Source: Escallonia rubra
Taxonomy: Eukaryota > Streptophyta > Magnoliopsida > Escalloniales > Escalloniaceae
Length of the DNA stretch: 64,000 nucleotides
Assembly: GCA_033065855.1 (NCBI GenBank)
Contig: JAVXUO010001289.1
Coordinates: 1 to 64,000, forward strand
Direction: 5' to 3'
Both the position numbers and the translations under genes were made by a program. This document shows positions 1 through 64,000 of this stretch, piece after piece; position 1 is the first letter of the stretch, and every line of letters begins with the position of its first letter. The notes beneath the pieces are model-generated. The model was given only the letters and a program-made list of their open reading frames with translations. It ran no database searches and was not told the origin of the DNA.

Positions 1-2976
1 AAGTAACATGAAATAGTCTCAACAGTAACAAGAAAAAAGGTCGACAACAAGAAAGCAGTTGAATGTCTCAACAGTATCAAGATTAGAGTCTCAACAATAA
101 CAAAAGAGAAGGAAAAAAGATATGAGACCAAAGGCATGAAGGAGAGGTTTTATATAGTCAGATGGTCTGTAAATGAGGTCGGAGATGTTGACCTATCTTA
201 CTCTAAACTGGCAAGCTTGGATGCTTTAGGCAACAAAAAGAAGGAAAAGACAGAGATGAGAGAGAAAGAAGAAGGTACCTTTTGTTGGGTCAATCTGATT
301 AGGGTTTGGCCTAAAAGTTCATTTCTAAAAAATTCCAGATTTATCCCTCAAATAAATTTGAAATATTGTATTTTGGCCTCATACGAGTAGACACTTCTTC
401 ACAAGGTGTCCGACACTTTTTCAAGAGGTGTCCGACACGGTGTCAGGTAATTTAAAAATAAACAAATAAATTCGGACCCCGCTGAGAGGTGTCGGACACG
501 TATCCGGAGGTGTCGGTAAGGTGTCGGATACCATACCTCGTCCTTTAAGCGGTGTCGGTGCTTCCTAGCTGATGGTTTTTGCAACTTTGCTGTTTTAGAT
601 ACTACTGTCTTTTGATAGTGTTAATTGATATGATCAATGCAACAGAAATGCTTGGGGTAGGGATAGTGAATGAACTCGTAATACCTAATGGTTTAACATA
701 GTCTATGGCCCGGTTAGAGCTGGAGTTAAAGAAAAGTCATGATAGGGTTCCAAAGTCTAATATATCAAAGCTGAATTATCTCAGACCTTACAGGAAACCG
801 ATAGCATGTGATGTATCTGCTGAAATAATTTCTTTTGTGATGCTGAAACCAGAAAGGAAAAAATATTGTAACTTCAGAAAGCAACAGCCTGCTAATCCGT
901 CCATAATGTAGTTACCTTAAACTTATAAGGGAATATTTGATTCTGTTTTTTTCTTTTTTGAGTCAAATTTAAGCATTTCATTCAAGTAAAGGGTAACTTG
1001 GATATTTGATATCGCTGCAAGTGCTTAATGTAAGTCCTTGAGGTGCAAGATAACATATATTTGTAATTACCTTTTGTTTGAAGTAGGTAAGAAGTGTTAT
1101 GCATACAGCTCAGGCTTATCTAAGCCTGCTAACAGATATCGGACAGATGCAGCCATCACCGTATATGCTAATTAGATGGAATATGTATCGATTCTGATTT
1201 TGTGTTGATGAAATTTGTAGAACAATGAAGATGCTGTGGCATGTTTTGAGGTGAAGAACATGAAAGGTAAGCTCTTCTTATTGTTAAGATTGACATATGC
1301 CGTTGTGTCGTATAATTCTTATTTAGATGCATAGCACTAACCAACGAAGAGTGAACCAGAGCTTTGATATTTGGTACATATTGAAGGTAAGAAAAACTTT
1401 TGGCTGTACTGAAAAAAAGGAGGAAAAAGAACTTCGCAAAAATCATTTTTCATTTAGTGTATGCATATCTTCTGTATAAAATGGGATGTTGTTTCACAAG
1501 TAAATATTTACATCGAATGTTAAGCGTCATAGAAGCCGTAATTGGGTTCAGCTGGCTCAGTTCTTGTATTTATTAGTCACTTCTGTGAGCAATGGGGATT
1601 TGTGGATGCCTTGTTGGCAATTCAAACTTTTTCGTCGATAAGTTTCTACTTTTGTCCACAACGCGTATTGTTGGGTGAAGAAATGTCGTACATACTGTGG
1701 TGGAAGATTTTTCTTGTTTTTGTTTCAGGGTTCAAGGCTGTGGTCCAATGAAATTGTTGAAAATTGCTTAGATCACTGACTTAAAAGAAGGAAACTACGG
1801 GGATAGATCTAGTCTGTGTGTCTGCGTGTGGACAAAGGTTGGGACAGACCCTAGAAATAGTTTTGCAATGAAATGGACTGTTGTCTTTTAAAATGACTTT
1901 GTTTCTGGATGGATACTGGTCAAGCCAAACCTAACTCAACTAGCTCGTACCAAGACTTTCAAGAGACCAATATGATTTGATCAAATGGAGAGGTGATGAC
2001 TATTTGCTGCCTTTTTCTAGACTGAATGATATGTGCTGTCTCTAGATTGTTAACTTATGTATAAAATTATTATCTATGCTTTCTACTTTTAAAATTTTGA
2101 TTCGACACTTTTCTTTTGGATGATTGAATACGGTGACAAACAGCTAGAACGCTGAAAGAGAGAGGAGGATAAGAGGGAGTGTGCAGAAATGCTTATCACA
2201 GGTGGGTTTGTTCTTTCGGATGAGTTTTGAGTACTTGTGTTGCACCTCACTTATATCATCTAGTCAAAGATTTCAAAGGCTTTCACTCGGATTCAAGTAT
2301 TTCAGGTAACAATTAAGTGAGTCCTGATGATCAATTACTAATTATGCTTATTAACTCCCTTTTCGTTAAATTCATCGACCCAACTATCTCCTTGTTAGAA
2401 CTTTCCAAAATGACAAGAGACATGTGCATGTGGCTTTCCCCTTGTTGACTCGTGAGTAGCCTTCCCATCTAGTAGGTTCTTAAATTCTACTTATTTCTTT
2501 TCAAAATAGAACGCGCGCTCGCACTGTGAGTCAAGTATTTTAGTCCAAAATACAGCTAAACACGTGAACGAAAATCTACCACCTGACTTGAGATAGAAAT
2601 TCAGAAAGAGTGAAGTTTGTGATACTCTTCAAGTCAATGGCCTGACTTAAGATAGGTTTTTATTATATAAGAATATTTTAAAAAAATACAGTTTTAGAAT
2701 TACATAAGAATATTTAAAGAACATTTGAATAGAATTTTAAGTTTCTATATGATATATATCATATACATATAATACAAGGGTGATATTGACATTTTGAAAA
2801 TACGTATCAATGACATCAGCAAAAAAATATTTTTTTTTTTAATGGTTTAATGACGGATGGACACGGCTAATACCTTTTTAAAGTTGTTATGTTATGAAAT
2901 TTAGTGTCATTAACTGTAATTTTCCCTAACTTTAGAGATACTGATGTATTTCCCAAAATAAAAACAGAGAAGTCTA
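1..2976. other. no recognisable gene
   Basis: AT-rich DNA with only short, stop-interrupted reading frames and no family I recognise on either strand. The one structured stretch is a cluster of GTGTCGGACAC-like words near 400-560, listed separately. The part from about 600 to 1750 could include the end of a gene lying to the left, but no convincing exon was found. Confidence 0.5.
393..562. repeat. cluster of GTGTCGGACAC-like words
   Basis: About six imperfect copies of a GTGTCCGACAC/GTGTCGGACAC palindromic word lie within 170 bp, separated by short AT-rich spacers. A similar cluster occurs at 31366-31462 inside the CACTA element. This looks like a piece of a dispersed plant repeat, but the family was not identified. 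Confidence 0.55.
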
Positions 2977-3726
2977 GGGGTTGTACGTTTACGCAACTTG
3001 TACTTTTGTTTTCCAGATTTTAGTATTCAGTTCTAAAATCCTATTGTGTACTTTTAGTTTTTTCTATATCTACTTTTTTCAGTTTTTTATATATGTTTAG
3101 TATTTTCTAAATTATTTGTACACATTTCTTCTCATTTTAATCTTACTCTTAACCTAACGAATTATTTTGTTATCTTCCTAACAACCCTCCATACCTACCT
3201 TTTTACTTCTCCTAATAAAGTCATCACTCAACACTACACAAATGTCTTCACGTAGGGCCCGGCCCAACTCAGAGAATAGAGAACAAAGTTACGTTGGTTT
3301 CCCTCCCCCTTCCCCTTCCTTTCTTCCTTGGGCCCACATTTGTGTGTGACATGAATGACATCCCCTTCCCCTTCACGAGTTCCTATAATGCCTTCTTTTC
3401 TTTCCCTGCCCGTGTAATCCCCTTCCCTGTTCGTGGAAAATGGAGGAGATAAATATGAGAGAAAGAGAGCTGGGGGATCTCTGACGTGACATTGCAATTA
3501 GGCATCAGAGGGCATGGCAGAAAATTGTGAACAGTGAACACTTGCTTTGGTAATAGAGAAGCGAGAAAATGTGAAAACACCCTTTTTGATGTTTTTCATT
3601 TTTTTCAGTACTGTTTCGATTTTTTTATCCAAAACGAATATGAAAAAAAGATAAAAGTACACAAAAAAGTATTTTTTTTCATCATCATTACAAAAACGAA
3701 AACAAAATCCTGTAAACGTACAGGCC
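2977..3726. mobile_element. Tourist-like (PIF/Harbinger) element, long form
   Basis: The left end reads GGGGTTGTACGTTTAC and the right end, reverse complemented, GGCCTGTACGTTTAC. Both ends are flanked by the trinucleotide CTA (2974-2976 and 3727-3729), a 3-bp target duplication like that of PIF/Harbinger elements. Ends and subterminal A/T-rich blocks match the 315-bp element at 10238-10552, but this copy is 750 bp. The extra material around 3240-3540 is a CT-rich segment that may be a nested insertion. No transposase is present, so it is non-autonomous. Confidence 0.6.
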
Positions 3727-3778
3727 CTAGAGATTTGTCCCGTTGCAACTCTACGAACTAAAAAGTGAATATAATTAT

Positions 3779-4087
3779 TGAATCTGGTATTCAACTCAAA
3801 AGCATGTTCAAGAGTTCGAGAAGCCCATCAGGTATAAAAACTAATTTCAAATCTCATGTATTGTCGATGTCAGACTTGACACCCGCCCTCACGTGAAGCG
3901 TGGGAATAAGAGGTGCTCCTCTTAAATAAGAGCCGATCACGTTTAAATCGAATGGAGCGACATGACCTAACTCTGATATCATATTGAATCTGATGTCCAA
4001 TTCAAAAACATGCTCAAGAGTTGGATAAATGCACCAGATATAAGAACTAATCATAAACTCCATGTACTGTCGACGTGAAACTTGACA
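3779..4087 (-). mobile_element. TRIM retrotransposon with two 103-bp LTRs
   Basis: Two direct repeats of 103 bp (3779-3881 and 3985-4087) flank a 103-bp internal segment. Read on the minus strand, each repeat begins TGTCAAG and ends with CA. Just inside the upstream LTR is TGATATCAGAG, close to the initiator-methionine tRNA primer-binding site TGGTATCAGAG, and a purine-rich GAGGGCGGG tract precedes the downstream LTR. Flanking pentamers (attat, ataat) are near-identical. There is no coding capacity. Such terminal-repeat retrotransposons in miniature depend on proteins made elsewhere. Confidence 0.78.
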
Positions 4088-7000
4088 ATAATCGTGACTA
4101 GTTGATCATAATATAAAAGTTTTTTTCTTTAGTAACGAGGTAGGTAATGGTGTGCCTATATCCACGTTGTTACTTCATTCCACAATTCATGAGTTGGGTA
4201 TGATGTATTGGTGTCAGGGTCTAAAGGCCATTTAGTCCAGTAATCCACTCATTAAACCGTGTCCACCGATTCCGCTTATATGCCATAAGTCTCAAAGATT
4301 GAGAAAGATGAGGAAAAGGACTTTCATTAGTGCTTACACTTAAAGCTGTAATAAGTGTAATGCCAGCGGTCTTATTCTGCTTAATCTCCAACTTGCTGGG
4401 CAACGTGAGTCCAAACCAAAGTCAGTTAAAGCTCTAGAAACTTTGCCAACTGCAGCCCATATGTGTTGTCATTTTCTCTACTAAAAAAATTCAGCCGCTT
4501 GGGTGACTCAAATGGGTCATTTGAACTTGGCACGGAATTGGGTTTCATTGCTAACCCATTTAATTTACTCAGTGGCACTCATTAATTAGGTATACAATGG
4601 ATGTTTTCATCATTAAGTTCGAAAAGTGATGACTTAAATTCCAAGTCAAAAGTGTTTTTGTCTTGGTCCTCGTCCTGGTTCTGGTCTTGGTCTTTGACGT
4701 AGGTATGAAGGAAGTAAGCTGGTCAAGAGCGTCAAACGTTGAGCATAAGTTTTACAAGGAGTTTTTGATCCTTGCTGTTCAACCTGTAAATTTGTTTTGT
4801 CAAGTTTTACAGAGAAAGGAGGAGATTCCAGTTGCCTCAGTGTGTATCCCAAATGGCTGATTCACAGCCTTAGCTCACACTGGCTAGGTTAGATTAGTCC
4901 ACTGATTGTCACCATTTTGATAATCTTTTGAAGGTTATGCACCACCCGCATTTCTTCTCCAGATACTGGCATATGCAACTTAGGGACTGAAATAGTAGGA
5001 CAAATAGATCTTCCGACTTTAAAGCTTCGAAACTGGACAGAAATTTCTACCATTCATGACAAGTAAGACTTGGGTCGTACATACGATTCCTCTTCTTGCC
5101 CTGGAACTAAACTCTTGCAGGTCAATAAACCCGGCGCCCGGCGACCAGAAGCGGGCATAAACAACATTTAGAGGCTAGGTTATGAAATAGATTTCTATCT
5201 GAGTTGTAAGAATCGACCATAATGGACTAGGTCAAGTAGCTCCGACCATGCCAGTGCCAGATCTTTCACTTCATCATCTACAAATGAGTTATTTCTGGAA
5301 TATTTGAGCGAGTTGTGTAGGTAAAAGTAAAAGTAAAAAAAAAAACTGTAAATGAGGACTTTGAGACAGAAAGCTAACACTTGTCCGTTACTATTTTCTA
5401 GGTTTTCTTTTGTTTCTTCATGTTACCCCATGATGGTTGCCTTGTTGGAGTAAACTCAAGATTTCAACCTAAAAGGACGTCACAATCCTCAATGCGAACG
5501 TCTCTAGCTACGAAAAGCGAGACCAATTAAAGATCAGTTAGTTATTTCAACTCCATGTGCATAACGAGTTGCAGCAGCTCTATTTCAACAAACTTGTTCC
5601 CCACTACATTTGGGTCGTTGTTTCTGTAGACAACATGCCACGTCTTAAGATGGTGGTCATAGTTGGGATCTCAACGGTGGCTGCACCTCCTCCAATGCAA
5701 CAATGACCTCTCCCAAGACCCAAGTAATTTCTATGAGCAACGTCACACTTAAGAGCTGCAGCAATTCAAGTGTATACTATGATGGTTGGTGGTGTGGTCG
5801 GCGTGCCGCCTGCCCTGCCGGCAGTAGCTGGCTCCGGCTGTCGGAGGTGGCTATGGCATCTCAGGTGGCAGCCGGAAGAGTCTCCGTGCACCTGGTAACT
5901 AGGTGGCGCAAAAAACTAAAGTTTCCAGTGTTTAAGAAAAACTGGTTTTTAAACTGTGGTTCAATTTTTAAAAACTGATAAAACCTAGCCTTAGCCTGCA
6001 CCTTTTCAGGACTAATGGTTGTTGTGGTAGGAATTTGTACCTACATACTTGTGGTTAAAAAAACCTAAAGAGGTGCTTAACAACGCAAATAAGTATTTAA
6101 AGCTTTCAATGATTTTTAATTAAGTGCGTTTAATAAAACTTAACTTTGTACCATTTAAAAAGCTAATTCGTAGACTAAAATTTTAAGATATGGTGGACTT
6201 ACTTAATGCTTCTAACTTAATTTTAATTGAGACGGTTAAAAGTTACTGAACATAATTTTACACAAAAAAAATAATTACCACCATAATATTATTATAATTA
6301 ATTTACTGGTATCACAACCCCCACCACACTACAATCACCACCACAGCCATTATTCCTTTTGCCACCAACACCGCAATTACCATAACCTATCCATTACGAC
6401 CATCATCAATATCATCAAAAGGACGCAGCCACCTCCACGATACCGTCGCCGCCGCCACCACGTCCATATCGGACAAAACTATCTAAATATCCACCACAGT
6501 ATAACCACTGTCATGACTGCCATGTCGTTGCCTATCACTATCACCACAATTATTAACATGACATCTTCACCGCCACCATTGACACATTTTCGCCGCCGCC
6601 GCCACTATTATTATTCCATTAGCATTGCAATCACTACCATGAACACAGTTTGACAAAACAAATGATGAAGTACATAAATAAATGCATAATTCTGGTAAAA
6701 TGGATAAATTTATAAATAGAACAAATTTTCAGACATTTACTTTTTGTTTACTAAATAGATTAACTTATTTTTCAGTGATCAAAATTCAGTCGCTTAATAT
6801 TTTTAGTTTATGAATTCAGCGCTTCAATTTCAGTTATATCTGACAACCTCCTTTTTTTTTTCCTTTGGCAAATCTTATGTAACAAGGGCCACCTAAGTAA
6901 GAAACGTCGGCTTTGCATGCACTTTACTGATGATTTGGGTTGCAAAAGAACCAAAAACCAGAATCATCTACAGCTCTCTGTCTCTCTTCCCTCTCTCTCT

Positions 7001-7480
7001 CTCTCTCGTTGAAATTCAATAATAAAATGATACCCCGTAGATGACATCCAAACTGAATCACATCATCAGTGGTCTCCAACTATAGTCAGAAACACTCCTT
7101 ACACCTGTGTTTTTGACAAGTACGCATGAGCTAACTTGCTCCCATAATATGTATGATGGTCCCTATGCAGTTGGCATCAATGTATACAGTCTCTACACCA
7201 TTGAAGAGTCGGTTCTCAAACCAATGACAGAGATTACGACCAACACAGTTGGAGTACACAAGTCAGTACATTCCAAGAGTTACAACGGCCGGCATTCAAC
7301 CTCATGCTAGGACAATATTTCTTCATCTTGATCCATAAATTCCATAAATCTCAATCTAGAACAAGAAGTAAGTGTCAAACTAGTTGAGCTTCCACACAAG
7401 GCACCCAAAAGTACGACTATTTAGAAACACGACTGACTAGGTGACCAATGGAAAAATTCCACCGTACACCTCACTCTGTT
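4088..7480. other. no recognisable gene; upstream region of the LBD gene
   Basis: No coding region could be supported. The segment holds scattered homopolymer runs, a short TCTTGG/TCCTCG-type simple repeat near 4655-4695 and CCA/CCG-rich low-complexity DNA at about 6295-6640. The part next to 7480 is the promoter side of the LBD gene. Confidence 0.5.
6295..6640. repeat. CCA/CCG/ATT low-complexity tract
   Basis: Imperfect trinucleotide runs (CCA, CAC, CCG, ATT) over about 350 bp. It makes spurious proline- or threonine-rich reading frames but no sustained gene. Confidence 0.6.
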
Positions 7481-7485
7481 TTGTC

Positions 7486-7493
7486 TATATATA
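7486..7493 (+). promoter_or_regulatory. TATA box of the LBD gene
   Basis: TATATATA lies 75 bp before the LBD start codon, followed by a CT-rich leader, as is common for plant core promoters. A transcription start near 7515-7525 is inferred from spacing only. Confidence 0.55.
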
Positions 7494-7531
7494 CTCTCTA
7501 CATGTGCTACTCTTCAAGCACACCCTACATT

Positions 7532-7557
7532 TCTCTCTCTCTCTCTCTCTCTCTCTC
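7532..7557 (+). repeat. (CT)n microsatellite in the LBD 5' leader
   Basis: Thirteen or so CT units end 3 bp before the ATG. CT/GA tracts are frequent in plant 5' UTRs and may affect expression or vary in length between individuals. Confidence 0.85.
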
Positions 7558-7560
7558 AAA

Positions 7561-9128
7561 ATGGACTACCCTAGTGACACAATGTCATCTGAAATCATTC
7601 TCTCACATTCTTCCTCCTCTCCGCCGCCTCCCCCGCTTCCGCCCACGGTGGTTATGACCCCGTGTGCCGCGTGTAAGATCCTAAGGCGGAGATGCGCCGA
7701 GAAGTGTGTGTTGGCGCCCTACTTTCCTCCCAATGATCCGCTCAAGTTTACTACTGCTCATCGCGTGTTTGGAGCGAGCAATATAATCAAGTTCCTGCAG
7801 GTACTTAGTTTTTCAGCTGTACCTTAACTCAATTTCAGCTTAGTCATGCTCCCAAGTCCTTCACTTTGAGCTAATGATAGCTTGGAGAAAACCGAGTCTA
7901 ATTAAGTTAGTCTTCCTCCAGCGGCAAGTTTACTCCGCTATGGCTAGAGTTGACAAACGCACAAAATAGCCTTCTTTACTCGGAAGGTACGTAGGATTAA
8001 TGCTGAGTACACCCTCGGAACGACCGGTGCCCCTTGGGAACAACTAGTATTATTACACACTTGACTTGCATGCAGAGCTTGTTTAAAAAGTAATCTTGTG
8101 AGTGTCACCTCTATCAACCGCGCGAAAAAAATTACCTTTTTTTTTTTTTTTTGAGTAGCTAGGTTAGTTAAAATTGCGTAAATGTATGGGTGCCATTTTG
8201 TTAGAAGTTAAATAGAGGGGTCGGGCCGTATGAATTACAATTTTAACCATGGCAAAAGAAAAGAAGATCGAGGGGACGACGCAGTTAACCGGATTTTTTT
8301 TTAACGCCCAAGGTATGAAAAGTAATCACCTTTTTAGCATTTTTGGACCGAGGATTAGAAAGAAAACCTACCACCACATTAGCAAACTGACTAACTCTTT
8401 TCTTCTTGAAATTGATCAGTTCTTTTGACTTTGTCGCTCAATTTCTTCCCACGTAAACCTACCTCACCAGCAGTCTCCACCATTACTGTGAGACTCTTTA
8501 TGCAACTGTATCCTAATCTGTTTACATTGTGGTTCTCTATTATCTTCATTTTCAAAATTCAAGTACAATGACCTCTTCAATATTTCCTTGGGTTAGGTAT
8601 ATAGTTCGATCTTGTCCTTGTTAAATAATAAAGAAAGGAACGTTTATGAAACGTTACTTCAGACCGATCAATGATTCTCATTCAATTCCTATCACTCGTA
8701 AACCTAGGAAAATTACACTTTAAGATCCAAAAATATCACCGTCGTGTCATTTCTATATCCTGCCTTTTTATTTGTTATAGCAAAATGACTCAGTTGCTCA
8801 TAAGGCCATGCATCAAATATGTTTTCAGGAATTGCCAGAGGCTCAGAGGGCGGACGCGGTGAGCAGCATGGTGTACGAGGCTAACGCGAGGCTGAGAGAC
8901 CCGGTGTACGGATGCGCAGGCGCGATTTGCCAGCTACAAAAGCAAATCAACGAGCTCCAAGCACAACTAGCCAAGGCGCAAGCCGAGGTGGTAAACATGC
9001 AGTGCCAACAAACGAACCTCATGACCTTGCTTTGCATGGAAATGACACAAGCTCCACCGCAACAACTCTATCCGATTTCGTTCGATGACAATACTCCGGG
9101 ATCATTGTGGGATCCTCTTTGGACGTGA
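7561..9128 (+). CDS. LBD1: LOB-domain transcription factor, LBD1/LBD11 type
   Basis: Plant-specific DNA-binding protein of 179 aa encoded by exons 7561-7800 and 8829-9128. The 1,028-bp phase-0 intron begins gtactt and ends ttttcag. The LOB domain is complete: the cysteine block C-x2-C-x6-C-x3-C (C35, C38, C45, C49), the GAS block starting at residue 71, the conserved DP of the RDPVYGCAG segment near 104, and the leucine-zipper-like coil at about 113-133. A proline run precedes the domain, and the protein ends in a short acidic, tryptophan-bearing tail (SLWDPLWT). The intron between the GAS block and ELPE is the classic class I LBD position. From what is known of the LBD1/LBD11 clade, a nuclear role in lateral-organ or vascular-cambium growth is likely. 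The ATG at 7561 was chosen because it follows the TATA box and CT leader; an upstream in-frame codon exists but lies in the leader. Assignment to the clade is firm, to one paralogue less so. Confidence 0.93.
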
Positions 9129-10237
9129 TCATCGTTTTATAGACTAGTATGATTAGTTACAATAATACGTACCTCGAGAAAAAAAGAAGAAGAAAGAATT
9201 AGTTGTCATACAATCCTCCCAACTCTAAGCTAATTGCTGTATGAGATGGGAAAATGAAAGAACATGTAAGAATAAAGTTAGCTGCAGGGATGAAATGTAA
9301 TATAGATTGATCGAAAAGGCTAAAAGAGAGAAATTAATAATAGGCTATTTAATCATCCAATGTGTTGGATAAGAAGAAACTAAATGAAGTTGACGGGTCT
9401 CTTTTCCCCTTTGATGATCATTCATTCAACAATGCAGACCCTCGACCGTTCTCACATTTTTAATTGGTCACCGAATTTATTATAAAAAATGTGATGTGTT
9501 TTGTGGATCATGTATTATTGTGCATCTTGGCCATTACCATACATCAATACATTGAATTATTGGGTGATCAGCGGTTCTAACAATTTAGGACCCTTAAATA
9601 AATGATAAAATAATTCTTGCATACCCTAGAGGGCCTTGACTCTCTTCTTACCTCGTCAAGCTCATGATCCAATAGTCTTAGATGACCATGACCATGCAAT
9701 ATTTACTCGTTAATTAGTTTGACACAAATCAGCACGTAATGATTATTTCCTTTCTCCTTATTCCCCTTTTCTTTTTTTATGGGATTCGACATTTAATTTG
9801 AACTAAGCAGCGGGCAAGTAATCGGCCCCTTGCTTAAGCACCCACTTTCTTCAAATTGGCATAACCTAGGAAAAACCAGTCTCAAGTGGAAACATTTGAA
9901 TTAAGCGATCGATAGGCACATTGAATGCATGATTTTCTACACTAGATTCGATTGAATGATTCAAAGATTTAGACAAAGATAGTTAGTTATCATCGTGTTT
10001 TTGACACAAACAAATCTGACTAGACGGTCTTTTTCCCTCCGTCATATCTTTCACTGTGTGGAGGGAGAAGTGTCAATTCTTCCAACTTTGTTGGTTACCT
10101 AACAGTACTATAATCAGCAGTGATGTTTGATTGTTCCCCACCCTTCAGCTGGCCCTCTTGACCATTCTATCTGTGCTCAAAGTTTTCCTCCTTGTTTTTT
10201 GGGATTACGCGTGGTGAATGCGCCAGGCAGTAGGTTA
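9129..10237. other. LBD 3' region; no further gene
   Basis: An AATAAAG motif at about 9272 could serve as the LBD polyadenylation signal. The rest is AT-rich with no open frame of note. Confidence 0.45.
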
Positions 10238-10552
10238 GGCCCTGTACGTTTATCATATTTATTTTCTGTTTTTATTTTCTGTTTTCATTTTCATGATTTT
10301 CATATTCAGTTTGAAAATCCGTCCGTGTACTTTTATCATTTTCACAAAAAAAATTTAGCTATTTTTTCTTATATTGGGTTAAGTTTGAGTGAAAAAAGCT
10401 GAAAACACCTTTTAGGTGTTTTCAGTTTTTTGTTACTATTTGAGTAATTGTATCCAAAACGAAAACAGAAAATGGTAAAAGTACGCAAAAAAAGAATCTT
10501 TTTCATCATCATTGCTAAAAACAGAAAACGAATATAGTAAGCGTACGGGGCC
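10238..10552. mobile_element. Tourist-like MITE, 315 bp
   Basis: Ends are GGCCCTGTACGTTTA and, reverse complemented, GGCCCCGTACGCTTA. The element is flanked by perfect TTA duplications (10235-10237 and 10553-10555), the target site of PIF/Harbinger elements. The interior has a hairpin, a perfect ACACCTTTTAGGTGT-type palindrome near 10405-10420, and no coding region. It is a short relative of the element at 2977-3726. Confidence 0.85.
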
Positions 10553-10555
10553 TTA

Positions 10556-11529
10556 ACTTCCACCCCGCTCAACTTTTGAAAAATTAAATTTACTAGTTTC
10601 CAACAGAATTGGTTTGTTTTTCTGAGTGGCGAAGATTTCGGGATGGGATTTAGCGACCGGGACACACTTAAGGAAACGTGGGCCCATCTTAGTAGCAAAT
10701 ATTCGATGTTCTGGACTATATTTTAAAATAACACTATGACTCTCTTAGTCCATTCTCTTATCACATCAACTCCCTCTGATCCAAAGATCTTAAATGATCA
10801 GGATCAACTGTCTGCCAGAATCATACAATATTTACTCCTACTACCTTAGATTTGGAAAAATTGATGAAGAATCCACCGGAGGAATACATGTTGAATTACT
10901 TTATGTTAACTGACTAACTTTGCCAACCTTAAACTGCTCAAAATAGACAAATTCTTGCCCACCTTCAGCAATATGATGATTCCGGAACCTTGTAAAGTTA
11001 TCTTTTGGATTTTCACAAATAGGACCCGCCCTCATTGTTCCTACTAAATTCAAGTACATATGGTTCTCTTTGGTGAAGTAACGCCACCATTCCAACAGTA
11101 TATCATGCATAAACGTGTGAATTTGGCCAAGAATATAAACGTGTGAAATTTTCTTGCCGCGCACCGGTGGGAGAGCCTTAGCGCTTGGCGTGGCTAGGCA
11201 CTTTGACTGCTATGCTCTCAACCATTTATGTTCAAATTTACATGGGATATCCTAATTAGCACCCGACCATCGGTCCTTTACGGCCATTGAAGAGATACGT
11301 AGTGCCGTAGTATTACGAATTTCACACCATTTTGTCTCCAATTCATCTCCCTTTGCCTTGGTTCTCAATGCATGCATCTCATTTATGCTTCAAAGGACAG
11401 CATTTAGCACTGTCATTGAAAGAACCTCAGTGTATAAGATAGGCAAGTGAGGATAAGCTGCTGCCTACAAGTGTTATGACCAAAGTTCTAGTTTGGGCAT
11501 CAGCTAGCACAATCTTATAGTCGCTATTT
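10556..11529. other. no recognisable gene
   Basis: AT-rich spacer between two small transposons. Short frames on both strands show no recognisable domain. Confidence 0.5.
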
Positions 11530-12585
11530 GGAATAACTACACTTTTGTACCCTAAAATTATACGAAAGTTTAACTTCAAGAACTAAAGTTTTTAACTTTT
11601 AAACGTCAAGGTCTGGGATTTATATTTAGGCAATTAGTAAGCCTAACCCCTTTCCCCCGTCCAAATCTCTGTCTGTCCACAGCTAAAGTAGCAAAAGCGT
11701 TAGTTTATTTACAATTAGGGCCAAAAAAACAGTCCTCTCTTATTACCCCATTGAAGAACACATTCGCCAAATCCAACCCATCGCTTTCACCAAACCACAG
11801 GTAATCGATCCCACTTTTACCGAATTAAATTCCCAATTACGGTTTATAGATTGATTGCAGGTTCAAGTTGTAGAGACTTAGGGAGTTCAATTTGGGGATT
11901 ACTGAAGAATCTGCAGACAATGATGCTTTCGGATGGTTGATGGTGATAGTTCAAAGTGGTGAAGGTGAAGGTGGTTGGTGCAGCGTTTTCAGGTTGAGAG
12001 GGTGGAGGGACGACGAGAGGAGGAGGCGGTTGAAGGAGAAGGAGGCGACAGCGGGAAAACCAATGCCACCGCCATAGCCACAACCTACCACCACCAAAAC
12101 CAATCGCACACAATTATAACTAACAAACCTCTGCTTTGGATCGCCGTCCGGATCGCCATTGCCCACATTCGAGAAGCTCGAGGTGGCATCGTGGAGGTCC
12201 CTGACGGTTTGCCCCTGTGTGTCGCGTGGGGTTGGGTGGGTGGCCAAGGACGGGGACGGGGACGGAGATGGTGGCCTCGAAAAGGGCGATGGTTGGGGAA
12301 TGGGCGGTGTCCGGTGGCTCTTCAAAGATTCACAATTTTTTTTATGTTTTAATAGGCTTTTTATTTTTAGTCTTATTTTTGTTTATTTAGTAACTTTATG
12401 TGTTTGACATATTTACCCCTTTATAGTGTTACGGTTTAGTATAGCACTGTTACGGATCTGAACGAAATTAAGTACAGGCACTTACTAATTGCCTAAATAA
12501 AACCCAAAACTCTAACGTGTGAAAATTAAGAAATAAAGTCCTGAAGTGATTTTGTATAGTTTCGGGTACTAAAATGTATTTAACC
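11530..12585. mobile_element. non-autonomous TIR element, probably MULE-type
   Basis: The two ends form an imperfect inverted repeat of roughly 110 bp. Shared words include TTTTGTACCC against TTTTAGTACCC, ACTTCA..GACT, and TTTAGGCAATTAGTAAG, which is identical on both arms. Long degenerate TIRs suit MULEs, but no flanking 9-bp duplication could be seen, so the class is inferred. The GC-richer interior (about 11850-12340) gives proline/serine-rich frames on the minus strand and glycine-rich ones on the plus strand. These could be a captured gene fragment, but I recognise no domain. Confidence 0.6.
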
Positions 12586-14639
12586 ATTCTTCTCATGAGA
12601 AAGATACCACATCTTGAGATATAACTACACGTCCAGTAAAAAATATACTTAACAAGTCTACGTTAATTAGAGTGCACTTATCTATTGCGATAATTAGAGT
12701 GCCGATACTACTTTGGAACTTATTTGGGTATCTCTTCTTCTTCTAGCACACCTATCTATTGTGATAATTAGAGTGCCATTCCAATTACTCACAATGATGT
12801 GTTTAATAATCGCACTAAACATATCAAGATTGATTGTCATCTTTTTCATTGCATCTTTTTGCGTAGAACTCTTCATCTTCTCCCAGCTTTCTCTGCTCAT
12901 CAAATCGTGGACAACTTCATAAAGACTCATCCACTAGGATGATTTCTTGATTTTGTTTCTAAATTCAAGTTAGGTTACTCGATACATTCTTAAGTTTACG
13001 GGAGGGATGTTAGTGGACTAATATGTTGTATGTAGTACTAGAGTTGGTACGGTAATATTGAAGTCCTAGAGTCTGTCTAGACATGTATGTAGGATCATTC
13101 TATTGCATCGTATTGAAATTTGAATATAACGATATTGTTTTTCTTTCTCTACTTTATCACTTCTTATTTGAATACAACGATACCGTTTTTCCTTTTCTAC
13201 TTTTTCACGTCCTGAACCACCTTAAAAGCCAATTTTTTTTCTCAAATACTTGGATACTTCTAACTACGGTCATTAAGGATGAGTACCACCAAGCCGTTTG
13301 CACTTTGAGAGACATTGCTAGAAATGACAAACTCTTAGATCAACAAGACCTTAATTTTTCGCGTCTTAGTTGATAGAACACGATCATGTCAAATGTCCAA
13401 ACAATTAGAAGGATAAGGAAAATGCTAAATGAACAAACTAGGCAGGTCGACCTTGACTAAGATTGGGCAGTGGCCATGTTTTGCGGTAACATTTTGCGAC
13501 TTCTAACTTCGGTCACTAACGACGGGTACCACCGGACTGTTTGTTTGCAGTTTGAGAGTCATTGCTAAGGAATGACGAACTTTTAGATCAGCAAAGTGAC
13601 GTTAAAATCACGCGAAACCTTGTTTTTTCTGCATTTTAGTTGTTCAAACAAAGTCATGTCCATGTCCAAACAATTGGAAGGATAAGGAAAATGCTGAATG
13701 AAGAAACTAGGAAGGTCGACGATGGACAAGAACAAACTTCACAGAGTCAAGCGTGGGCTGCGGAAATCATAAGGTATCTGCTGTGACTTGAAATTGAACT
13801 GTGCTTGAACCCCGGGGTAGAGTGGGCAGTGGAATCTCCAAGTTCAATGGAGTACACGATAAGTAAGACGACATGCTTTGCTCCCCTTCGCGACTTGACG
13901 TCAAGTGTCAAGAGGAAGGAGTTCAAGGTTTTTTAAGTCACGTACGTCGACACGGTGATCACGGATGATTCGTTGCAAACATCTGTGATCCGTACGGTTG
14001 AAATTTGTTAGATGGTGGTAACAAATGCTTAATGGGGAAGAGTATTCAAGCAAATGTGTTATATCCGCGCAGATTAGTTTTAAGAGTTGATACTTGGCTT
14101 GGCTGGTTTTGAGAATGCTCAATGAGTTGTTGCGCATATTTCCTATAAAACGCTACAATAAAGCTTTGGCATCTATGTTATTCTCAGCTTTTATCAACAA
14201 TAACAACAACAACAACAATAAAAAAAAATGAGTTGTTGTGCATTGTGTAATTGTATATCGTTAAGCATTGATAGAGAAAACTAAACCTCAAACGGTTCAA
14301 AGAAAAGTCAATCTTAAATTGACTCGTTAAAAAGTGAAAGTTGGCTTCCTTATTAAAAGTTTTAAGTTACCATAAAATTTAAAAACTTAATATGTTAAAG
14401 AATGGACCTAATAATGTTATTATGATTAGCACTCTCACTCATGTGCAAGCTCTCGATTGTATTGTACGTGAAGTGACAAATCAATGATAAATAAATCAAG
14501 ATGCGTTACCACCAAGTGCACAAATAAAAATAGTAGAAATTGCAGCGGTGTGTGTTTGTGTGTGTGTGGGCCGTGGATTGAATAGGGAGGGTTCATCTTT
14601 CGTCTTCAAAGCAACACAACCTTCTAAATTTGACTAAGT
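12586..14639. other. no recognisable gene; contains a local duplication
   Basis: No coding region could be supported. The segment contains the tandem duplication described at 13255-13721, a repeated 30-bp phrase near 12670-12780 and an AAC-rich microsatellite near 14195-14230. Confidence 0.5.
13255..13721. repeat. diverged tandem duplication, unit about 220 bp
   Basis: The stretch beginning CTTCTAACTACGGTCATTAA near 13255 recurs near 13500 as CTTCTAACTTCGGTCACTAA, and both copies run on to a shared ending AGGATAAGGAAAATGCT followed by GGTCGAC. Several indels separate them. There is no coding assignment. Confidence 0.7.
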
Positions 14640-14904
14640 GGACTGTTTGTAGGCAAGAAGAAACAAACCCAAATAGCGTGCAATGTTGGGTGATCTTAAG
14701 TCTCGATCCGAGTAAAGCGGATTGTCCATTCTAAATAAATGAATAACGTAGCGACCTCTAGACCATGAGGCATGGACAAGGTCTAACTCTGATATCACGT
14801 CAAAGTCTAATGTCCAGCCCAAAAACATGTTGATAGAAAGAGTAACCCATCATGTATAAGACACAATCTCAATACTCATGTACAATCCATGTGGAACTTT
14901 AACA
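14640..14904 (-). mobile_element. truncated TRIM-like element with one LTR
   Basis: On the minus strand an LTR-like segment (about 14904 down to 14799) starts TGTTAAAG and ends near GACTTTGA. It is followed by TGATATCAGAGTTAG, matching the initiator-methionine primer-binding site and the same position in the TRIM at 3779-4087. Internal sequence continues to about 14640, but no second LTR follows. Confidence 0.6.
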
Positions 14905-17238
14905 TGATAATATTATTGGGTTTATTTTTTAACAACTTTAGCTCAAGCTTTTAAAGAATGTGTTCATCAAGCTTATCATTCTTATAAAAAAACATATGAG
15001 CGTAATGTTAAAAGGCGTAAGTCGGAAACTGATGAAAAGTTTGTCAAACTCATTATGATTGGAGGTTCCATTTCTAAAAGGGGTCTAATTGGGACATGGT
15101 TCTCTAACTCCTTTTTTGTTTTCGCTTTGGGTCATGTTTTCCTCTACTCCGTTTTCACTTGCTTTTAGAGATATGAAACCCCTTTCATGGCTTCGGTATG
15201 GCCATGATCTACTGATATCCACTTGACCTTGTCGTTGTTGGCAGTCATTTCATCTTTCTTCGTTTCTCACTTTCAACTTGATACATGATACATGATGCAT
15301 GGGGTGATGAAGCAAAGAGCTGATCCGCACACTCTCAAGCTATTTTTCACGCTTCATGTTGTCTCGCGCACTCGTAATTTTTCAAGTCAATTTGTATGTA
15401 TAGGTGACACTGTCTCGTGTGTTTTTTTTTTCTTTCTGAAAAGAGGTAAGAATCTTACGTTGATGTCAAAATTAACATGCGGATGACATGTCAATCCAAT
15501 AAGCATTATAATACATTAATCTACAACAACAAAATTAAGAACAAAGTAAACTACAAAAAAGAGAAACAACAAACTAAGACAAGATAACTATAAGCTAGTA
15601 TAAGCTAGAACAAAGAGTAAATAAAAATAATCAATCAAAGAGCACCAACTCACTAACAACCACAATCCCAACTCCAGACATGTGCCCCACCTCTGCAACC
15701 TGTCCTCGATCACCGTGCCTCACTCGTGCTCTTTTTGTTGGTTGTTGTCGCATGTTCTTTTGTAGTTTTTCAATTACTTACTCTTTTTGCCATCTAACTA
15801 CATGTCTTGTGATTTGATTTATTTTTTTAGTGCCGGAGTTCTTGCTAGGCACAAACCTCATCAGTAGTTGCATAAAAAATATTTGCATAACGTGCAGGCT
15901 ATTGGGCTAAAAATATTTCACTACTCCCGCTACTAGCAAGTGTGGCTTTCGTTTACAAACATTAGCGATAAACAGCCATTAGCGAACTTACCGAAAAATT
16001 CCCAAAAGGTTGTGGCACTTTTACCTTTTGCAAAGCTTTCGAAAAACTTTTGCAACTATAGCGGCCTTGAGCACACTTACGAAAGTTTAAGAAATCTACG
16101 CTAAAGAAATACACACATACAACACACACCGAGAGTTACACACACTCACATAGTTACACACATGCACACAGCAGACAGAGCTACACACGCACACCACGCC
16201 AAGAATACAAACATGCACACCACGCACAGTGTTGCAAACACACACAGTTACGTACATGCACACCAACATACACAGCTACATGCACACGCACACAGTTACA
16301 AATGCACCACACTACAAATACAACATAAACACGCACGCGCACACCAGAGACACACTTACAGACACATACCCACCATGTCCCGAGTAAGGTGATGGTGAGA
16401 TGAGATAAGGGCAATTGGTTGATAGTAGTTGTGGGTTTGGTTTTGGGGTAATTGATAGTAGTTGTGGCTTTGGTTTTCCATTTGGGTTTGCGATTGGTAA
16501 TCAATCGCACAGACGGGGTTTGAATTTGGTGACGAGGTTGTGATGTTCTGTGGTCAAAGGTGATAAGGGTAGTTGTGTAGATGGTTTGTGAGGTATGGAG
16601 GCTCCGATGGTTGATGGTGGGTCACCCATGGCTGCACAATGGAGGTAGCGATGGTTGGTCACGGTTGCTCGATGGAGGCGATGGGGGTGGGTCGTGCCCG
16701 CAGGTGTGGGGATAGGTGGAGAGTGGGAGGGAGGGTTGGTGGGGAGAAGAGGAAAAAGAAGAAAAAGAAAAGGGTCCGCTTAATGACATTTTTTTATTAA
16801 CGAGGGTCATATCCGTTGACTTTTTTATACGTCAGCCTTCGAACTCATTTGGTTAAAAAATAACACGCTAAGTACTTATTTGATACTTTTAAAATATTGG
16901 GTGTACAAGGTGATACTTTAGGACAGAGATTTAACATTAGTCATTTTTAAAGTGTTCAGGATTTTTGTAATAAAAAAATCAAATTTAGATATGTAGATGA
17001 GACATTTGGGTTAAAGTCAAGGCACCAAAGTTTATTTAATCCCTTATAGGAATAAAGAAAAAATATAAATATCTTCGGAGTGATTAAAGAGTTTTCTATC
17101 AAGAAAGAGAGAAAAGTTAGAGACTTGGCAAGATCTCTTGGTTCAAGATATCGTGGCCAACAGTTTCATCTTCTTTTTCTTTCTAAGTCTCCCTCCTCCC
17201 TAGTATTTTCAAACCAAGTGTAATCAAAATGACAAGGT
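14905..17238. other. no recognisable gene; microsatellite-rich
   Basis: The segment contains a CA-rich tract at 16108-16375 followed by TGG/GGT-rich DNA to about 16760. No supported coding region on either strand. Confidence 0.5.
16108..16375. repeat. imperfect (CA)n-rich tract
   Basis: About 270 bp of ACACAC-rich DNA broken by TAC, TGC and GTT. It gives a His/Thr-rich frame on one strand and a Val/Cys-rich frame on the other, both artefacts of the repeat. Confidence 0.8.
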
Positions 17239-17316
17239 GTAGGTAAAGGGTGTAAGGATTTATACTCCCTTATTTAGTAGATCTTCGGGACTTGTTTTTT
17301 CTGATCGAAAAAAATT

Positions 17317-17535
17317 TGGCTGCTATTCAAGTTGAAGGAATTTTCCTCCTACTCCTCATACAGCGACAATTAATGGTCGCTATATGTTTTAGTGACTTTT
17401 ATTTAGTGACGCTAAAAAATATTGTCAAGGGTTGTCGTTGAAAGTGTTAGTAGAAGAGTCACCCGAAACATTTAGCGACTATTAATTGTAACTATATACG
17501 GGATTTAAAGAATATTCCTACAATCTGAATGGCAC
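17317..17535. repeat. foldback MITE family, copy 1
   Basis: An inverted repeat of about 90 bp: the left arm GGCTGCTATTCAAGTTGAAG through GCGACAATTAATGGTCGCTA is mirrored by TAGCGACTATTAATTG and GAATATTC on the right. Five copies occur in the window (also 20766, 23680, 25350, 56401). Confidence 0.6.
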
Positions 17536-18484
17536 CTAAAGTTTGTTCTTTTCAATATATTTCCATCACGCGTATTGACATCTGTCAAATTTGTCATCTT
17601 TTTCTTTAATTGGGATTGGACCTAGGTCTAAAAATTGTATAACATCATCCTTTGACCTCTCCTTTTCTCGCTCTTCTTGCAGTTGTGGACTTATAGAAAA
17701 AGTTAATATTGGATGTCATTCTTCTTTTCATTTTTTTTCTTGTAGGCTGCCAACCACATCTAGAACAAAGATTTTCAAAAAAGAGTCAACCGAGGCAATG
17801 TAAAATTCAAAAGAACAACAGGAAAGATTGTTTATTATTTTATTTATTTTGTGATCAATCTCTTGTGATTAGCTAGCTAGCTATCTTCTCTTCTTTGATT
17901 AGTCATAGCATGAAAAGACCTCTGGAAAAGTAGAACTTGATCAAGTCTATCCAAACATGGCAGCTCTTGTACAAATTTCAAGGCGTAGGTGAAAAAGTCT
18001 CATAAAGTTTAAGGCCTGCTTCAACCCAAATTTTAAACCGTACGTCATAAAGTCTCGTTAAATTATTGGGTTAATTACTCTCGACACTCCTGAGGTTTAC
18101 CTTAAATTACACTTGGACCCCCATACATTTTGAAAATTACACTCCACTACCCTGAGGTTTGTACCCGCATTTCACGGAGCCCCAAAAAATTGACGGAGAC
18201 CCTAACTCCGTCGAAAGATGGTCTGACACTTTACTTTTTGGATTTTTCATCCCCAAAATGCCCTCCCTTTCTTGAATAAAACCCCTCTTGCCCTTAGGGT
18301 TTTTATTCTTCTTCTTCTTCATTCTCTTTCTCTTCAGACCCATTTCTCCAAAGTGACAGATAATTGCCTTTTATTTCCATTCTTTTTTATTTTTCCTTCA
18401 ATGTAAATATTCAACAAACGAAATCCCAAGACCAAAAAAATCAGAAATAAAAGCCCATAATTTAAGCGGGTCAACCCATCAAGG

Positions 18485-18900
18485 TCATGAATCTGAGCCT
18501 CTCCTGAAGCCGAAACTCCTAAAAACGGCGAACCCGACTGCATGACCCGCAACAGCCACCAAGAACACACCGGCATTGTAAGACATGACGGCCAGCATCA
18601 CCATGTAAGCCAGTCCGGCCCGGACCGCAAAGATCCCAGTCTGGAAGAAACCTCCGGCGACCCGGTTCGAACCGGGTTTGACGACGGTACAGTGAGAAAG
18701 GCCCTCCACCAGCACTGCCAAAGTGAACACGAAAACCAGGGCCAAGGCATACATACCCGGGCTCTTCCGGGCCAACCCGGGAACATGATTTCGGCTTCTG
18801 TGCCCCAGTAGAACGCCGTGTGCAATATCTTGTGGTGCGGGTGGGTGCCATCGCCTGTGTTACTGTAGTTGTGGCGTATCGCCACCGCAATAGGGCTCAT
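18485..18900 (-). pseudogene. captured COPT/Ctr copper transporter fragment
   Basis: The family imports Cu(I) across plasma or internal membranes as a trimer. The minus strand from 18900 reads a short N-terminus, then an H-x-A-FYWGTEAEIMFPGWPG segment like the HMTFFWG..EILFSGWPG block before the first membrane helix. After this the frame shifts by one base near 18777. The continuation has helix 1 (GMYALALVFVFTLAVLVE), helix 2 with the copper-conducting M-x3-M (MLAVM) and helix 3 with G-x3-G (GHAVG), ending at 18485. All three helices of the family are thus present. The methionine-rich N-terminus is short, and the frameshift makes the copy a pseudogene. Real COPT genes are usually intronless, so absence of introns does not tell whether capture was from DNA or RNA. 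Confidence 0.85.
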
Positions 18901-18953
18901 ATCGTGTTTTTATGAACTGGGTGGGTGACTACATGGATGGTACTTGTAGGGTT

Positions 18954-19295
18954 TCAACACGAAAATGGAGATTCTCTCTGCTCTTCCGGGTATTCGTGGA
19001 TTAGGGCTTGGATGGATCCTCTGACGGATCTTCTGCGGTCGGAGTGGGAAGCGGTTGGGTGGTTCTTGTGATTGTTGGAGTCTTTGGTGAAGCCTTGAAA
19101 GTGGCCGTCTCCCCAAGATAAGGAGAGGCAGCCATTGTCGTCGCTTGATGTTTGCTAGAAGATGGCGTAAGACCAGAGGTCTGGCTGGCTTTGGACTATG
19201 AATTGCAGCTTTTGTTGAAGGGTGGTTGGTGGGTGTTCTTGAGACAGGGAGACTATTGAAGATGATGAAGATGCGGAGACATTCAACTCATCCAT
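18954..19295 (-). pseudogene. captured N-terminal fragment of a MYC-type bHLH gene
   Basis: From the ATG at 19295 the minus strand encodes the start of a bHLH-MYC_N domain: a serine-rich leader, TLQQKLQFIVQSQPDLWSYAIF, then an in-frame TAG (19155-19157) where the family has Trp, then Q-T-S-S-D-D-N-G and SLSWGDGHFQG. In the plant MYC2/JAM/bHLH14 group this domain binds JAZ repressors and MYB partners. The frame ends at 18954. The basic helix-loop-helix itself is missing, so even without the stop it would be only a partial protein. It lies head-to-tail with the COPT fragment inside the same Pack-MULE, 53 bp upstream of it. Confidence 0.82.
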
Positions 19296-20115
19296 GGCTT
19301 TGCTTTGCTTTTGAGAGAGAGAGTGCGTGTGGCCGTGTGGGAGTGTGAAAGTGTGTGGAGTGAAATAGAAAAGTGAGGGTGGTGTCATAAAAGGACAGAA
19401 AGGTCTTTTTATGACCAGCCGTTAACCCCGTCAAAGAAATTTAAATTTTTGGGGCTGAGTGTAATTTTCAAAGATAGTGGGGTCCGTGTGTAATTTAGGG
19501 TAAACCTCAGGGGTGCCGAGAGTAATTAACCCTATATTATTTAACATGCGCTTTGACACAATTCTTATTTTAAGCACAAAGATCTCAAAACTCGATTTTT
19601 TGAGTTATACTTGACAGTAACCATTTCATTTTCGATAAATCAAACATGATATTAGACATAATTCGTAAAAGAAGTTTTGAGAACATTTTGAATGGTCAGG
19701 CACTCCACGAACTCACGATTGTAATGTCTTTCTGATCTAAAAGACATTTGTTAAATTCTCCGAGCATCCATTATATTCCTAACGGGCTTCATTTATTTAA
19801 AAGCCCTTTCAAGCATCATCGCCTTATGAATGGTTTGTCTGGTAAAATCATACAAATTAAAATTTGTTTACTTGATTGTACGCATTAGTTGGTGTACAGT
19901 TTTTATCCGCTGAAAGAAAATAAAGTTTTCAGAATATTTGTTTGAACATTCAACACTAAATAACAAATATGGATCCGAGAAATAAAAGTATAAATTGGTC
20001 TATAAACTGGGCTGATATTAGACCAAGTTATATTTATGTTTGAATGGTGGGCCTAAAGTTGGGACACTTCCTTTGACTTTGACTGCAATCTGTCTACCTG
20101 TAACCAGCCAAAGAG

Positions 20116-20428
20116 GGATCAGGATTTCCTGCTGTAATCATGGGTTACAGCAGGGGTGTTGTCCTCATTGTTGTGAGAGGGGGAAGAGAGAGAAAGAGAG
20201 GGTAACCATGGTGTTGTCCCCATTGTTGTGAGAGGGGGAAGAGAGAGAGAGGGAGAGAGGGTAACCATGTGGTTACCCTATCTCCCTCTCTCTCTCTCTT
20301 CCCCATCTCACAACAATGGGGACAACACCAATGGTTACCCTCTCTCCCTCTCTCTCTCTTCCCCCTCTCACAACAATGGGGACAACACCTCTGCTGTAAC
20401 CCATGGTTACAGCAGAGGATCCTGGTCC
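20116..20428. mobile_element. foldback element with 9-bp target duplication
   Basis: Almost the whole 313 bp is an inverted repeat. The ends GGATCAGGATTTCCTGCTGTAA-like and GGACCAGGATCC-like arms, GGTTACAGCAG, GTGTTGTCCCCATTGTTGTG and GA-rich blocks each appear in mirror order around a centre near 20272. Flanks are identical 9-mers, GCCAAAGAG (20107-20115 and 20429-20437), and the empty site is preserved near 25010 in copy 2 of the large repeat. The 9-bp duplication points to a MULE-mobilised element. Confidence 0.85.
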
Positions 20429-20765
20429 GCCAAAGAGGGCCAGCATGGGTTGGCCCGTTAGATAGGCCGTATTAAATTTCTTAGGCCCAGTGGTTGATTC
20501 TGTTTAACTATTTAAAACAGGTTTTTGACAACAACAACAAAAAAGTAAAGTATTTACATTCTCAAAAACTAAAAAAGGTGCTTAAAAATATAATCCACAC
20601 TTTAATGTTTATGATTTAGAATAAGTTTAGAGAAGCATATTTGACCAACAAAAGTATTAAATTATTATCATGTTTCCTACAATTTGACAATGAATGCCCC
20701 TTTTTAAGATCATTTGTGAATAAAAGTGAACTTTTTCTCCTATTAAATAGGGAGGAACAAATTTT

Positions 20766-20977
20766 GGCTGGTACCTAGATTATAAAAAATTTTCTTCAAT
20801 CCCGTATGTAATGACAATTAAATATTTCTAGTGACTTTTCTGCTCACTTTTTTAGGAACAATTCTTAACAGCATTCTTTTAGCGTTATTAAATAAAAGTC
20901 ATTAGAAATATTTAGCGACCATTAATTATCGGTATATAGAGGATAGGAAGAAAATTCTTTCAACCCAGATAGCAGGA
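20766..20977. repeat. foldback MITE family, copy 2
   Basis: Same inverted arms as at 17317-17535 (TTTTGGCTG..., GACAATTAA..., TAGCGACCATTAATTATCG), lying near the end of copy 1 of the 2.2-kb repeat. Confidence 0.55.
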
Positions 20978-20998
20978 AAAAAATATTCCAATAAGGAC

Positions 20999-22234
20999 TG
21001 AAACCAATAAAATAACCCTAGAGGGGGGTAAATAGGGTTTTAAGACTACTTAAAAAATTAACAAACAACAAACCTCAATCTCAATAACTTAAATAAGCAA
21101 ACAACCAATCTCAACACAAATGTAAAACGATAATGTAAAGAGAGAAGGGTTTAGAGATACTTGACAAGGAGAATTAAATGGTTCGGCTTGATATACCCTC
21201 AAGCCTACGTCCACCCCTTCAAGGAAGTCCCTTGAAAGGCCCTAGAATCCACTAGTATGATCTTCCTTACGGGTCAAGATCGAACATCTTACAATCCCTT
21301 GATGCTATGCCCACATCAAGAACAAGCTTTGACAAACCCAAAGCTCCAAAGCTTGACAACCCCAAGCTTTGATACAAGAACCTTTAGATGAAGAATTGTG
21401 TACAAGATTTCACTCTCAATAAGTAGATGAGTACAAGTTTAAGCACTAGAACAAGAGAGATGAGTGTATGATGACTTATGAAAGTGTATATCTCTCAAAT
21501 GTAAGCTCACAATAAATGCTCTCTTGAAATGGATGAGAAATCAATGAAAACCAAGAGAGATTGAACAATTGCTTTGATCTTTGAGAATATGAAAGATAAG
21601 AGAGCTTTGAATGCAATTGATGAATCAAAACAATGCCCAAAATGAGTATTTATAGAGGTGGGAATAAATATGACCGTTTGGGGTAGGTGGAGCATTAAAT
21701 GCGCCAAACGGTAAATGCAGTCGACTGCAATGTCCCATTGCAGTCGACTGTATTCCCAAAGTAGCCGTTGGAAATTCAAATTTCCAACTTGCAGTCGACT
21801 GTAATCCAATGCAGTCGACTGTAATAGGCTACTGGAAGTATTGCAGTCGACTGTAATACCTCACTGCCCAACTTGCAGTCGACTGCATTCCTGAAAATGC
21901 AGTTTTCCTTGTTTTCAAAGAATGAAAAGCTTTTATGCATGCAAGGGAAACCTATGGGCAAGTTCTAGGTATACAGTCATCGTAACGATCATCTCTCTAC
22001 GTCTAGTTTACAAAGAAGGAAATAAAGCGTTGTAAAATTCAATCGACGAATTCCTTCTTTGATGCGTTCCGTTGAGAGTCTTTGACCGTGTTGCTCGTCT
22101 AATAGTCCGTTTGCATGAGTATGAGATTGTTCCTTTGCTTCATCAACTCAATGCATGTTAGACAACATAAACATCAATGTTAGTTATCATCAAAACCAAA
22201 TATAATCCTAGGTTAAATAACTGTAGAGTTAACA
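20999..22234 (-). mobile_element. solo LTR, 1,236 bp
   Basis: The segment begins TGAAACCAATAAAATAACCC, ends GAGTTAACA, and is flanked by identical pentamers AGGAC (20994-20998 and 22235-22239). The other copy of the host repeat (near 25575) lacks it. TG...CA ends with a 5-bp duplication and no internal retrotransposon genes identify a solo LTR left by recombination. The minus-strand start TGTTAACTC followed by TTTTGATGATAACTAACATTG resembles plant copia LTRs, hence the strand call. Six copies of GCAGTCGACTG[C/T] lie at 21717-21885. Confidence 0.82.
21717..21885. repeat. six GCAGTCGACTGC palindromes in the solo LTR
   Basis: Copies start at about 21717, 21740, 21791, 21811, 21843 and 21874, each a near-perfect 12-bp palindrome. 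Their placement within an LTR suggests promoter or enhancer sites of the retrotransposon. Confidence 0.75.
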
Positions 22235-22656
22235 AGGACCATGATGGGAAAGAAATTAAAACTGGTATTAATAACATATACGAAATTATGTGATTATTCC
22301 AGTTTTCTTTGGGCAACTATTTGTACACCCATTTTTTTCTGGGTCTTTGCACTTCTTTTAAAAGTTAGTTAATTGTTGTTCAGTTCAAGTTTTGTCAATA
22401 ATTAAAAAAAGGTGAAAAATAATCATAAATTCTCGTTTGCTTGGTTTGAATTCTGTCAATCGAGAAATTTGCACGTTCTTTGATGTCCTTTTTGGTCACT
22501 TTCTCACATTTAAATTGTTCTTGGCACTTCTTATCTAAGCACTTTCCATAGCTTTCAAAAGTGTTTCTACAATTTTGGCCTAATGAAAAGTAATTCTGCT
22601 AAATAATGTTAAAACTATGTGTCGAAACTGTTTGTGGTTTGATTTAAAAAATTTAT

Positions 22657-23340
22657 TGAAACCAATAAAATAACCCTAAAAGGGGGTGAATAGGGTTTTT
22701 AAAAATTAATGCGGAATTTAAACTAAGCACAATCATAAATCTCAATCAAATCAAGTAATACTTCAATCAAGATGCTAACTAAACAATCTAAAACAATTAA
22801 AGAGTAATAAGTAAAGAGATTGAATTAGAGATATTTGACAAGAAAATTTGAATGGTTCGGCTTGAACTACCCTCAAGTCTACATCCACCTTTTCAAGGAA
22901 GTCTCTTGCAAGACCACTAAAATTTATTAGCAGCAATCTTCTTCCGGGTCAAGATCAAAACCCTTACAACACTTGGTGATATCCCCACACCAAGCACAAG
23001 CCTTGAATTCACAAAGTTCACTCAAGACTTGACAAACCCAAGCCTTGATCTCAATCCTTTTACAAAGCTCAATTGTGTACAAAGAAATCTTATTGAAAGG
23101 AAATGAGTACAAATAAAACTCTAGTACAATAGAAAGATGAGAGAATTGATGACTTGAAGTATGCTCGCTCTCAATCAAAGAATTGCTCACAAAGATGCTC
23201 TCTTTAAAGATGTAAAATCATGAAGATGGAGAGAGAAAAATTTAATATATGAGTCTTGATGTTTCTCTAATGAATGAAAACTTAGAATGCGATTTTCATG
23301 GTATATGATGAAGCCCCAAATCATTTATATAGAGAAAATA
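22657..23340 (-). mobile_element. diverged, truncated copy of the same LTR
   Basis: Starts TGAAACCAATAAAATAACCC like the solo LTR and follows it through the GGTTCGGCTTGA..CCCTCAAG..CTAC..TCCACC block and the CAAGGAAGTC..CTTG block. Similarity fades after about 23340, the GCAGTCGACTG words are absent, and no 3' terminus was found. Confidence 0.65.
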
Positions 23341-23598
23341 TGAAATATAGCCATTAGAGGCATCACATGACAAAGTGTATCAAATTACATCTATCCTCGT
23401 GTGAGCTACGCCAACAACATCTGCCATTGGAAACTGTTCAAGCCCTTGCGGTGGTTGTGTGCCAAGTATGCATATGTGTGCTCTTTTTGTGCTCTCAGGT
23501 CTACCAAATTTTTAGCGCACTAATTAACTTCTCTAAGTGTGTATGTAAATAATTGACGATTTGTTGCTCAAAGCAAGAGTCTACCGTCTCTTATCAAA
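23341..23598. other. spacer between the LTR fragment and repeat copy 2
   Basis: No recognisable feature. Confidence 0.4.
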
Positions 23599-23679
23599 GT
23601 AGGTAAAGGGTGTAAGGATTTATACTCCCTTATTTAGTAGATCTTCATAACTTGTTCTTTTCGATCGAAAAAAAATTGA

Positions 23680-23895
23680 CTGCTACTCGGGTTGAATGAA
23701 TTTTTCTTCATACTCTTCGTATAGCGACAATTAATGATCTCTATATATTTTTAGTGACTTTTATTTAGTGACGCTAAAAAAATATTATTAAAAATTATAG
23801 TTGAAAGTGTTAGAAGAAGAATCACCAGAAACATTTAACGACTATTAATTATTATTATATACGAAATTAGAAGAACATTCCTAAAGTTCGAATAG
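23680..23895. repeat. foldback MITE family, copy 3
   Basis: Equivalent of the copy at 17317, within repeat copy 2. Confidence 0.55.
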
Positions 23896-25349
23896 AGGCC
23901 AAAATTTGTTCTTTTCGATCTATCTCCGTGGCGCGTTTAGGCATCTATCAAATTTGTCATCCTTTTCTTTAATTAGGATAGGATGTAGGACTGAAAATTG
24001 TGTAACATCATCCTTTGACCTCTCCTTTTCACGCTCTTCTTGCAGGCGTAGACTTACAGAAAAGTTAATATTGGATGTCATTCTTCTTTTTCTTTTAGGC
24101 TGCCAACCACATCTAGAACAAAGATTTTCAAAAAAGAGTCAACCGAGGCAATGTAAAATTCAAAAGAACAACAGGAAAGATAGTTTATTATTTTATTTAT
24201 TTTGTGATCAATATCTTGTGATTAGCTAGCTATCTTCTCTTCTTTGATTAGTCATAGCATGAAAAGACCTCTGGAAAAGTAGAACTTGATCAAGTCTATC
24301 CAAACATGGCAGCTCTTGTACAAATTTCAAGGCGTAGGTGAAAAAGTCTCATAAAGTTTAAGGCCTGCTTCAACCCAAATTTTAAACCGTACATCATAAT
24401 GTCTCGTTAAATTATTTAACATGCGCTTTAACACAATTCTTATTTTAAGCACAAAGATTTCAAAACTCGATTTTTCGCGTTATACTTGACGGTAACCATT
24501 TCCGATAAATCAAACATGATATTAGACTTCGTTCGTTAAAGAAGTTTGAGAACATTTTGAACGGTCAGGCACACCAGGTACGCACGATTGAAATGCCTTC
24601 TTGACCTAAAAAGACATTTTTTTAAATTCTCCGAGCATCCATTGTATTCCTGATGACGGCCTTCATTTATTTAAAAGACCTTCCTAAAATCCCTTTCAAG
24701 CATCATCGCCTTATGAAAGTTTTGCCTGGTAAAATCATACAAATTAAAATTTGTTTACTTGATTGTACGCATTAGTCGGTGTATAGTTATTAACCGCTGA
24801 AAGAAAATAAATTTTCAGAATTTTTGTTAACACTAAATAACAAATATGAACAATCCGAGAAAGAAAAATATAAACTGGTCTATGCAGCTGGGCTGATATT
24901 TACCTGTAATAGACCAAGTTATATTTATGTTTGAATGGTGGGCCTAAAGTTGGGCCACTTCCTTTTAATGCAGTCTGCAACTATCTACTTGTAAAAGTCA
25001 ACCCAGCCAAAGAGGGCCAACATGGGTTGGCCCGTTTAGATAGGCCGTTATAAATTTCTTAGGCCCAATGGTTGATTATGTTTAACCATTTTAAACAATT
25101 TAAAACAGGTTTATGCCGTATTTAACAAAAAAAAGTAAACATTCTCGAAAACTGAAAAAGGTGCTTAAAAATATAATCCACACTTTTCTGGTTTATGATT
25201 TAGAATAATTTTGGAGAAACATATTCGACCAACAAAAGTATTAAATTATTATCATATTTCTTACAATCTGACAATGAATGCCCCTTCTCCATATCATTTG
25301 TGAATAAAAGTGAACTTTTTCTCCTATTAAATAGGGAGGAACAAATTTT

Positions 25350-25553
25350 GGCTGCTACTCAAATTATATGAATCTTCTTTCAATTCTGTATATAGTGACA
25401 ATTAATAGTTACTAAATATTTTTAGTGGCTTTCAGCTAAATTCTTAGCCGCATTTTTTTTAGCGTTACTAAATAAAAGCTTCTAGAAATATTTAGACTTC
25501 ATCAAATGTCACTATATAGGGGGTAGGAGGAATTTATTTTTAATCCGGATAAC
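25350..25553. repeat. foldback MITE family, copy 4
   Basis: Equivalent of the copy at 20766, within repeat copy 2. Confidence 0.55.
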
Positions 25554-25833
25554 ATTAAAAAAGATTTCAATGGAGACCATAATGGTGAAAGAAATTAAAA
25601 CTGGTATTAATAACAGATACGATAACTATGTGATTATTCCAGTTTTTTTTTGGGAACTATTTGTACACACTTTTTTTTAAAAGTTAATTAATTGTTGTTC
25701 AGTTCAAGTTTTGTCAATAATTTTAAAAAGGGTGGAAAATAACCATAAACTCTCGTTTGTTTGGTTTGAATTCTCGTTAGTTAATCGCAAAGTATTGAGA
25801 AATTTGCACGTTCTTTAATGTCCTTCTTTTTGG

Positions 25834-27311
25834 AATCAATCCCCAACAGATCCCGAGAGTGATTGGATGTAAAAATTTTAAGCATCTTCACTGAAGCACA
25901 TTTTGATATTCTACCATGGTTCTTTTGTTTGGACATCTTTTGAGCCTAGTGTTAAAAAACCTAGAACTAGATCGGAAGGTCTGATCGGCTGAGAAACCAA
26001 CTGGCAAGTTAGCCTGTTGCATATTAAAATCTCCATGCAGAAAAGAGATAAAGTGATATGCCCCCTCGACCATTCTTAGACTCGTGAGACGTAATTTCTA
26101 GAACGAGCCAAGGCAGTCCACCCGCTGATTAAATTATATCATTCTTTCTTTTTTTGAAAAGGTAATTTTTACTTTTTGACTCACATTAGATGTGATCTTG
26201 GCACTCACTTTTTGTGAAAACACACAAACTCTTATCTCTCTATGTAAAAGCTTATCGACACCCATCGACACACGCTCAACTCTCACTCTCTACCTCTTGT
26301 TACAGTTCTTTGCAAACTCTTTTATACCCTGATAATCTTTGTTACTTTAGTTTGTCAATAACTATTTATAGTCTTTTTTAATGTCAAACATAAAAATAAG
26401 TAAATTATTGAAATGAACATACTTATAAGTTATAATGTTAAAATAGCAGATTGTTTTAATAAATTCATTGTCAATATCAGTTGACCCGATTGTTGAACCA
26501 CTGACTCGTTCATTTTTACGATTCAGCTATGGTGCGGTGTTTAAAACAATGCTTGAGTCTGTGTTTTATTATGTCAAGAAACATATGTACACCGTACGTG
26601 TATCACATGTTCCTGACCCCTAGTTCAAGATTGAAAGAGCAAAGTCAACAAAAAGTTTTTTTTTAAGATTGAAAGAACCAAATCAACAAAAAGTTTAATT
26701 TGTTTTTTCTTGTTCCTTAGGATCTTATAATCCCAAGTTGATAGACATGAGCATGACACAGTGTGGATTACCCATACATGAAGAGACTAAACATATGATC
26801 CAGGGGAGTTAAATCCAAAGTAGATGATCGAAGATAATCTTGTCAGAAGGCTCTGCATAAGAATTACTCAAAAAGTCTACTTAAAGAGTTTAATAATAAG
26901 ATCATTGCTTGTGTTCAAACATTTACGCAGAAATATATGATAAGAGGTTGTCCACGTAAAAATTGGCTATATAGTTTCTATCATTTTGTAAAAATATCTA
27001 TACAAGCAATACTCTCAGTATTACTCCTACAATATATAATTGATTTGTTAGACTATTCTTAAGATTACGAAAGTTAATATAAACGTAAGGACTATTTTTT
27101 TTTTTTGATACCCAAGATATGTTCTTAATACACAAAAAGGCTATAGACAGTGACACTCTCTCTTGAGATGGAGTATAAATGTCACTAAAACCAATCTTGG
27201 ACTTCAAATGAAATTGGTCACGACCAATCGACTGAGTAAACACATTATCGGCAAAACTTTAACAAACATGATTAAGCCTTTATGAAGTTTTTCAAGATTA
27301 ACAGACATTAA
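25834..27311. other. no recognisable gene
   Basis: AT-rich spacer with no supported coding region or repeat structure, up to the compound microsatellite bordering the large MULE. Confidence 0.5.
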
Positions 27312-27316
27312 GCGCG

Positions 27317-27385
<69 letters not shown>
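27312..27385. repeat. compound (GC)n(CA)n(TA)n microsatellite
   Basis: Runs of GC, then CA, then TA over 74 bp. The TA part is the apparent insertion target of the giant MULE and resumes at its other end (42910-42923). Confidence 0.95.
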
Positions 27386-27670
27386 GGAGCTGATCTGTTG
27401 AGAGAGCTAGCAAAATGGGATATTTTGCAAGCGCGATCTGGCCGTCCATCCTGAAAGATGGACGGCCCAAACTTTTTTTTTCAAAAACTGTCAGTCGTCC
27501 GCGACATAGTGTCGCGGATAGCCCTTTTTACCATTTTTCCCCTCCTCCCCTGTCCGCTATACTGTGCGGCGGACGACTTTCATGTCCTGACATGTGTCAG
27601 GAAAAAGACGTCTGCTACACAGTATAGCAGACGTCCTCTCGACTGACACATGTCAGGGCCTGTCTCGTCG
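27386..27670 (+). repeat. left terminal inverted repeat of the giant MULE
   Basis: Matches the reverse complement of 42625-42909 over roughly 285 bp with about 10-15% differences by eye. It contains three of the GTCCGC...GCGGAC palindromes (from 27497, 27551, 27607). Confidence 0.88.
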
Positions 27671-29599
27671 CCCGCCAAGAAAGTCTCCCGTCAGTTCTTT
27701 ATTTCTGCACGTGTCAAAGTGTCGGCAATTATGTCCGCTATACAGTATCGCGGACAGTATTGCCCCCATACCCAAAAGTTTCATAATTCTCAGCTCTTTC
27801 AGCAAAAATTTCTTCTCCTTGAGATTCACTTACTTCCATTTTCAGCTCCCCCCAAGCTTCGAGTAACACTTGCTTCAAGCTTCATTCAAACAAGGTAAGT
27901 TTGTGATCTCAAAACTTTTCTGGGTGGATTGACTGATAAAGTATTTTTTTTTTTTTTGGACAAAAAAGTATAGATTTTTGGTGATGTTCTAGAAATTTGT
28001 CACTCTATTCATCAACTTGTGATGTTTTAGAAATTAATCTGTTAACTTTAAACAAATTCATTGTAGTTAATTTCGATTTTTTTGAGGTTCGCTAACTCCG
28101 ACACATGTATCCTATCTAAATTCGAATTTGTTGAGATATGTTTGTTGTATTTTGGCACGATGAATTTGTCTATTTATCTTAGTAATTTTAATTTGTTATG
28201 TTCAATAAATCTATAATTAGCAAAATGGGAAACACTTTTGAGATTATGTATATGGTATATTTGTCATCCTAAATTGGTCTATTCGCCAAGATAATTTTGA
28301 GGTAATATTTTCAGTTGAAAATGTCATTTGATTGTTAAGCGTAGTCTATTTCTACATAGGTCTTGTTTCACAATGTCTGATTCGTGTCGAGCTCCAACAC
28401 CCCCGTAGATGCTAGTGATTCGTATCTAGGACGAATGTTTCAAACATTGGAAGAAGCTGGAGAATGTTTTCGAGCATATTCATTGAGGGTTGGTTTCACT
28501 ACAAGAAAATACCTTTTTAGCTACGGATTTTTACCGACGGAATATATTCCGTCCGTAAATAGACTTTTAACCGACGGAACAGTCCGTCGTTAAATACTAT
28601 TACCGATGAAATGAACCGTCGACAAAAGTTTTTGCTGAAAATTTTTTTGCAGCGGTCTTTTAACAACAGAAATGCCGTAGCTAAAACTTTTTTACAAAAT
28701 TAGTGTTTTATAAAATTGTTTAAGCGACGGAATTTTACCGTCACTAAAACTTCCGTCGGTAAAGGTCGTCATTCACCGACGGACTTTTAGCGACGGGTAA
28801 TTCCGCTGTTAAAAGTCCTCGATTAAAACACCCAGATCTGCTTCTTACTCTCTCCCCGTTTCTCTCTCTGAAAATCACCTCTCAGCTCCGGCGATCCCCC
28901 TCCACGGTGACCTCTCCACTGCCGCCGCGTGAAAAGCTCTCCACTGCCGTCGCGCCACCAACGCCGCCGCCCTCCACTGCCACCGTCTAGTTCATGTCTT
29001 CTTTATTATAAGGTAAGTCCACTAAACCTAATTATTTTTGTTCTTCCCTTACAAATTTTGTGCATAATTTTCTGTATATGCTTGGAATAAATGTTTGGCT
29101 GTGTTACAAACATGCTTTGCTTTGATACTAATTTGATTTTGAACTTCAGTAAGGTTATAATAGAGTTTTTCAGTTTTCGGTTTCTTTCTTATATTTCGAT
29201 GCTCGACTTAAAATTAATTCCTGACTCCGACGCTAGTCATGAGTCCTCTAATTAATTACAATAACACCACAACACCTAAAACTAATGTTGTTGCTAGCTT
29301 GGGAAGGTTTAAAAAAGAAAAAAACTTTATCACCTGTGTTCATTGAGATTGCAAGTATATACCTATACATAAAACCTAACATTAATACCATACTGGGCTC
29401 AAGGCAAAGAACGGAAGGTTAATCATCTACGCCCTTGGTGGTTTGTATTGGTCGTTGAGGGTGGTGTTGCAGTGGTGCGACTGCGCTAGTGGATCGCGTA
29501 CGGTGGTGGAGAAAAGATCGATGGTGGTTTTGTGCTGGAGTGGTGGCTATGAGGGTTTGGTTGTGTGGTAAAGTTACAGCGAGATCTGAGGTGTTTGTA

Positions 29600-30060
29600 G
29601 GTATTTTTTCATAAGATTTAAGGGGTGTGAAATAATGAGGGAAAAGGGGTGTGTATTGAGTGTTTGTGTGTGTGTTTTAGGAGTGTACATGGTGTGTGTT
29701 TAAGTGAGAGAGTGTGTGTGTGTGTGGCAGTAGAAACAATGGTGTTGTGTGTGGTGTGTAATGTGCTGCAGCAGTGGTTTTGGCATGTGTTTTAGGGGCT
29801 GCAGCGCGGGGGGTGGGTGGGTGGGTTGTGGTGTGTGTTTTACGGGCTGTGATAAGGGCCGGAGGTGTATGTCTTAGGGACTGCAGTAGGTGTGTATGGG
29901 TGTGCAACAGTGTGCATGAGTGTGTGTATTTGTGCAGCTGTTTTGAATGTATGTGGGTGTAATGAGTGCTTGTCTGTGTGAGTTTAGTGAGTGAGTGAAT
30001 GGAGGGAAATGGGTGTAGCTTATGACGTGCTTTGTGTAGGGGTGTGATTGATGTGAGGTG
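29600..30060. repeat. GT-rich low-complexity tract inside the CACTA element
   Basis: TGTGTG runs mixed with TGGGTG and GAGTG. Reading frames here are repeat artefacts. Confidence 0.75.
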
Positions 30061-31365
30061 TGGAGTGAAAACAAATTCTATACCTCATTGACAATAAAAT
30101 CGACCTTAATGGGGGAAAATAGACTCACCATGAGAACAAAAGTAAGTCACTATCTTATAGTGAATATGAAACCGACCCCAAACCCAGAATCCACAGATGC
30201 GTTTCACTATTTTTCAAACACATGGAAGAGCGAGCACACAATAGAGTCACATGGCGATGTGTTCAGCCTGATTGAGGGAGCACATTGCCATAGATGGGCT
30301 ATGCACATCCAATAGGGGTGAGTTGTGCCAAGTTGATGGGGGTAGGCCAAGGTCGCGGTAAACCAAGATAACATAACCTGGAGACAAGTAATGAGAAAGT
30401 ACTTGATTTTCAGGAACTTGCCAAAAAAGATCATATGACGAAATATGTAGACCAAAATGTTCATGTAGCCGGTCCAACTAGTTTGCAGCCTTGATCTTCT
30501 GAAACGAACCAGATGAAATTGGTTCAACCGTAAATCGGCTAGTACAATGGTTCAATTCGTCAAACTGGACCTAAACTGGATGGGTGGACGGCAAGAAGAA
30601 GCCCAACCCACAATGGACCAGCACTAGTGGGTTAGAACTTAGAAGCTTCTACAAACAAACACTAGTGTAGTGGAGTGTAATGGGTTAGAAGCTTTTACCC
30701 GATGGAGCATAGCACTAGTTTATATTTAAAAGGGCAGCAAAAGTTCTCGCTAATTAGGAGGCAGTGATGGCTAGATTTGGCCCTTTGTCGCTAAAAGGTT
30801 TAGAAGTGTCGCTAATATCCCTTTTAACGGCAAAGGACGCAAATTTAGTCAAAAATGGTGCAAGCTTATTTGAAATAATTGATAATAATAGCCGACAAAT
30901 ACTGAATATTCGTCCTGCTTTCATTTTATTGACATAATATTCCTGCGACACCACCCCACTTGATAGATCACAACAAATCCTAACTATATACTACTCAACA
31001 ACGGCCATAGCTAAGCTCCTTAGTGTCAGCACAAGGCAGGATTGGTCTTCACTCTTCACGCTCTCCAAGGGAATAACAAACCAGAACAATTAAAAGAGTT
31101 TTTGCGACAAAGTTTTGTTACTACTTTTGCTTTTGTCGCAACATTACCAAGACAAGCCACTAATCATTTGCACCAACATATTTTTTCCACTCACAAGGAT
31201 TTGAGCAGTATTTTTTTCATTATGAAACAATTTTTCCATCTTCACGCCATAAAAAGCGTCCGAATATACTTTCCTTGAGGCTAGTAAAGTTTACTGTGTT
31301 GCACATGAAATAGTGGTTCTTGCAAGCATGAAAGATTCTTAAAAAATAAAGCAATGTCTTCGGAC

Positions 31366-31462
31366 GTGTCCGGAGGTTTCGAACACTTGTCAGTAGGAGT
31401 CGGACATGTGTCCAGAGGTGTCGGACACATGTCGGTAGGCGTCAGACACATGTCTAACGAGC
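31366..31462. repeat. second cluster of GTGTCGGACAC-like words
   Basis: Four or five copies of GTGTCGGACA / GACATGTGTC / GTCGGTAGGCGTC-type words in 100 bp, resembling the cluster at 393-562. Confidence 0.55.
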
Positions 31463-31875
31463 CTAATTAGTTTTAATTAACCCTAAGAACGCAATGAAAA
31501 TCAAATTAGCTGTAATTACCCCAAGTTAGCCCTAATTAGCAAATCTTTGAACTTTGGAGTTTTTTTTTTGTCTTCGTTAAGATCCAGTGATTGGATTTGC
31601 ACTAGGGTTAGGTTTCATTCAGTGATTGGTTTGAGATTTTTGGGGTGTTATTTGTAATATGTGAGTGACGTTCAACAATAGAGGTTGCTATTTGGGTGGT
31701 GAAATGATGATGTGCGTAGTTGAGATTTTTGTGGTAGTCATTTTAGTTACAACTCACTGTGGATCTATTTTTTTAGCATCACTTTAACATAATTTGATAG
31801 ATTTAATTCAGCTATGAAATTGATACTCGTCGATTGAATAATCCTCGATTGGTTTTTCATGTTAAAGTAGGTTAA

Positions 31876-32324
31876 ATGGCTTCTGATTCGGTGAACAAGG
31901 ACGTTTCAGTCAGCAGGCACTTCGTCAAGGTCATGATGCCTGGTTTTCATACATAACTTGTATATCATCCCACTTTCTCTGTATTTTCGTGTGTGTTAAA
32001 AGTTTTATCTTTGGTTAAAAACTTACATGTCTTACTGTATTATGAATATGTTAGGCCATACCGGTAGCATTTTGGAGATTGCTTACCACATTGAGATTTG
32101 AAGCAACTTTAACTGGCCTCAAGGGGTCATGGCTTGTTAAATTGAAGAAGAAGGTTGGCCAAGAGGTTATTTGCTTCGAAGAGGGTTGGAACGAATTCGT
32201 GCAGTAGCATGACCTCCATCTAGGAGACTTTGTAATCTTTGAACACATGGGGCAAATGCGTTTTCAAGTGCAAGTGTTTGATCAAAGCACTTGTGAAAAA
32301 CCTTTCCCCCAATGTTGAACTCTG
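31876..32324 (+). pseudogene. B3-domain gene fragment captured by the CACTA element
   Basis: From ATG 31876 (MASDS...) an opening exon reaches RHFVKVMMPGF. After an intron-like gap, exon 2 from about 32054 reads IPVAF, GSWLVKLKKK, ICFEEGWNEFV, an in-frame TAG (32205-32207) and HDLHLGDFVIFEH, the core of a REM-type B3 DNA-binding domain. A stop also interrupts exon 1 after MMPGFHT, and an extra C near 32310 shifts the final codons. It is a diverged copy of the gene at 35694-36157. Confidence 0.8.
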
Positions 32325-33417
32325 AGCCGTAATTAGACAATATTTTAAACTAATCGCATCGAATATGTACATTTTGAACAATTTTGTGTTATTTGAACAT
32401 TGACTATTTGTTTGATAATTTTAGGTTGTTAATTGTGCATTTGATAATTGTGATTATCGATCGATGATTGTTAATTGATGATTTTAGATTGTTAATCGTG
32501 CATTTGAGATATTGAGATTGTTGACGGAGGATGGGAGCCAATTAGTTTGAATTTTTTATTACAGGTTTGGGCATTAAAAAATTAAAAAAAATTAAAAATG
32601 ACTTTAACTTTTAGCGACGGATTAATTCCGTCGCTAAATTTTTTATCCCATCGCTAATTTCGTAAAAAAGAAAATAAATTAAAGTACGTAAGACAGAATT
32701 AGCGACGGATATTCCGTCGCTAATTTAGAAATAAATCCATCGCCAAACATTCTATATTAGACGACGGATTTTATAATTCCGTCGCAAAATTTTTAGTAAC
32801 GGCCTTTTATACGAAAGACTTTTTGCGACGGTAATTCCGTCGCTAAAAGTTTTAGCGACGGAATATAGGCTTTTAGCGACAGATTTTCCCGTCGCTAAAG
32901 GCCGTATTCCTTGTAGTGTTTTGGCATTAGAATAAAGACTACAAGAACAAGCAACGTAACGAAAAAGATATGCTCTCGCTTATACGAGTGTCATAGGGGT
33001 AGAAACCCAATGCAAAATGAGACATGCCTAGGCAACGATGACAGTGATGAAGAAATAGGATATTTGCGTAGAAGACGGGACTGCTTTGCATGCACAAATT
33101 GCCAGGTCAAGATGTTCGTAAGCTATAAACCCAAGCAAGATCATTGGCTTATTACCAGACTGGAACTGGCACACAATCACCTGTTAGTAACTCCTTTTAA
33201 GGTGAGTTAGATGCATCAACACAAGAAGTTGGGTAAGGTCGCGAGAAGCCTAATTCACACAATGAGCGATGCGCGGATATGACCTACCGAGATTGTTAAT
33301 GTTCTTGCTGAACAGACTGAGGGAATTCATAATTTAAACTTTAACACGGCAGACGTTCATAACGAGGTCCGAACCCATAGACGAGCCCCGTATGACCTCA
33401 ATGATGCTCAATCCACA

Positions 33418-35091
33418 ATGAGCCTATTGAAACGGATGCAGATGGAGAACCCGCAATTTACCTTCGATTATAAACTTGACGACGAGCATCGAGTTAGCAC
33501 AATTTTTTGGGTCGACGGTCGTTCGAGGCTTGCTTATAAGCATTTTAGGGATGTCGTGACTTTCGACACCACATACTGTACCAACAAGTACTCGATGCCG
33601 TTCGCTCCTTTCACGGGGGTCAATCATCATTATCACTCTATCCTGTTTGGGTTCGCCTTGTTAAGGGACGAGAGCGAGAGTTCTTTTGAATGGTTGTTTA
33701 GGGCGTGGCTGGAAGCCATGAACAACAAAGCACTAAAAGTTATCATCACCGATCAAGATTTGGAAATAAAGAAGGCTATTGCTACCGTCTTCCCAGATAC
33801 TCGACACAACTTGTGCACTTGGCACATAAGCAACAAATACCCTGAACGTTTGCATCACGTGTATGCAAAGTATCCAGACTTTAAACATGATTTTGACAAG
33901 TGCGTTAACAAGTCGTTAACGATTGAGGAATTTGAGGAGAGGTGGGAAAAGCTTGTTGAGGATTACTCATTGCAAGACAACGAGTGGCTCCAGCACTTGT
34001 ACGAGCTCAAAGAGCAATGGATTGGCGTTTACACGATGAGGCATTTTTCTGCGGGCATGAAAACGACGGGCATAAGTGAATCTATGAATGCCACGTTCGA
34101 TAGTTATGTGGGTACAACTACCAATTTGAAGAGTTTCGTCACATCCGCACAAAAAGCGGTTGCGTCGTTATTCGTGAAAGAAAGGGCTGCAGGCTTTGCA
34201 ACCACGTACAAACAAAGGAGAAGTTTGCTTGAGACCCCGCTGGAGCTGAACGGTGCCAAATTCTATACGAAGGAGATCTTCTTACTATACCAAGTAGAGC
34301 TACAAAAATTGGGACGATACTATATAAACAAGGTGGCAGAAAAGTCTACGCGTGAGTACAAGGTTTATTCGCTCGTGAATTACCTCGTCCCTGAGAAGCT
34401 GCGCAGAATTTATACAGTGAGCCACGACACATTGACGGACTCGGTGACATGTGTTTGCAAGAAGTTTGAGTTCTATGTCATCCTGTGTAGACACATTCTG
34501 CGATTTTTCACCCAGAAGAATATCAGGACAATCCCCGATAAATACGTTTTGCCACGATGGACGAAAGGTACAAATAGGTTGCACGGTACCATTACCTTTC
34601 TGGAGCACCCGTCTACTGACTTTGAAGAATCAGAGACATTACGGTATAATCATCTGGTGACGATGTTCACCTGTTTGTCCGTAAAGGGTGCTGCTACAAT
34701 GGTCGGATATAAACATCTCCTCGAGGTAGCTCAGCAGCAAGAGCCCATCGTCGACCAGTTGGAAGCAGCTTCAGTCACCAATGCGGTTGACACCGAGCCT
34801 ACGACGGGATCAGAAGATGACGAGCCGGGGGAGGAAGACGACAATGATATCCGACCTTTGGATCCAATTATATCGCAAACGAAAGGCTGCAAGAGATCTA
34901 CGCGGATGAAAAGCTCTATTGAAACGGCAACTCAACCTAAAAAGATAAGAAGGTGTGCATTGTGCAACAAAATGACCGACCACGACAAGCGAAACCATTA
35001 CAAGGCACTAGGGATAAGTCCAGGGGGTTTGCAAGACGGGGAAGAAGATGACGCCGAAGATGAGGACGAACAAGCTGCAGTGGACCTTTAA
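33418..35091 (+). CDS. MULE transposase, FAR1/FHY3-like, catalytic and SWIM part
   Basis: Open frame of 557 codons. The DDE core shows D50 in the TFDTTY motif, D112 in ITDQD, the C-x2-H of NLCTWH (C133, H136) and E221 in the GISESMN segment, which fits the third catalytic position of MULE/FHY3 proteins. A SWIM zinc finger C-x-C-x9-C-x-H spans C345-H359. The C-terminus is acidic (EDDEPGEEDDND; GEEDDAEDEDE) with a short C-x2-C...H zinc-like motif near 517-530. MULE transposases cut and move DNA at the TIRs. The start at 33418 is simply the first ATG after the stop at 33280; the ancestral protein began in the FAR1 domain upstream in the same frame. Expression would need an internal promoter. Confidence 0.85.
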   Translation: MSLLKRMQMENPQFTFDYKLDDEHRVSTIFWVDGRSRLAYKHFRDVVTFDTTYCTNKYSMPFAPFTGVNHHYHSILFGFALLRDESESSFEWLFRAWLEAMNNKALKVIITDQDLEIKKAIATVFPDTRHNLCTWHISNKYPERLHHVYAKYPDFKHDFDKCVNKSLTIEEFEERWEKLVEDYSLQDNEWLQHLYELKEQWIGVYTMRHFSAGMKTTGISESMNATFDSYVGTTTNLKSFVTSAQKAVASLFVKERAAGFATTYKQRRSLLETPLELNGAKFYTKEIFLLYQVELQKLGRYYINKVAEKSTREYKVYSLVNYLVPEKLRRIYTVSHDTLTDSVTCVCKKFEFYVILCRHILRFFTQKNIRTIPDKYVLPRWTKGTNRLHGTITFLEHPSTDFEESETLRYNHLVTMFTCLSVKGAATMVGYKHLLEVAQQQEPIVDQLEAASVTNAVDTEPTTGSEDDEPGEEDDNDIRPLDPIISQTKGCKRSTRMKSSIETATQPKKIRRCALCNKMTDHDKRNHYKALGISPGGLQDGEEDDAEDEDEQAAVDL

Positions 35092-35245
35092 TTTTTTGTA
35101 TAAGCTATCAAGTCTGTTTGACATTTGTAATAATTTTTTGTAATTTTTTTCTAATAATTTTTCGACCGAATATTGAAATTTTTTTCTAGATGGACCTATG
35201 AGAGCCATCAAATCTATGTTTAAGTTTTTTTTTATTTATTAGCCC

Positions 35246-35462
35246 CGTCCGCTACATAGTGTAGCGGACGCCTCTGCAGAGTCTTAAAACTCCAACATTT
35301 TAGAAAATTTTGACCTTCTTCTATCTCCGCTATACAATGTAGCGGACGGCTCTGCAGAGGGAATTTTTTGGTGTTCTTTTTGTCCGCCACACAATGTAAC
35401 AGACGACGTTACAGAAAAAACTTTTGGGGTTCTTTTGGTCCGCTATACAATGTAGCGGACGA
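35246..35462. repeat. four GTCCGC...GCGGAC palindromes after the transposase
   Basis: Copies at 35246-35270, 35325-35349, 35381-35406 and 35438-35462. The first three are followed by a CTCTGCAGAG- or ACGTTACAG-type phrase similar to that in the block at 38040-38640. They lie directly between the transposase stop and the B3 gene. Confidence 0.85.
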
Positions 35463-35693
35463 CTCTATCATGTTATATATTAATCAGATCGGCCTATCAT
35501 CTTATCACTCCGTCTGTTTCTTTATCTGTCTCGAACATCTCACCCAGCCAATACCCCATCTACGACGACCCATATCTTTGGTGACCCACATCTCCGGCGA
35601 CACCACCGTCCTCCACCCGACGCCGCGCCGCCTTCGGCGACAGCCCCGTCCTCCCCTCAACGCCGCGGCGCCTTCAGCGGCATCCCCGTCGTG

Positions 35694-36157
35694 ATGGCTT
35701 CTGATTCGTCGAGCAGCGAATTTGTAAGCAACATGCACCTTGTAGGCAGACACTTTTTCAAGGTCATGATGCCTGGTTTTGATACAGAACTCTTAGGCCA
35801 TCCCTCTTTCTCTGTGTTTTCGTGTGTGTTAAAAGTTTGATCTTTGGTTAAAAACTTACCTATTTTTTTATATTATGAATATGTTAGGACATACCGGTAG
35901 CCTTTTCCGATTGGCTTACCACACTTTATTTCGATTCAACTTTAACCAGCCGCAAGGGGTCATGGCATGTTAGAATTAAGATGAAGCGAGGCCAAGGTCA
36001 AATTTGTTTCGCAGAGGGTTGGAATGAATTCGTGCAGCAGCATGACCTCCATCTCGGGGACTTTGTACTCTTTGAACACACGGTAAACTGGAATTTTCAA
36101 GTGACGGTGTTTGATCAGAGCACTTGTGAAAAAACTTTCCCCAATGTTGAACCCTAA
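35694..36157 (+). CDS. B3-domain (REM-like) gene carried by the MULE
   Basis: A putative DNA-binding protein. Exon 1 starts at ATG 35694 (MASDSSSSEF) and reaches the first B3 strand GRHFFKVMMPGF. Exon 2, from 35888 after ...ATGTTAG, is open to TAA 36155-36157 and reads IPVAFSDWL, GSWHVRIK, ICFAEGWNEFVQ, HDLHLGDFVLFEH and FQVTVFD, the conserved order of a complete B3 fold. Donor position is uncertain (between about 35808 and 35822; a GTGTGT cluster); the exon 2 acceptor is phase 0. The GC-rich stretch 35560-35690 could be promoter or leader. Unlike the copy in the CACTA element, both exons lack stops. Just downstream, CCGTCGCTAAAAC and CCGTCGCCAAT (36292-36320) resemble CACTA subterminal words, hinting at how the gene arrived. 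Whether it is expressed is unknown. Confidence 0.72.
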
Positions 36158-36410
36158 ATTCTGTTATGAACAATTTTATGTTAATGTTCATTATTTTTCC
36201 GAATTTTAGGTTCTTAATTATGCCGTTTGAGAATTGTGATTGTTAATCGTACGTTTTTTTATTGTTAATCGATATTGAGATTGTTGATTCCGTCGCTAAA
36301 ACAATGTTTCCGTCGCCAATTTCTTAAAACAGAATTATCGTTGTCGGCTACAATGTCGACGGCGCAGCAGAAAGTCTGATCTCCACACTCAAAATTTTTT
36401 TGTTTCATGT

Positions 36411-36683
36411 ACGTCCGCTACACTGTGTAGCGGATGGCGCAACAGAAAGTCTGATCTCCACACTCAAAAAAATTTGTTTCATGTACGTCCGTTACACTGT
36501 GTAGCGGACGGCACATCAGAAAGTCTGATCTCCAACTTATTAAAAAAATTGTTTCCTGTACAGCGCAGTAGAAAGTCATCTACATCTGCTACACTTTATA
36601 GTGGATGACGCATCAGAAAGTCTGATTCCAACACTTCAAAAAAATTATGTTTCCTGTAGGTCTGCCACACTGTGTAGCGGACG
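36411..36683. repeat. four GTCCGC...GCGGAC palindromes after the B3 gene
   Basis: Copies at 36411-36436, 36486-36510, 36584-36609 (decayed) and 36660-36683, each followed by GACGCA-CAGAAA..GTCTGAT-type sequence, so the repeat unit is about 75-90 bp long rather than just the palindrome. Confidence 0.8.
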
Positions 36684-36949
36684 ACGCAACAGAAATTCCC
36701 AACACTTGGAAAATCGGAAGACGGGGTTCTCTTATTAGAATGACACGTGGATAAGTGCTAGTTGGTTAAAATATTGTTTCTCTCGTTTGAATTTAGGTAC
36801 CTCCCACTAGCCTCGGCCATTTCTTCCGCAAGTTGAAGCATGTAAAATCATTTTCTACGCAGTAACATCCGGTTATTTTCCATACGAATTTGGCACACAA
36901 CTTTCTTACACTGCTTAACATTACGCCTCGACATACTAAGTGAACGACG

Positions 36950-37153
36950 TTACGGCACAGGTGCTCTCAGCGTGGTGAGATCTTGGTGTAGTGCTTCTGA
37001 TTCCTTAACTCGATATGCCCATTCTCTTCGTAAACCTACATAATAATCTCTCGGATCCGTGTACTTCACTTCTTTGTAGTCGTCGTTCCTTTCACACAAC
37101 AACCACACAGTCTCACGTCCCCGATAACTAGAACTACCAGGAACTCCTGCCAT
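36950..37153 (-). CDS. unknown 67-aa ORF related to the 143-aa ORF
   Basis: No known family. Its second half (YTDPRDYYVGLRREWAYRV, ending LRAPVP) lines up with residues about 28-66 of the ORF at 37527 (SRYVNTLHAEWSYRM, ending MNIPIP): a conserved Y-Y/V-x2-L-x2-EW-x-YR pattern and a terminal P-x-P. It is shorter than its relative and may be a fragment or a first exon. It lies head-to-head with that ORF, 373 bp away. Confidence 0.4.
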   Translation of the reverse strand: MAGVPGSSSYRGRETVWLLCERNDDYKEVKYTDPRDYYVGLRREWAYRVKESEALHQDLTTLRAPVP

Positions 37154-37526
37154 TTAACTTAGGTACATCTAATGCGATGAGTATGGTTAACATATATAAA
37201 TAAGCCCACACACACACATACACAATATATTGGTGTGATAACTACACAATAGCCTGCCCATATCTGGTGAGAAGACAAGTTTCTGGACACTGACACCCTG
37301 CTTAATTAGTAGTTGGAGACAATAGCATGCCCATGTTAGTGAGAAGACACGTCTTTGGTGACAAGACAAGTCTCTGGTCTTTTGCATCGACTTGTCACAT
37401 CTCATAAAGTTGAACCTGTAGCATCTAATAAAGTGGTCCCGTTTCAAAATTTATGTAAGTACATGCATTGCATGAAGGGCAAAAGGCAAAGAGTGATATA
37501 CTCCCAGTTTCATAACAACTCTCGAA

Positions 37527-37958
37527 ATGTCATATACTCCACAAGATATTTTTGAAGCAATGGATCGTTACTGGGCGGGCGAAGATGAATTTTACTATTC
37601 TTTGCGTCCAAGTTTGCGTTACTCATCACGCTATGTCAATACATTACATGCAGAATGGTCTTATCGGATGAATGAATATGAGGTCTTAGTAGCTGATTCA
37701 CGGCGCATGAATATACCCATACCTCGACAAATGGCAATCAACATGCCTCGAATTACACACATGGAGCTTGAAAGGGCACTGCATCGAATACGTGAAGAAA
37801 ATAATAGAATGAGAGTTCGTCAAAGTAGACATAACTTACGTCGTATGTCACGTGATGCACATGAAGATGGCAACAACAATGAAGCACAAGTATACTGGAA
37901 CATGAGCTTCGAACTTGGATCTGTTTCCGATGCTCCAGTGTCAGATGAAGATGACTGA
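37527..37958 (+). CDS. unknown 143-aa ORF inside the giant MULE
   Basis: Unrecognised, but gene-like: a clean frame beginning MSYTPQDIFEAMDRYW, rich in charged and aromatic residues, with an arginine-rich predicted helix (ERALHRIREENNRMRVRQSRHNLRRM, residues about 88-113, not shown in full by domain) and a strongly acidic end (SDEDD). A related sequence on the opposite strand (36950-37153) suggests a small gene family travelling with this MULE. The basic helix plus acidic tail would fit a nucleic-acid- or chromatin-binding accessory protein, but that is a guess. It is followed directly by the tandem palindrome block. Confidence 0.5.
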   Translation: MSYTPQDIFEAMDRYWAGEDEFYYSLRPSLRYSSRYVNTLHAEWSYRMNEYEVLVADSRRMNIPIPRQMAINMPRITHMELERALHRIREENNRMRVRQSRHNLRRMSRDAHEDGNNNEAQVYWNMSFELGSVSDAPVSDEDD

Positions 37959-38039
37959 AGATGCTCTAATGTCACGCTGTGTCAACGATGCTGTTTCTTT
38001 GTAATTTAATCTTAAGACTCCAACTCTTAGAAATTTTCG

Positions 38040-38640
38040 ACCGTTCGCTATACTATGTAGCGGACGTCCCTGCAGAAATTCATTGGTGCTCTTTACGTCC
38101 GCTATACTATGTAGCAGACAGCCCTGCAGAAAGTCAGATATCCAACACTTAGTTTTTTTTTGTTCTCTCTACGTCCGCTATACTATGTAGCGGACGGCCC
38201 TGCAGAAAGTCAGATATCCAACACTTAGTTTTTTTTTGTTCTCTCTATGTCCGCTATACTATGTAGCGGACGGCCCTGTAGAAAGTCAGATATCCATTAC
38301 TTAGTTTTTTTTTTGGTTTAGCGGACGGCCTTGCAGAAAGTCAGATATCCAACACTTAGTTTTTTTTTTGGTTCTCTTTACGTCCGCTTTACTATGTAGC
38401 GGACGGCCCTGCAGAAAGTCATGTCTCCAATACTTAGTTTTTTTTGTTCTCTCTACGTCCGCTATACTATGTAGCGGACGGCCCTGCAGAAAGTCATGTC
38501 TCCAATACTTAGTTTTTTTTGTTCTCTTTACGTCCGCTTTACTATGTAGCGGACGGTCCTACAGAAAGTCAGATATCCAACACTTAATTTTTTTTTTGGT
38601 TCTCTCTACGTCCGCTTTACTATGTAGCGGACGGGCCTGT
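38040..38640. repeat. tandem block of nine palindrome-bearing units
   Basis: About nine units of 55-80 bp, each made of GTCCGCTATAC-T-ATGTAGCGGAC-type palindrome, the phrase CCCTGCAGAAAGTCA, then ..ATATCCAACACTTAG and a T-run leading to TTCTCTCTAC. Palindromes begin near 38042, 38096, 38171, 38247, 38320 (half only), 38380, 38455, 38530 and 38609. The block separates the convergent 143-aa ORF and the PMD-C48 gene. Confidence 0.92.
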
Positions 38641-38948
38641 AGAATCAAAGAAACCAAAACTAGCCAATTTTGTGGCCCTGAGCAATCTTAAAGCTCCAAC
38701 ACTGACCCACGCTTTGTTTCCCACTGTTCAAAGCAAATCACAAATTAGTCAATGAGCCAAAATGCTATCTCTGACCATAAATCAAACACTCAATTGATTT
38801 CAACACAACGATATCGGTCAGTCAAATCAATCGCATTTAACACCGATCAACTGATGTCAACACAAATCAATTCAAACCCGATGAATGAAGAACAACTTTC
38901 ATAAAGATAATATATGTTTATTAAAAAAGTGAATATAATGTTACAATG

Positions 38949-41900
38949 TCACTTGGGGACCTCATCTACTGCGAGATTCTCGTCATTACGCGGATTTACA
39001 ATAAACCTAATAGCTCTAGGCCGGTCTTTCATAATTTGCCAAGCTATCCTATACCTAAAGCCTTGTATGCATTCTCGGCTCCAGATAGTCTTTTCGAGGT
39101 TCTCAGACCGACAAATGTAATCCATGTACATGCAGACGAAGACGCCGCAGTCCGAGGAATTATGTTGCTTGAATTGGGCCTACGCCTCTTCAATCGGAAA
39201 AGGAGCTTCGGCCTGCGCGGTACACTCTCGTGACGCCTACCATTAACCAAGGCACCAAATAGATTCTGCGAGAAACATAATAAGCATTAAACATTAAACA
39301 TAGCAAACATAATAAGCATTAATCAGTTTTACAATATGCAAGTTACAATAAGAATTAAACAGGATCTTACCATGGCATCCAACTGGCCTATGCCTTTGTA
39401 CATGGTAATCATAGGCATCTCGGGCGTATCATAGTAGAGACTGTCGATGACTGATACGACCTTCTCTACTGGTTCATATAAAACCAAGTACCAGTGGGCA
39501 TTCCCTAAAAATGGGATTAGAAACACGTCGACAACACTTGCGGTCACTGGACTATCCCTAGCAAGATATGCTTGTAGGTTAGCGAACGGTCTTCACTGCG
39601 CCAGGGTTCTCCTCCCCCTTGAATCAACCCAGTCGTGCTAGTCTTATACTAGGATGCCATGAAAAAAAGCATCCAAGATAAAAATGTGCGGACCGATATT
39701 TAGCTGCTCCCGACCCCTTTGCCTCAGAATTTGCACGTAGTGCGAGATGACACCGTTGTCTAATCAAGCTCCCGGCACCAGCGAGGCCATTTCTGACCAC
39801 GAGCAATTGCAATCCAAGCACCCCGGGTGATCCACGTCATACGACACTCTGTCTTGGGGGGGCCCGCTAAAATAACGGGCTCGGATTAGCTCGCATTTAT
39901 GCGGCGTTAAGGGCCTGGCTGGATGCCCTTTCGGATATTACCCTCGAGGGTCGATCGGGGGATATAGCCCTCCTTCAGGGGGGGTCAACCGGCAAATATT
40001 GCCCTTTACCGGGGGGCAAGAGCAAGGGATATTGGCCTCCAATTTCTGGTTCGGCCGGCTGATAATGTCATTCGGAGGCCCTGGCCGGCTGATATTGCTC
40101 TCCGGCCATTTCTTCCGCCGACTGATATTGCCCTCCGAGGAGGTCAAACGAGGGATATTGCCCTCCGGGGGCGCCAAGTGGTCCCGCCTACGAGACAATA
40201 GGTAGTGCCTCAGAGAAACCGTAGTTTCTGAAAGGCCAGTCTTGCGTGACTTGACTCTGAGAGAGGGGTTGGGGTTCCGGGAACAAATTGAAGGAGGGGA
40301 CATTGTAATCGTCCCACGACACTTGAGCCTGTCATATCCCCGCTACAGAGGGACCACCAACTCCCTGGCTCACCCCTGAAGCCTGTCTCGAGGGATCACT
40401 GTATCCCTCACTGACGCCTGTATAACCCATTACCAGACTGAGGACAGAAAACTGTCCCGATGCTTGGCGCAAAAAATTCCCGCAGCCTAAAGCCAATGCA
40501 GCAGCCTGTTGACGAAGATCCTCACCCATTGCGCTCACCAGATCATTTCGCTCACTCAACTTCTGGAAGAATGCAAACGAGGCATTAACCTACATCCAAA
40601 GAGATAAAAATTAAGTAACTTCAATCAGACATTTATATTCATCAAATTCAATTAAGAACACTTGTTGGACAACTTACGAGATTGTATGCCATATGCTCAT
40701 CAATCTGACCCCTAGGGTGGTACTTCTCCCCGCGTTCAAAGTTTACTGGGGCTACTCTCCTCCGCGTGATGCGGTAGTACCAATCATCGTATTGTCAGCT
40801 GCCACTCTCCTCCGCGTTCAAAATGGCACATTGCTCGGTCTGGCAGCTGCCACTCTGCGACCTCAAAGTGGATCAGGGGTGTGCGCTGCAACACGGAGAG
40901 CGTGAAGACGAATGACTCTCCCACCCTTTGCGCCAAACGTATGTACGGTGCCCAACGCATTTGGCCCGGAGATAGACGGTCGTACTCCCCTCGATAGTAC
41001 GTAATGTTGTGATAGGGATCGACTCTCCTCGGGTAGTGGCTCTCCCTCCGGCTGTACTCCCAAGCACACAACCGATGCCACACTTTATTGGTTCCATCCC
41101 TATGCGTTGGTGCATCGATAGCAAGGTGTTCATAAGACCACACCTGAGAACAAGGGCAAATTATATTTATATCGTCGATTCAACAAAAAAAAAAACAATA
41201 ACGAAGACATGATTTATATGATATACCTGCAATAGCTAGAGACATGCACATATGGCTTTGGAGTCGGGCCTCGTTGCCTTGTGCAATGCTCGGTACAGAT
41301 ACGAAAGAACCGTTGCACCCCAAGCATAATCCCCAACCTCCCGCAGGTTACCCAACAACGGTAAATATTTCACGCTGACCATGTTCTTCGACGTCGTTGG
41401 GAATAAAATTGCCCCCATCACCCACAAGAGGAAGGCTTGTGTGTACATCACAAGCATCTCACCCGTATAGTTTTCCGGCAAAACCCTGTAGGTATCTACT
41501 AACCACTGCTAAATTGATCCTGGGGTATCGAAGTGAAGAAGTTCCTAGCGGTTCTCTTATTTGTTGCTTCTGACGGAGGAGCAATTACCGGCCACCCCGT
41601 CACCGGTAACCCTAAGATGAACCCTACATCTTTTAGGGTAATTGTCATATCTCCGAGCGGGAAATGAAACGCCACCTTTCAACAAGGGCACCTATTAAGT
41701 GCCGGTCAATGTGTTGAAAGATCTGCCCATGCGTGAAAATCCCAAACCCAATTCCACGCAGTATCCTTTTCTGGGACTTGTTCAATTTCCATGCTGTGAA
41801 CTCGTTAGATACTTCTACGGTGGTGAGAAGTTCTCTTTCCTACGAATTAATAAATACAATTTAAGCAAAACAAACGGTATACAACGTTCGTAAGAATAAG

Positions 41901-42009
41901 AAAGTTGATAAATAATGTATCTTACTCCACCATCCCATATGAACGTACTGATATGGTTGGCTTGGTCGTATAACACGGATGAATCTTCTGGTCCAGGGTT
42001 AAATTCCAT
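38949..42009 (-). pseudogene. PMD-C48 (plant mobile domain + ULP1-like protease) gene of the MULE
   Basis: Exon 1 from ATG 42009 (MEFNPGPEDSS...FIWDGG) ends at a GTAAGA donor. Exon 2 from about 41839 carries the plant mobile domain: LVERW, FHFPLGDMTITLKDVGFILGLPV, later YLPLLGNLREVGDYAWGATVLSYLYRAL, then a further exon near 41143 with VWSYEHLAI and Y-Y-R-GEYD. A low-complexity linker of 10-11-aa repeats follows (about 40190-39960). The C48 cysteine-protease end shows His in GNAHWYLVLYEP (about 39490), Asp in VIDSLYYD and Cys in KQHNSSDCGVFVC (about 39145), ending at 38949. The frame is broken in several places: a short deletion after VERW, a shift before WLVDTYRV, and stops before and within the C48 start. 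ULP1-type proteases remove SUMO or ubiquitin-like tags. In MULEs their role is unknown. Confidence 0.82.
39960..40190 (-). repeat. 30-33-bp tandem repeats in the PMD-C48 linker
   Basis: On the minus strand an open frame reads successive 10-11-residue units of the form x-E-G-N-I-x-R-L-x-P-P (six or seven units, for example PPEGNIPRLTS, SEGNISRRKKW, VKGNICRLTPP). At the DNA level the phrase ATATTGCCCTCCG recurs on the plus strand. Confidence 0.65.
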
Positions 42010-42471
42010 TTTTTGCAACTAAAATTATGAAAAAACCTTCTCAGTTTGGATTTTGATAATCGCTCGCAAAAATACGATCCTAGCACATGCATAATACATA
42101 TAACGCAATCACATGCATAATACATACAATGTTAGCATATACTCATATGTATAATAGATATATATACATACACGGAATCGGATTTTACAAACGCTAGCAC
42201 ATGAACAAATACATACATATATAAATTCTCATCGCTAGCACATGCTCAATGCATAATCAAAACCGCACATAAAACGCAATATTCATCACAACTATAGATT
42301 ACAAACATGTAAATGATTGATTTTGTGAACTTACGTGATCTATTAAGGTATTAAAGGTGTTCTTAAGAAGAAATTGCGCAGATCTGCTTGCCAACGCCGC
42401 TGGAAATATTTGTGAGTAGAAAGAATGGAGAATAGTGTCGTAGTTAGGGCTTTTTTGAATATATATTAAAT

Positions 42472-42797
42472 TTCCGCTATACAGTATCGCAGACCATTTT
42501 ACAACGTCCGCTTCACTATATCGCGGACTATTTATCAATAAAACACGTCCGCCACACTGTGTAGCGGACACTGTTGACGTGACAGATAAGGACAAGATAA
42601 TCGTCGTGGGGGTAAAGGACTGACGGGACAGTTCCTGACATGTGTTAGTCGAAAGGAAGTCCTCTACATTGTGTAGCGGACGTATTTTTCCTGACACATG
42701 TCAAGGCAAGAAATTCATCCACCGCACAGTGTAGCGGACATGGGAGGAGGGGCAAAATGGTAAAAAAAGACCATCCACGACACTATGTCGCGGACGA
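42472..42797. repeat. six GTCCGC...GCGGAC palindromes near the right end
   Basis: Copies at about 42472, 42504, 42546, 42660, 42717 and 42773, the last three lying inside the right terminal inverted repeat. Confidence 0.85.
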
Positions 42798-42909
42798 CTG
42801 ACAGTTTTTGAAAAAAAAAGATATGGGTCGTCCATCTTTTCAGGATGGACGGCCAGATCGCGTTTGCAAAATATCCCATTTTGCTAGCACTCTCAACGGA
42901 TCAGCTCCC
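42625..42909 (-). repeat. right terminal inverted repeat of the giant MULE
   Basis: Inverted match to 27386-27670. The outermost bases, reverse complemented, are GGGAGCTGATCCGTTGAGAG. A (TA)n tract follows directly. Confidence 0.88.
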
Positions 42910-42923
42910 ATATATATATATAT

Positions 42924-43680
42924 GGGGGAGATGATCCATTGACAGTACTGTGCATCTAAACTGTCCATCTTAGTACCTTGAACGGTCAAGATGATTTATA
43001 TTTCAACAAATTTTAGTCATCCGCCAGATTATCTACCGGACGTGCCATTTGACGTTATTGCCCCCCCCCCCCCCCCAAGCAAATGTTCTGTATATCTTGT
43101 TCATCTTCCGTATTCAGCTTCCAGACAAGCAAGACTTTTTTTAGATTTCTCCCTCAACTAAGCAACCACTTCACAAAATTGTCGCTGCCAATGTCGCACT
43201 CAAACCCATTACAACCCACCCTATTTTCCTTTTAACAACAGATACAAGAACAATGAAACGAAGAAAAAATAGAAGTAGAAGAAGAAGCAATTTCATTGAA
43301 TTATGTGATTTGTTTTTCACAGATCTGAGATCGGTCTCCATGTAATCTTCTCCAGGTTCTGTACGGTGGAGGTATGGTGGTTGTGGTGGTGCTTGGTCTG
43401 GTGTGCGGTGGTAAGGAGATAGGGGAGAGAGAGCTTCGGGAGAAATAGAGAGACGACATGAAAGGAAGAGGGGACAAAGGAAAAAGAGAGAGAAACGCAT
43501 ATGAGGAAGGGGGGATTGGGGCAAAAAAGTCATATGTTTCGTTCGCCACATAGTGTGGCGGACTTGGTAAAGAGAGTGAAAAAAAAAGTGAATCTTGACC
43601 GTCTATATAAAGCGTTTGGGCGGTCAGATCACAGCTTACAACTTAATTAAGTTGTCAGCGTTGTCAACGGATCAACTCCT
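42924..43680. mobile_element. small non-autonomous relative of the giant MULE
   Basis: Starts GGGGGAGATGATCCATTGACAG and ends, reverse complemented, AGGAGTTGATCCGTTGACAAC. Both resemble the giant MULE terminus, and (TA)n lies on both sides. It carries one GTTCGCCAC...GTGGCGGAC palindrome (43540-43563) of the same family. The interior includes a run of 16 C (43061-43076) and a GA-rich stretch with no recognisable gene. A 757-bp deletion derivative or satellite element of the same family is inferred. Confidence 0.65.
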
Positions 43681-43877
43681 TATATATATACACACACTAT
43701 AGTAAGCAACAAAGCGATGAACATATTTTCTTTTCGGAAAGAGAAGATATTTCAAAAATAGAAACCGATAAGTGAGAACAAACATAGGTCATAGGCGGGA
43801 CAATGTCGTTTCAGTTGTCCTCACAAAATTAAAAGAATCTATTATACATCTTCAATGGTTTAAAAATTACTATATGT

Positions 43878-43882
<5 letters not shown>

Positions 43883-43931
<49 letters not shown>
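43883..43931. repeat. (TA)n microsatellite at the L1 3' end
   Basis: About 24 TA units. It sits where the 3' tail of the minus-strand LINE is expected. Confidence 0.9.
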
Positions 43932-43934
<3 letters not shown>

Positions 43935-46900
43935 TGAGAATTACATTGATAATAAAAAGGTTATAAGAGTTTGATAGAGGCAGCCATAAGGCTTTACAAG
44001 CAAGATCCTGACGATCTTTGCCAAGATGAAAAAAATAAATACAGATACAACAAAACTATGGCACCAGTAGAGAGGAGATCATGCAAGATACAACTTAAAT
44101 AAAGGAAAGAGAGAGAGAGCTCATGGCAGCATATGTGCATTAACCCAGTCTTGATAGACGTTGATGCGGGCTTTACATGCAAAAGCTGCTAGGGATCTGG
44201 CCTCTTGAAGTTGTAAGACTGTAGCTCTGTCGATACTGCAAAAGTGTAAAGTAGCTGCAAAATGACAGATATCATAGAAAATTGGTGCCACCTTATCGAA
44301 TATATCCTCAGTGTCCGTCATCTGAGAGATTAAAAAATTTGAGTTAGTAGAAATTGTGATGTGTTTCAACTTCTGACGTTCAGACCATTTTAACACAGTT
44401 AAGAGTCCTTTTGCCAGTGCACTGTTTCTATCTGAGACGGTAAAAGTTATGGCAGCAGATCCGCATCTCTGCTGTAAATGATTAAAACAAGATAGCCCCA
44501 CTCCTGCTTTTCGCATACTTTTGTTGAAGCTTATTGCAATGAGGAGCTTGATAGGTTCTTTTTTGAGGCAGATGCATGAGAGAGGGACATTGTGGTAGAT
44601 AAAGGGCAAGTGATTAGGTTTTGGAGAAGGTTTTTTGGCTAAGGTGTACGAACCATTATAGTTTTTAAAGGCATTGGTGATATTGAGGGATAAATCTCTA
44701 ATGTATTTAATAACCAAAACCGGGTTGAACTCAGTGTGGCGAAAGATGATATGGTTTCGATGTATCTAGATCCCCCAGAGAGTTAATATAATGATAATCA
44801 ATTGGCTTCTAAAATTGCTTTGTAGATTGGCCCGTTGTAGCCATGCAATGAGCCATTCCCGCAGAGGACACATAAGAGCATCTGTCTTGATCCCCATAGG
44901 GCCACCAAACCAAATGGGTCGTGTTTTGGGGCATTGTAAAAATAGGTGATCAAGAGTTTCTGATGTAGTTAGGCAAAGAGGACACATATCTGATGGGATA
45001 ATATTGAAGCGCTTAAGTTTTGATTGTAATGGCAAACGATCCCATAGGATTTGACATAGAAGGAACTTCATCTTTTGAGGGACGCGGAGAGGCCAGATTG
45101 ACTTCCAGAACTTTTCTGTCATATTAGGTAAGGAGGCAAGGTGGCCCAATCTACATAATTCCTGTGATTTATGACTATGAAGCATATCATAAGCAGTTTT
45201 GACAGAGAATATTCAAATGAGGTAAACTGCCAAATCTGTTGATCTTGGATAAGATGAGGAGATATATGTATTGTGATGATACTAGGAATCAGAGAAGGGC
45301 TAAAAAGTTGCTTTAGAAGATTGATGTCCCAGTGGCCTTCCTTGATAAGATGGTTTACAATTCCATTTCTGATGGTTATGTCCGAGCTAGAATAGAGTGG
45401 TTGAGATGCACAGTTGGGAATCCATTTATCTTGCCAGATTGAAATTTTGGTTTCGGTTCCGACTTGCCATCTCATCCCCCTTTTCAAAACATTCATTCCT
45501 GCCACTATGCCTCGCCATCCCCACGAGAAATGTCATTTATCAGGGCTAGAAAGAAAGCTGGATCGCATGCAGTATTTGCCAGGCATGATGCGTGCTAGTA
45601 AGCAGTCCGGATCTGTCCATATTTTCCTACTTGGTTTGGCTAAAAGGGCAATGTTAAAGGCACCAATTTCCTTAAAGCCAAGGCCTCCTTGGCTTTTTGG
45701 TGCACATAAGGTATGCCAGTTGAGCCAATGGATTCCTTTTTTGTTGTCATCACCTGACCACCAAAATCGACCAAGAATAGCATTAATTGCTTTAATCACA
45801 TATTTTGGGAAGATAATTACCTGCATGTGGTAGGTTAGTAAAGATGTGAGTACTGAGATGAGAAGGGTTGCACGACCAGCTTTGTTAAGTAGACATCCTT
45901 GCCATCCAGCACATCTTTGTTGAATTTTGGCAATAAGATTTTGGAAAAAGAGCTTCCGGTTGTGGACAATATCTAGCGTACTTCCTAGATATTTGCCAAA
46001 TTCTTGAGACGGTTGGAGACCTAACCATTGCTCTATGTTGCTCGAGTCCCAGTGAGTTTCATTGAGACTAAGAGATAAGGAGAATTTGCTGTGGTTTATA
46101 AGTTGGCCCGAGTCTTCACAGTACCACTGAATGATTAGATTTATATGCTGACATGAGGCTTGATTAAGTTTGGTGTACATCAAGGCATCATCAGCAAAGA
46201 ATAGATAATTGATTGATGGGCTTCGGATACCGGCTTTTAATCCTGGAATCTTTCCCAGAGACTGTGCTTTCTTCAGGGAGGCAGAAAGAACTTCGGCGCA
46301 AAGAATGAATAAATACGGGGACAGAGGGTCCTTTTGCCGAAGGCCGCACTGAGGTTGGAATCGCTCAGTTGGCGAGCCATTAAGAAGAATTTCATAGGAA
46401 ACCGACGTGATACATTTCATGATGAGGTGAATGAGGTGTGGTGGGAGTTTCACATGAGTTAGGACCGCCTTCAGAAAATTCCAATTTGCATGATCAAAGG
46501 CTTTACTCATATCCATCTTGATCATACCAAGAATATGTTGCTGCCCTTTCGAAGTCCTTATTTTGTTGGTAATTAGGCAATGAAGCTATTGTCTCTTATT
46601 TGTCTACTGCCCACAAAGGCATTCTATTGTTCTGAGATGAGATGACCAAGGAACAACTTTATACGGTTGGCAATAGTTTTGGAAATGATTTTGTAGATGG
46701 TGTTGCAAAGAGAGATTGGTCTTAAATCACTAGGGGTTGAAGGTGACCCACTTTTAGGGATCAAGACAAGGAAGGATTTATTTGTTTTTCGTAGAAGATG
46801 TCCGGAGCGAAGAAAGGAAAGGACTGCCGAGGTAATCAGATGTTGCATAAAATCCCAGCATTGTTGGTAAACGATGGCTAGGATTCCATCTGGGCCTGGT

Positions 46901-47205
46901 GCCTTGTCGGGGTTTATTTCAAAAAAAGCTTTTTTGATTTCTTCACCGGTAAACGGTCTATCTAACCAGGTAATTTGATTTGGTAAAAAGGATGTAATTA
47001 AGGCTTGCACACTTGGCATATCCGAGATACTCACTGCTTGAGTAGCGTTAGGACAGTACACCTTTTTAAAATGAGTGAGCAAGCAGGAGACGGTGGTGGC
47101 ATGAGTGTGAAAAGAGTTTCCAAACTCATCCGAGAGGAATGAGATTATGTTGTGGTGTCTTCTGAAGATAGTTGACGTATGGAAGAAACTAGTATTTCGT
47201 TCTTA
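43932..47205 (-). mobile_element. 5'-truncated L1-type LINE
   Basis: Read on the minus strand: remnants upstream of the polymerase (ERNTSFFHTS...LLTHFKKVY, 47202-47040), reverse transcriptase fingers (PDKAPGPDGI..., LVLIPKSG, LRPISLCNTIYKIISK), palm (MDMSKAFDHANW, GLRQKDPLSPYLFILCAE, catalytic FADD at about 46190), zf-RVT (FLLCQILWDRLP...C-x2-C...H-x4-C at about 45060-44920) and a C-terminal RNase H-like end (stop at 44121). The endonuclease domain is missing. A TAG after LISEQ (46622) and frameshifts at about 46530, 45530 and 45120 show decay. The 3' UTR ends at (TA)n. It lies only 290 bp before the first RBR gene, inside or next to its promoter. Confidence 0.9.
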
Positions 47206-47494
47206 TGTTTCTACAGAGCTATCGATGTTTATTATTCAATGACCAAAAAGTCACGGATGTGTTGCATTGGTGGGTCAAGTAAAACAACAAATGCTTTTGC
47301 AAAATATTGTTGATTTCGTAAAGTCACTGTATTTGATCAGTGAATCATTCTCTCTCTCTAACTTTTAAACATTTAGCGGCCTTTTGCTCGTTTAATTACT
47401 GGAATGAATCTTGACCCACATAATTAGAACACAGACTTCTTGAGTAATAATCCACGCACCCAAACGAAAGCACACCCCGCTATGAACTGAAACA

Positions 47495-50400
47495 ATGTCA
47501 AGTACTAATAAACCACCAACACCACCACCACCGCACGACGCCGTCACCGCCAACGACCTCCACACCCTAACCACCGAGCACCGCCGCGATCTGGCGGCGT
47601 TCCGCGCCATGGAATCCGACCTCGAACTCGCATTTCGCCTCCAGCTCCAGGAAGCCATCGACGCCTCACTCTCCCTACAGCCCTCCACCTCCACCTCCAC
47701 CTCCGCGCCTCCCCGACCCCCAATCCCTTCAACCGACGCCGTTCTCCACTCTGCAGACCTCCAAGCCCTGGAACTCGACCAATTCGAACAACACCTCAAA
47801 GACCGCGACCTCAGCCAGTCCGAAACGAGGCAAATGCGCGACGACTTCGCCCGGCTGATCCACGACCGGCGCGTGGCGCGTGAGATTCAGGCGATGACCG
47901 AAGACGACTGGGAGGAGTGCGGCGACAATTTTGAGAGGCCGTACGGCGAAGGGAGCTCGAGGAGCGTGAGTCACGAGCTGTTTAGGGTTTATTTTAAGGG
48001 GCTAATTAGCGAGGAGAGTGTTGCTGCTGGGGGTAGTTCTGGTAGAACGGCGACGTTTGGAGGGATTGGCGTGGCGATTTGTGATTCGAGGAACGAGTTG
48101 GTTTTCGAGTTGAAGAAGGCGGTGAAGGGGCAGGGGATGAGTCGGCGAGGGGTGGAGGGAAAGGCATTGATCGAGGGACTGAACGCGGCGATTGAGTTGG
48201 ATTTGAAGCGCGTCGTGTTTTACTGTGATTTCTATCCGTTGTACCAGTTTGTGAGTTTTCCTTTTGCCTTTTGTAATGTGGTTCATTTTTGTGTGCTTGT
48301 ACTGCATTTTTTACATGCTTGATGTTTGTTTTGGCATCTCGTTTCCGTATTTGGTTAGGTCATAGAGTCAAAATTGGATTCCATTTTTTATGTGTCCTTG
48401 TTGTCATGAGTAATTGAGGTGAAGTTGGAGTACAAATTGATGGAAGTGCCTCATGGAAATATGGCTGTGGCTTGTTGCATGGCATTAATCTATGTTGGAC
48501 TTGAATGTTGAAGAGCTTTGATGGAACAAGAACGGTTTAAGGGGCAAAGGAATACTACTTCTTGAGATAAATAAATGCGGTAAAGGGCTTAAATAATTTG
48601 TTGCAAATGTGATGGGAAAGATATTGACTAATTTGACAGTCTCCGCCGGAATTATTGAAGGGGTGAAGGACTGTCTTTGCATCCAAAGCTTCTGTGAATT
48701 TTTCGTGAGAAATCTGATTCACACACTTGTGCATTAGCTTCTCTATATAAGCGGCTGATGAGGGAACTCAATTATCTTCTTCCTGTCTATGCCTTGTGAT
48801 GACCCAAGTATATACTAGGACAGGATATTCCATTTTGATTCTTCAAAATAGAAAGCTATTATTGGAACGGAAACAAGGCAAAAACTGGAGATAAAGCAAT
48901 TGGACTGCAAAGTGTGCTAAATGTGCCACATCACGAGGTTGAAAATTTGCCGAGGTTTCGTCTCTTGTCTTCGTGATGGTGAACATATGTGAAGTTCCTA
49001 TTCTTGACAAGTCTTCATTGATTTGAATTGTGCACAACATACCCCTTAGCATTGGTATTGTGTCGAGAATTCCCTAGGAATATGTGATTTTGTGCTAGGG
49101 AATATGCAGTAACAAGCAATCATCGAAGCCTTTGTCCGAGACTAGTTGGGGTGGGCTACATGAATCATTTTCTTCCATTCACCCCTATCAGAGTACATAT
49201 ATTTTGATAACTCCTACCAATCAAGTCTTTTCTCACAACAACTTCCCAAGTTATCCTCTGTCTACTCCTACCTCGCCTTATTCCATCAAGTAGGCGAAAC
49301 CACTTATCCGTACATGGGTATTTAAAGGTCTACGTTGGATATGGCCAAACCATCTCAACCGATGCTCCCTCATCCTTTCCTCAATAGGCGCCACCCCTAC
49401 TTCAATGCAGATATCTTCATTTCTTATTCTACCTCTCCTTGTGTGGCTGCACATCATTCTAGCGTTCACATTTTGGCTACACACAACTGATGCTATGGGG
49501 TTTCTTTGTTGCCCAACATTCTGAAGCATGCAACAATGTTGGCCTCACTGCCGTCCTATATAAACTTCGCTTCAACTTGACAGGACTGCTATGATCACAC
49601 AACACAACAAAAGCATACCTCAATTTCAGCCGACCTGTTCTTATAACCTATGAGCAACATCCTTTTCAATTTCCCTCCTTGTGCATTATTGGCCTATGAT
49701 ACCTAAACATATCTTCTTAGGTACTTGTTGATCATCCATTTTTATGTCTTCCTCGAACCTTGTGTTGCTTAACCTAAAGCCTCTGAGTTCTATACCGCTT
49801 CTCCATAACTCTAACTAAGCGTTTAGTCCTACTCTAGTCTCATCTGTGACAACTAGTAGAATCCGCAGATAACATACACCATGGGATCTCATCCTGAATA
49901 TTCTTAGTAAGCTCATCCATAATCAAAGTACATGTTATTCTCACTGGTATTCCTTTTGTCGTACATATCCTTAGTCACATCAACATACTTAGTAGGTTTC
50001 TTCTCTAGAGCCCACCACATAACTTACCTTGGTACCTTATCATATGCTTTTTCCAAATCTATAGACCATTTGAAGATTCTTTCTCTTCTCTCTGAATCTC
50101 TCCATTGATCGCCTAGTCAAGAAAAAAGCTTCCCATCCTACGGCGAGTTTGCAATTTTTCTATTTAGCTACATTTCAATGTGAAACCTTAGTTCCTGCTT
50201 TTTGGCCGCTCTCCCTCTCTCTTGAATCTTTCTAAATCGAAAAATACAATGTGTATCAGAAATCTAAGAGTTCATGTTTTTGTAAGTGTACCCACTGATA
50301 ATCTTACTTGTTGTTGTTAGGCTGCACATATAACATCTTAGAATAGTCCTGATAAATGAAAGATGAAAGAGGTGGATCTGTAGTTGGTAGGACAACTTGA

Positions 50401-52903
50401 TGAGTTTGGCTGCTTTAGAGAGATTATGCTTTGCTTATTGCCTGCCCTTCGAAGTAACTTGTGCTGGGTTAGGCCTCAGTTCCATGTAGTATCAGGTGTC
50501 TAATTTTAAACTAACCCTGTCAAAGGCAGAGCTGCTTCACTTGTTTTTTCAGTCTCTTCTGTTTTTCAGTTTTCTGGGTGTCTGTTCGTGCGTTCTTTTG
50601 GTAGTTGTAGAGTATGGACCTGGCTTTATTTGGTATTGGACCATGGTTATCCTGTGAGTTAATTGCTGGGTCAATGAACTTCCAATATCGTGTTTTTCTT
50701 ACTTTCACGTCTTAAGATATCCTGAATTCTTGCTAACTTGCTGAAAAGAATAAGCGAAGACGATGAGATAAAAGGAATAAATTTGGCGAAACTCATTCTG
50801 TTGCTACTGAATTTTGTCTGCTCTTTCCACGCTTGGAGGTATATCGCATATAACAGTGTGTCTAAATTCAACATAGTATGTTTCACCTTCCTTGTGCAAT
50901 CAAAGGACATGCAAATTATTCCTTTTTGTCAATGCTTTCCCGTTCAGCAGCATATTGCGCTTTAGCATGGAAACATGAGTTGAATGTGGCCAATTCAGGT
51001 CTAACCTTGGTCTTGTTAGCTCATAACCTTCCAGTCATGGATTCTGGCATCTACTGCCCATATACTGTCATGTGTACATTATATGAAGGTCTTCAGCTGG
51101 GTTAAGTACGTAACTGCTGTATTAACGTTACAGGTTACAGGCCGTTGGCCACCCAGGCAGCAAAAGGTTGCAACTTTGATCGATCAGGTGGCTCTGCTTC
51201 GGAAAAAATTTGCATACTGTAGGCCATCCCTCGTGGCTCGAAATGATATCAAGTTTGCATTTAAACTTGCAAGAGAGGCAATAGTTTCTCAGATTAGCAA
51301 GCCTGCAGAATTAAGTCATGCTAAGAAGGAGACTTGTGTAATATGCTTGGACGACACAGATGTTGGCCACATTTTCTCTATAGATGGCTGTATGCACCGG
51401 TACTGCATTTCTTGCATGAAACAGCATGTGGAGGTGAAGTTGCTCCATGGCATACTGCCGAAATGCCCTCATGAAGGCTGTAATATAGAGCTAAAGATTG
51501 AGAGCTGTAAAAATTTATTAACACCTAAATTAACTGACATTATGAGCCAACTCAAGAAGGAAGCTTCAATTCCTGTTACTGAGAAGATCTATTGCCCTTA
51601 TCCCAAATGCTCCGCATTGATGTCGAAAAGCCAGGTTTTAGAATATTCTAAGAATGAATTTGCTACCCTAGACAGATTTGGGGCCAGGAAGTGCTTAAAC
51701 TGTCACGGTACTTTCTGCATCAATTGCAAGGTTCCTTGGCACACTGGCCTTACTTGCTTAGAGTACAAGACGAGAAATCCTAATCCTCATGCTGAAGATG
51801 CAAAGCTGAAGACTTTGGCAGCAAGGAACCTGTGGCGCCAGTGCGTGAAGTGCAACCACATGATTGAACTCGCTGAAGGTTGCTACCACATGACTTGCAG
51901 GTGCCAACTCCTTTCCAACTTGACTTTCCTATGCTACCGTCTTTGTTTGCTCGGCCTATACGATGTAGTTTTGTACGATGAGTCCATTTCTCTGTGTTTC
52001 TGACCAGTTCTGAGCATGTTTTCAGTTCCTCGTACATAAGTTGTCATAGGGTGTTTGGAACTTGTTAGATACGAAGTGCTCATATTGCAGCTATGACACG
52101 CATTGTGTACGACCAATTTTTTTTGAATTTTTTTGATGAGTTGTATACGATATATAAGTAATGCTTATATGCAGCTGAGACAAGCATTTGCGTGCTTCAA
52201 AGTTTTTCTGAATCTTTCTGACGAGTTGTATACCATATGCAACTCCTGCATTAATCTCATTTATGTATATGCCTAGTAGGGCTTATTTAGAAGGGCTTAT
52301 GCAGAATCCCTACTTTCTGCTCGGGTTCCACCTTCATGAACTTGTGTCATATTTTTGGGCTCATGATAACTCGTGTTAGGGTCTTTTTGAATGTGAAAGA
52401 ATGCTATAAGCAGATTACGGCAGGCTGCATCAACTGAAGTTCGTCAGTCTGTAGTTTGGGCTGACCATAGAAACCAAGGAGAAAAAGAAGAAAGCGAGGG
52501 ATGCAAGGAATTGAAAAGGTTTTTTTTGGCTTATAGATTGCCATCCATCTAATGCCACCCTCGCCTGGGGGCTAGGATGTCTCTTTTAGCGATCCGGAAA
52601 GATAGATTGGGGAATAGCATCTACATATTTCTAATGTACTTCATCATCGATTTTTTGCTGCAGATTCTGCATGTGATGTCTTCATTTTTCCTCCATTTGT
52701 GCAGATGTGGCTTTGAGTTCTGCTATACTTGTGGAGCCGAGTGGAAGAACGCAAAAGCAACTTGTGCCTGTCCATTGTGGGATGAGGAGAACATATTATA
52801 CGATGAGGATGAGGATGAGGATGAGGATGAGGATGAATACTCCGAAGAGGATCTTTTTGAGGAGTACTTAGAAGATTCTGATTCCGACGATGATTATCTC
52901 TAG
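47495..52903 (+). CDS. RBR E3 ubiquitin ligase with RNase H-like domain, gene 1
   Basis: 573 aa from exons 47495-48250, 51134-51900 and 52705-52903 (phases 0 and 2). The N-terminus (1-110) is Thr/Pro-rich then helical. An RNase H-like fold covers about 155-305: YFKG, GVAICDS, EGKALIEGLNAA, VVFYCDFYPLYQ, VARNDIKFAFKLA. The first acidic catalytic residue is replaced (FKG), so nuclease activity is doubtful. RING1: C320, C323, C338, H340, C343, C346, C363, C368. IBR: C406, C411, C439, C442, C447, C450, H455, C460. RING2: C489, C492, C502, H504, C507, C509, C514, C517. By analogy with HHARI/parkin, C507 takes ubiquitin from E2 as a thioester. The C-terminus is an Asp/Glu tail coded by a GATGAG repeat. 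Intron 1 (2.9 kb) contains an RTE LINE. No stops or frameshifts were seen, so it looks functional. The target is unknown. Confidence 0.9.
49100..50130 (-). mobile_element. RTE-type LINE remnant in RBR gene 1 intron 1
   Basis: On the minus strand, near 50070-49900 the sequence reads IDLEKAYDKVPR, VMWWALEKK and KYVDVTKDMYD with stops, and at 49500-49290 it reads RRGRIRNEDI, GVAPIEERMREHRLRWFGHIQRRPL, the RTE reverse transcriptase palm and C-terminal motifs. The 3' end GTAGCCCACCCCAACTAG..GGACAAAGGCTT near 49150 is typical of plant RTE. Heavily decayed, and antisense to the host gene. Confidence 0.85.
52802..52837 (+). repeat. coding (GATGAG)n microsatellite
   Basis: About five to six GATGAG units in exon 3 of RBR gene 1 encode alternating Asp-Glu. 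Length changes by multiples of 6 would alter only the acidic tail. Confidence 0.9.
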
Positions 52904-53902
52904 AGTACAGAATAAGTCCTGCCTCACTTTTCACAGTTTGGTCGTCGAGCCATTTGATCTGTAGCATTTTCCTGTTATTTATTACCCCTTAAACTGTAAA
53001 TATCTTGCTATAAGCTCCAAACACTAGTTTCTTGTCTGGGATATGGTTTTGCTGAGGAACTTTCACTAATCTTTCCATCAGAAACTAATGGACAAACATA
53101 ATTCTTATAGAGGAATTGCGTTTGGAAGTGATGTGGTGGTAGCAGTTCCAAATCCTATTGTAATTCTTGTTTCCAGTCTGAGCATTTTCATCTAGGTCTT
53201 TTTGAACTTAAAACTTTCACCGATCTTTCTGCACGATTTTTACGGTGGTTGTCATCCATGTTCAATCACAGTCCTGTCATCACTTAGGACTGCGAGATGT
53301 GGTGTTTGGAATTAATTTTGAGATAATCAAACTTGATTGATTAAATAAGGTATATAGAATCAATTCCAACGGGGCTTATATAGGATTAATGTTCACTGTT
53401 GTACAACGACGACAAAAGATTATCACCGAAAGTGTTTTGTTACTGTTATTGAAATTTATAATGACAATTTTTTATTGTTAAAAAATATTTAGTGGCATTT
53501 TATTTTTTACAACAGCTCTACTGTACGGTAAAGGATCATAATCCACTCATACAGGTGGAACAAGCTTTTCTCTTATATGTACAAGCTTCCTTGACAAACT
53601 AGCTGGATATTCTCTTCCTCCTTTCAGTTTTTCTGGAATAGTCATCGGCTTGTGACATGAGGCCTTGCCTCTGGGGATTGGACTATCATCTTGGTCTTAA
53701 GGATATCATTGTTCTTCTTCTTTTGGTTGATAAGAGAATTTTCCTTAGTAGACTTTTATCCGTATATTTAAGGTAAATAAATTGATAATTGCACTTATGT
53801 TTTGATAACTTCCACTAACTAATTGTCTTTGGTTAGTGTTTAAACAATCTAGCTTGATCTCAAAATTTGATCGTGTTCGTGTTGGTTGAACATTTATATC
53901 TA
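52904..53902. other. RBR gene 1 3' region; no further gene
   Basis: Presumed 3' UTR followed by AT-rich spacer, with no supported coding region. Confidence 0.45.
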
Positions 53903-55775
53903 TCTATACTATATATAAATGGAAAATCTTTTTTGGTATAATATTTATACTATATATAATGAGAAGTCTATTTTTGATGTAATATCCTTTTGGTGTTACA
54001 CTAAGAGTGACTCTGGCACTGACACGTGTTCATTATGAGGACAAAATTATAAAAATATAACTATCCACTCTTCACAAAACCATTAGTTACAAACACTCGC
54101 TCTCTGCATGTAACTATCCATTTTCTTTTTTACATTTTCTTCTATATTTTCCCTTCTCCCTCAAATCTAAAGAAAATTCAAATTACAATATGTCAATTGC
54201 ATTTGTAAGCAACAGTGGGTAAGTAGATTATCTCAAAATACATTACTCAGAGTTTGTAATGACAGAATCGCACACGCAATGCATGTGCACTGCATCTCGT
54301 TATATATAAAGGGAAAATCTCTTTTGGTGTAATATCTATATCTATACTATATATAATGAGAAGACTTTTTTTGGTATAATACATTTTTGGTGTTACACTG
54401 AAATTCATTCTGATGCCGACACGTGTCAATTATGAAGACAAAATTGTAAAATATAACTATCCACTCTCCATAAAACTATTAGTTACAAATACACACTCTC
54501 TGCAGGTAACTACATATTTTATATTCTACATTCTCTTCTACATTTCCCCTTCTCCCTCAAATCGAAGAAAATTCAAATTACAATCTGTCAATTACAGATT
54601 GTAAGCAACAATGAGTAAGCAGATTATCTTAAAATACATTACCTATAATTTGCAATGACATAATCGTGACACGCAATGCGTGTGCACGACATCTCGTTAT
54701 ATATAAAAGGAAAATCTCTTTTGGTTGGTGTTACCAACTACCTATATAAAATGGTAACAAGTGGCGTTCTAAGAAATTTTTGAGAAAATGACAGCAAAAA
54801 AAATCTTAAATGGTAAATAACTACCTATAAAGACATTTTTGATTTTCATAATTTAAACTTCATTAAGAAAATATAGTTATAATAAATTATAAAGCCCAAA
54901 CTTGATATTACGAAAATACTATATTGCTAACCTTATCTTTGCTCATGTTTTGGTTTTAACAATTTCAAATTCATTAAAAAACTGGAGTTAAAATTAAATC
55001 TAAGTTTGATATAATGATAATATTTTGCTAACTTATTTTGCCACACGTATGACTAACTAATTTTTCTGCAATTTAAGATTTATTTTACCGAATGTGACAA
55101 TAAACATTTATACATGATGCTTGATTTTTTTTAACAAAATTGATTTTGTTAACTTTACTTGTGCACACGCATCGCGTGTGTTACGGTGATTCGTACTATA
55201 TATAATAAGAACTTACTTTTTAAGGCAACACATCTTTTGGTGTTACATAACAACCAACTTAAAATGTTGACGCTTAGTATCATAAAAAAATTCTAATTAA
55301 CATCAAAATATAAATATTTAATAATAAATAGCTACCTATGAAGACATATTTTGTTCTTAAAATTTAAAAAATATTTAAAAAATATAGTTAAAATATATCT
55401 AACTATATTTAACAATATAAATATTTAATAATAAATAGCTACCTGTGAAGACATGTTTTGTTCTTAAAATTTAAAAAATATTTAAAAAATATAGTTAAAA
55501 TATATCTAAAAAGACCATGCTTGATATTACATAAAATAATTCTATTTTCGCACACGAAACGCGTGTGCTACGATAAATGTCACACAATAAAAACTTAGAT
55601 AGTAAATAAGTACTTATAATGACATGTTTAATTTCATAATTTAAAATTTATTTCACCAAATGTGACAATAAATATTTATAAGTGATGCTTGATTTCTTTT
55701 GACAAAAAGTTATACTATTAACTCAATTTTTGCACATACATCGTGTGTGCCATAGTAACTCGTTTATATAATGTT
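53903..55775 (+). mobile_element. cluster of Helitron-like units
   Basis: Four or five units of about 350-490 bp follow one another. Units begin (TC)TATACTATATATAA with GGAAAATC/GAGAAG after it, as plant Helitrons do, and end near short hairpins GCACACGCAATGCATGTGC-type (about 54269, 54668, 55163, 55549, 55730) before CTCGT or TTCGT. Units starting at 53903 and 54341 are closely similar throughout. No RepHel gene is present. A perfect-looking 107-bp tandem repeat at 55307-55520 lies in the fourth unit. Confidence 0.65.
55307..55520. repeat. tandem pair, period 107 bp
   Basis: AATATAAATATTTAATAATA and the following 87 bp are repeated at 55414 with only a few changes. Confidence 0.8.
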
Positions 55776-56400
55776 AGGGTCTAAGTCACAAGTGATGCAT
55801 GTATAAACACAAATTATCTTTTTCTTGGTGAAGATATTCAAAAAGGGGTAAAATGACAATATAATATCCCAAAAAAACAGCAAAGACGGTGAAAGAAAAT
55901 GAAGAACAAAGGAAAGAAGTTATAGATAGTTAAGAATAAAAGGAGATAGAGGTGAACAGTGAGGTTAGAAAGTATGAGAGTATTATAGATAGGTTTCAAT
56001 CTAAAATTGGGGATAGAGTATCTCAAGTTGAAAATCCATTTTTTCTAGGGATCGTGCTAGTGATATCATATATGTTTTATTCGTTCATTGGAATTCCCGT
56101 GATACATTTAGTAGCATCTCAGATTGAATTAAATTCAAATTAAAATCATATGCTAAAATTATAAAAACCACAAAAAATCTAATAGAGAAAATTAATGGAA
56201 CATAAAGAGTATGACTCACAAGCTGGCCCGAAAACATAATTAAGTTTCAATTGATGCCCAATACTCCAGTTAAAAATTAAATGAATCAGGAGAACAAACT
56301 TCGATAATTGATATTTTGAGCTTTGTCGCTAAAGATTCCTCCAGTGTTAATATATTTTTCTTTCCCAATCCCATCATTTCATGTTGAACAAACTTTGATT
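55776..56400. other. no recognisable gene
   Basis: AT-rich spacer between the Helitron cluster and a MITE copy. Confidence 0.5.
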
Positions 56401-56617
56401 TCTACCCGAGTTGTATGAATTTTCCTTTAATTCCATGTATGGTGACAATTAATAGTCGCTAAATATTTCAAGCGACTTTTCTTCTAATACTTTTAGTAAC
56501 AATTATTAGCAGTATTTTTTTAACGTCACTAAATAAAAGTCACTAAAAATATATAGAGACAATTGATTATCGTTATATAAGTAAGTAAGGGGGTAGGAGG
56601 AATATTTGTTGGCTCAA
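56401..56617. repeat. foldback MITE family, copy 5
   Basis: Arms GACAATTAATAGTCGCTAAA and TAGAGACAATTGATTATCG in inverted order, followed by GGGGGTAGGAGGAATAT. It matches the four copies at 17-26 kb and lies outside the large repeat, showing that the MITE moves independently. Confidence 0.6.
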
Positions 56618-57217
56618 AATTTTTCCTTTCATTTTTTGTCAAGAGTCCTTGCTTTCCCTTCATATTAGAGGTGTCAAACGGGCCGGGCGGCCCGCGGGCT
56701 GGCCCGACCCGGCCCGGTTCTGGCCCGGGCTGGCCCGGCCCCGTGGATGAACAGTAGAGGCCCGCACACATAGGGCCTGGGGCCTGGGCCTGGACCAGGC
56801 CTGAAGAATCTGGAAAAACGGCCCGGCCCGGTTTTGGCCCGGGCTTGGCCCGGTCTGCGGCCCGGGTTTTGGCCCGGTTTTGGCCCCACCTTTTTTGAAT
56901 CTTTTGCTTTTCCCCCCCTTTCTTCTCCCCCTTTTCCAAACTTCCACTTTTACCCCCCCAACAGCTATATAACGGCTAGTTTGGGAGGTATTTTAGTCTA
57001 ACCTATATTTTTCAACTCCTTTACACTCTTACCCTCCCCAACAACTATAAACGGATAGTTTGTAGGGGTATTTTGGTCTTTTGTGAAGTTTCTAAAATCT
57101 ATAAATTCACACCATTTCTCTCTAATTTTTCACACCAATCTTCTTACTCTCTTCTTATTCTCACAATAAGCTTTGCTACTATTTTCCTCTCCAATTACTA
57201 CTCTTGCTAATTACTAA

Positions 57218-57428
57218 TAGTATTTACTAATTAGTACTCTTGTTTATTAATTACTAGTCTTGCTAAATTCTTTTTAATTACTAACTCTCTAATATTTGTT
57301 ACTCGTTCATTCTTTTAATTACTACTAGTATTTACTAATTAGTACTCTTGTTTATTAATTACTAGTCTTGCTAAATTCTTTTTAATTACTAACTCTCTAA
57401 TATTTGTTACTCGTTCATTCTTTTAATT
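57218..57428. repeat. 108-bp tandem duplication in the hAT leader
   Basis: TAGTATTTACTAATTAGTAC and the rest of a 108-bp unit are repeated without visible change from 57326, just upstream of the transposase ATG. Confidence 0.88.
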
Positions 57429-57493
57429 GTTATTTCTTATTACTACTCTTATACTTGTGTATTTAGTTACTCTTACAAATTTTAGCGTGAAAT

Positions 57494-59758
57494 ATGGCTG
57501 GAATATTGAAGAAAATGAGGCGTGTAACGTCATCACGAAAGAAATCATCATCATCGCAAGCACCACCACCAGCAGAAGCGCCAGCGCCACGGCCATCACA
57601 AACACCAATCCAAGCACCAACACAACCATTCGTTCGTGGACGAATGAGTACAGGCTCTATGATAGATACTCAAGCCAATTGGGAGTTCAATCAAAACATT
57701 CCAGATTTTGAATACACGCCTGATGAAGACCCCCTGCATTATAGTCAAGGACGCAGCTCGGTTGGCGAAGCTACTACTCAGTGGCATAATCTCAACCCTA
57801 TGCCTGGTCATGATGAAGAAGGGCCGAGCAATGCCTCCGATAACGTGCCAGAAGTCCAGAAGGGGAAAAAGAAAGCCGAGTGTTGGAATCATTTCGACGT
57901 AGTTACGGTGGACGACACCCGAAAAGCTCGATGTAAGTACTGTCTTAAATTATTTTCGACTGGTAGTGGTAATGGACATCTTAACAGGCATTACCCTCAG
58001 TGTGCACCTCGACAAGGCCACGTCGAACCTACTCAAACGCAGTTATCTTTTGACGGTAAGTTATTTGTTTATAATCAGTGAGAGCAAAGAGACGGTCTCG
58101 CTGAATTTGTTATTCATGATGAACAACCTTTTTCTTTTGCCGATAATCCTAAGTACTCTAGATATATGAACACATACGTCCAACCTTTGTACAAAAAGGT
58201 TACTAGAAACACAACTAGATCCGATGCACTCCGACAGTACAAGGCTGCTAAAGCACGCCTTATCGATTATTTCGATAAATTTGACGGTAAAGTTAGTCTT
58301 ACTTCTGATATTTGGCAATCTCCTTATACTTTTGTTAGTTATTCTTGTGTGACCGCTCATTGGATTGATGCAGATTGGGTTATGCACAAGAGAATCATCA
58401 CTTTCGAGCACTTCCCTTATCCGCACGATGGAATGAACATTGCTACTCTTATATTAAAAGCATGCAACACATTTAAAATTAAGGATAAGATTATGAGTGT
58501 TAGTTTTGATAATGCTTCTAATAATAAAGCTGTTGTTGCAGCTTTAAAGGAGACGCTTCAACCTGTACTTCATGGTGAAGTATTTCATGTTCGTTGTGTT
58601 TGTCACATTATTAATTTAATTGTTCAAGATGGTTTAGCTGCTGCAGGAGATATTCTGCTCAAACTGAGGGGTATGACAGCGTATGTTAATGGCTCGAGTT
58701 TGAGAACACAACAATTTAAAACGTTGTGTGTTCAATATAATATGCCTCGCAGGAGAGCAGTTACAGATGTGGTCCACAGGTGGAACTCTACATACCACAT
58801 GCTTTTACACATTCTGGCATACCGAGAAGTCTACACGCATTTTCTACTAACCCAGTTCCCAGCCGGCTTGCCAACTCAAGAGGAATGGCAGATGGCCACA
58901 TACCTAGCTGAATTTTTGGAGGTATTCTACACGTCTACCAATTTATTGTCTGGTACGTACTATCCCACCTCTCCTCTCGCTGTAATAGAAATTCTGAAGA
59001 TGGCTACAATGTTAACAAAATGGAGATATATAGGACCCTTTAGGGAAATAGTACAAGTGATGGATCAAAAATTTAATAAATATTGGAGTAAACTGCCTGC
59101 TATTTTTACTGTGGCTACTTGTTTAGATCCTAGGTTAAAGTTGCATGGCGTGAACGCCTCGATACAAGAGATATCGAAATTAATGCACTACACAGCAGAG
59201 GACACAACCTTGCTCACAGCAAAAGTGAGCAAGAGGTTTGAGGACTTTCTATCGTAATTCTGCTACGTGCGCGGGCGAGCTACATCATCATCCACTGCTG
59301 AGAGGTATTATGCGCCATACCTTCAAGGCTTTGAACATCTAGTAGCAAGACAACTACCAGGTGAAGGTACTTCTAATTCGGGAGGTTCGTATAATTTTTC
59401 CTCTTTTAATGAGATTGGTGTATATGCAAATACTGATCATTATTCTGATTTATCAAGGCAAGAACAGGTTAATTTTAATTTGTTAAATTTTTGGAAACAA
59501 AATCAAAACATGTATAAAACTTTATCCCAAATTGCACGGGATGTGCTGCCAGTGCAAGCCTCCACGGTTGCTTCAGAGTCGGCATTTTCAGCAAGCGGGA
59601 GGGTTTTGGATGACAGGAGGAGTCGTCTTAACCCCGAGTCGCTCGAGCTATGTGTATGTTGGAAGGATTATCTTGATGCGAATTACCGCGAGCAAGATAA
59701 ACCGATTGATGATAGGAAGAGCAGTGACTCGGATATTGAAATACTTCCGGATGATTAG
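57494..59758 (+). pseudogene. hAT transposase (zf-BED, RICESLEEPER-like) with two in-frame stops
   Basis: One frame of 755 codons with only two stops: TGA at 58079-58081 and TAA at 59255-59257. A basic, Ser/Pro-rich start is followed by a BED zinc finger (W131, C147, C150, H162, H166 or C170), then the RNase H-like core: LTSDIWQS with the first catalytic Asp, VSFDNASNN with the second, HVRCVCHIINLIV, and VHRWNSTYHML. The C-terminal dimerisation domain is complete (LPVQASTVASESAFSASGRVLDD...LNPESLELCVCWKDYL). hAT transposases cut and paste their element with 8-bp duplications. Both stops look like single-base changes (CGA to TGA; a sense codon to TAA). Three partial ORFs remain (57494-58081, 58166-59257, 59267-59758), so the loss appears recent. 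Host-domesticated relatives (DAYSLEEPER) exist, but TIRs here argue for an ordinary transposon. Confidence 0.9.
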
Positions 59759-60672
59759 GTAATTTGTTTTTATTTTCCTCTTTTGATCCTTTTGGTTGAC
59801 GTTGCAGATTTCTTGATCTTTGATTGCTGATATTTTGGATAGACATGCATTATTATTTTGATTGTTAGAGTTTTAAGAATAAATTTTTTCACAAAATATA
59901 CTTTTTTTCCATATATATAAAATATTTTTTTACAAGCAAGATATATATTTTTTCGTATATATAAAAAAATAGGTAACTTCTCCTGTTTGTTTACAAGTAG
60001 CCGGTCCAGAGCCCGGATAAAAGGAAGAGGGCCTATGAACACATTTATTATTTTTCTATATAAATTGTTATGTGTTAAGATTTTATTAATAAAGCTCACC
60101 AAGAAGAGTATGAAAATGTTTAACATATAATAAAAAATATAATAGCTAACAAATATTATTATTATATACATACATACATATGTATATTACTTATAAATTA
60201 TAATGAAATAAAAGGATAAAGATTAGGTTCGTTAAATTGTGAATATTGCCTAGAGGCTAGAAATGAAATTTAAAATTGAATAACAATAAAATTTTGGGCC
60301 CGGGCCCGGCCCAAGCCCGGCCCTAGATATTGGGCCTAGGGCCAGGGACTGGGCCTAGGTTTCCCTTCGGCAGGCCCGGCCCGGCCTGGTCCGGTTGGCA
60401 GCCCCACTGGCCCGGCCCCGGCCCGGCCCCACAGCAGGCCCGATGGGCTTGGGCTGGGCCGGCCCAAGCCCGGCCCTTTGACATCTCTGCCGTTCATATC
60501 CTTTCCTTCTTAAGCCCGTCTCTTTCGTCTCTTTCTGCCGTGAAAAGGTTGAATACCGTCAAAATCCTGAGCCCCCAGGCGCCATAACCCCCACAGTAGA
60601 AACCAAAGAAGCATAAACATTCACACTCCCTCCCTCACTCGTTAGTTGTTCCTCCTCCTTTTGGCGCCTAAC

Positions 60673-63298
60673 ATGGAAATCGACGCCGACCTGCACGCCT
60701 TACTCGCCGAGCAGCGACGCGAGCTCACGGCGGCAAAAGCCGCCGAGTCCGACCTCGGCTTCGCGTTCCAACTCCAGCTCCAAGAAGCCATCCAAGCCTC
60801 CCTCGCGTCGACGTCATCCTCCCCACCGCCACGCGTTCCCCTCGAAAACGACGCCGCTCCGGTCCCCGGCGTCGCTCACCTCCTCGACGAGGAAATCGCC
60901 GGCTTCGAGCGCTCCGTTCGCGACCGCGAGGAAGTCCAGTCCGAGGCGAGGCGGCTTCGGGACGATCTCAACCGTCGGATTCACGACCAGGCGTTCGCGC
61001 GCCACCTGGTCAATATTCCTGAAGGACAGTGGAGAAAGACGGGGGACTACATCGAGAGGCCGTATGTCGAGGGCTTGACGGTCAATGCGGAGAGTTTCAG
61101 GCTGTATTTCAAGGGCATGGTCAGCGTGCAGGTGGTTGAGGGCGTGGACAGGACGCTGGCCGGGGTTGGGGCGGCGATTTGCGACGTGGGGGATAATTTG
61201 GTTTTCGAGGTTAAAAAACCGTTGCTAGGATTTGGGAGTAGCCCCACGGGCATGGCTGTGGAGTTGAATGCTTTGATCGAAGGGCTGAATGCCGCGATTG
61301 CTTTGGGGATAGAGAGGGTGACTGTGTTCTTTGATGACAATTTGCTTTATCAATATGTAAGTCACGCTCTCTTTTGTTTAAATCCTCGTGTATAATCTGT
61401 TGCAGCTTATTAACAGTGAATTAGCCATTTAATTGACTGTTTGCTCATTATTATATCGGTGTTTGAGCTTTGCGACAAAATCGTTTTAAAGATGAATGTT
61501 CATATAGATTAGACACGCTGTGATAATACTTTATGCCAAACCTGATTCTTTATTCATAAAGTCTATTTCTCGTCCAGTGTTATTGGTAGGCGACCACTTT
61601 TTTGCGGTCGAATAATTATTTGGTCCTAGCTCAGTTCTATTTCTTGGCTGCATCAGAAATAAACTCATATTGAGTTGCCTAAAATTGATGCATGGCGAGA
61701 TCTTTAAGCCATCCAAGTAGGGGAGAGGGAGGAAGTACCAAAAATGCTGGGATAAATTATAACAAACTTGTTAAATACCCGTGGGTCAAAGGAACCTTTA
61801 TTGTATTGCTGGTGCACGAGTCTCTTCTTTGGCTCTAAGGAAAGATGCTACGACAATCATTTCTTACATGGAATGACATAAAGGCGGCATAGAAGCTAAG
61901 TTCTCTTCATTGCTTCATTTGTTGTTCTATCTTCTTTTGCACATGATGCTGTTGAAAAAACATAAGGTTCCTTGTTTTCTACTCTTTCCTTCTTTTCTCG
62001 CTCCGTCATTATCGCGCCTCTTTCTTCCCAGCTTTGGGTTTTTAATATGAAGCATATATAACACCGTTATTGATATGATGACAGGCGTCAAATTGATGAT
62101 TGAAATCTTCCATTTTGGGGTAAACAGAGAAAAACAATGTGCAAATAGAGTGCGATCATTGACATGATGAAACAAGGGTTAAATCTATAATTTTTTTTTA
62201 AGAGGAAGTCAAGATAATCACGTTATCTTAGGAGTGCCTCTTTAGCATTTCCATCAGTTTCTGTGATTGCTTTTCGATGACCTAAAATTTTCTAGTATGA
62301 GGATTCATAGTGTAGATGTGTCAAATCCACTTGTTGATACAATTTCTTTCTCATTATGTGTTCTTTTAACACTTTATGACTGCCAATGATGGTTTCCACC
62401 TATATTATAACCGCGTAGTTACGTAGTAGTGTTTGCAGTCACTCCAAACGAGGTTTCAAGGTCATCAAGGCTTGGCTTTGTTGAATTTGTGGATTACGAC
62501 CGTGTATTTCTCAATGCAGGTCACTGGCAAATGGCTGCCACCAAGGGATAGCATTGTTATGGCCTTGGTAGATCAGGCAATTCTTCTCCAGAGGAAATTC
62601 ACTCATTGCAATTCGTCTTTTGTGGCACGAGAGGATATCAAATTTGCATTTAAACTTGCAGTAGATGCTATAGCTTCTCAAGTCACCCTGCCAGCACTAA
62701 GTAACCGTGGCAGGGTTTTGGTTGAGAAGTGTGAAATATGTCTGGAAGATATTAATGTTGGTAAGATGTTTTCTGTTAATGGCTGCCTACACCGATATTG
62801 CTTTTCTTGCATGAAACAGCATGGGGAAGTAAAGTTGCTTCAAGGGAAGTTGCCTGAGTGCCCATACGTGGGATGCAAGTCTCAGATAAGAATTGAAAGT
62901 TGCAACATATTTTTGACTCCCAAATTATTGGAGATTATGAGCCAGAGCATAAAGGAAGCTTCCATTCCTGCAAGAGAGAGAATTTATTGTCCTTATCCTA
63001 GGTGCTCAGCTGTAATGTCCAAAGTCAAGGTTCGAGGAGGATTTGACCTTATGCCATTTCCTGGTGCTGAACCATCCAGAGCCAGATTATGCACAAACTG
63101 TTATGGCCTTTTCTGTCTCAATTGCATGGTCCCTTGGCATGAAGATATGTATTGTCATGACTACAAAAGGTTAAATCCTTATCCGTCTGCTGGAGATGCA
63201 AAGCTGGAGTCCCTTGCAAGGAAAAATAGATGGCGCCAGTGTGTCAAGTGCAGTCATATGGTTGAACTTGCACGAGGTTGCTACCACATTTTTTGCAG
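60673..63298 (+). CDS. RBR E3 ubiquitin ligase with RNase H-like domain, gene 2 (partial)
   Basis: Exons 60673-61356 and 62520-63298 encode 487 aa plus a split codon. The intron is phase 0, and exon 2 ends in phase 2 exactly as in gene 1. The last exon, with the end of RING2, was not found before the window edge. Order: helical N-terminus; RNase H-like region (YFKG, GAAICDV, VELNALIEGLNAA, VFFDDNLLYQY, VAREDIKFAFKLA; about 135-280), again with Lys in place of the first acidic residue; RING1 C299, C302, C317, H319, C322, C325, C342, C347; IBR C385...C419, C422, C427, C430, H435, C440; RING2 start C469, C472, C482, H484 and the presumed ubiquitin-accepting C487. It is clearly paralogous to gene 1 but carries an 8-10-residue longer loop in the IBR (VRGGFDLMPFPG). 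ATG 60673 opens the MEIDADL start; an in-frame upstream TTG is not used. Confidence 0.88.
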
Positions 63299-64000
63299 GT
63301 AGATTATTCTAGAGTTATGCTTTCTCTTTCATTTCTGCTTGCCTTTACAGGATACCACTATTTGAGGTGCCTTCTTTTTGTTATTGTTGAATTGCTGCTT
63401 TTCTTTTTCCGGTTGTCCTGTTATATTGGCTGGTTTTGTAGTACAGTGTTTTACTCGATTTTAGACCTGCCTTCATCATCAGTAATTTGGGTGGCGACTT
63501 ATCTTAATGTCACTGCATTATCAAGTTTGTTTCCTCATGTCTACGCTGTAGTTGGCACATTAAACCATGATGTAGGCAGACAGATAGAATCCTATTCTGG
63601 ATGTGCTAATACTCATGCTGCCTGCTTACCTCCTTTTGGGTGCACATGGGTGAAAAAACAGAACAAACAACTCTTGATCATGTTATTTAATCCCTCTAAA
63701 ATTCCATAGAGACAATCTGGGATCTGCTCATAGCTTTTTTTCTCATATTTAAGCTGAAGAAGACATGCTGCATTCTTATTATTTAAATGATGTGACGGCT
63801 TCAAAGTTCTGCCATTTGACTAACCTGTTTCGTGCTGAAATATATTTCATAATCAGGAATTTATTTGTCTTCAACCCCCTCTATCCTCGGCCACCCTCCA
63901 AACCCAAACACAAGGAAACCAGAAGCACTAGAGTTTTGATAGGAATTGTGTATATTCATCAATGTGCAGAGGTGGCACCAATAGTAGGGAAGCTCAAAAG
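63299..64000. other. intron 2 of RBR gene 2 (presumed), running to the window edge
   Basis: Begins GTAGATT after the exon 2 donor. A TGTGCAG acceptor-like site at about 63969 is followed by AGGTGGCACC, which does not encode the expected CGxEFCY segment, so the real exon 3 probably lies beyond 64000. Confidence 0.55.

Follow-up and report, generated by a model that had tools for sequence, protein, structure and literature searches.

A High-Copy Jittery-Like MULE Family of Escallonia rubra with a Probably CACTA-Derived B3 Gene, a Small Gene Pair, a PMD-C48 Gene and Non-Coding Palindromes

Introduction

Several described systems come close to the element analysed here. MuTAnT/AutoMuTAnT (Medicago) and SaTar/AgS-MULE (guayule) are two of them, which, according to the available parts of their accounts, share with it insertion at (TA)n, TIRs and the occurrence of linked elements in microsatellites; the AutoMuTAnT transposase is also Jittery-like (PMC4486113). 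Jittery-like MULEs of grapevine and melon carry ULP1 (PMC2528002), and MULE groups 42 and 45-50 contain a PMD gene, often antisense (PMC6446971). A role against silencing has been suggested for PMD proteins encoded by TEs (PMC8616336). The targets of VANC, a protein of VANDAL elements, undergo tandem-repeat turnover (PMC5735166), and AAGCGGAT repeats have been reported from the peaks of a plant factor, REM8 (PMC12270911).

The window is a stretch of 64,000 nucleotides of the Escallonia rubra genome. There is hardly any doubt that its positions 27386..42908 are one dead copy of a high-copy family of FAR1-type (Jittery-like) MULEs, with the anatomy given in Table 1. The explanation that we prefer joins this anatomy to a B3 gene derived from a CACTA element and to a VANC-like recognition of the element by its own protein; taken as a whole, it has in our judgement an even chance of being right.

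Table 1. Features of the MULE copy and of the CACTA-type element nested in it (positions in the window)
Feature	Position	Strand	Basis or remark
Left TIR	27386..27670	+	3 palindromes inside; (TA)n flank
Palindrome, left TIR to transposase	27733..27755		palindrome scan
Transposase, FAR1-domain exon, part 5' of nested CACTA	28381..28496	+	empty-site frame runs on into 32922
Nested CACTA-type element, 4,422 bp, foreign to the MULE	28497..32918		termini, TTT on both sides, subterminal repeats
Broken B3 copy of nested CACTA	31876..32330	+	comparison with MULE B3
Transposase remainder (rest of FAR1, MULE PF10551, SWIM)	32922..35091	+	Pfam, reading frame
Palindrome block 1, 4 sites, transposase to B3	35247..35460		palindrome scan
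MULE B3 gene, two exons (35694-35792, 35888-36157)	35694..36157	+	Pfam, copy alignment
CACTA subterminal-repeat remnant next to B3	36284..36334	+	repeat match
Palindrome block 2, 4 sites, ~74-bp period, B3 to small gene B	36413..36682		palindrome scan
Small gene B, start 37153, nonsense codons in this copy	36719..37153	-	full-length (144 aa) in six other copies
Small gene A, 143 aa, open	37527..37958	+	ORF, homologs
Palindrome block 3, 8 sites, ~76-bp period, small gene A to C48	38043..38632		palindrome scan
PMD-linker-C48 gene, multi-exon, disrupted in this copy	38949..42008	-	Pfam, relatives
Three palindromes, PMD-C48 start to right TIR	42472..42569		palindrome scan
Right TIR	42622..42908	-	3 palindromes inside; (TA)n flank

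The Element and Its Family

An earlier note on this DNA had recognized a single MULE from paired TIRs and a transposase, and this is confirmed by the alignment of the TIRs (~285 bp; 27386-27669 with 42622-42908) in inverted orientation (88.5% over 287 columns) and by Pfam domains lying where, and on the strands on which, they had been described: FAR1 (1.2e-8), MULE transposase (PF10551, 6.8e-31) and SWIM (1.8e-4) in the transposase, and PMD (8.5e-18 and 1.2e-11) and Peptidase_C48 (4.1e-5) on the minus strand. Assignment to the Jittery/FAR1 type rests on the domains, the N-terminal FAR1 and the C-terminal SWIM both being present. Two stops interrupt the transposase frame between 33208 and 33282.

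The note overlooked the nested CACTA, which has the termini CACTACAAG...CTTGTAGTG, TTT at either side and subterminal repeats at both ends, and which splits the MULE transposase; the FAR1 frame is continuous once it is removed. No transposase domain was found among the seven of its ORFs that were scanned, and it is taken here as a non-autonomous copy. The 15.5 kb given earlier includes the 4.4 kb of the nested CACTA, the MULE proper being 11.1 kb long.

From the host genome (566 Mb), 17 other copies were taken and, because the selection was made among the highest-ranking TIR matches, they are close relatives. The family unit of ~11-12 kb consists of a TIR, the transposase, B3, two small paralogous genes in divergent orientation, PMD-C48 on the opposite strand and the second TIR, in the same order and orientation across the copies, with palindromes occupying the intergenic gaps and the TIRs. 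All 24 ends inspected (17 loci, the window locus included) have TA repeats, which shows that the family inserts at TA microsatellites; against (TA)n on both flanks, an 8-11 bp target duplication would not stand out.

Within the stretches fetched, 14 of the 17 copies have B3, 13 the 143-aa gene and 16 PMD and/or C48, the span from TIR to TIR being covered in six. In a 15th copy, C469, a B3 place falls inside the element span (C469 and C1973 were seen in part). C1664 is complete from TIR to TIR and has lost B3 and the small pair by an internal deletion; C2492 is without the 143-aa gene. Members without the cargo genes were looked for, and the counts support the claim that this is an organised MULE with cargo genes of its own. 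One subfamily (L044, L045, L049, L050, L055, L058, L060) had been read as free of B3, since the 1.9 kb that precede the 143-aa gene contain none. This reading is withdrawn because in C1881 (L061+L045), the only extended member, the cassette of small genes is flipped with respect to PMD-C48, and the side that had been read was the other one. In C1881, palindromes are present and B3 was not seen in the stretch fetched, which covers the side away from its expected place. None of the elements of this subfamily was seen among the 150 scored B3 places, and they may or may not lack B3.

Origin and State of the B3 Gene

The B3 gene (Pfam 8.9e-11; PF02362 1.1e-10 in a further scan) encodes one B3 domain of the REM type, some 115-122 aa long (about 122 aa in the window copy). 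Its only two PDB matches are 1yel (3.9e-5) and VRN1 (0.0087), and the domain is most similar to the REM/VRN1 type. In the window copy, the likely donor splice site differs from that of the 11 other MULE and three CACTA copies aligned, and due to a one-base length difference near the end of exon 2 only 1 of 25 copies is frame-identical to the window exon.

The claim that B3 is cargo of the MULE stands as far as its presence in most copies goes and needs a qualification, since the gene is common to CACTA elements and so was probably acquired. A related B3 gene is present in at least 39 other CACTA copies, these being the places in the genome that match the segment of the nested CACTA from B3 to the 3' end at 88-95%. 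In 19 of the 25 B3-bearing MULE copies (window included), a CACTA subterminal repeat adjoins B3; nested CACTAs aside, no further occurrence of the repeat was found in the stretches covered. As B3 is common in CACTA copies and a CACTA repeat flanks it in the MULE, it is probable that the MULE family took B3, together with a piece of subterminal repeat, from a CACTA family of this genome that bears the gene. The idea that B3 is a chance CACTA fragment in one copy was rejected on account of its occurrence at the same place in 14 of the 17 family copies.

Purifying selection was not detected on B3 exon 2: counting all changes, omega is 1.18 (0.92-1.61), and counting shared changes it is 1.37 (0.91-2.13). 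Between CACTA and MULE B3, dN/dS is 0.44-0.90, and the pseudo-ratios of non-coding DNA, 0.60-0.67 for three stretches and 0.45 for the B3 intron, fall in the same range. Positive selection, considered when amino-acid divergence was found to exceed intron divergence, is not claimed, for synonymous divergence exceeds it as well and base composition may be the explanation.

The Other Accessory Genes

Compared with copy C1749, the PMD-C48 gene of the window lacks 161 bp in one gap and shows several further small indels. The H, D, Q and C that we take to be the C48 site residues are readable in it, and the linker of its relatives contains peptide repeats, as judged by eye. No DUF1985/VANC match reached the cutoff in the ten pieces scanned, a weak DUF1985 match (E 0.0063) lying inside the PMD segment. 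For all changes, omega is near 1 in the PMD and C48 segments; the shared-change value of one C48 segment (C48b) is 0.52 (0.27-1.01).

The small genes A and B are paralogs, and gene B of the window has decayed. A single-sequence search with the 143-aa protein of gene A found no homologs, relatives in Camellia, Quercus and Daucus being found only by a profile that included the paralog. With E43, W44 and M95 invariant across 48 sequences, the small-gene family is, on this profile evidence, conserved across eudicots, and it has no name yet. The best matches to known families (Pfam, E 0.0086 with 48 members; PDB profile, E 0.16) are taken as chance. The predicted structure of gene A is all-helical (pLDDT 85.2 and pTM 0.69 for the best model, 74-76 for four others), and Foldseek gave no convincing structural relative, its best hits (E 2.6 in the PDB and 1.3 among viral structures) also being taken as chance. 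Of the accessory genes, the small pair has the lowest shared-change omega (gene B, 0.38, 0.26-0.55; gene A, 0.44, 0.27-0.73); one non-coding control is also below 1 in this class (0.50, 0.27-0.89). Across the copies compared, gene A shows 5 stop codons vs. 11.3 expected (shared stops, 0 vs. 4.0), and its values are biased towards constraint by 20 extra copies chosen from the best gene A matches. Stop codons are not depleted in gene B (18 vs. 18.9 expected; shared, 5 vs. 5.6).

These data bear on the possibility that B3 and PMD-C48 are captured passengers riding on the transposase, and that the palindromes are repeats spread by slippage with no reader. An omega near 1 for B3 and PMD/C48, the undepleted stops of gene B, the completeness of C1664 without B3 and the small pair, and the frequent capture of genes by MULEs (PMC13317346) speak for this possibility. 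It is at odds with the retention of B3 in 14 of 17 copies, the depletion of amino-acid changes in small genes whose family is conserved across eudicots, the absence of all 26 palindromes of the window copy from coding spans, and the presence of a related B3 in a second superfamily, where at least 39 other copies carry it. We regard it as unlikely.

Palindromes and Their Possible Reader

With at most five mismatches allowed, 26 palindromes are found in the element and 28 in the window, where five shuffles gave a mean of 0.8. The exact palindrome occurs 9,925 times in the host genome and its reversed control not once. In the stretches of 11 copies there are 240 palindromes, 232 of them within elements and none in coding spans; for the window copy, P of the exclusion from coding DNA is about 8e-11 assuming independence, which tandem copies break. 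The core AGCGGA is found 32 times in the 11.1-kb element, never in coding spans (3.9 times on average and at most 10 in shuffles). Palindrome slots recur among the copies, and the block preceding C48 varies from 5 to 10 sites in nine copies, with 0 in two that have deletions there; this is reminiscent of how tandem repeats turn over in VANC targets (PMC5735166). Leaving aside C1664, a deletion derivative, each complete copy has 18-28 palindromes. RNA hairpins were rejected as the reason for the palindromes, since the arms covary too little (8.26 pairs of 10 vs. 8.12, sd 0.04, in shuffles).

We consider it evenly balanced whether the palindromes are sites read by a protein of the element, for which B3 would be the first candidate, followed by the small pair or PMD-C48. 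Such a protein would coat the non-coding DNA of its own family, and copies would thereby stay expressed and movable, as VANC does for VANDAL elements. If the protein is the REM-type B3, it could work by sitting on sites through which REM factors of the host would otherwise recruit Pol IV. That anti-silencing is the purpose of the reading is, by this analogy, a tentative suggestion, and self-recognition is weakened by the lack of purifying selection on B3, by the small covariation of the palindrome arms and by the palindromes of C1881, where B3 was not seen on the side covered.

Alternatively, the palindromes and the small pair may serve transposition, either in the assembly of a transposase complex or in targeting to TA repeats, with the small proteins as helpers. 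In En/Spm transposition, TnpA acts as a helper. Both TIRs of complete copies hold two or three palindromes each, the small pair has the lowest shared-change omega of the accessory genes, and all 24 ends inspected have TA repeats; moreover, an ancillary targeting system was proposed by the SaTar authors (PMC5907723), and mudrB is apparently required for MuDR integration (PMC6446971). Most palindromes, however, are internal and in tandem blocks of varying size, and helpers seem unneeded for targeting because AutoMuTAnT, with its single ORF, sits in TA repeats (PMC4486113). A role in transposition is on balance rather unlikely.

In a more specific form of the anti-silencing reading, B3 would be a portable module passed from CACTA to MULE: a REM-type protein would read AGCGGA palindromes, present some ten thousand times across the genome, and block REM-guided recruitment of Pol IV by the host. 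In this specific form the proposal is improbable. The AGCGGA core resembles the REM8 motif (P 0.011), and a CACTA motif resemblance was also noted (P 0.009), both comparisons having been chosen after the fact. Were the proposal true, a single stolen DNA reader would serve two transposon superfamilies that are unrelated, and their motif arrays, TTTAGCGACGG in the CACTA subterminal repeats and TGTAGCGGAC in the MULE palindromes, would have diverged along with the protein. The REM8 resemblance can also be turned around: the palindromes may be silencing signals of the host, bound by its own REM-type factors that bring in Pol IV, with the B3 of the element uninvolved. The AGCGGA core of REM8 (PMC12270911) agrees with this, as do the C-to-T rates at CG and CHG, which per site are highest in the non-coding DNA of the MULE family, as expected of methylated DNA. 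Such a role leaves unexplained why complete copies keep so many sites and why the element carries a REM-type gene, and we find it quite improbable.

Comparison with Described Systems

The earlier note held the combination of genes to be undescribed. No account of a MULE with B3, a small pair, PMD-C48 and palindromes was found in the literature searched; the design is nonetheless partly in print, in the available parts of the sources, as ULP1 in Jittery-like MULEs and as antisense PMD in other MULE groups. The grapevine and melon elements have their ULP sequence inside the element, as here, and the excerpts of that account mention no B3, small pair or palindrome arrays (PMC2528002). In groups 42 and 45-50, PMD lies opposite the transposase strand, as here, whereas the plant FAR1-bearing Jittery group (36) has no PMD in the table of the same source, available in part (PMC6446971). 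AutoMuTAnT (4.9 kb, one ORF) and AgS-MULE1 (5.3 kb) differ from this MULE, and the excerpted accounts of MuTAnT and SaTar make no mention of B3, the small pair or PMD-C48.

With VANDAL/Hiun (VANC) and Kaonashi (KIU), as far as their excerpts go, this MULE has in common accessory genes, a ULP1-bearing accessory protein, peptide repeats and tandem motif arrays in non-coding DNA; it is set apart by its long TIRs, palindromic motif, B3, unnamed small protein family and lack of VANC/DUF1985 at the cutoff in the ten pieces scanned. The family offers a multi-copy case of a DNA-binding gene common to two transposon superfamilies of one genome, probably moved between them, and of a transposon carrying an unannotated eudicot protein family. 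With the REM family (VRN1, At1g16640, REM8) it shares REM-type B3 matches among solved structures and the half-site core AGCGGA; its B3, unlike those proteins, is a transposon-encoded single domain. The family also makes it directly testable whether REM-directed, sequence-guided silencing is met by transposons with a REM-type protein of their own.

Anatomy and state of the element

The earlier note had described a 15.5-kb Mutator-like element (MULE) with paired TIRs, a transposase, a B3 gene, a 143-aa ORF and an opposite-strand PMD-C48 gene, and this composition was upheld once the TIRs had been compared and the domains and ORFs located. The TIR-to-TIR span also stood, but the length as one MULE did not: a nested CACTA-type element had been overlooked, and because it is an insertion, the MULE proper is 11,098 bp long. 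The insertion interrupts the FAR1 exon, whose reading frame continues across the reconstructed empty site. The window copy is dead. Its transposase, besides having the CACTA inside, contains two in-frame stops past the FAR1 domain; small gene B has nonsense codons, B3 has an altered likely donor site and a length off by one base, and PMD-C48 has a 161-bp gap and small indels, while the frame of small gene A is open.

Features located in the window
Feature	Position	Strand	Details
MULE	27386-42908		TIRs about 285 bp, 88.5% alike
Transposase	within MULE	+	FAR1, MULE and SWIM domains
B3 gene and 143-aa ORF (small gene A)	within MULE	+	
Small gene B and PMD-C48 gene	within MULE	-	
Nested CACTA-type element	28497-32918		CACTA ends, TTT on either side, TTCCGTCGCTAAA-type repeats in inverted orientation at each end
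Short second element	42927-43679		753 bp; TIR ends related to the MULE's (GGAG.TGATCC.TTGA); one palindrome at 43541
Reverse transcriptase and RNase H-like ORFs	44121-47202	-	probably a decayed LINE-type element
Pairs of RNase H-like (RVT_3) and RING/IBR ORFs	47486-52003 and 60646-63302		one pair at each locus; the two look like duplicates of a ubiquitin-ligase-type gene
BED zinc finger and hAT transposase ORFs	57491-59257		same frame, stop between
Several collinear direct repeats	17239-20839 and 23599-25423		82-99% identity, apparently a local duplication

The gene set in other copies

The host genome (566 Mb, 3,222 contigs) was searched with the left TIR (best 40 of 2,311 candidates scored) and with the right TIR and adjoining DNA (best 40 of 2,591), and 17 other copies were fetched in which both TIRs were listed or the score was at the top, i.e., close relatives. 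Within the fetched stretches, 14 copies have B3 and 16 have PMD and/or C48, and the 143-aa gene and small gene B are each present in 13 (gene B once as a fragment), with the order and orientation of B3, the small genes and PMD/C48 alike; given this recurrence in one order, the gene set is a family feature. The proposal that the cargo genes are the element's own thus holds among the close relatives sampled, and the outcome that the note had named as refuting, family members in which these genes are absent, did not arise. Individual copies deviate: C1664 is without B3 and the small pair, C2492 is without the 143-aa gene, the partial gene B of C408 was seen at looser search settings, and the PMD exons of C2432 are part of a second, back-to-back element; C469 was fetched in part, and a B3 place lies within its span. 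Six of the 17 copies are complete from TIR to TIR (7.5 to 15.7 kb).

TA repeats lie at, or a few bases from, all 24 printed ends (17 loci, the window's included). The short second element, to which the rest of the genome offers limited similar sequence (108 candidates, 40 of them scored), begins in the TA stretch that borders the right end of the MULE, an arrangement resembling the linked SaTar elements within microsatellites described in excerpts of PMC5907723.

Small genes and selection

The divergent small genes are paralogs: the products of A (143 aa) and B (144 aa) share 26-29% identity. The structure predicted for A is all-helical. The best 150 of 1,339 candidate places for gene A (the window's among them) are each at least 91% identical, and 130 of the 150 are stop-free. 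A joint A+B profile matched 47 proteins in a 5.8-billion-protein set (E at most 8e-13), including those of Camellia fascicularis, Quercus suber, Quercus lobata and Daucus carota; no convincing relative was found by Pfam, PDB or Foldseek.

Omega was corrected for mutation spectrum and calibrated on the family's non-coding stretches. For all changes in 13-17 copies it was 0.75 [0.65-0.86] for the transposase, 0.55 [0.38-0.82] for FAR1, 0.61 [0.40-0.91] for gene B, 0.93 [0.59-1.65] for gene A, 1.23 [0.89-1.76] for B3 exon 2 and 1.02-1.06 for the PMD and C48 segments. Shared changes were taken from more copies: 34 of the small genes, 25 of B3 exon 2 and 16 of the transposase. Here omega was 0.38 [0.26-0.55] for gene B, 0.44 [0.27-0.73] for gene A, where 20 added copies picked by gene A score tend to lower the value, 0.66 [0.51-0.88] for the transposase, 1.37 [0.91-2.13] for B3 exon 2 and 0.78 [0.59-1.05] for a non-coding control. 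Stops in gene A are fewer than expected (5 vs 11.3), but those in gene B are not depleted (18 vs 18.9 expected), which counts against constraint, as does one non-coding control that was likewise low for shared changes in the smaller set (0.50 [0.27-0.89]). The safe reading is that the transposase is under constraint. The small genes are probably constrained too, for which conservation across species is the better evidence; constraint on B3 and PMD-C48 was undetected at this sampling depth.

Origin of the B3 gene

The MULE B3 has one B3 domain of about 122 aa and a phase-0 intron, and the only related solved structures found, At1g16640 and VRN1, are both REM-type. The nested CACTA holds a related B3 copy. 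The segment from this B3 to the CACTA 3' end matches at least 39 other genomic places at 88-95% (among 4,211 candidates), the query being such that only CACTAs with B3 could be listed, and two fetched CACTA-type copies have an open 115-aa B3 frame. Among the best 150 of 1,416 candidates listed in a B3 protein search, with identity from 91% down to about 69%, many places near 71% have the same score, and several of these coincide with the CACTA segment places. The identical exon 2 scores suggest that a CACTA family with an open B3 frame spread recently. B3 is not universal in this host's CACTAs, since the CACTA nested in the MULE copy C2381 has related ends but no detectable B3 exon.

Homology between the MULE and CACTA B3 starts at the ATG and ends at the CACTA subterminal repeat, which adjoins B3 in 19 of the 25 B3-bearing MULE copies (the window's counted) and was not found elsewhere in the fetched MULE stretches outside nested CACTAs. 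The simplest reading of these sequences is that B3 would have moved from CACTA to MULE before the MULE family spread.

Palindromes

In stretches of 11 copies, 232 of 240 palindrome sites lie within elements and none in coding spans. They recur in the TIRs, past the left TIR, between transposase and B3, between B3 and gene B, before C48 and before the right TIR; the block before C48 has 5 to 10 sites, or none in the two copies in which this region is deleted. Genome-wide, the exact pattern was counted 9,925 times vs 0 for the reversed control, and the core AGCGGA (both strands) 32 times in the element vs a shuffle mean of 3.9, with none in coding spans and one in the CACTA. This core resembles a motif reported to be repeated in REM8 peaks (PMC12270911). 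Shuffled half-sites have a six-base word in common with the REM8 motif at a rate of 0.011, in a comparison picked post hoc.

In C1881 (pieced from L061 and L045), a copy from a MULE subfamily, the small-gene cassette is flipped with respect to PMD-C48, and a different palindrome (GTCCGCTATATAGTATCGCGGAC) forms an array with a period of about 80 bp; B3 was not seen in the stretch read, which lies on the other side from the one where B3 would be expected.

Comparison with known systems

The earlier claim that such an element is not described holds within the open-licence PubMed Central papers searched. Parts of the design are already published: MULEs that target TA repeats and have a Jittery-like transposase (PMC4486113), ULP1 within Jittery-like MULEs (PMC2528002), PMD in MULEs, often antisense (PMC6446971), and a PMD-protease fusion (PMC7156037). 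The searches of these papers turned up no MULE family in which a B3 gene recurs, no B3 common to MULE and CACTA, and neither the small protein family nor the palindrome arrays.

The most likely use of the palindromes and accessory genes, by analogy, would be anti-silencing, in which an element-encoded protein would recognise the motif arrays of its own family, B3 being the first candidate reader. The main weakness here is that B3 is without detected constraint; next in rank, the accessory genes may be helpers in transposition. The preferred self-recognition reading draws on the counter-silencing role suggested for TE-encoded PMD proteins in excerpts of PMC8616336, since one accessory protein of the family combines PMD, peptide repeats and a ULP1-type domain, and on an outward likeness to VANDAL elements. 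According to PMC5735166 and PMC10398659, VANC proteins bind short motifs, tandemly repeated in VANDAL non-coding DNA, and remove silent marks there; the MULE family, too, has motif arrays between its genes and several accessory proteins.
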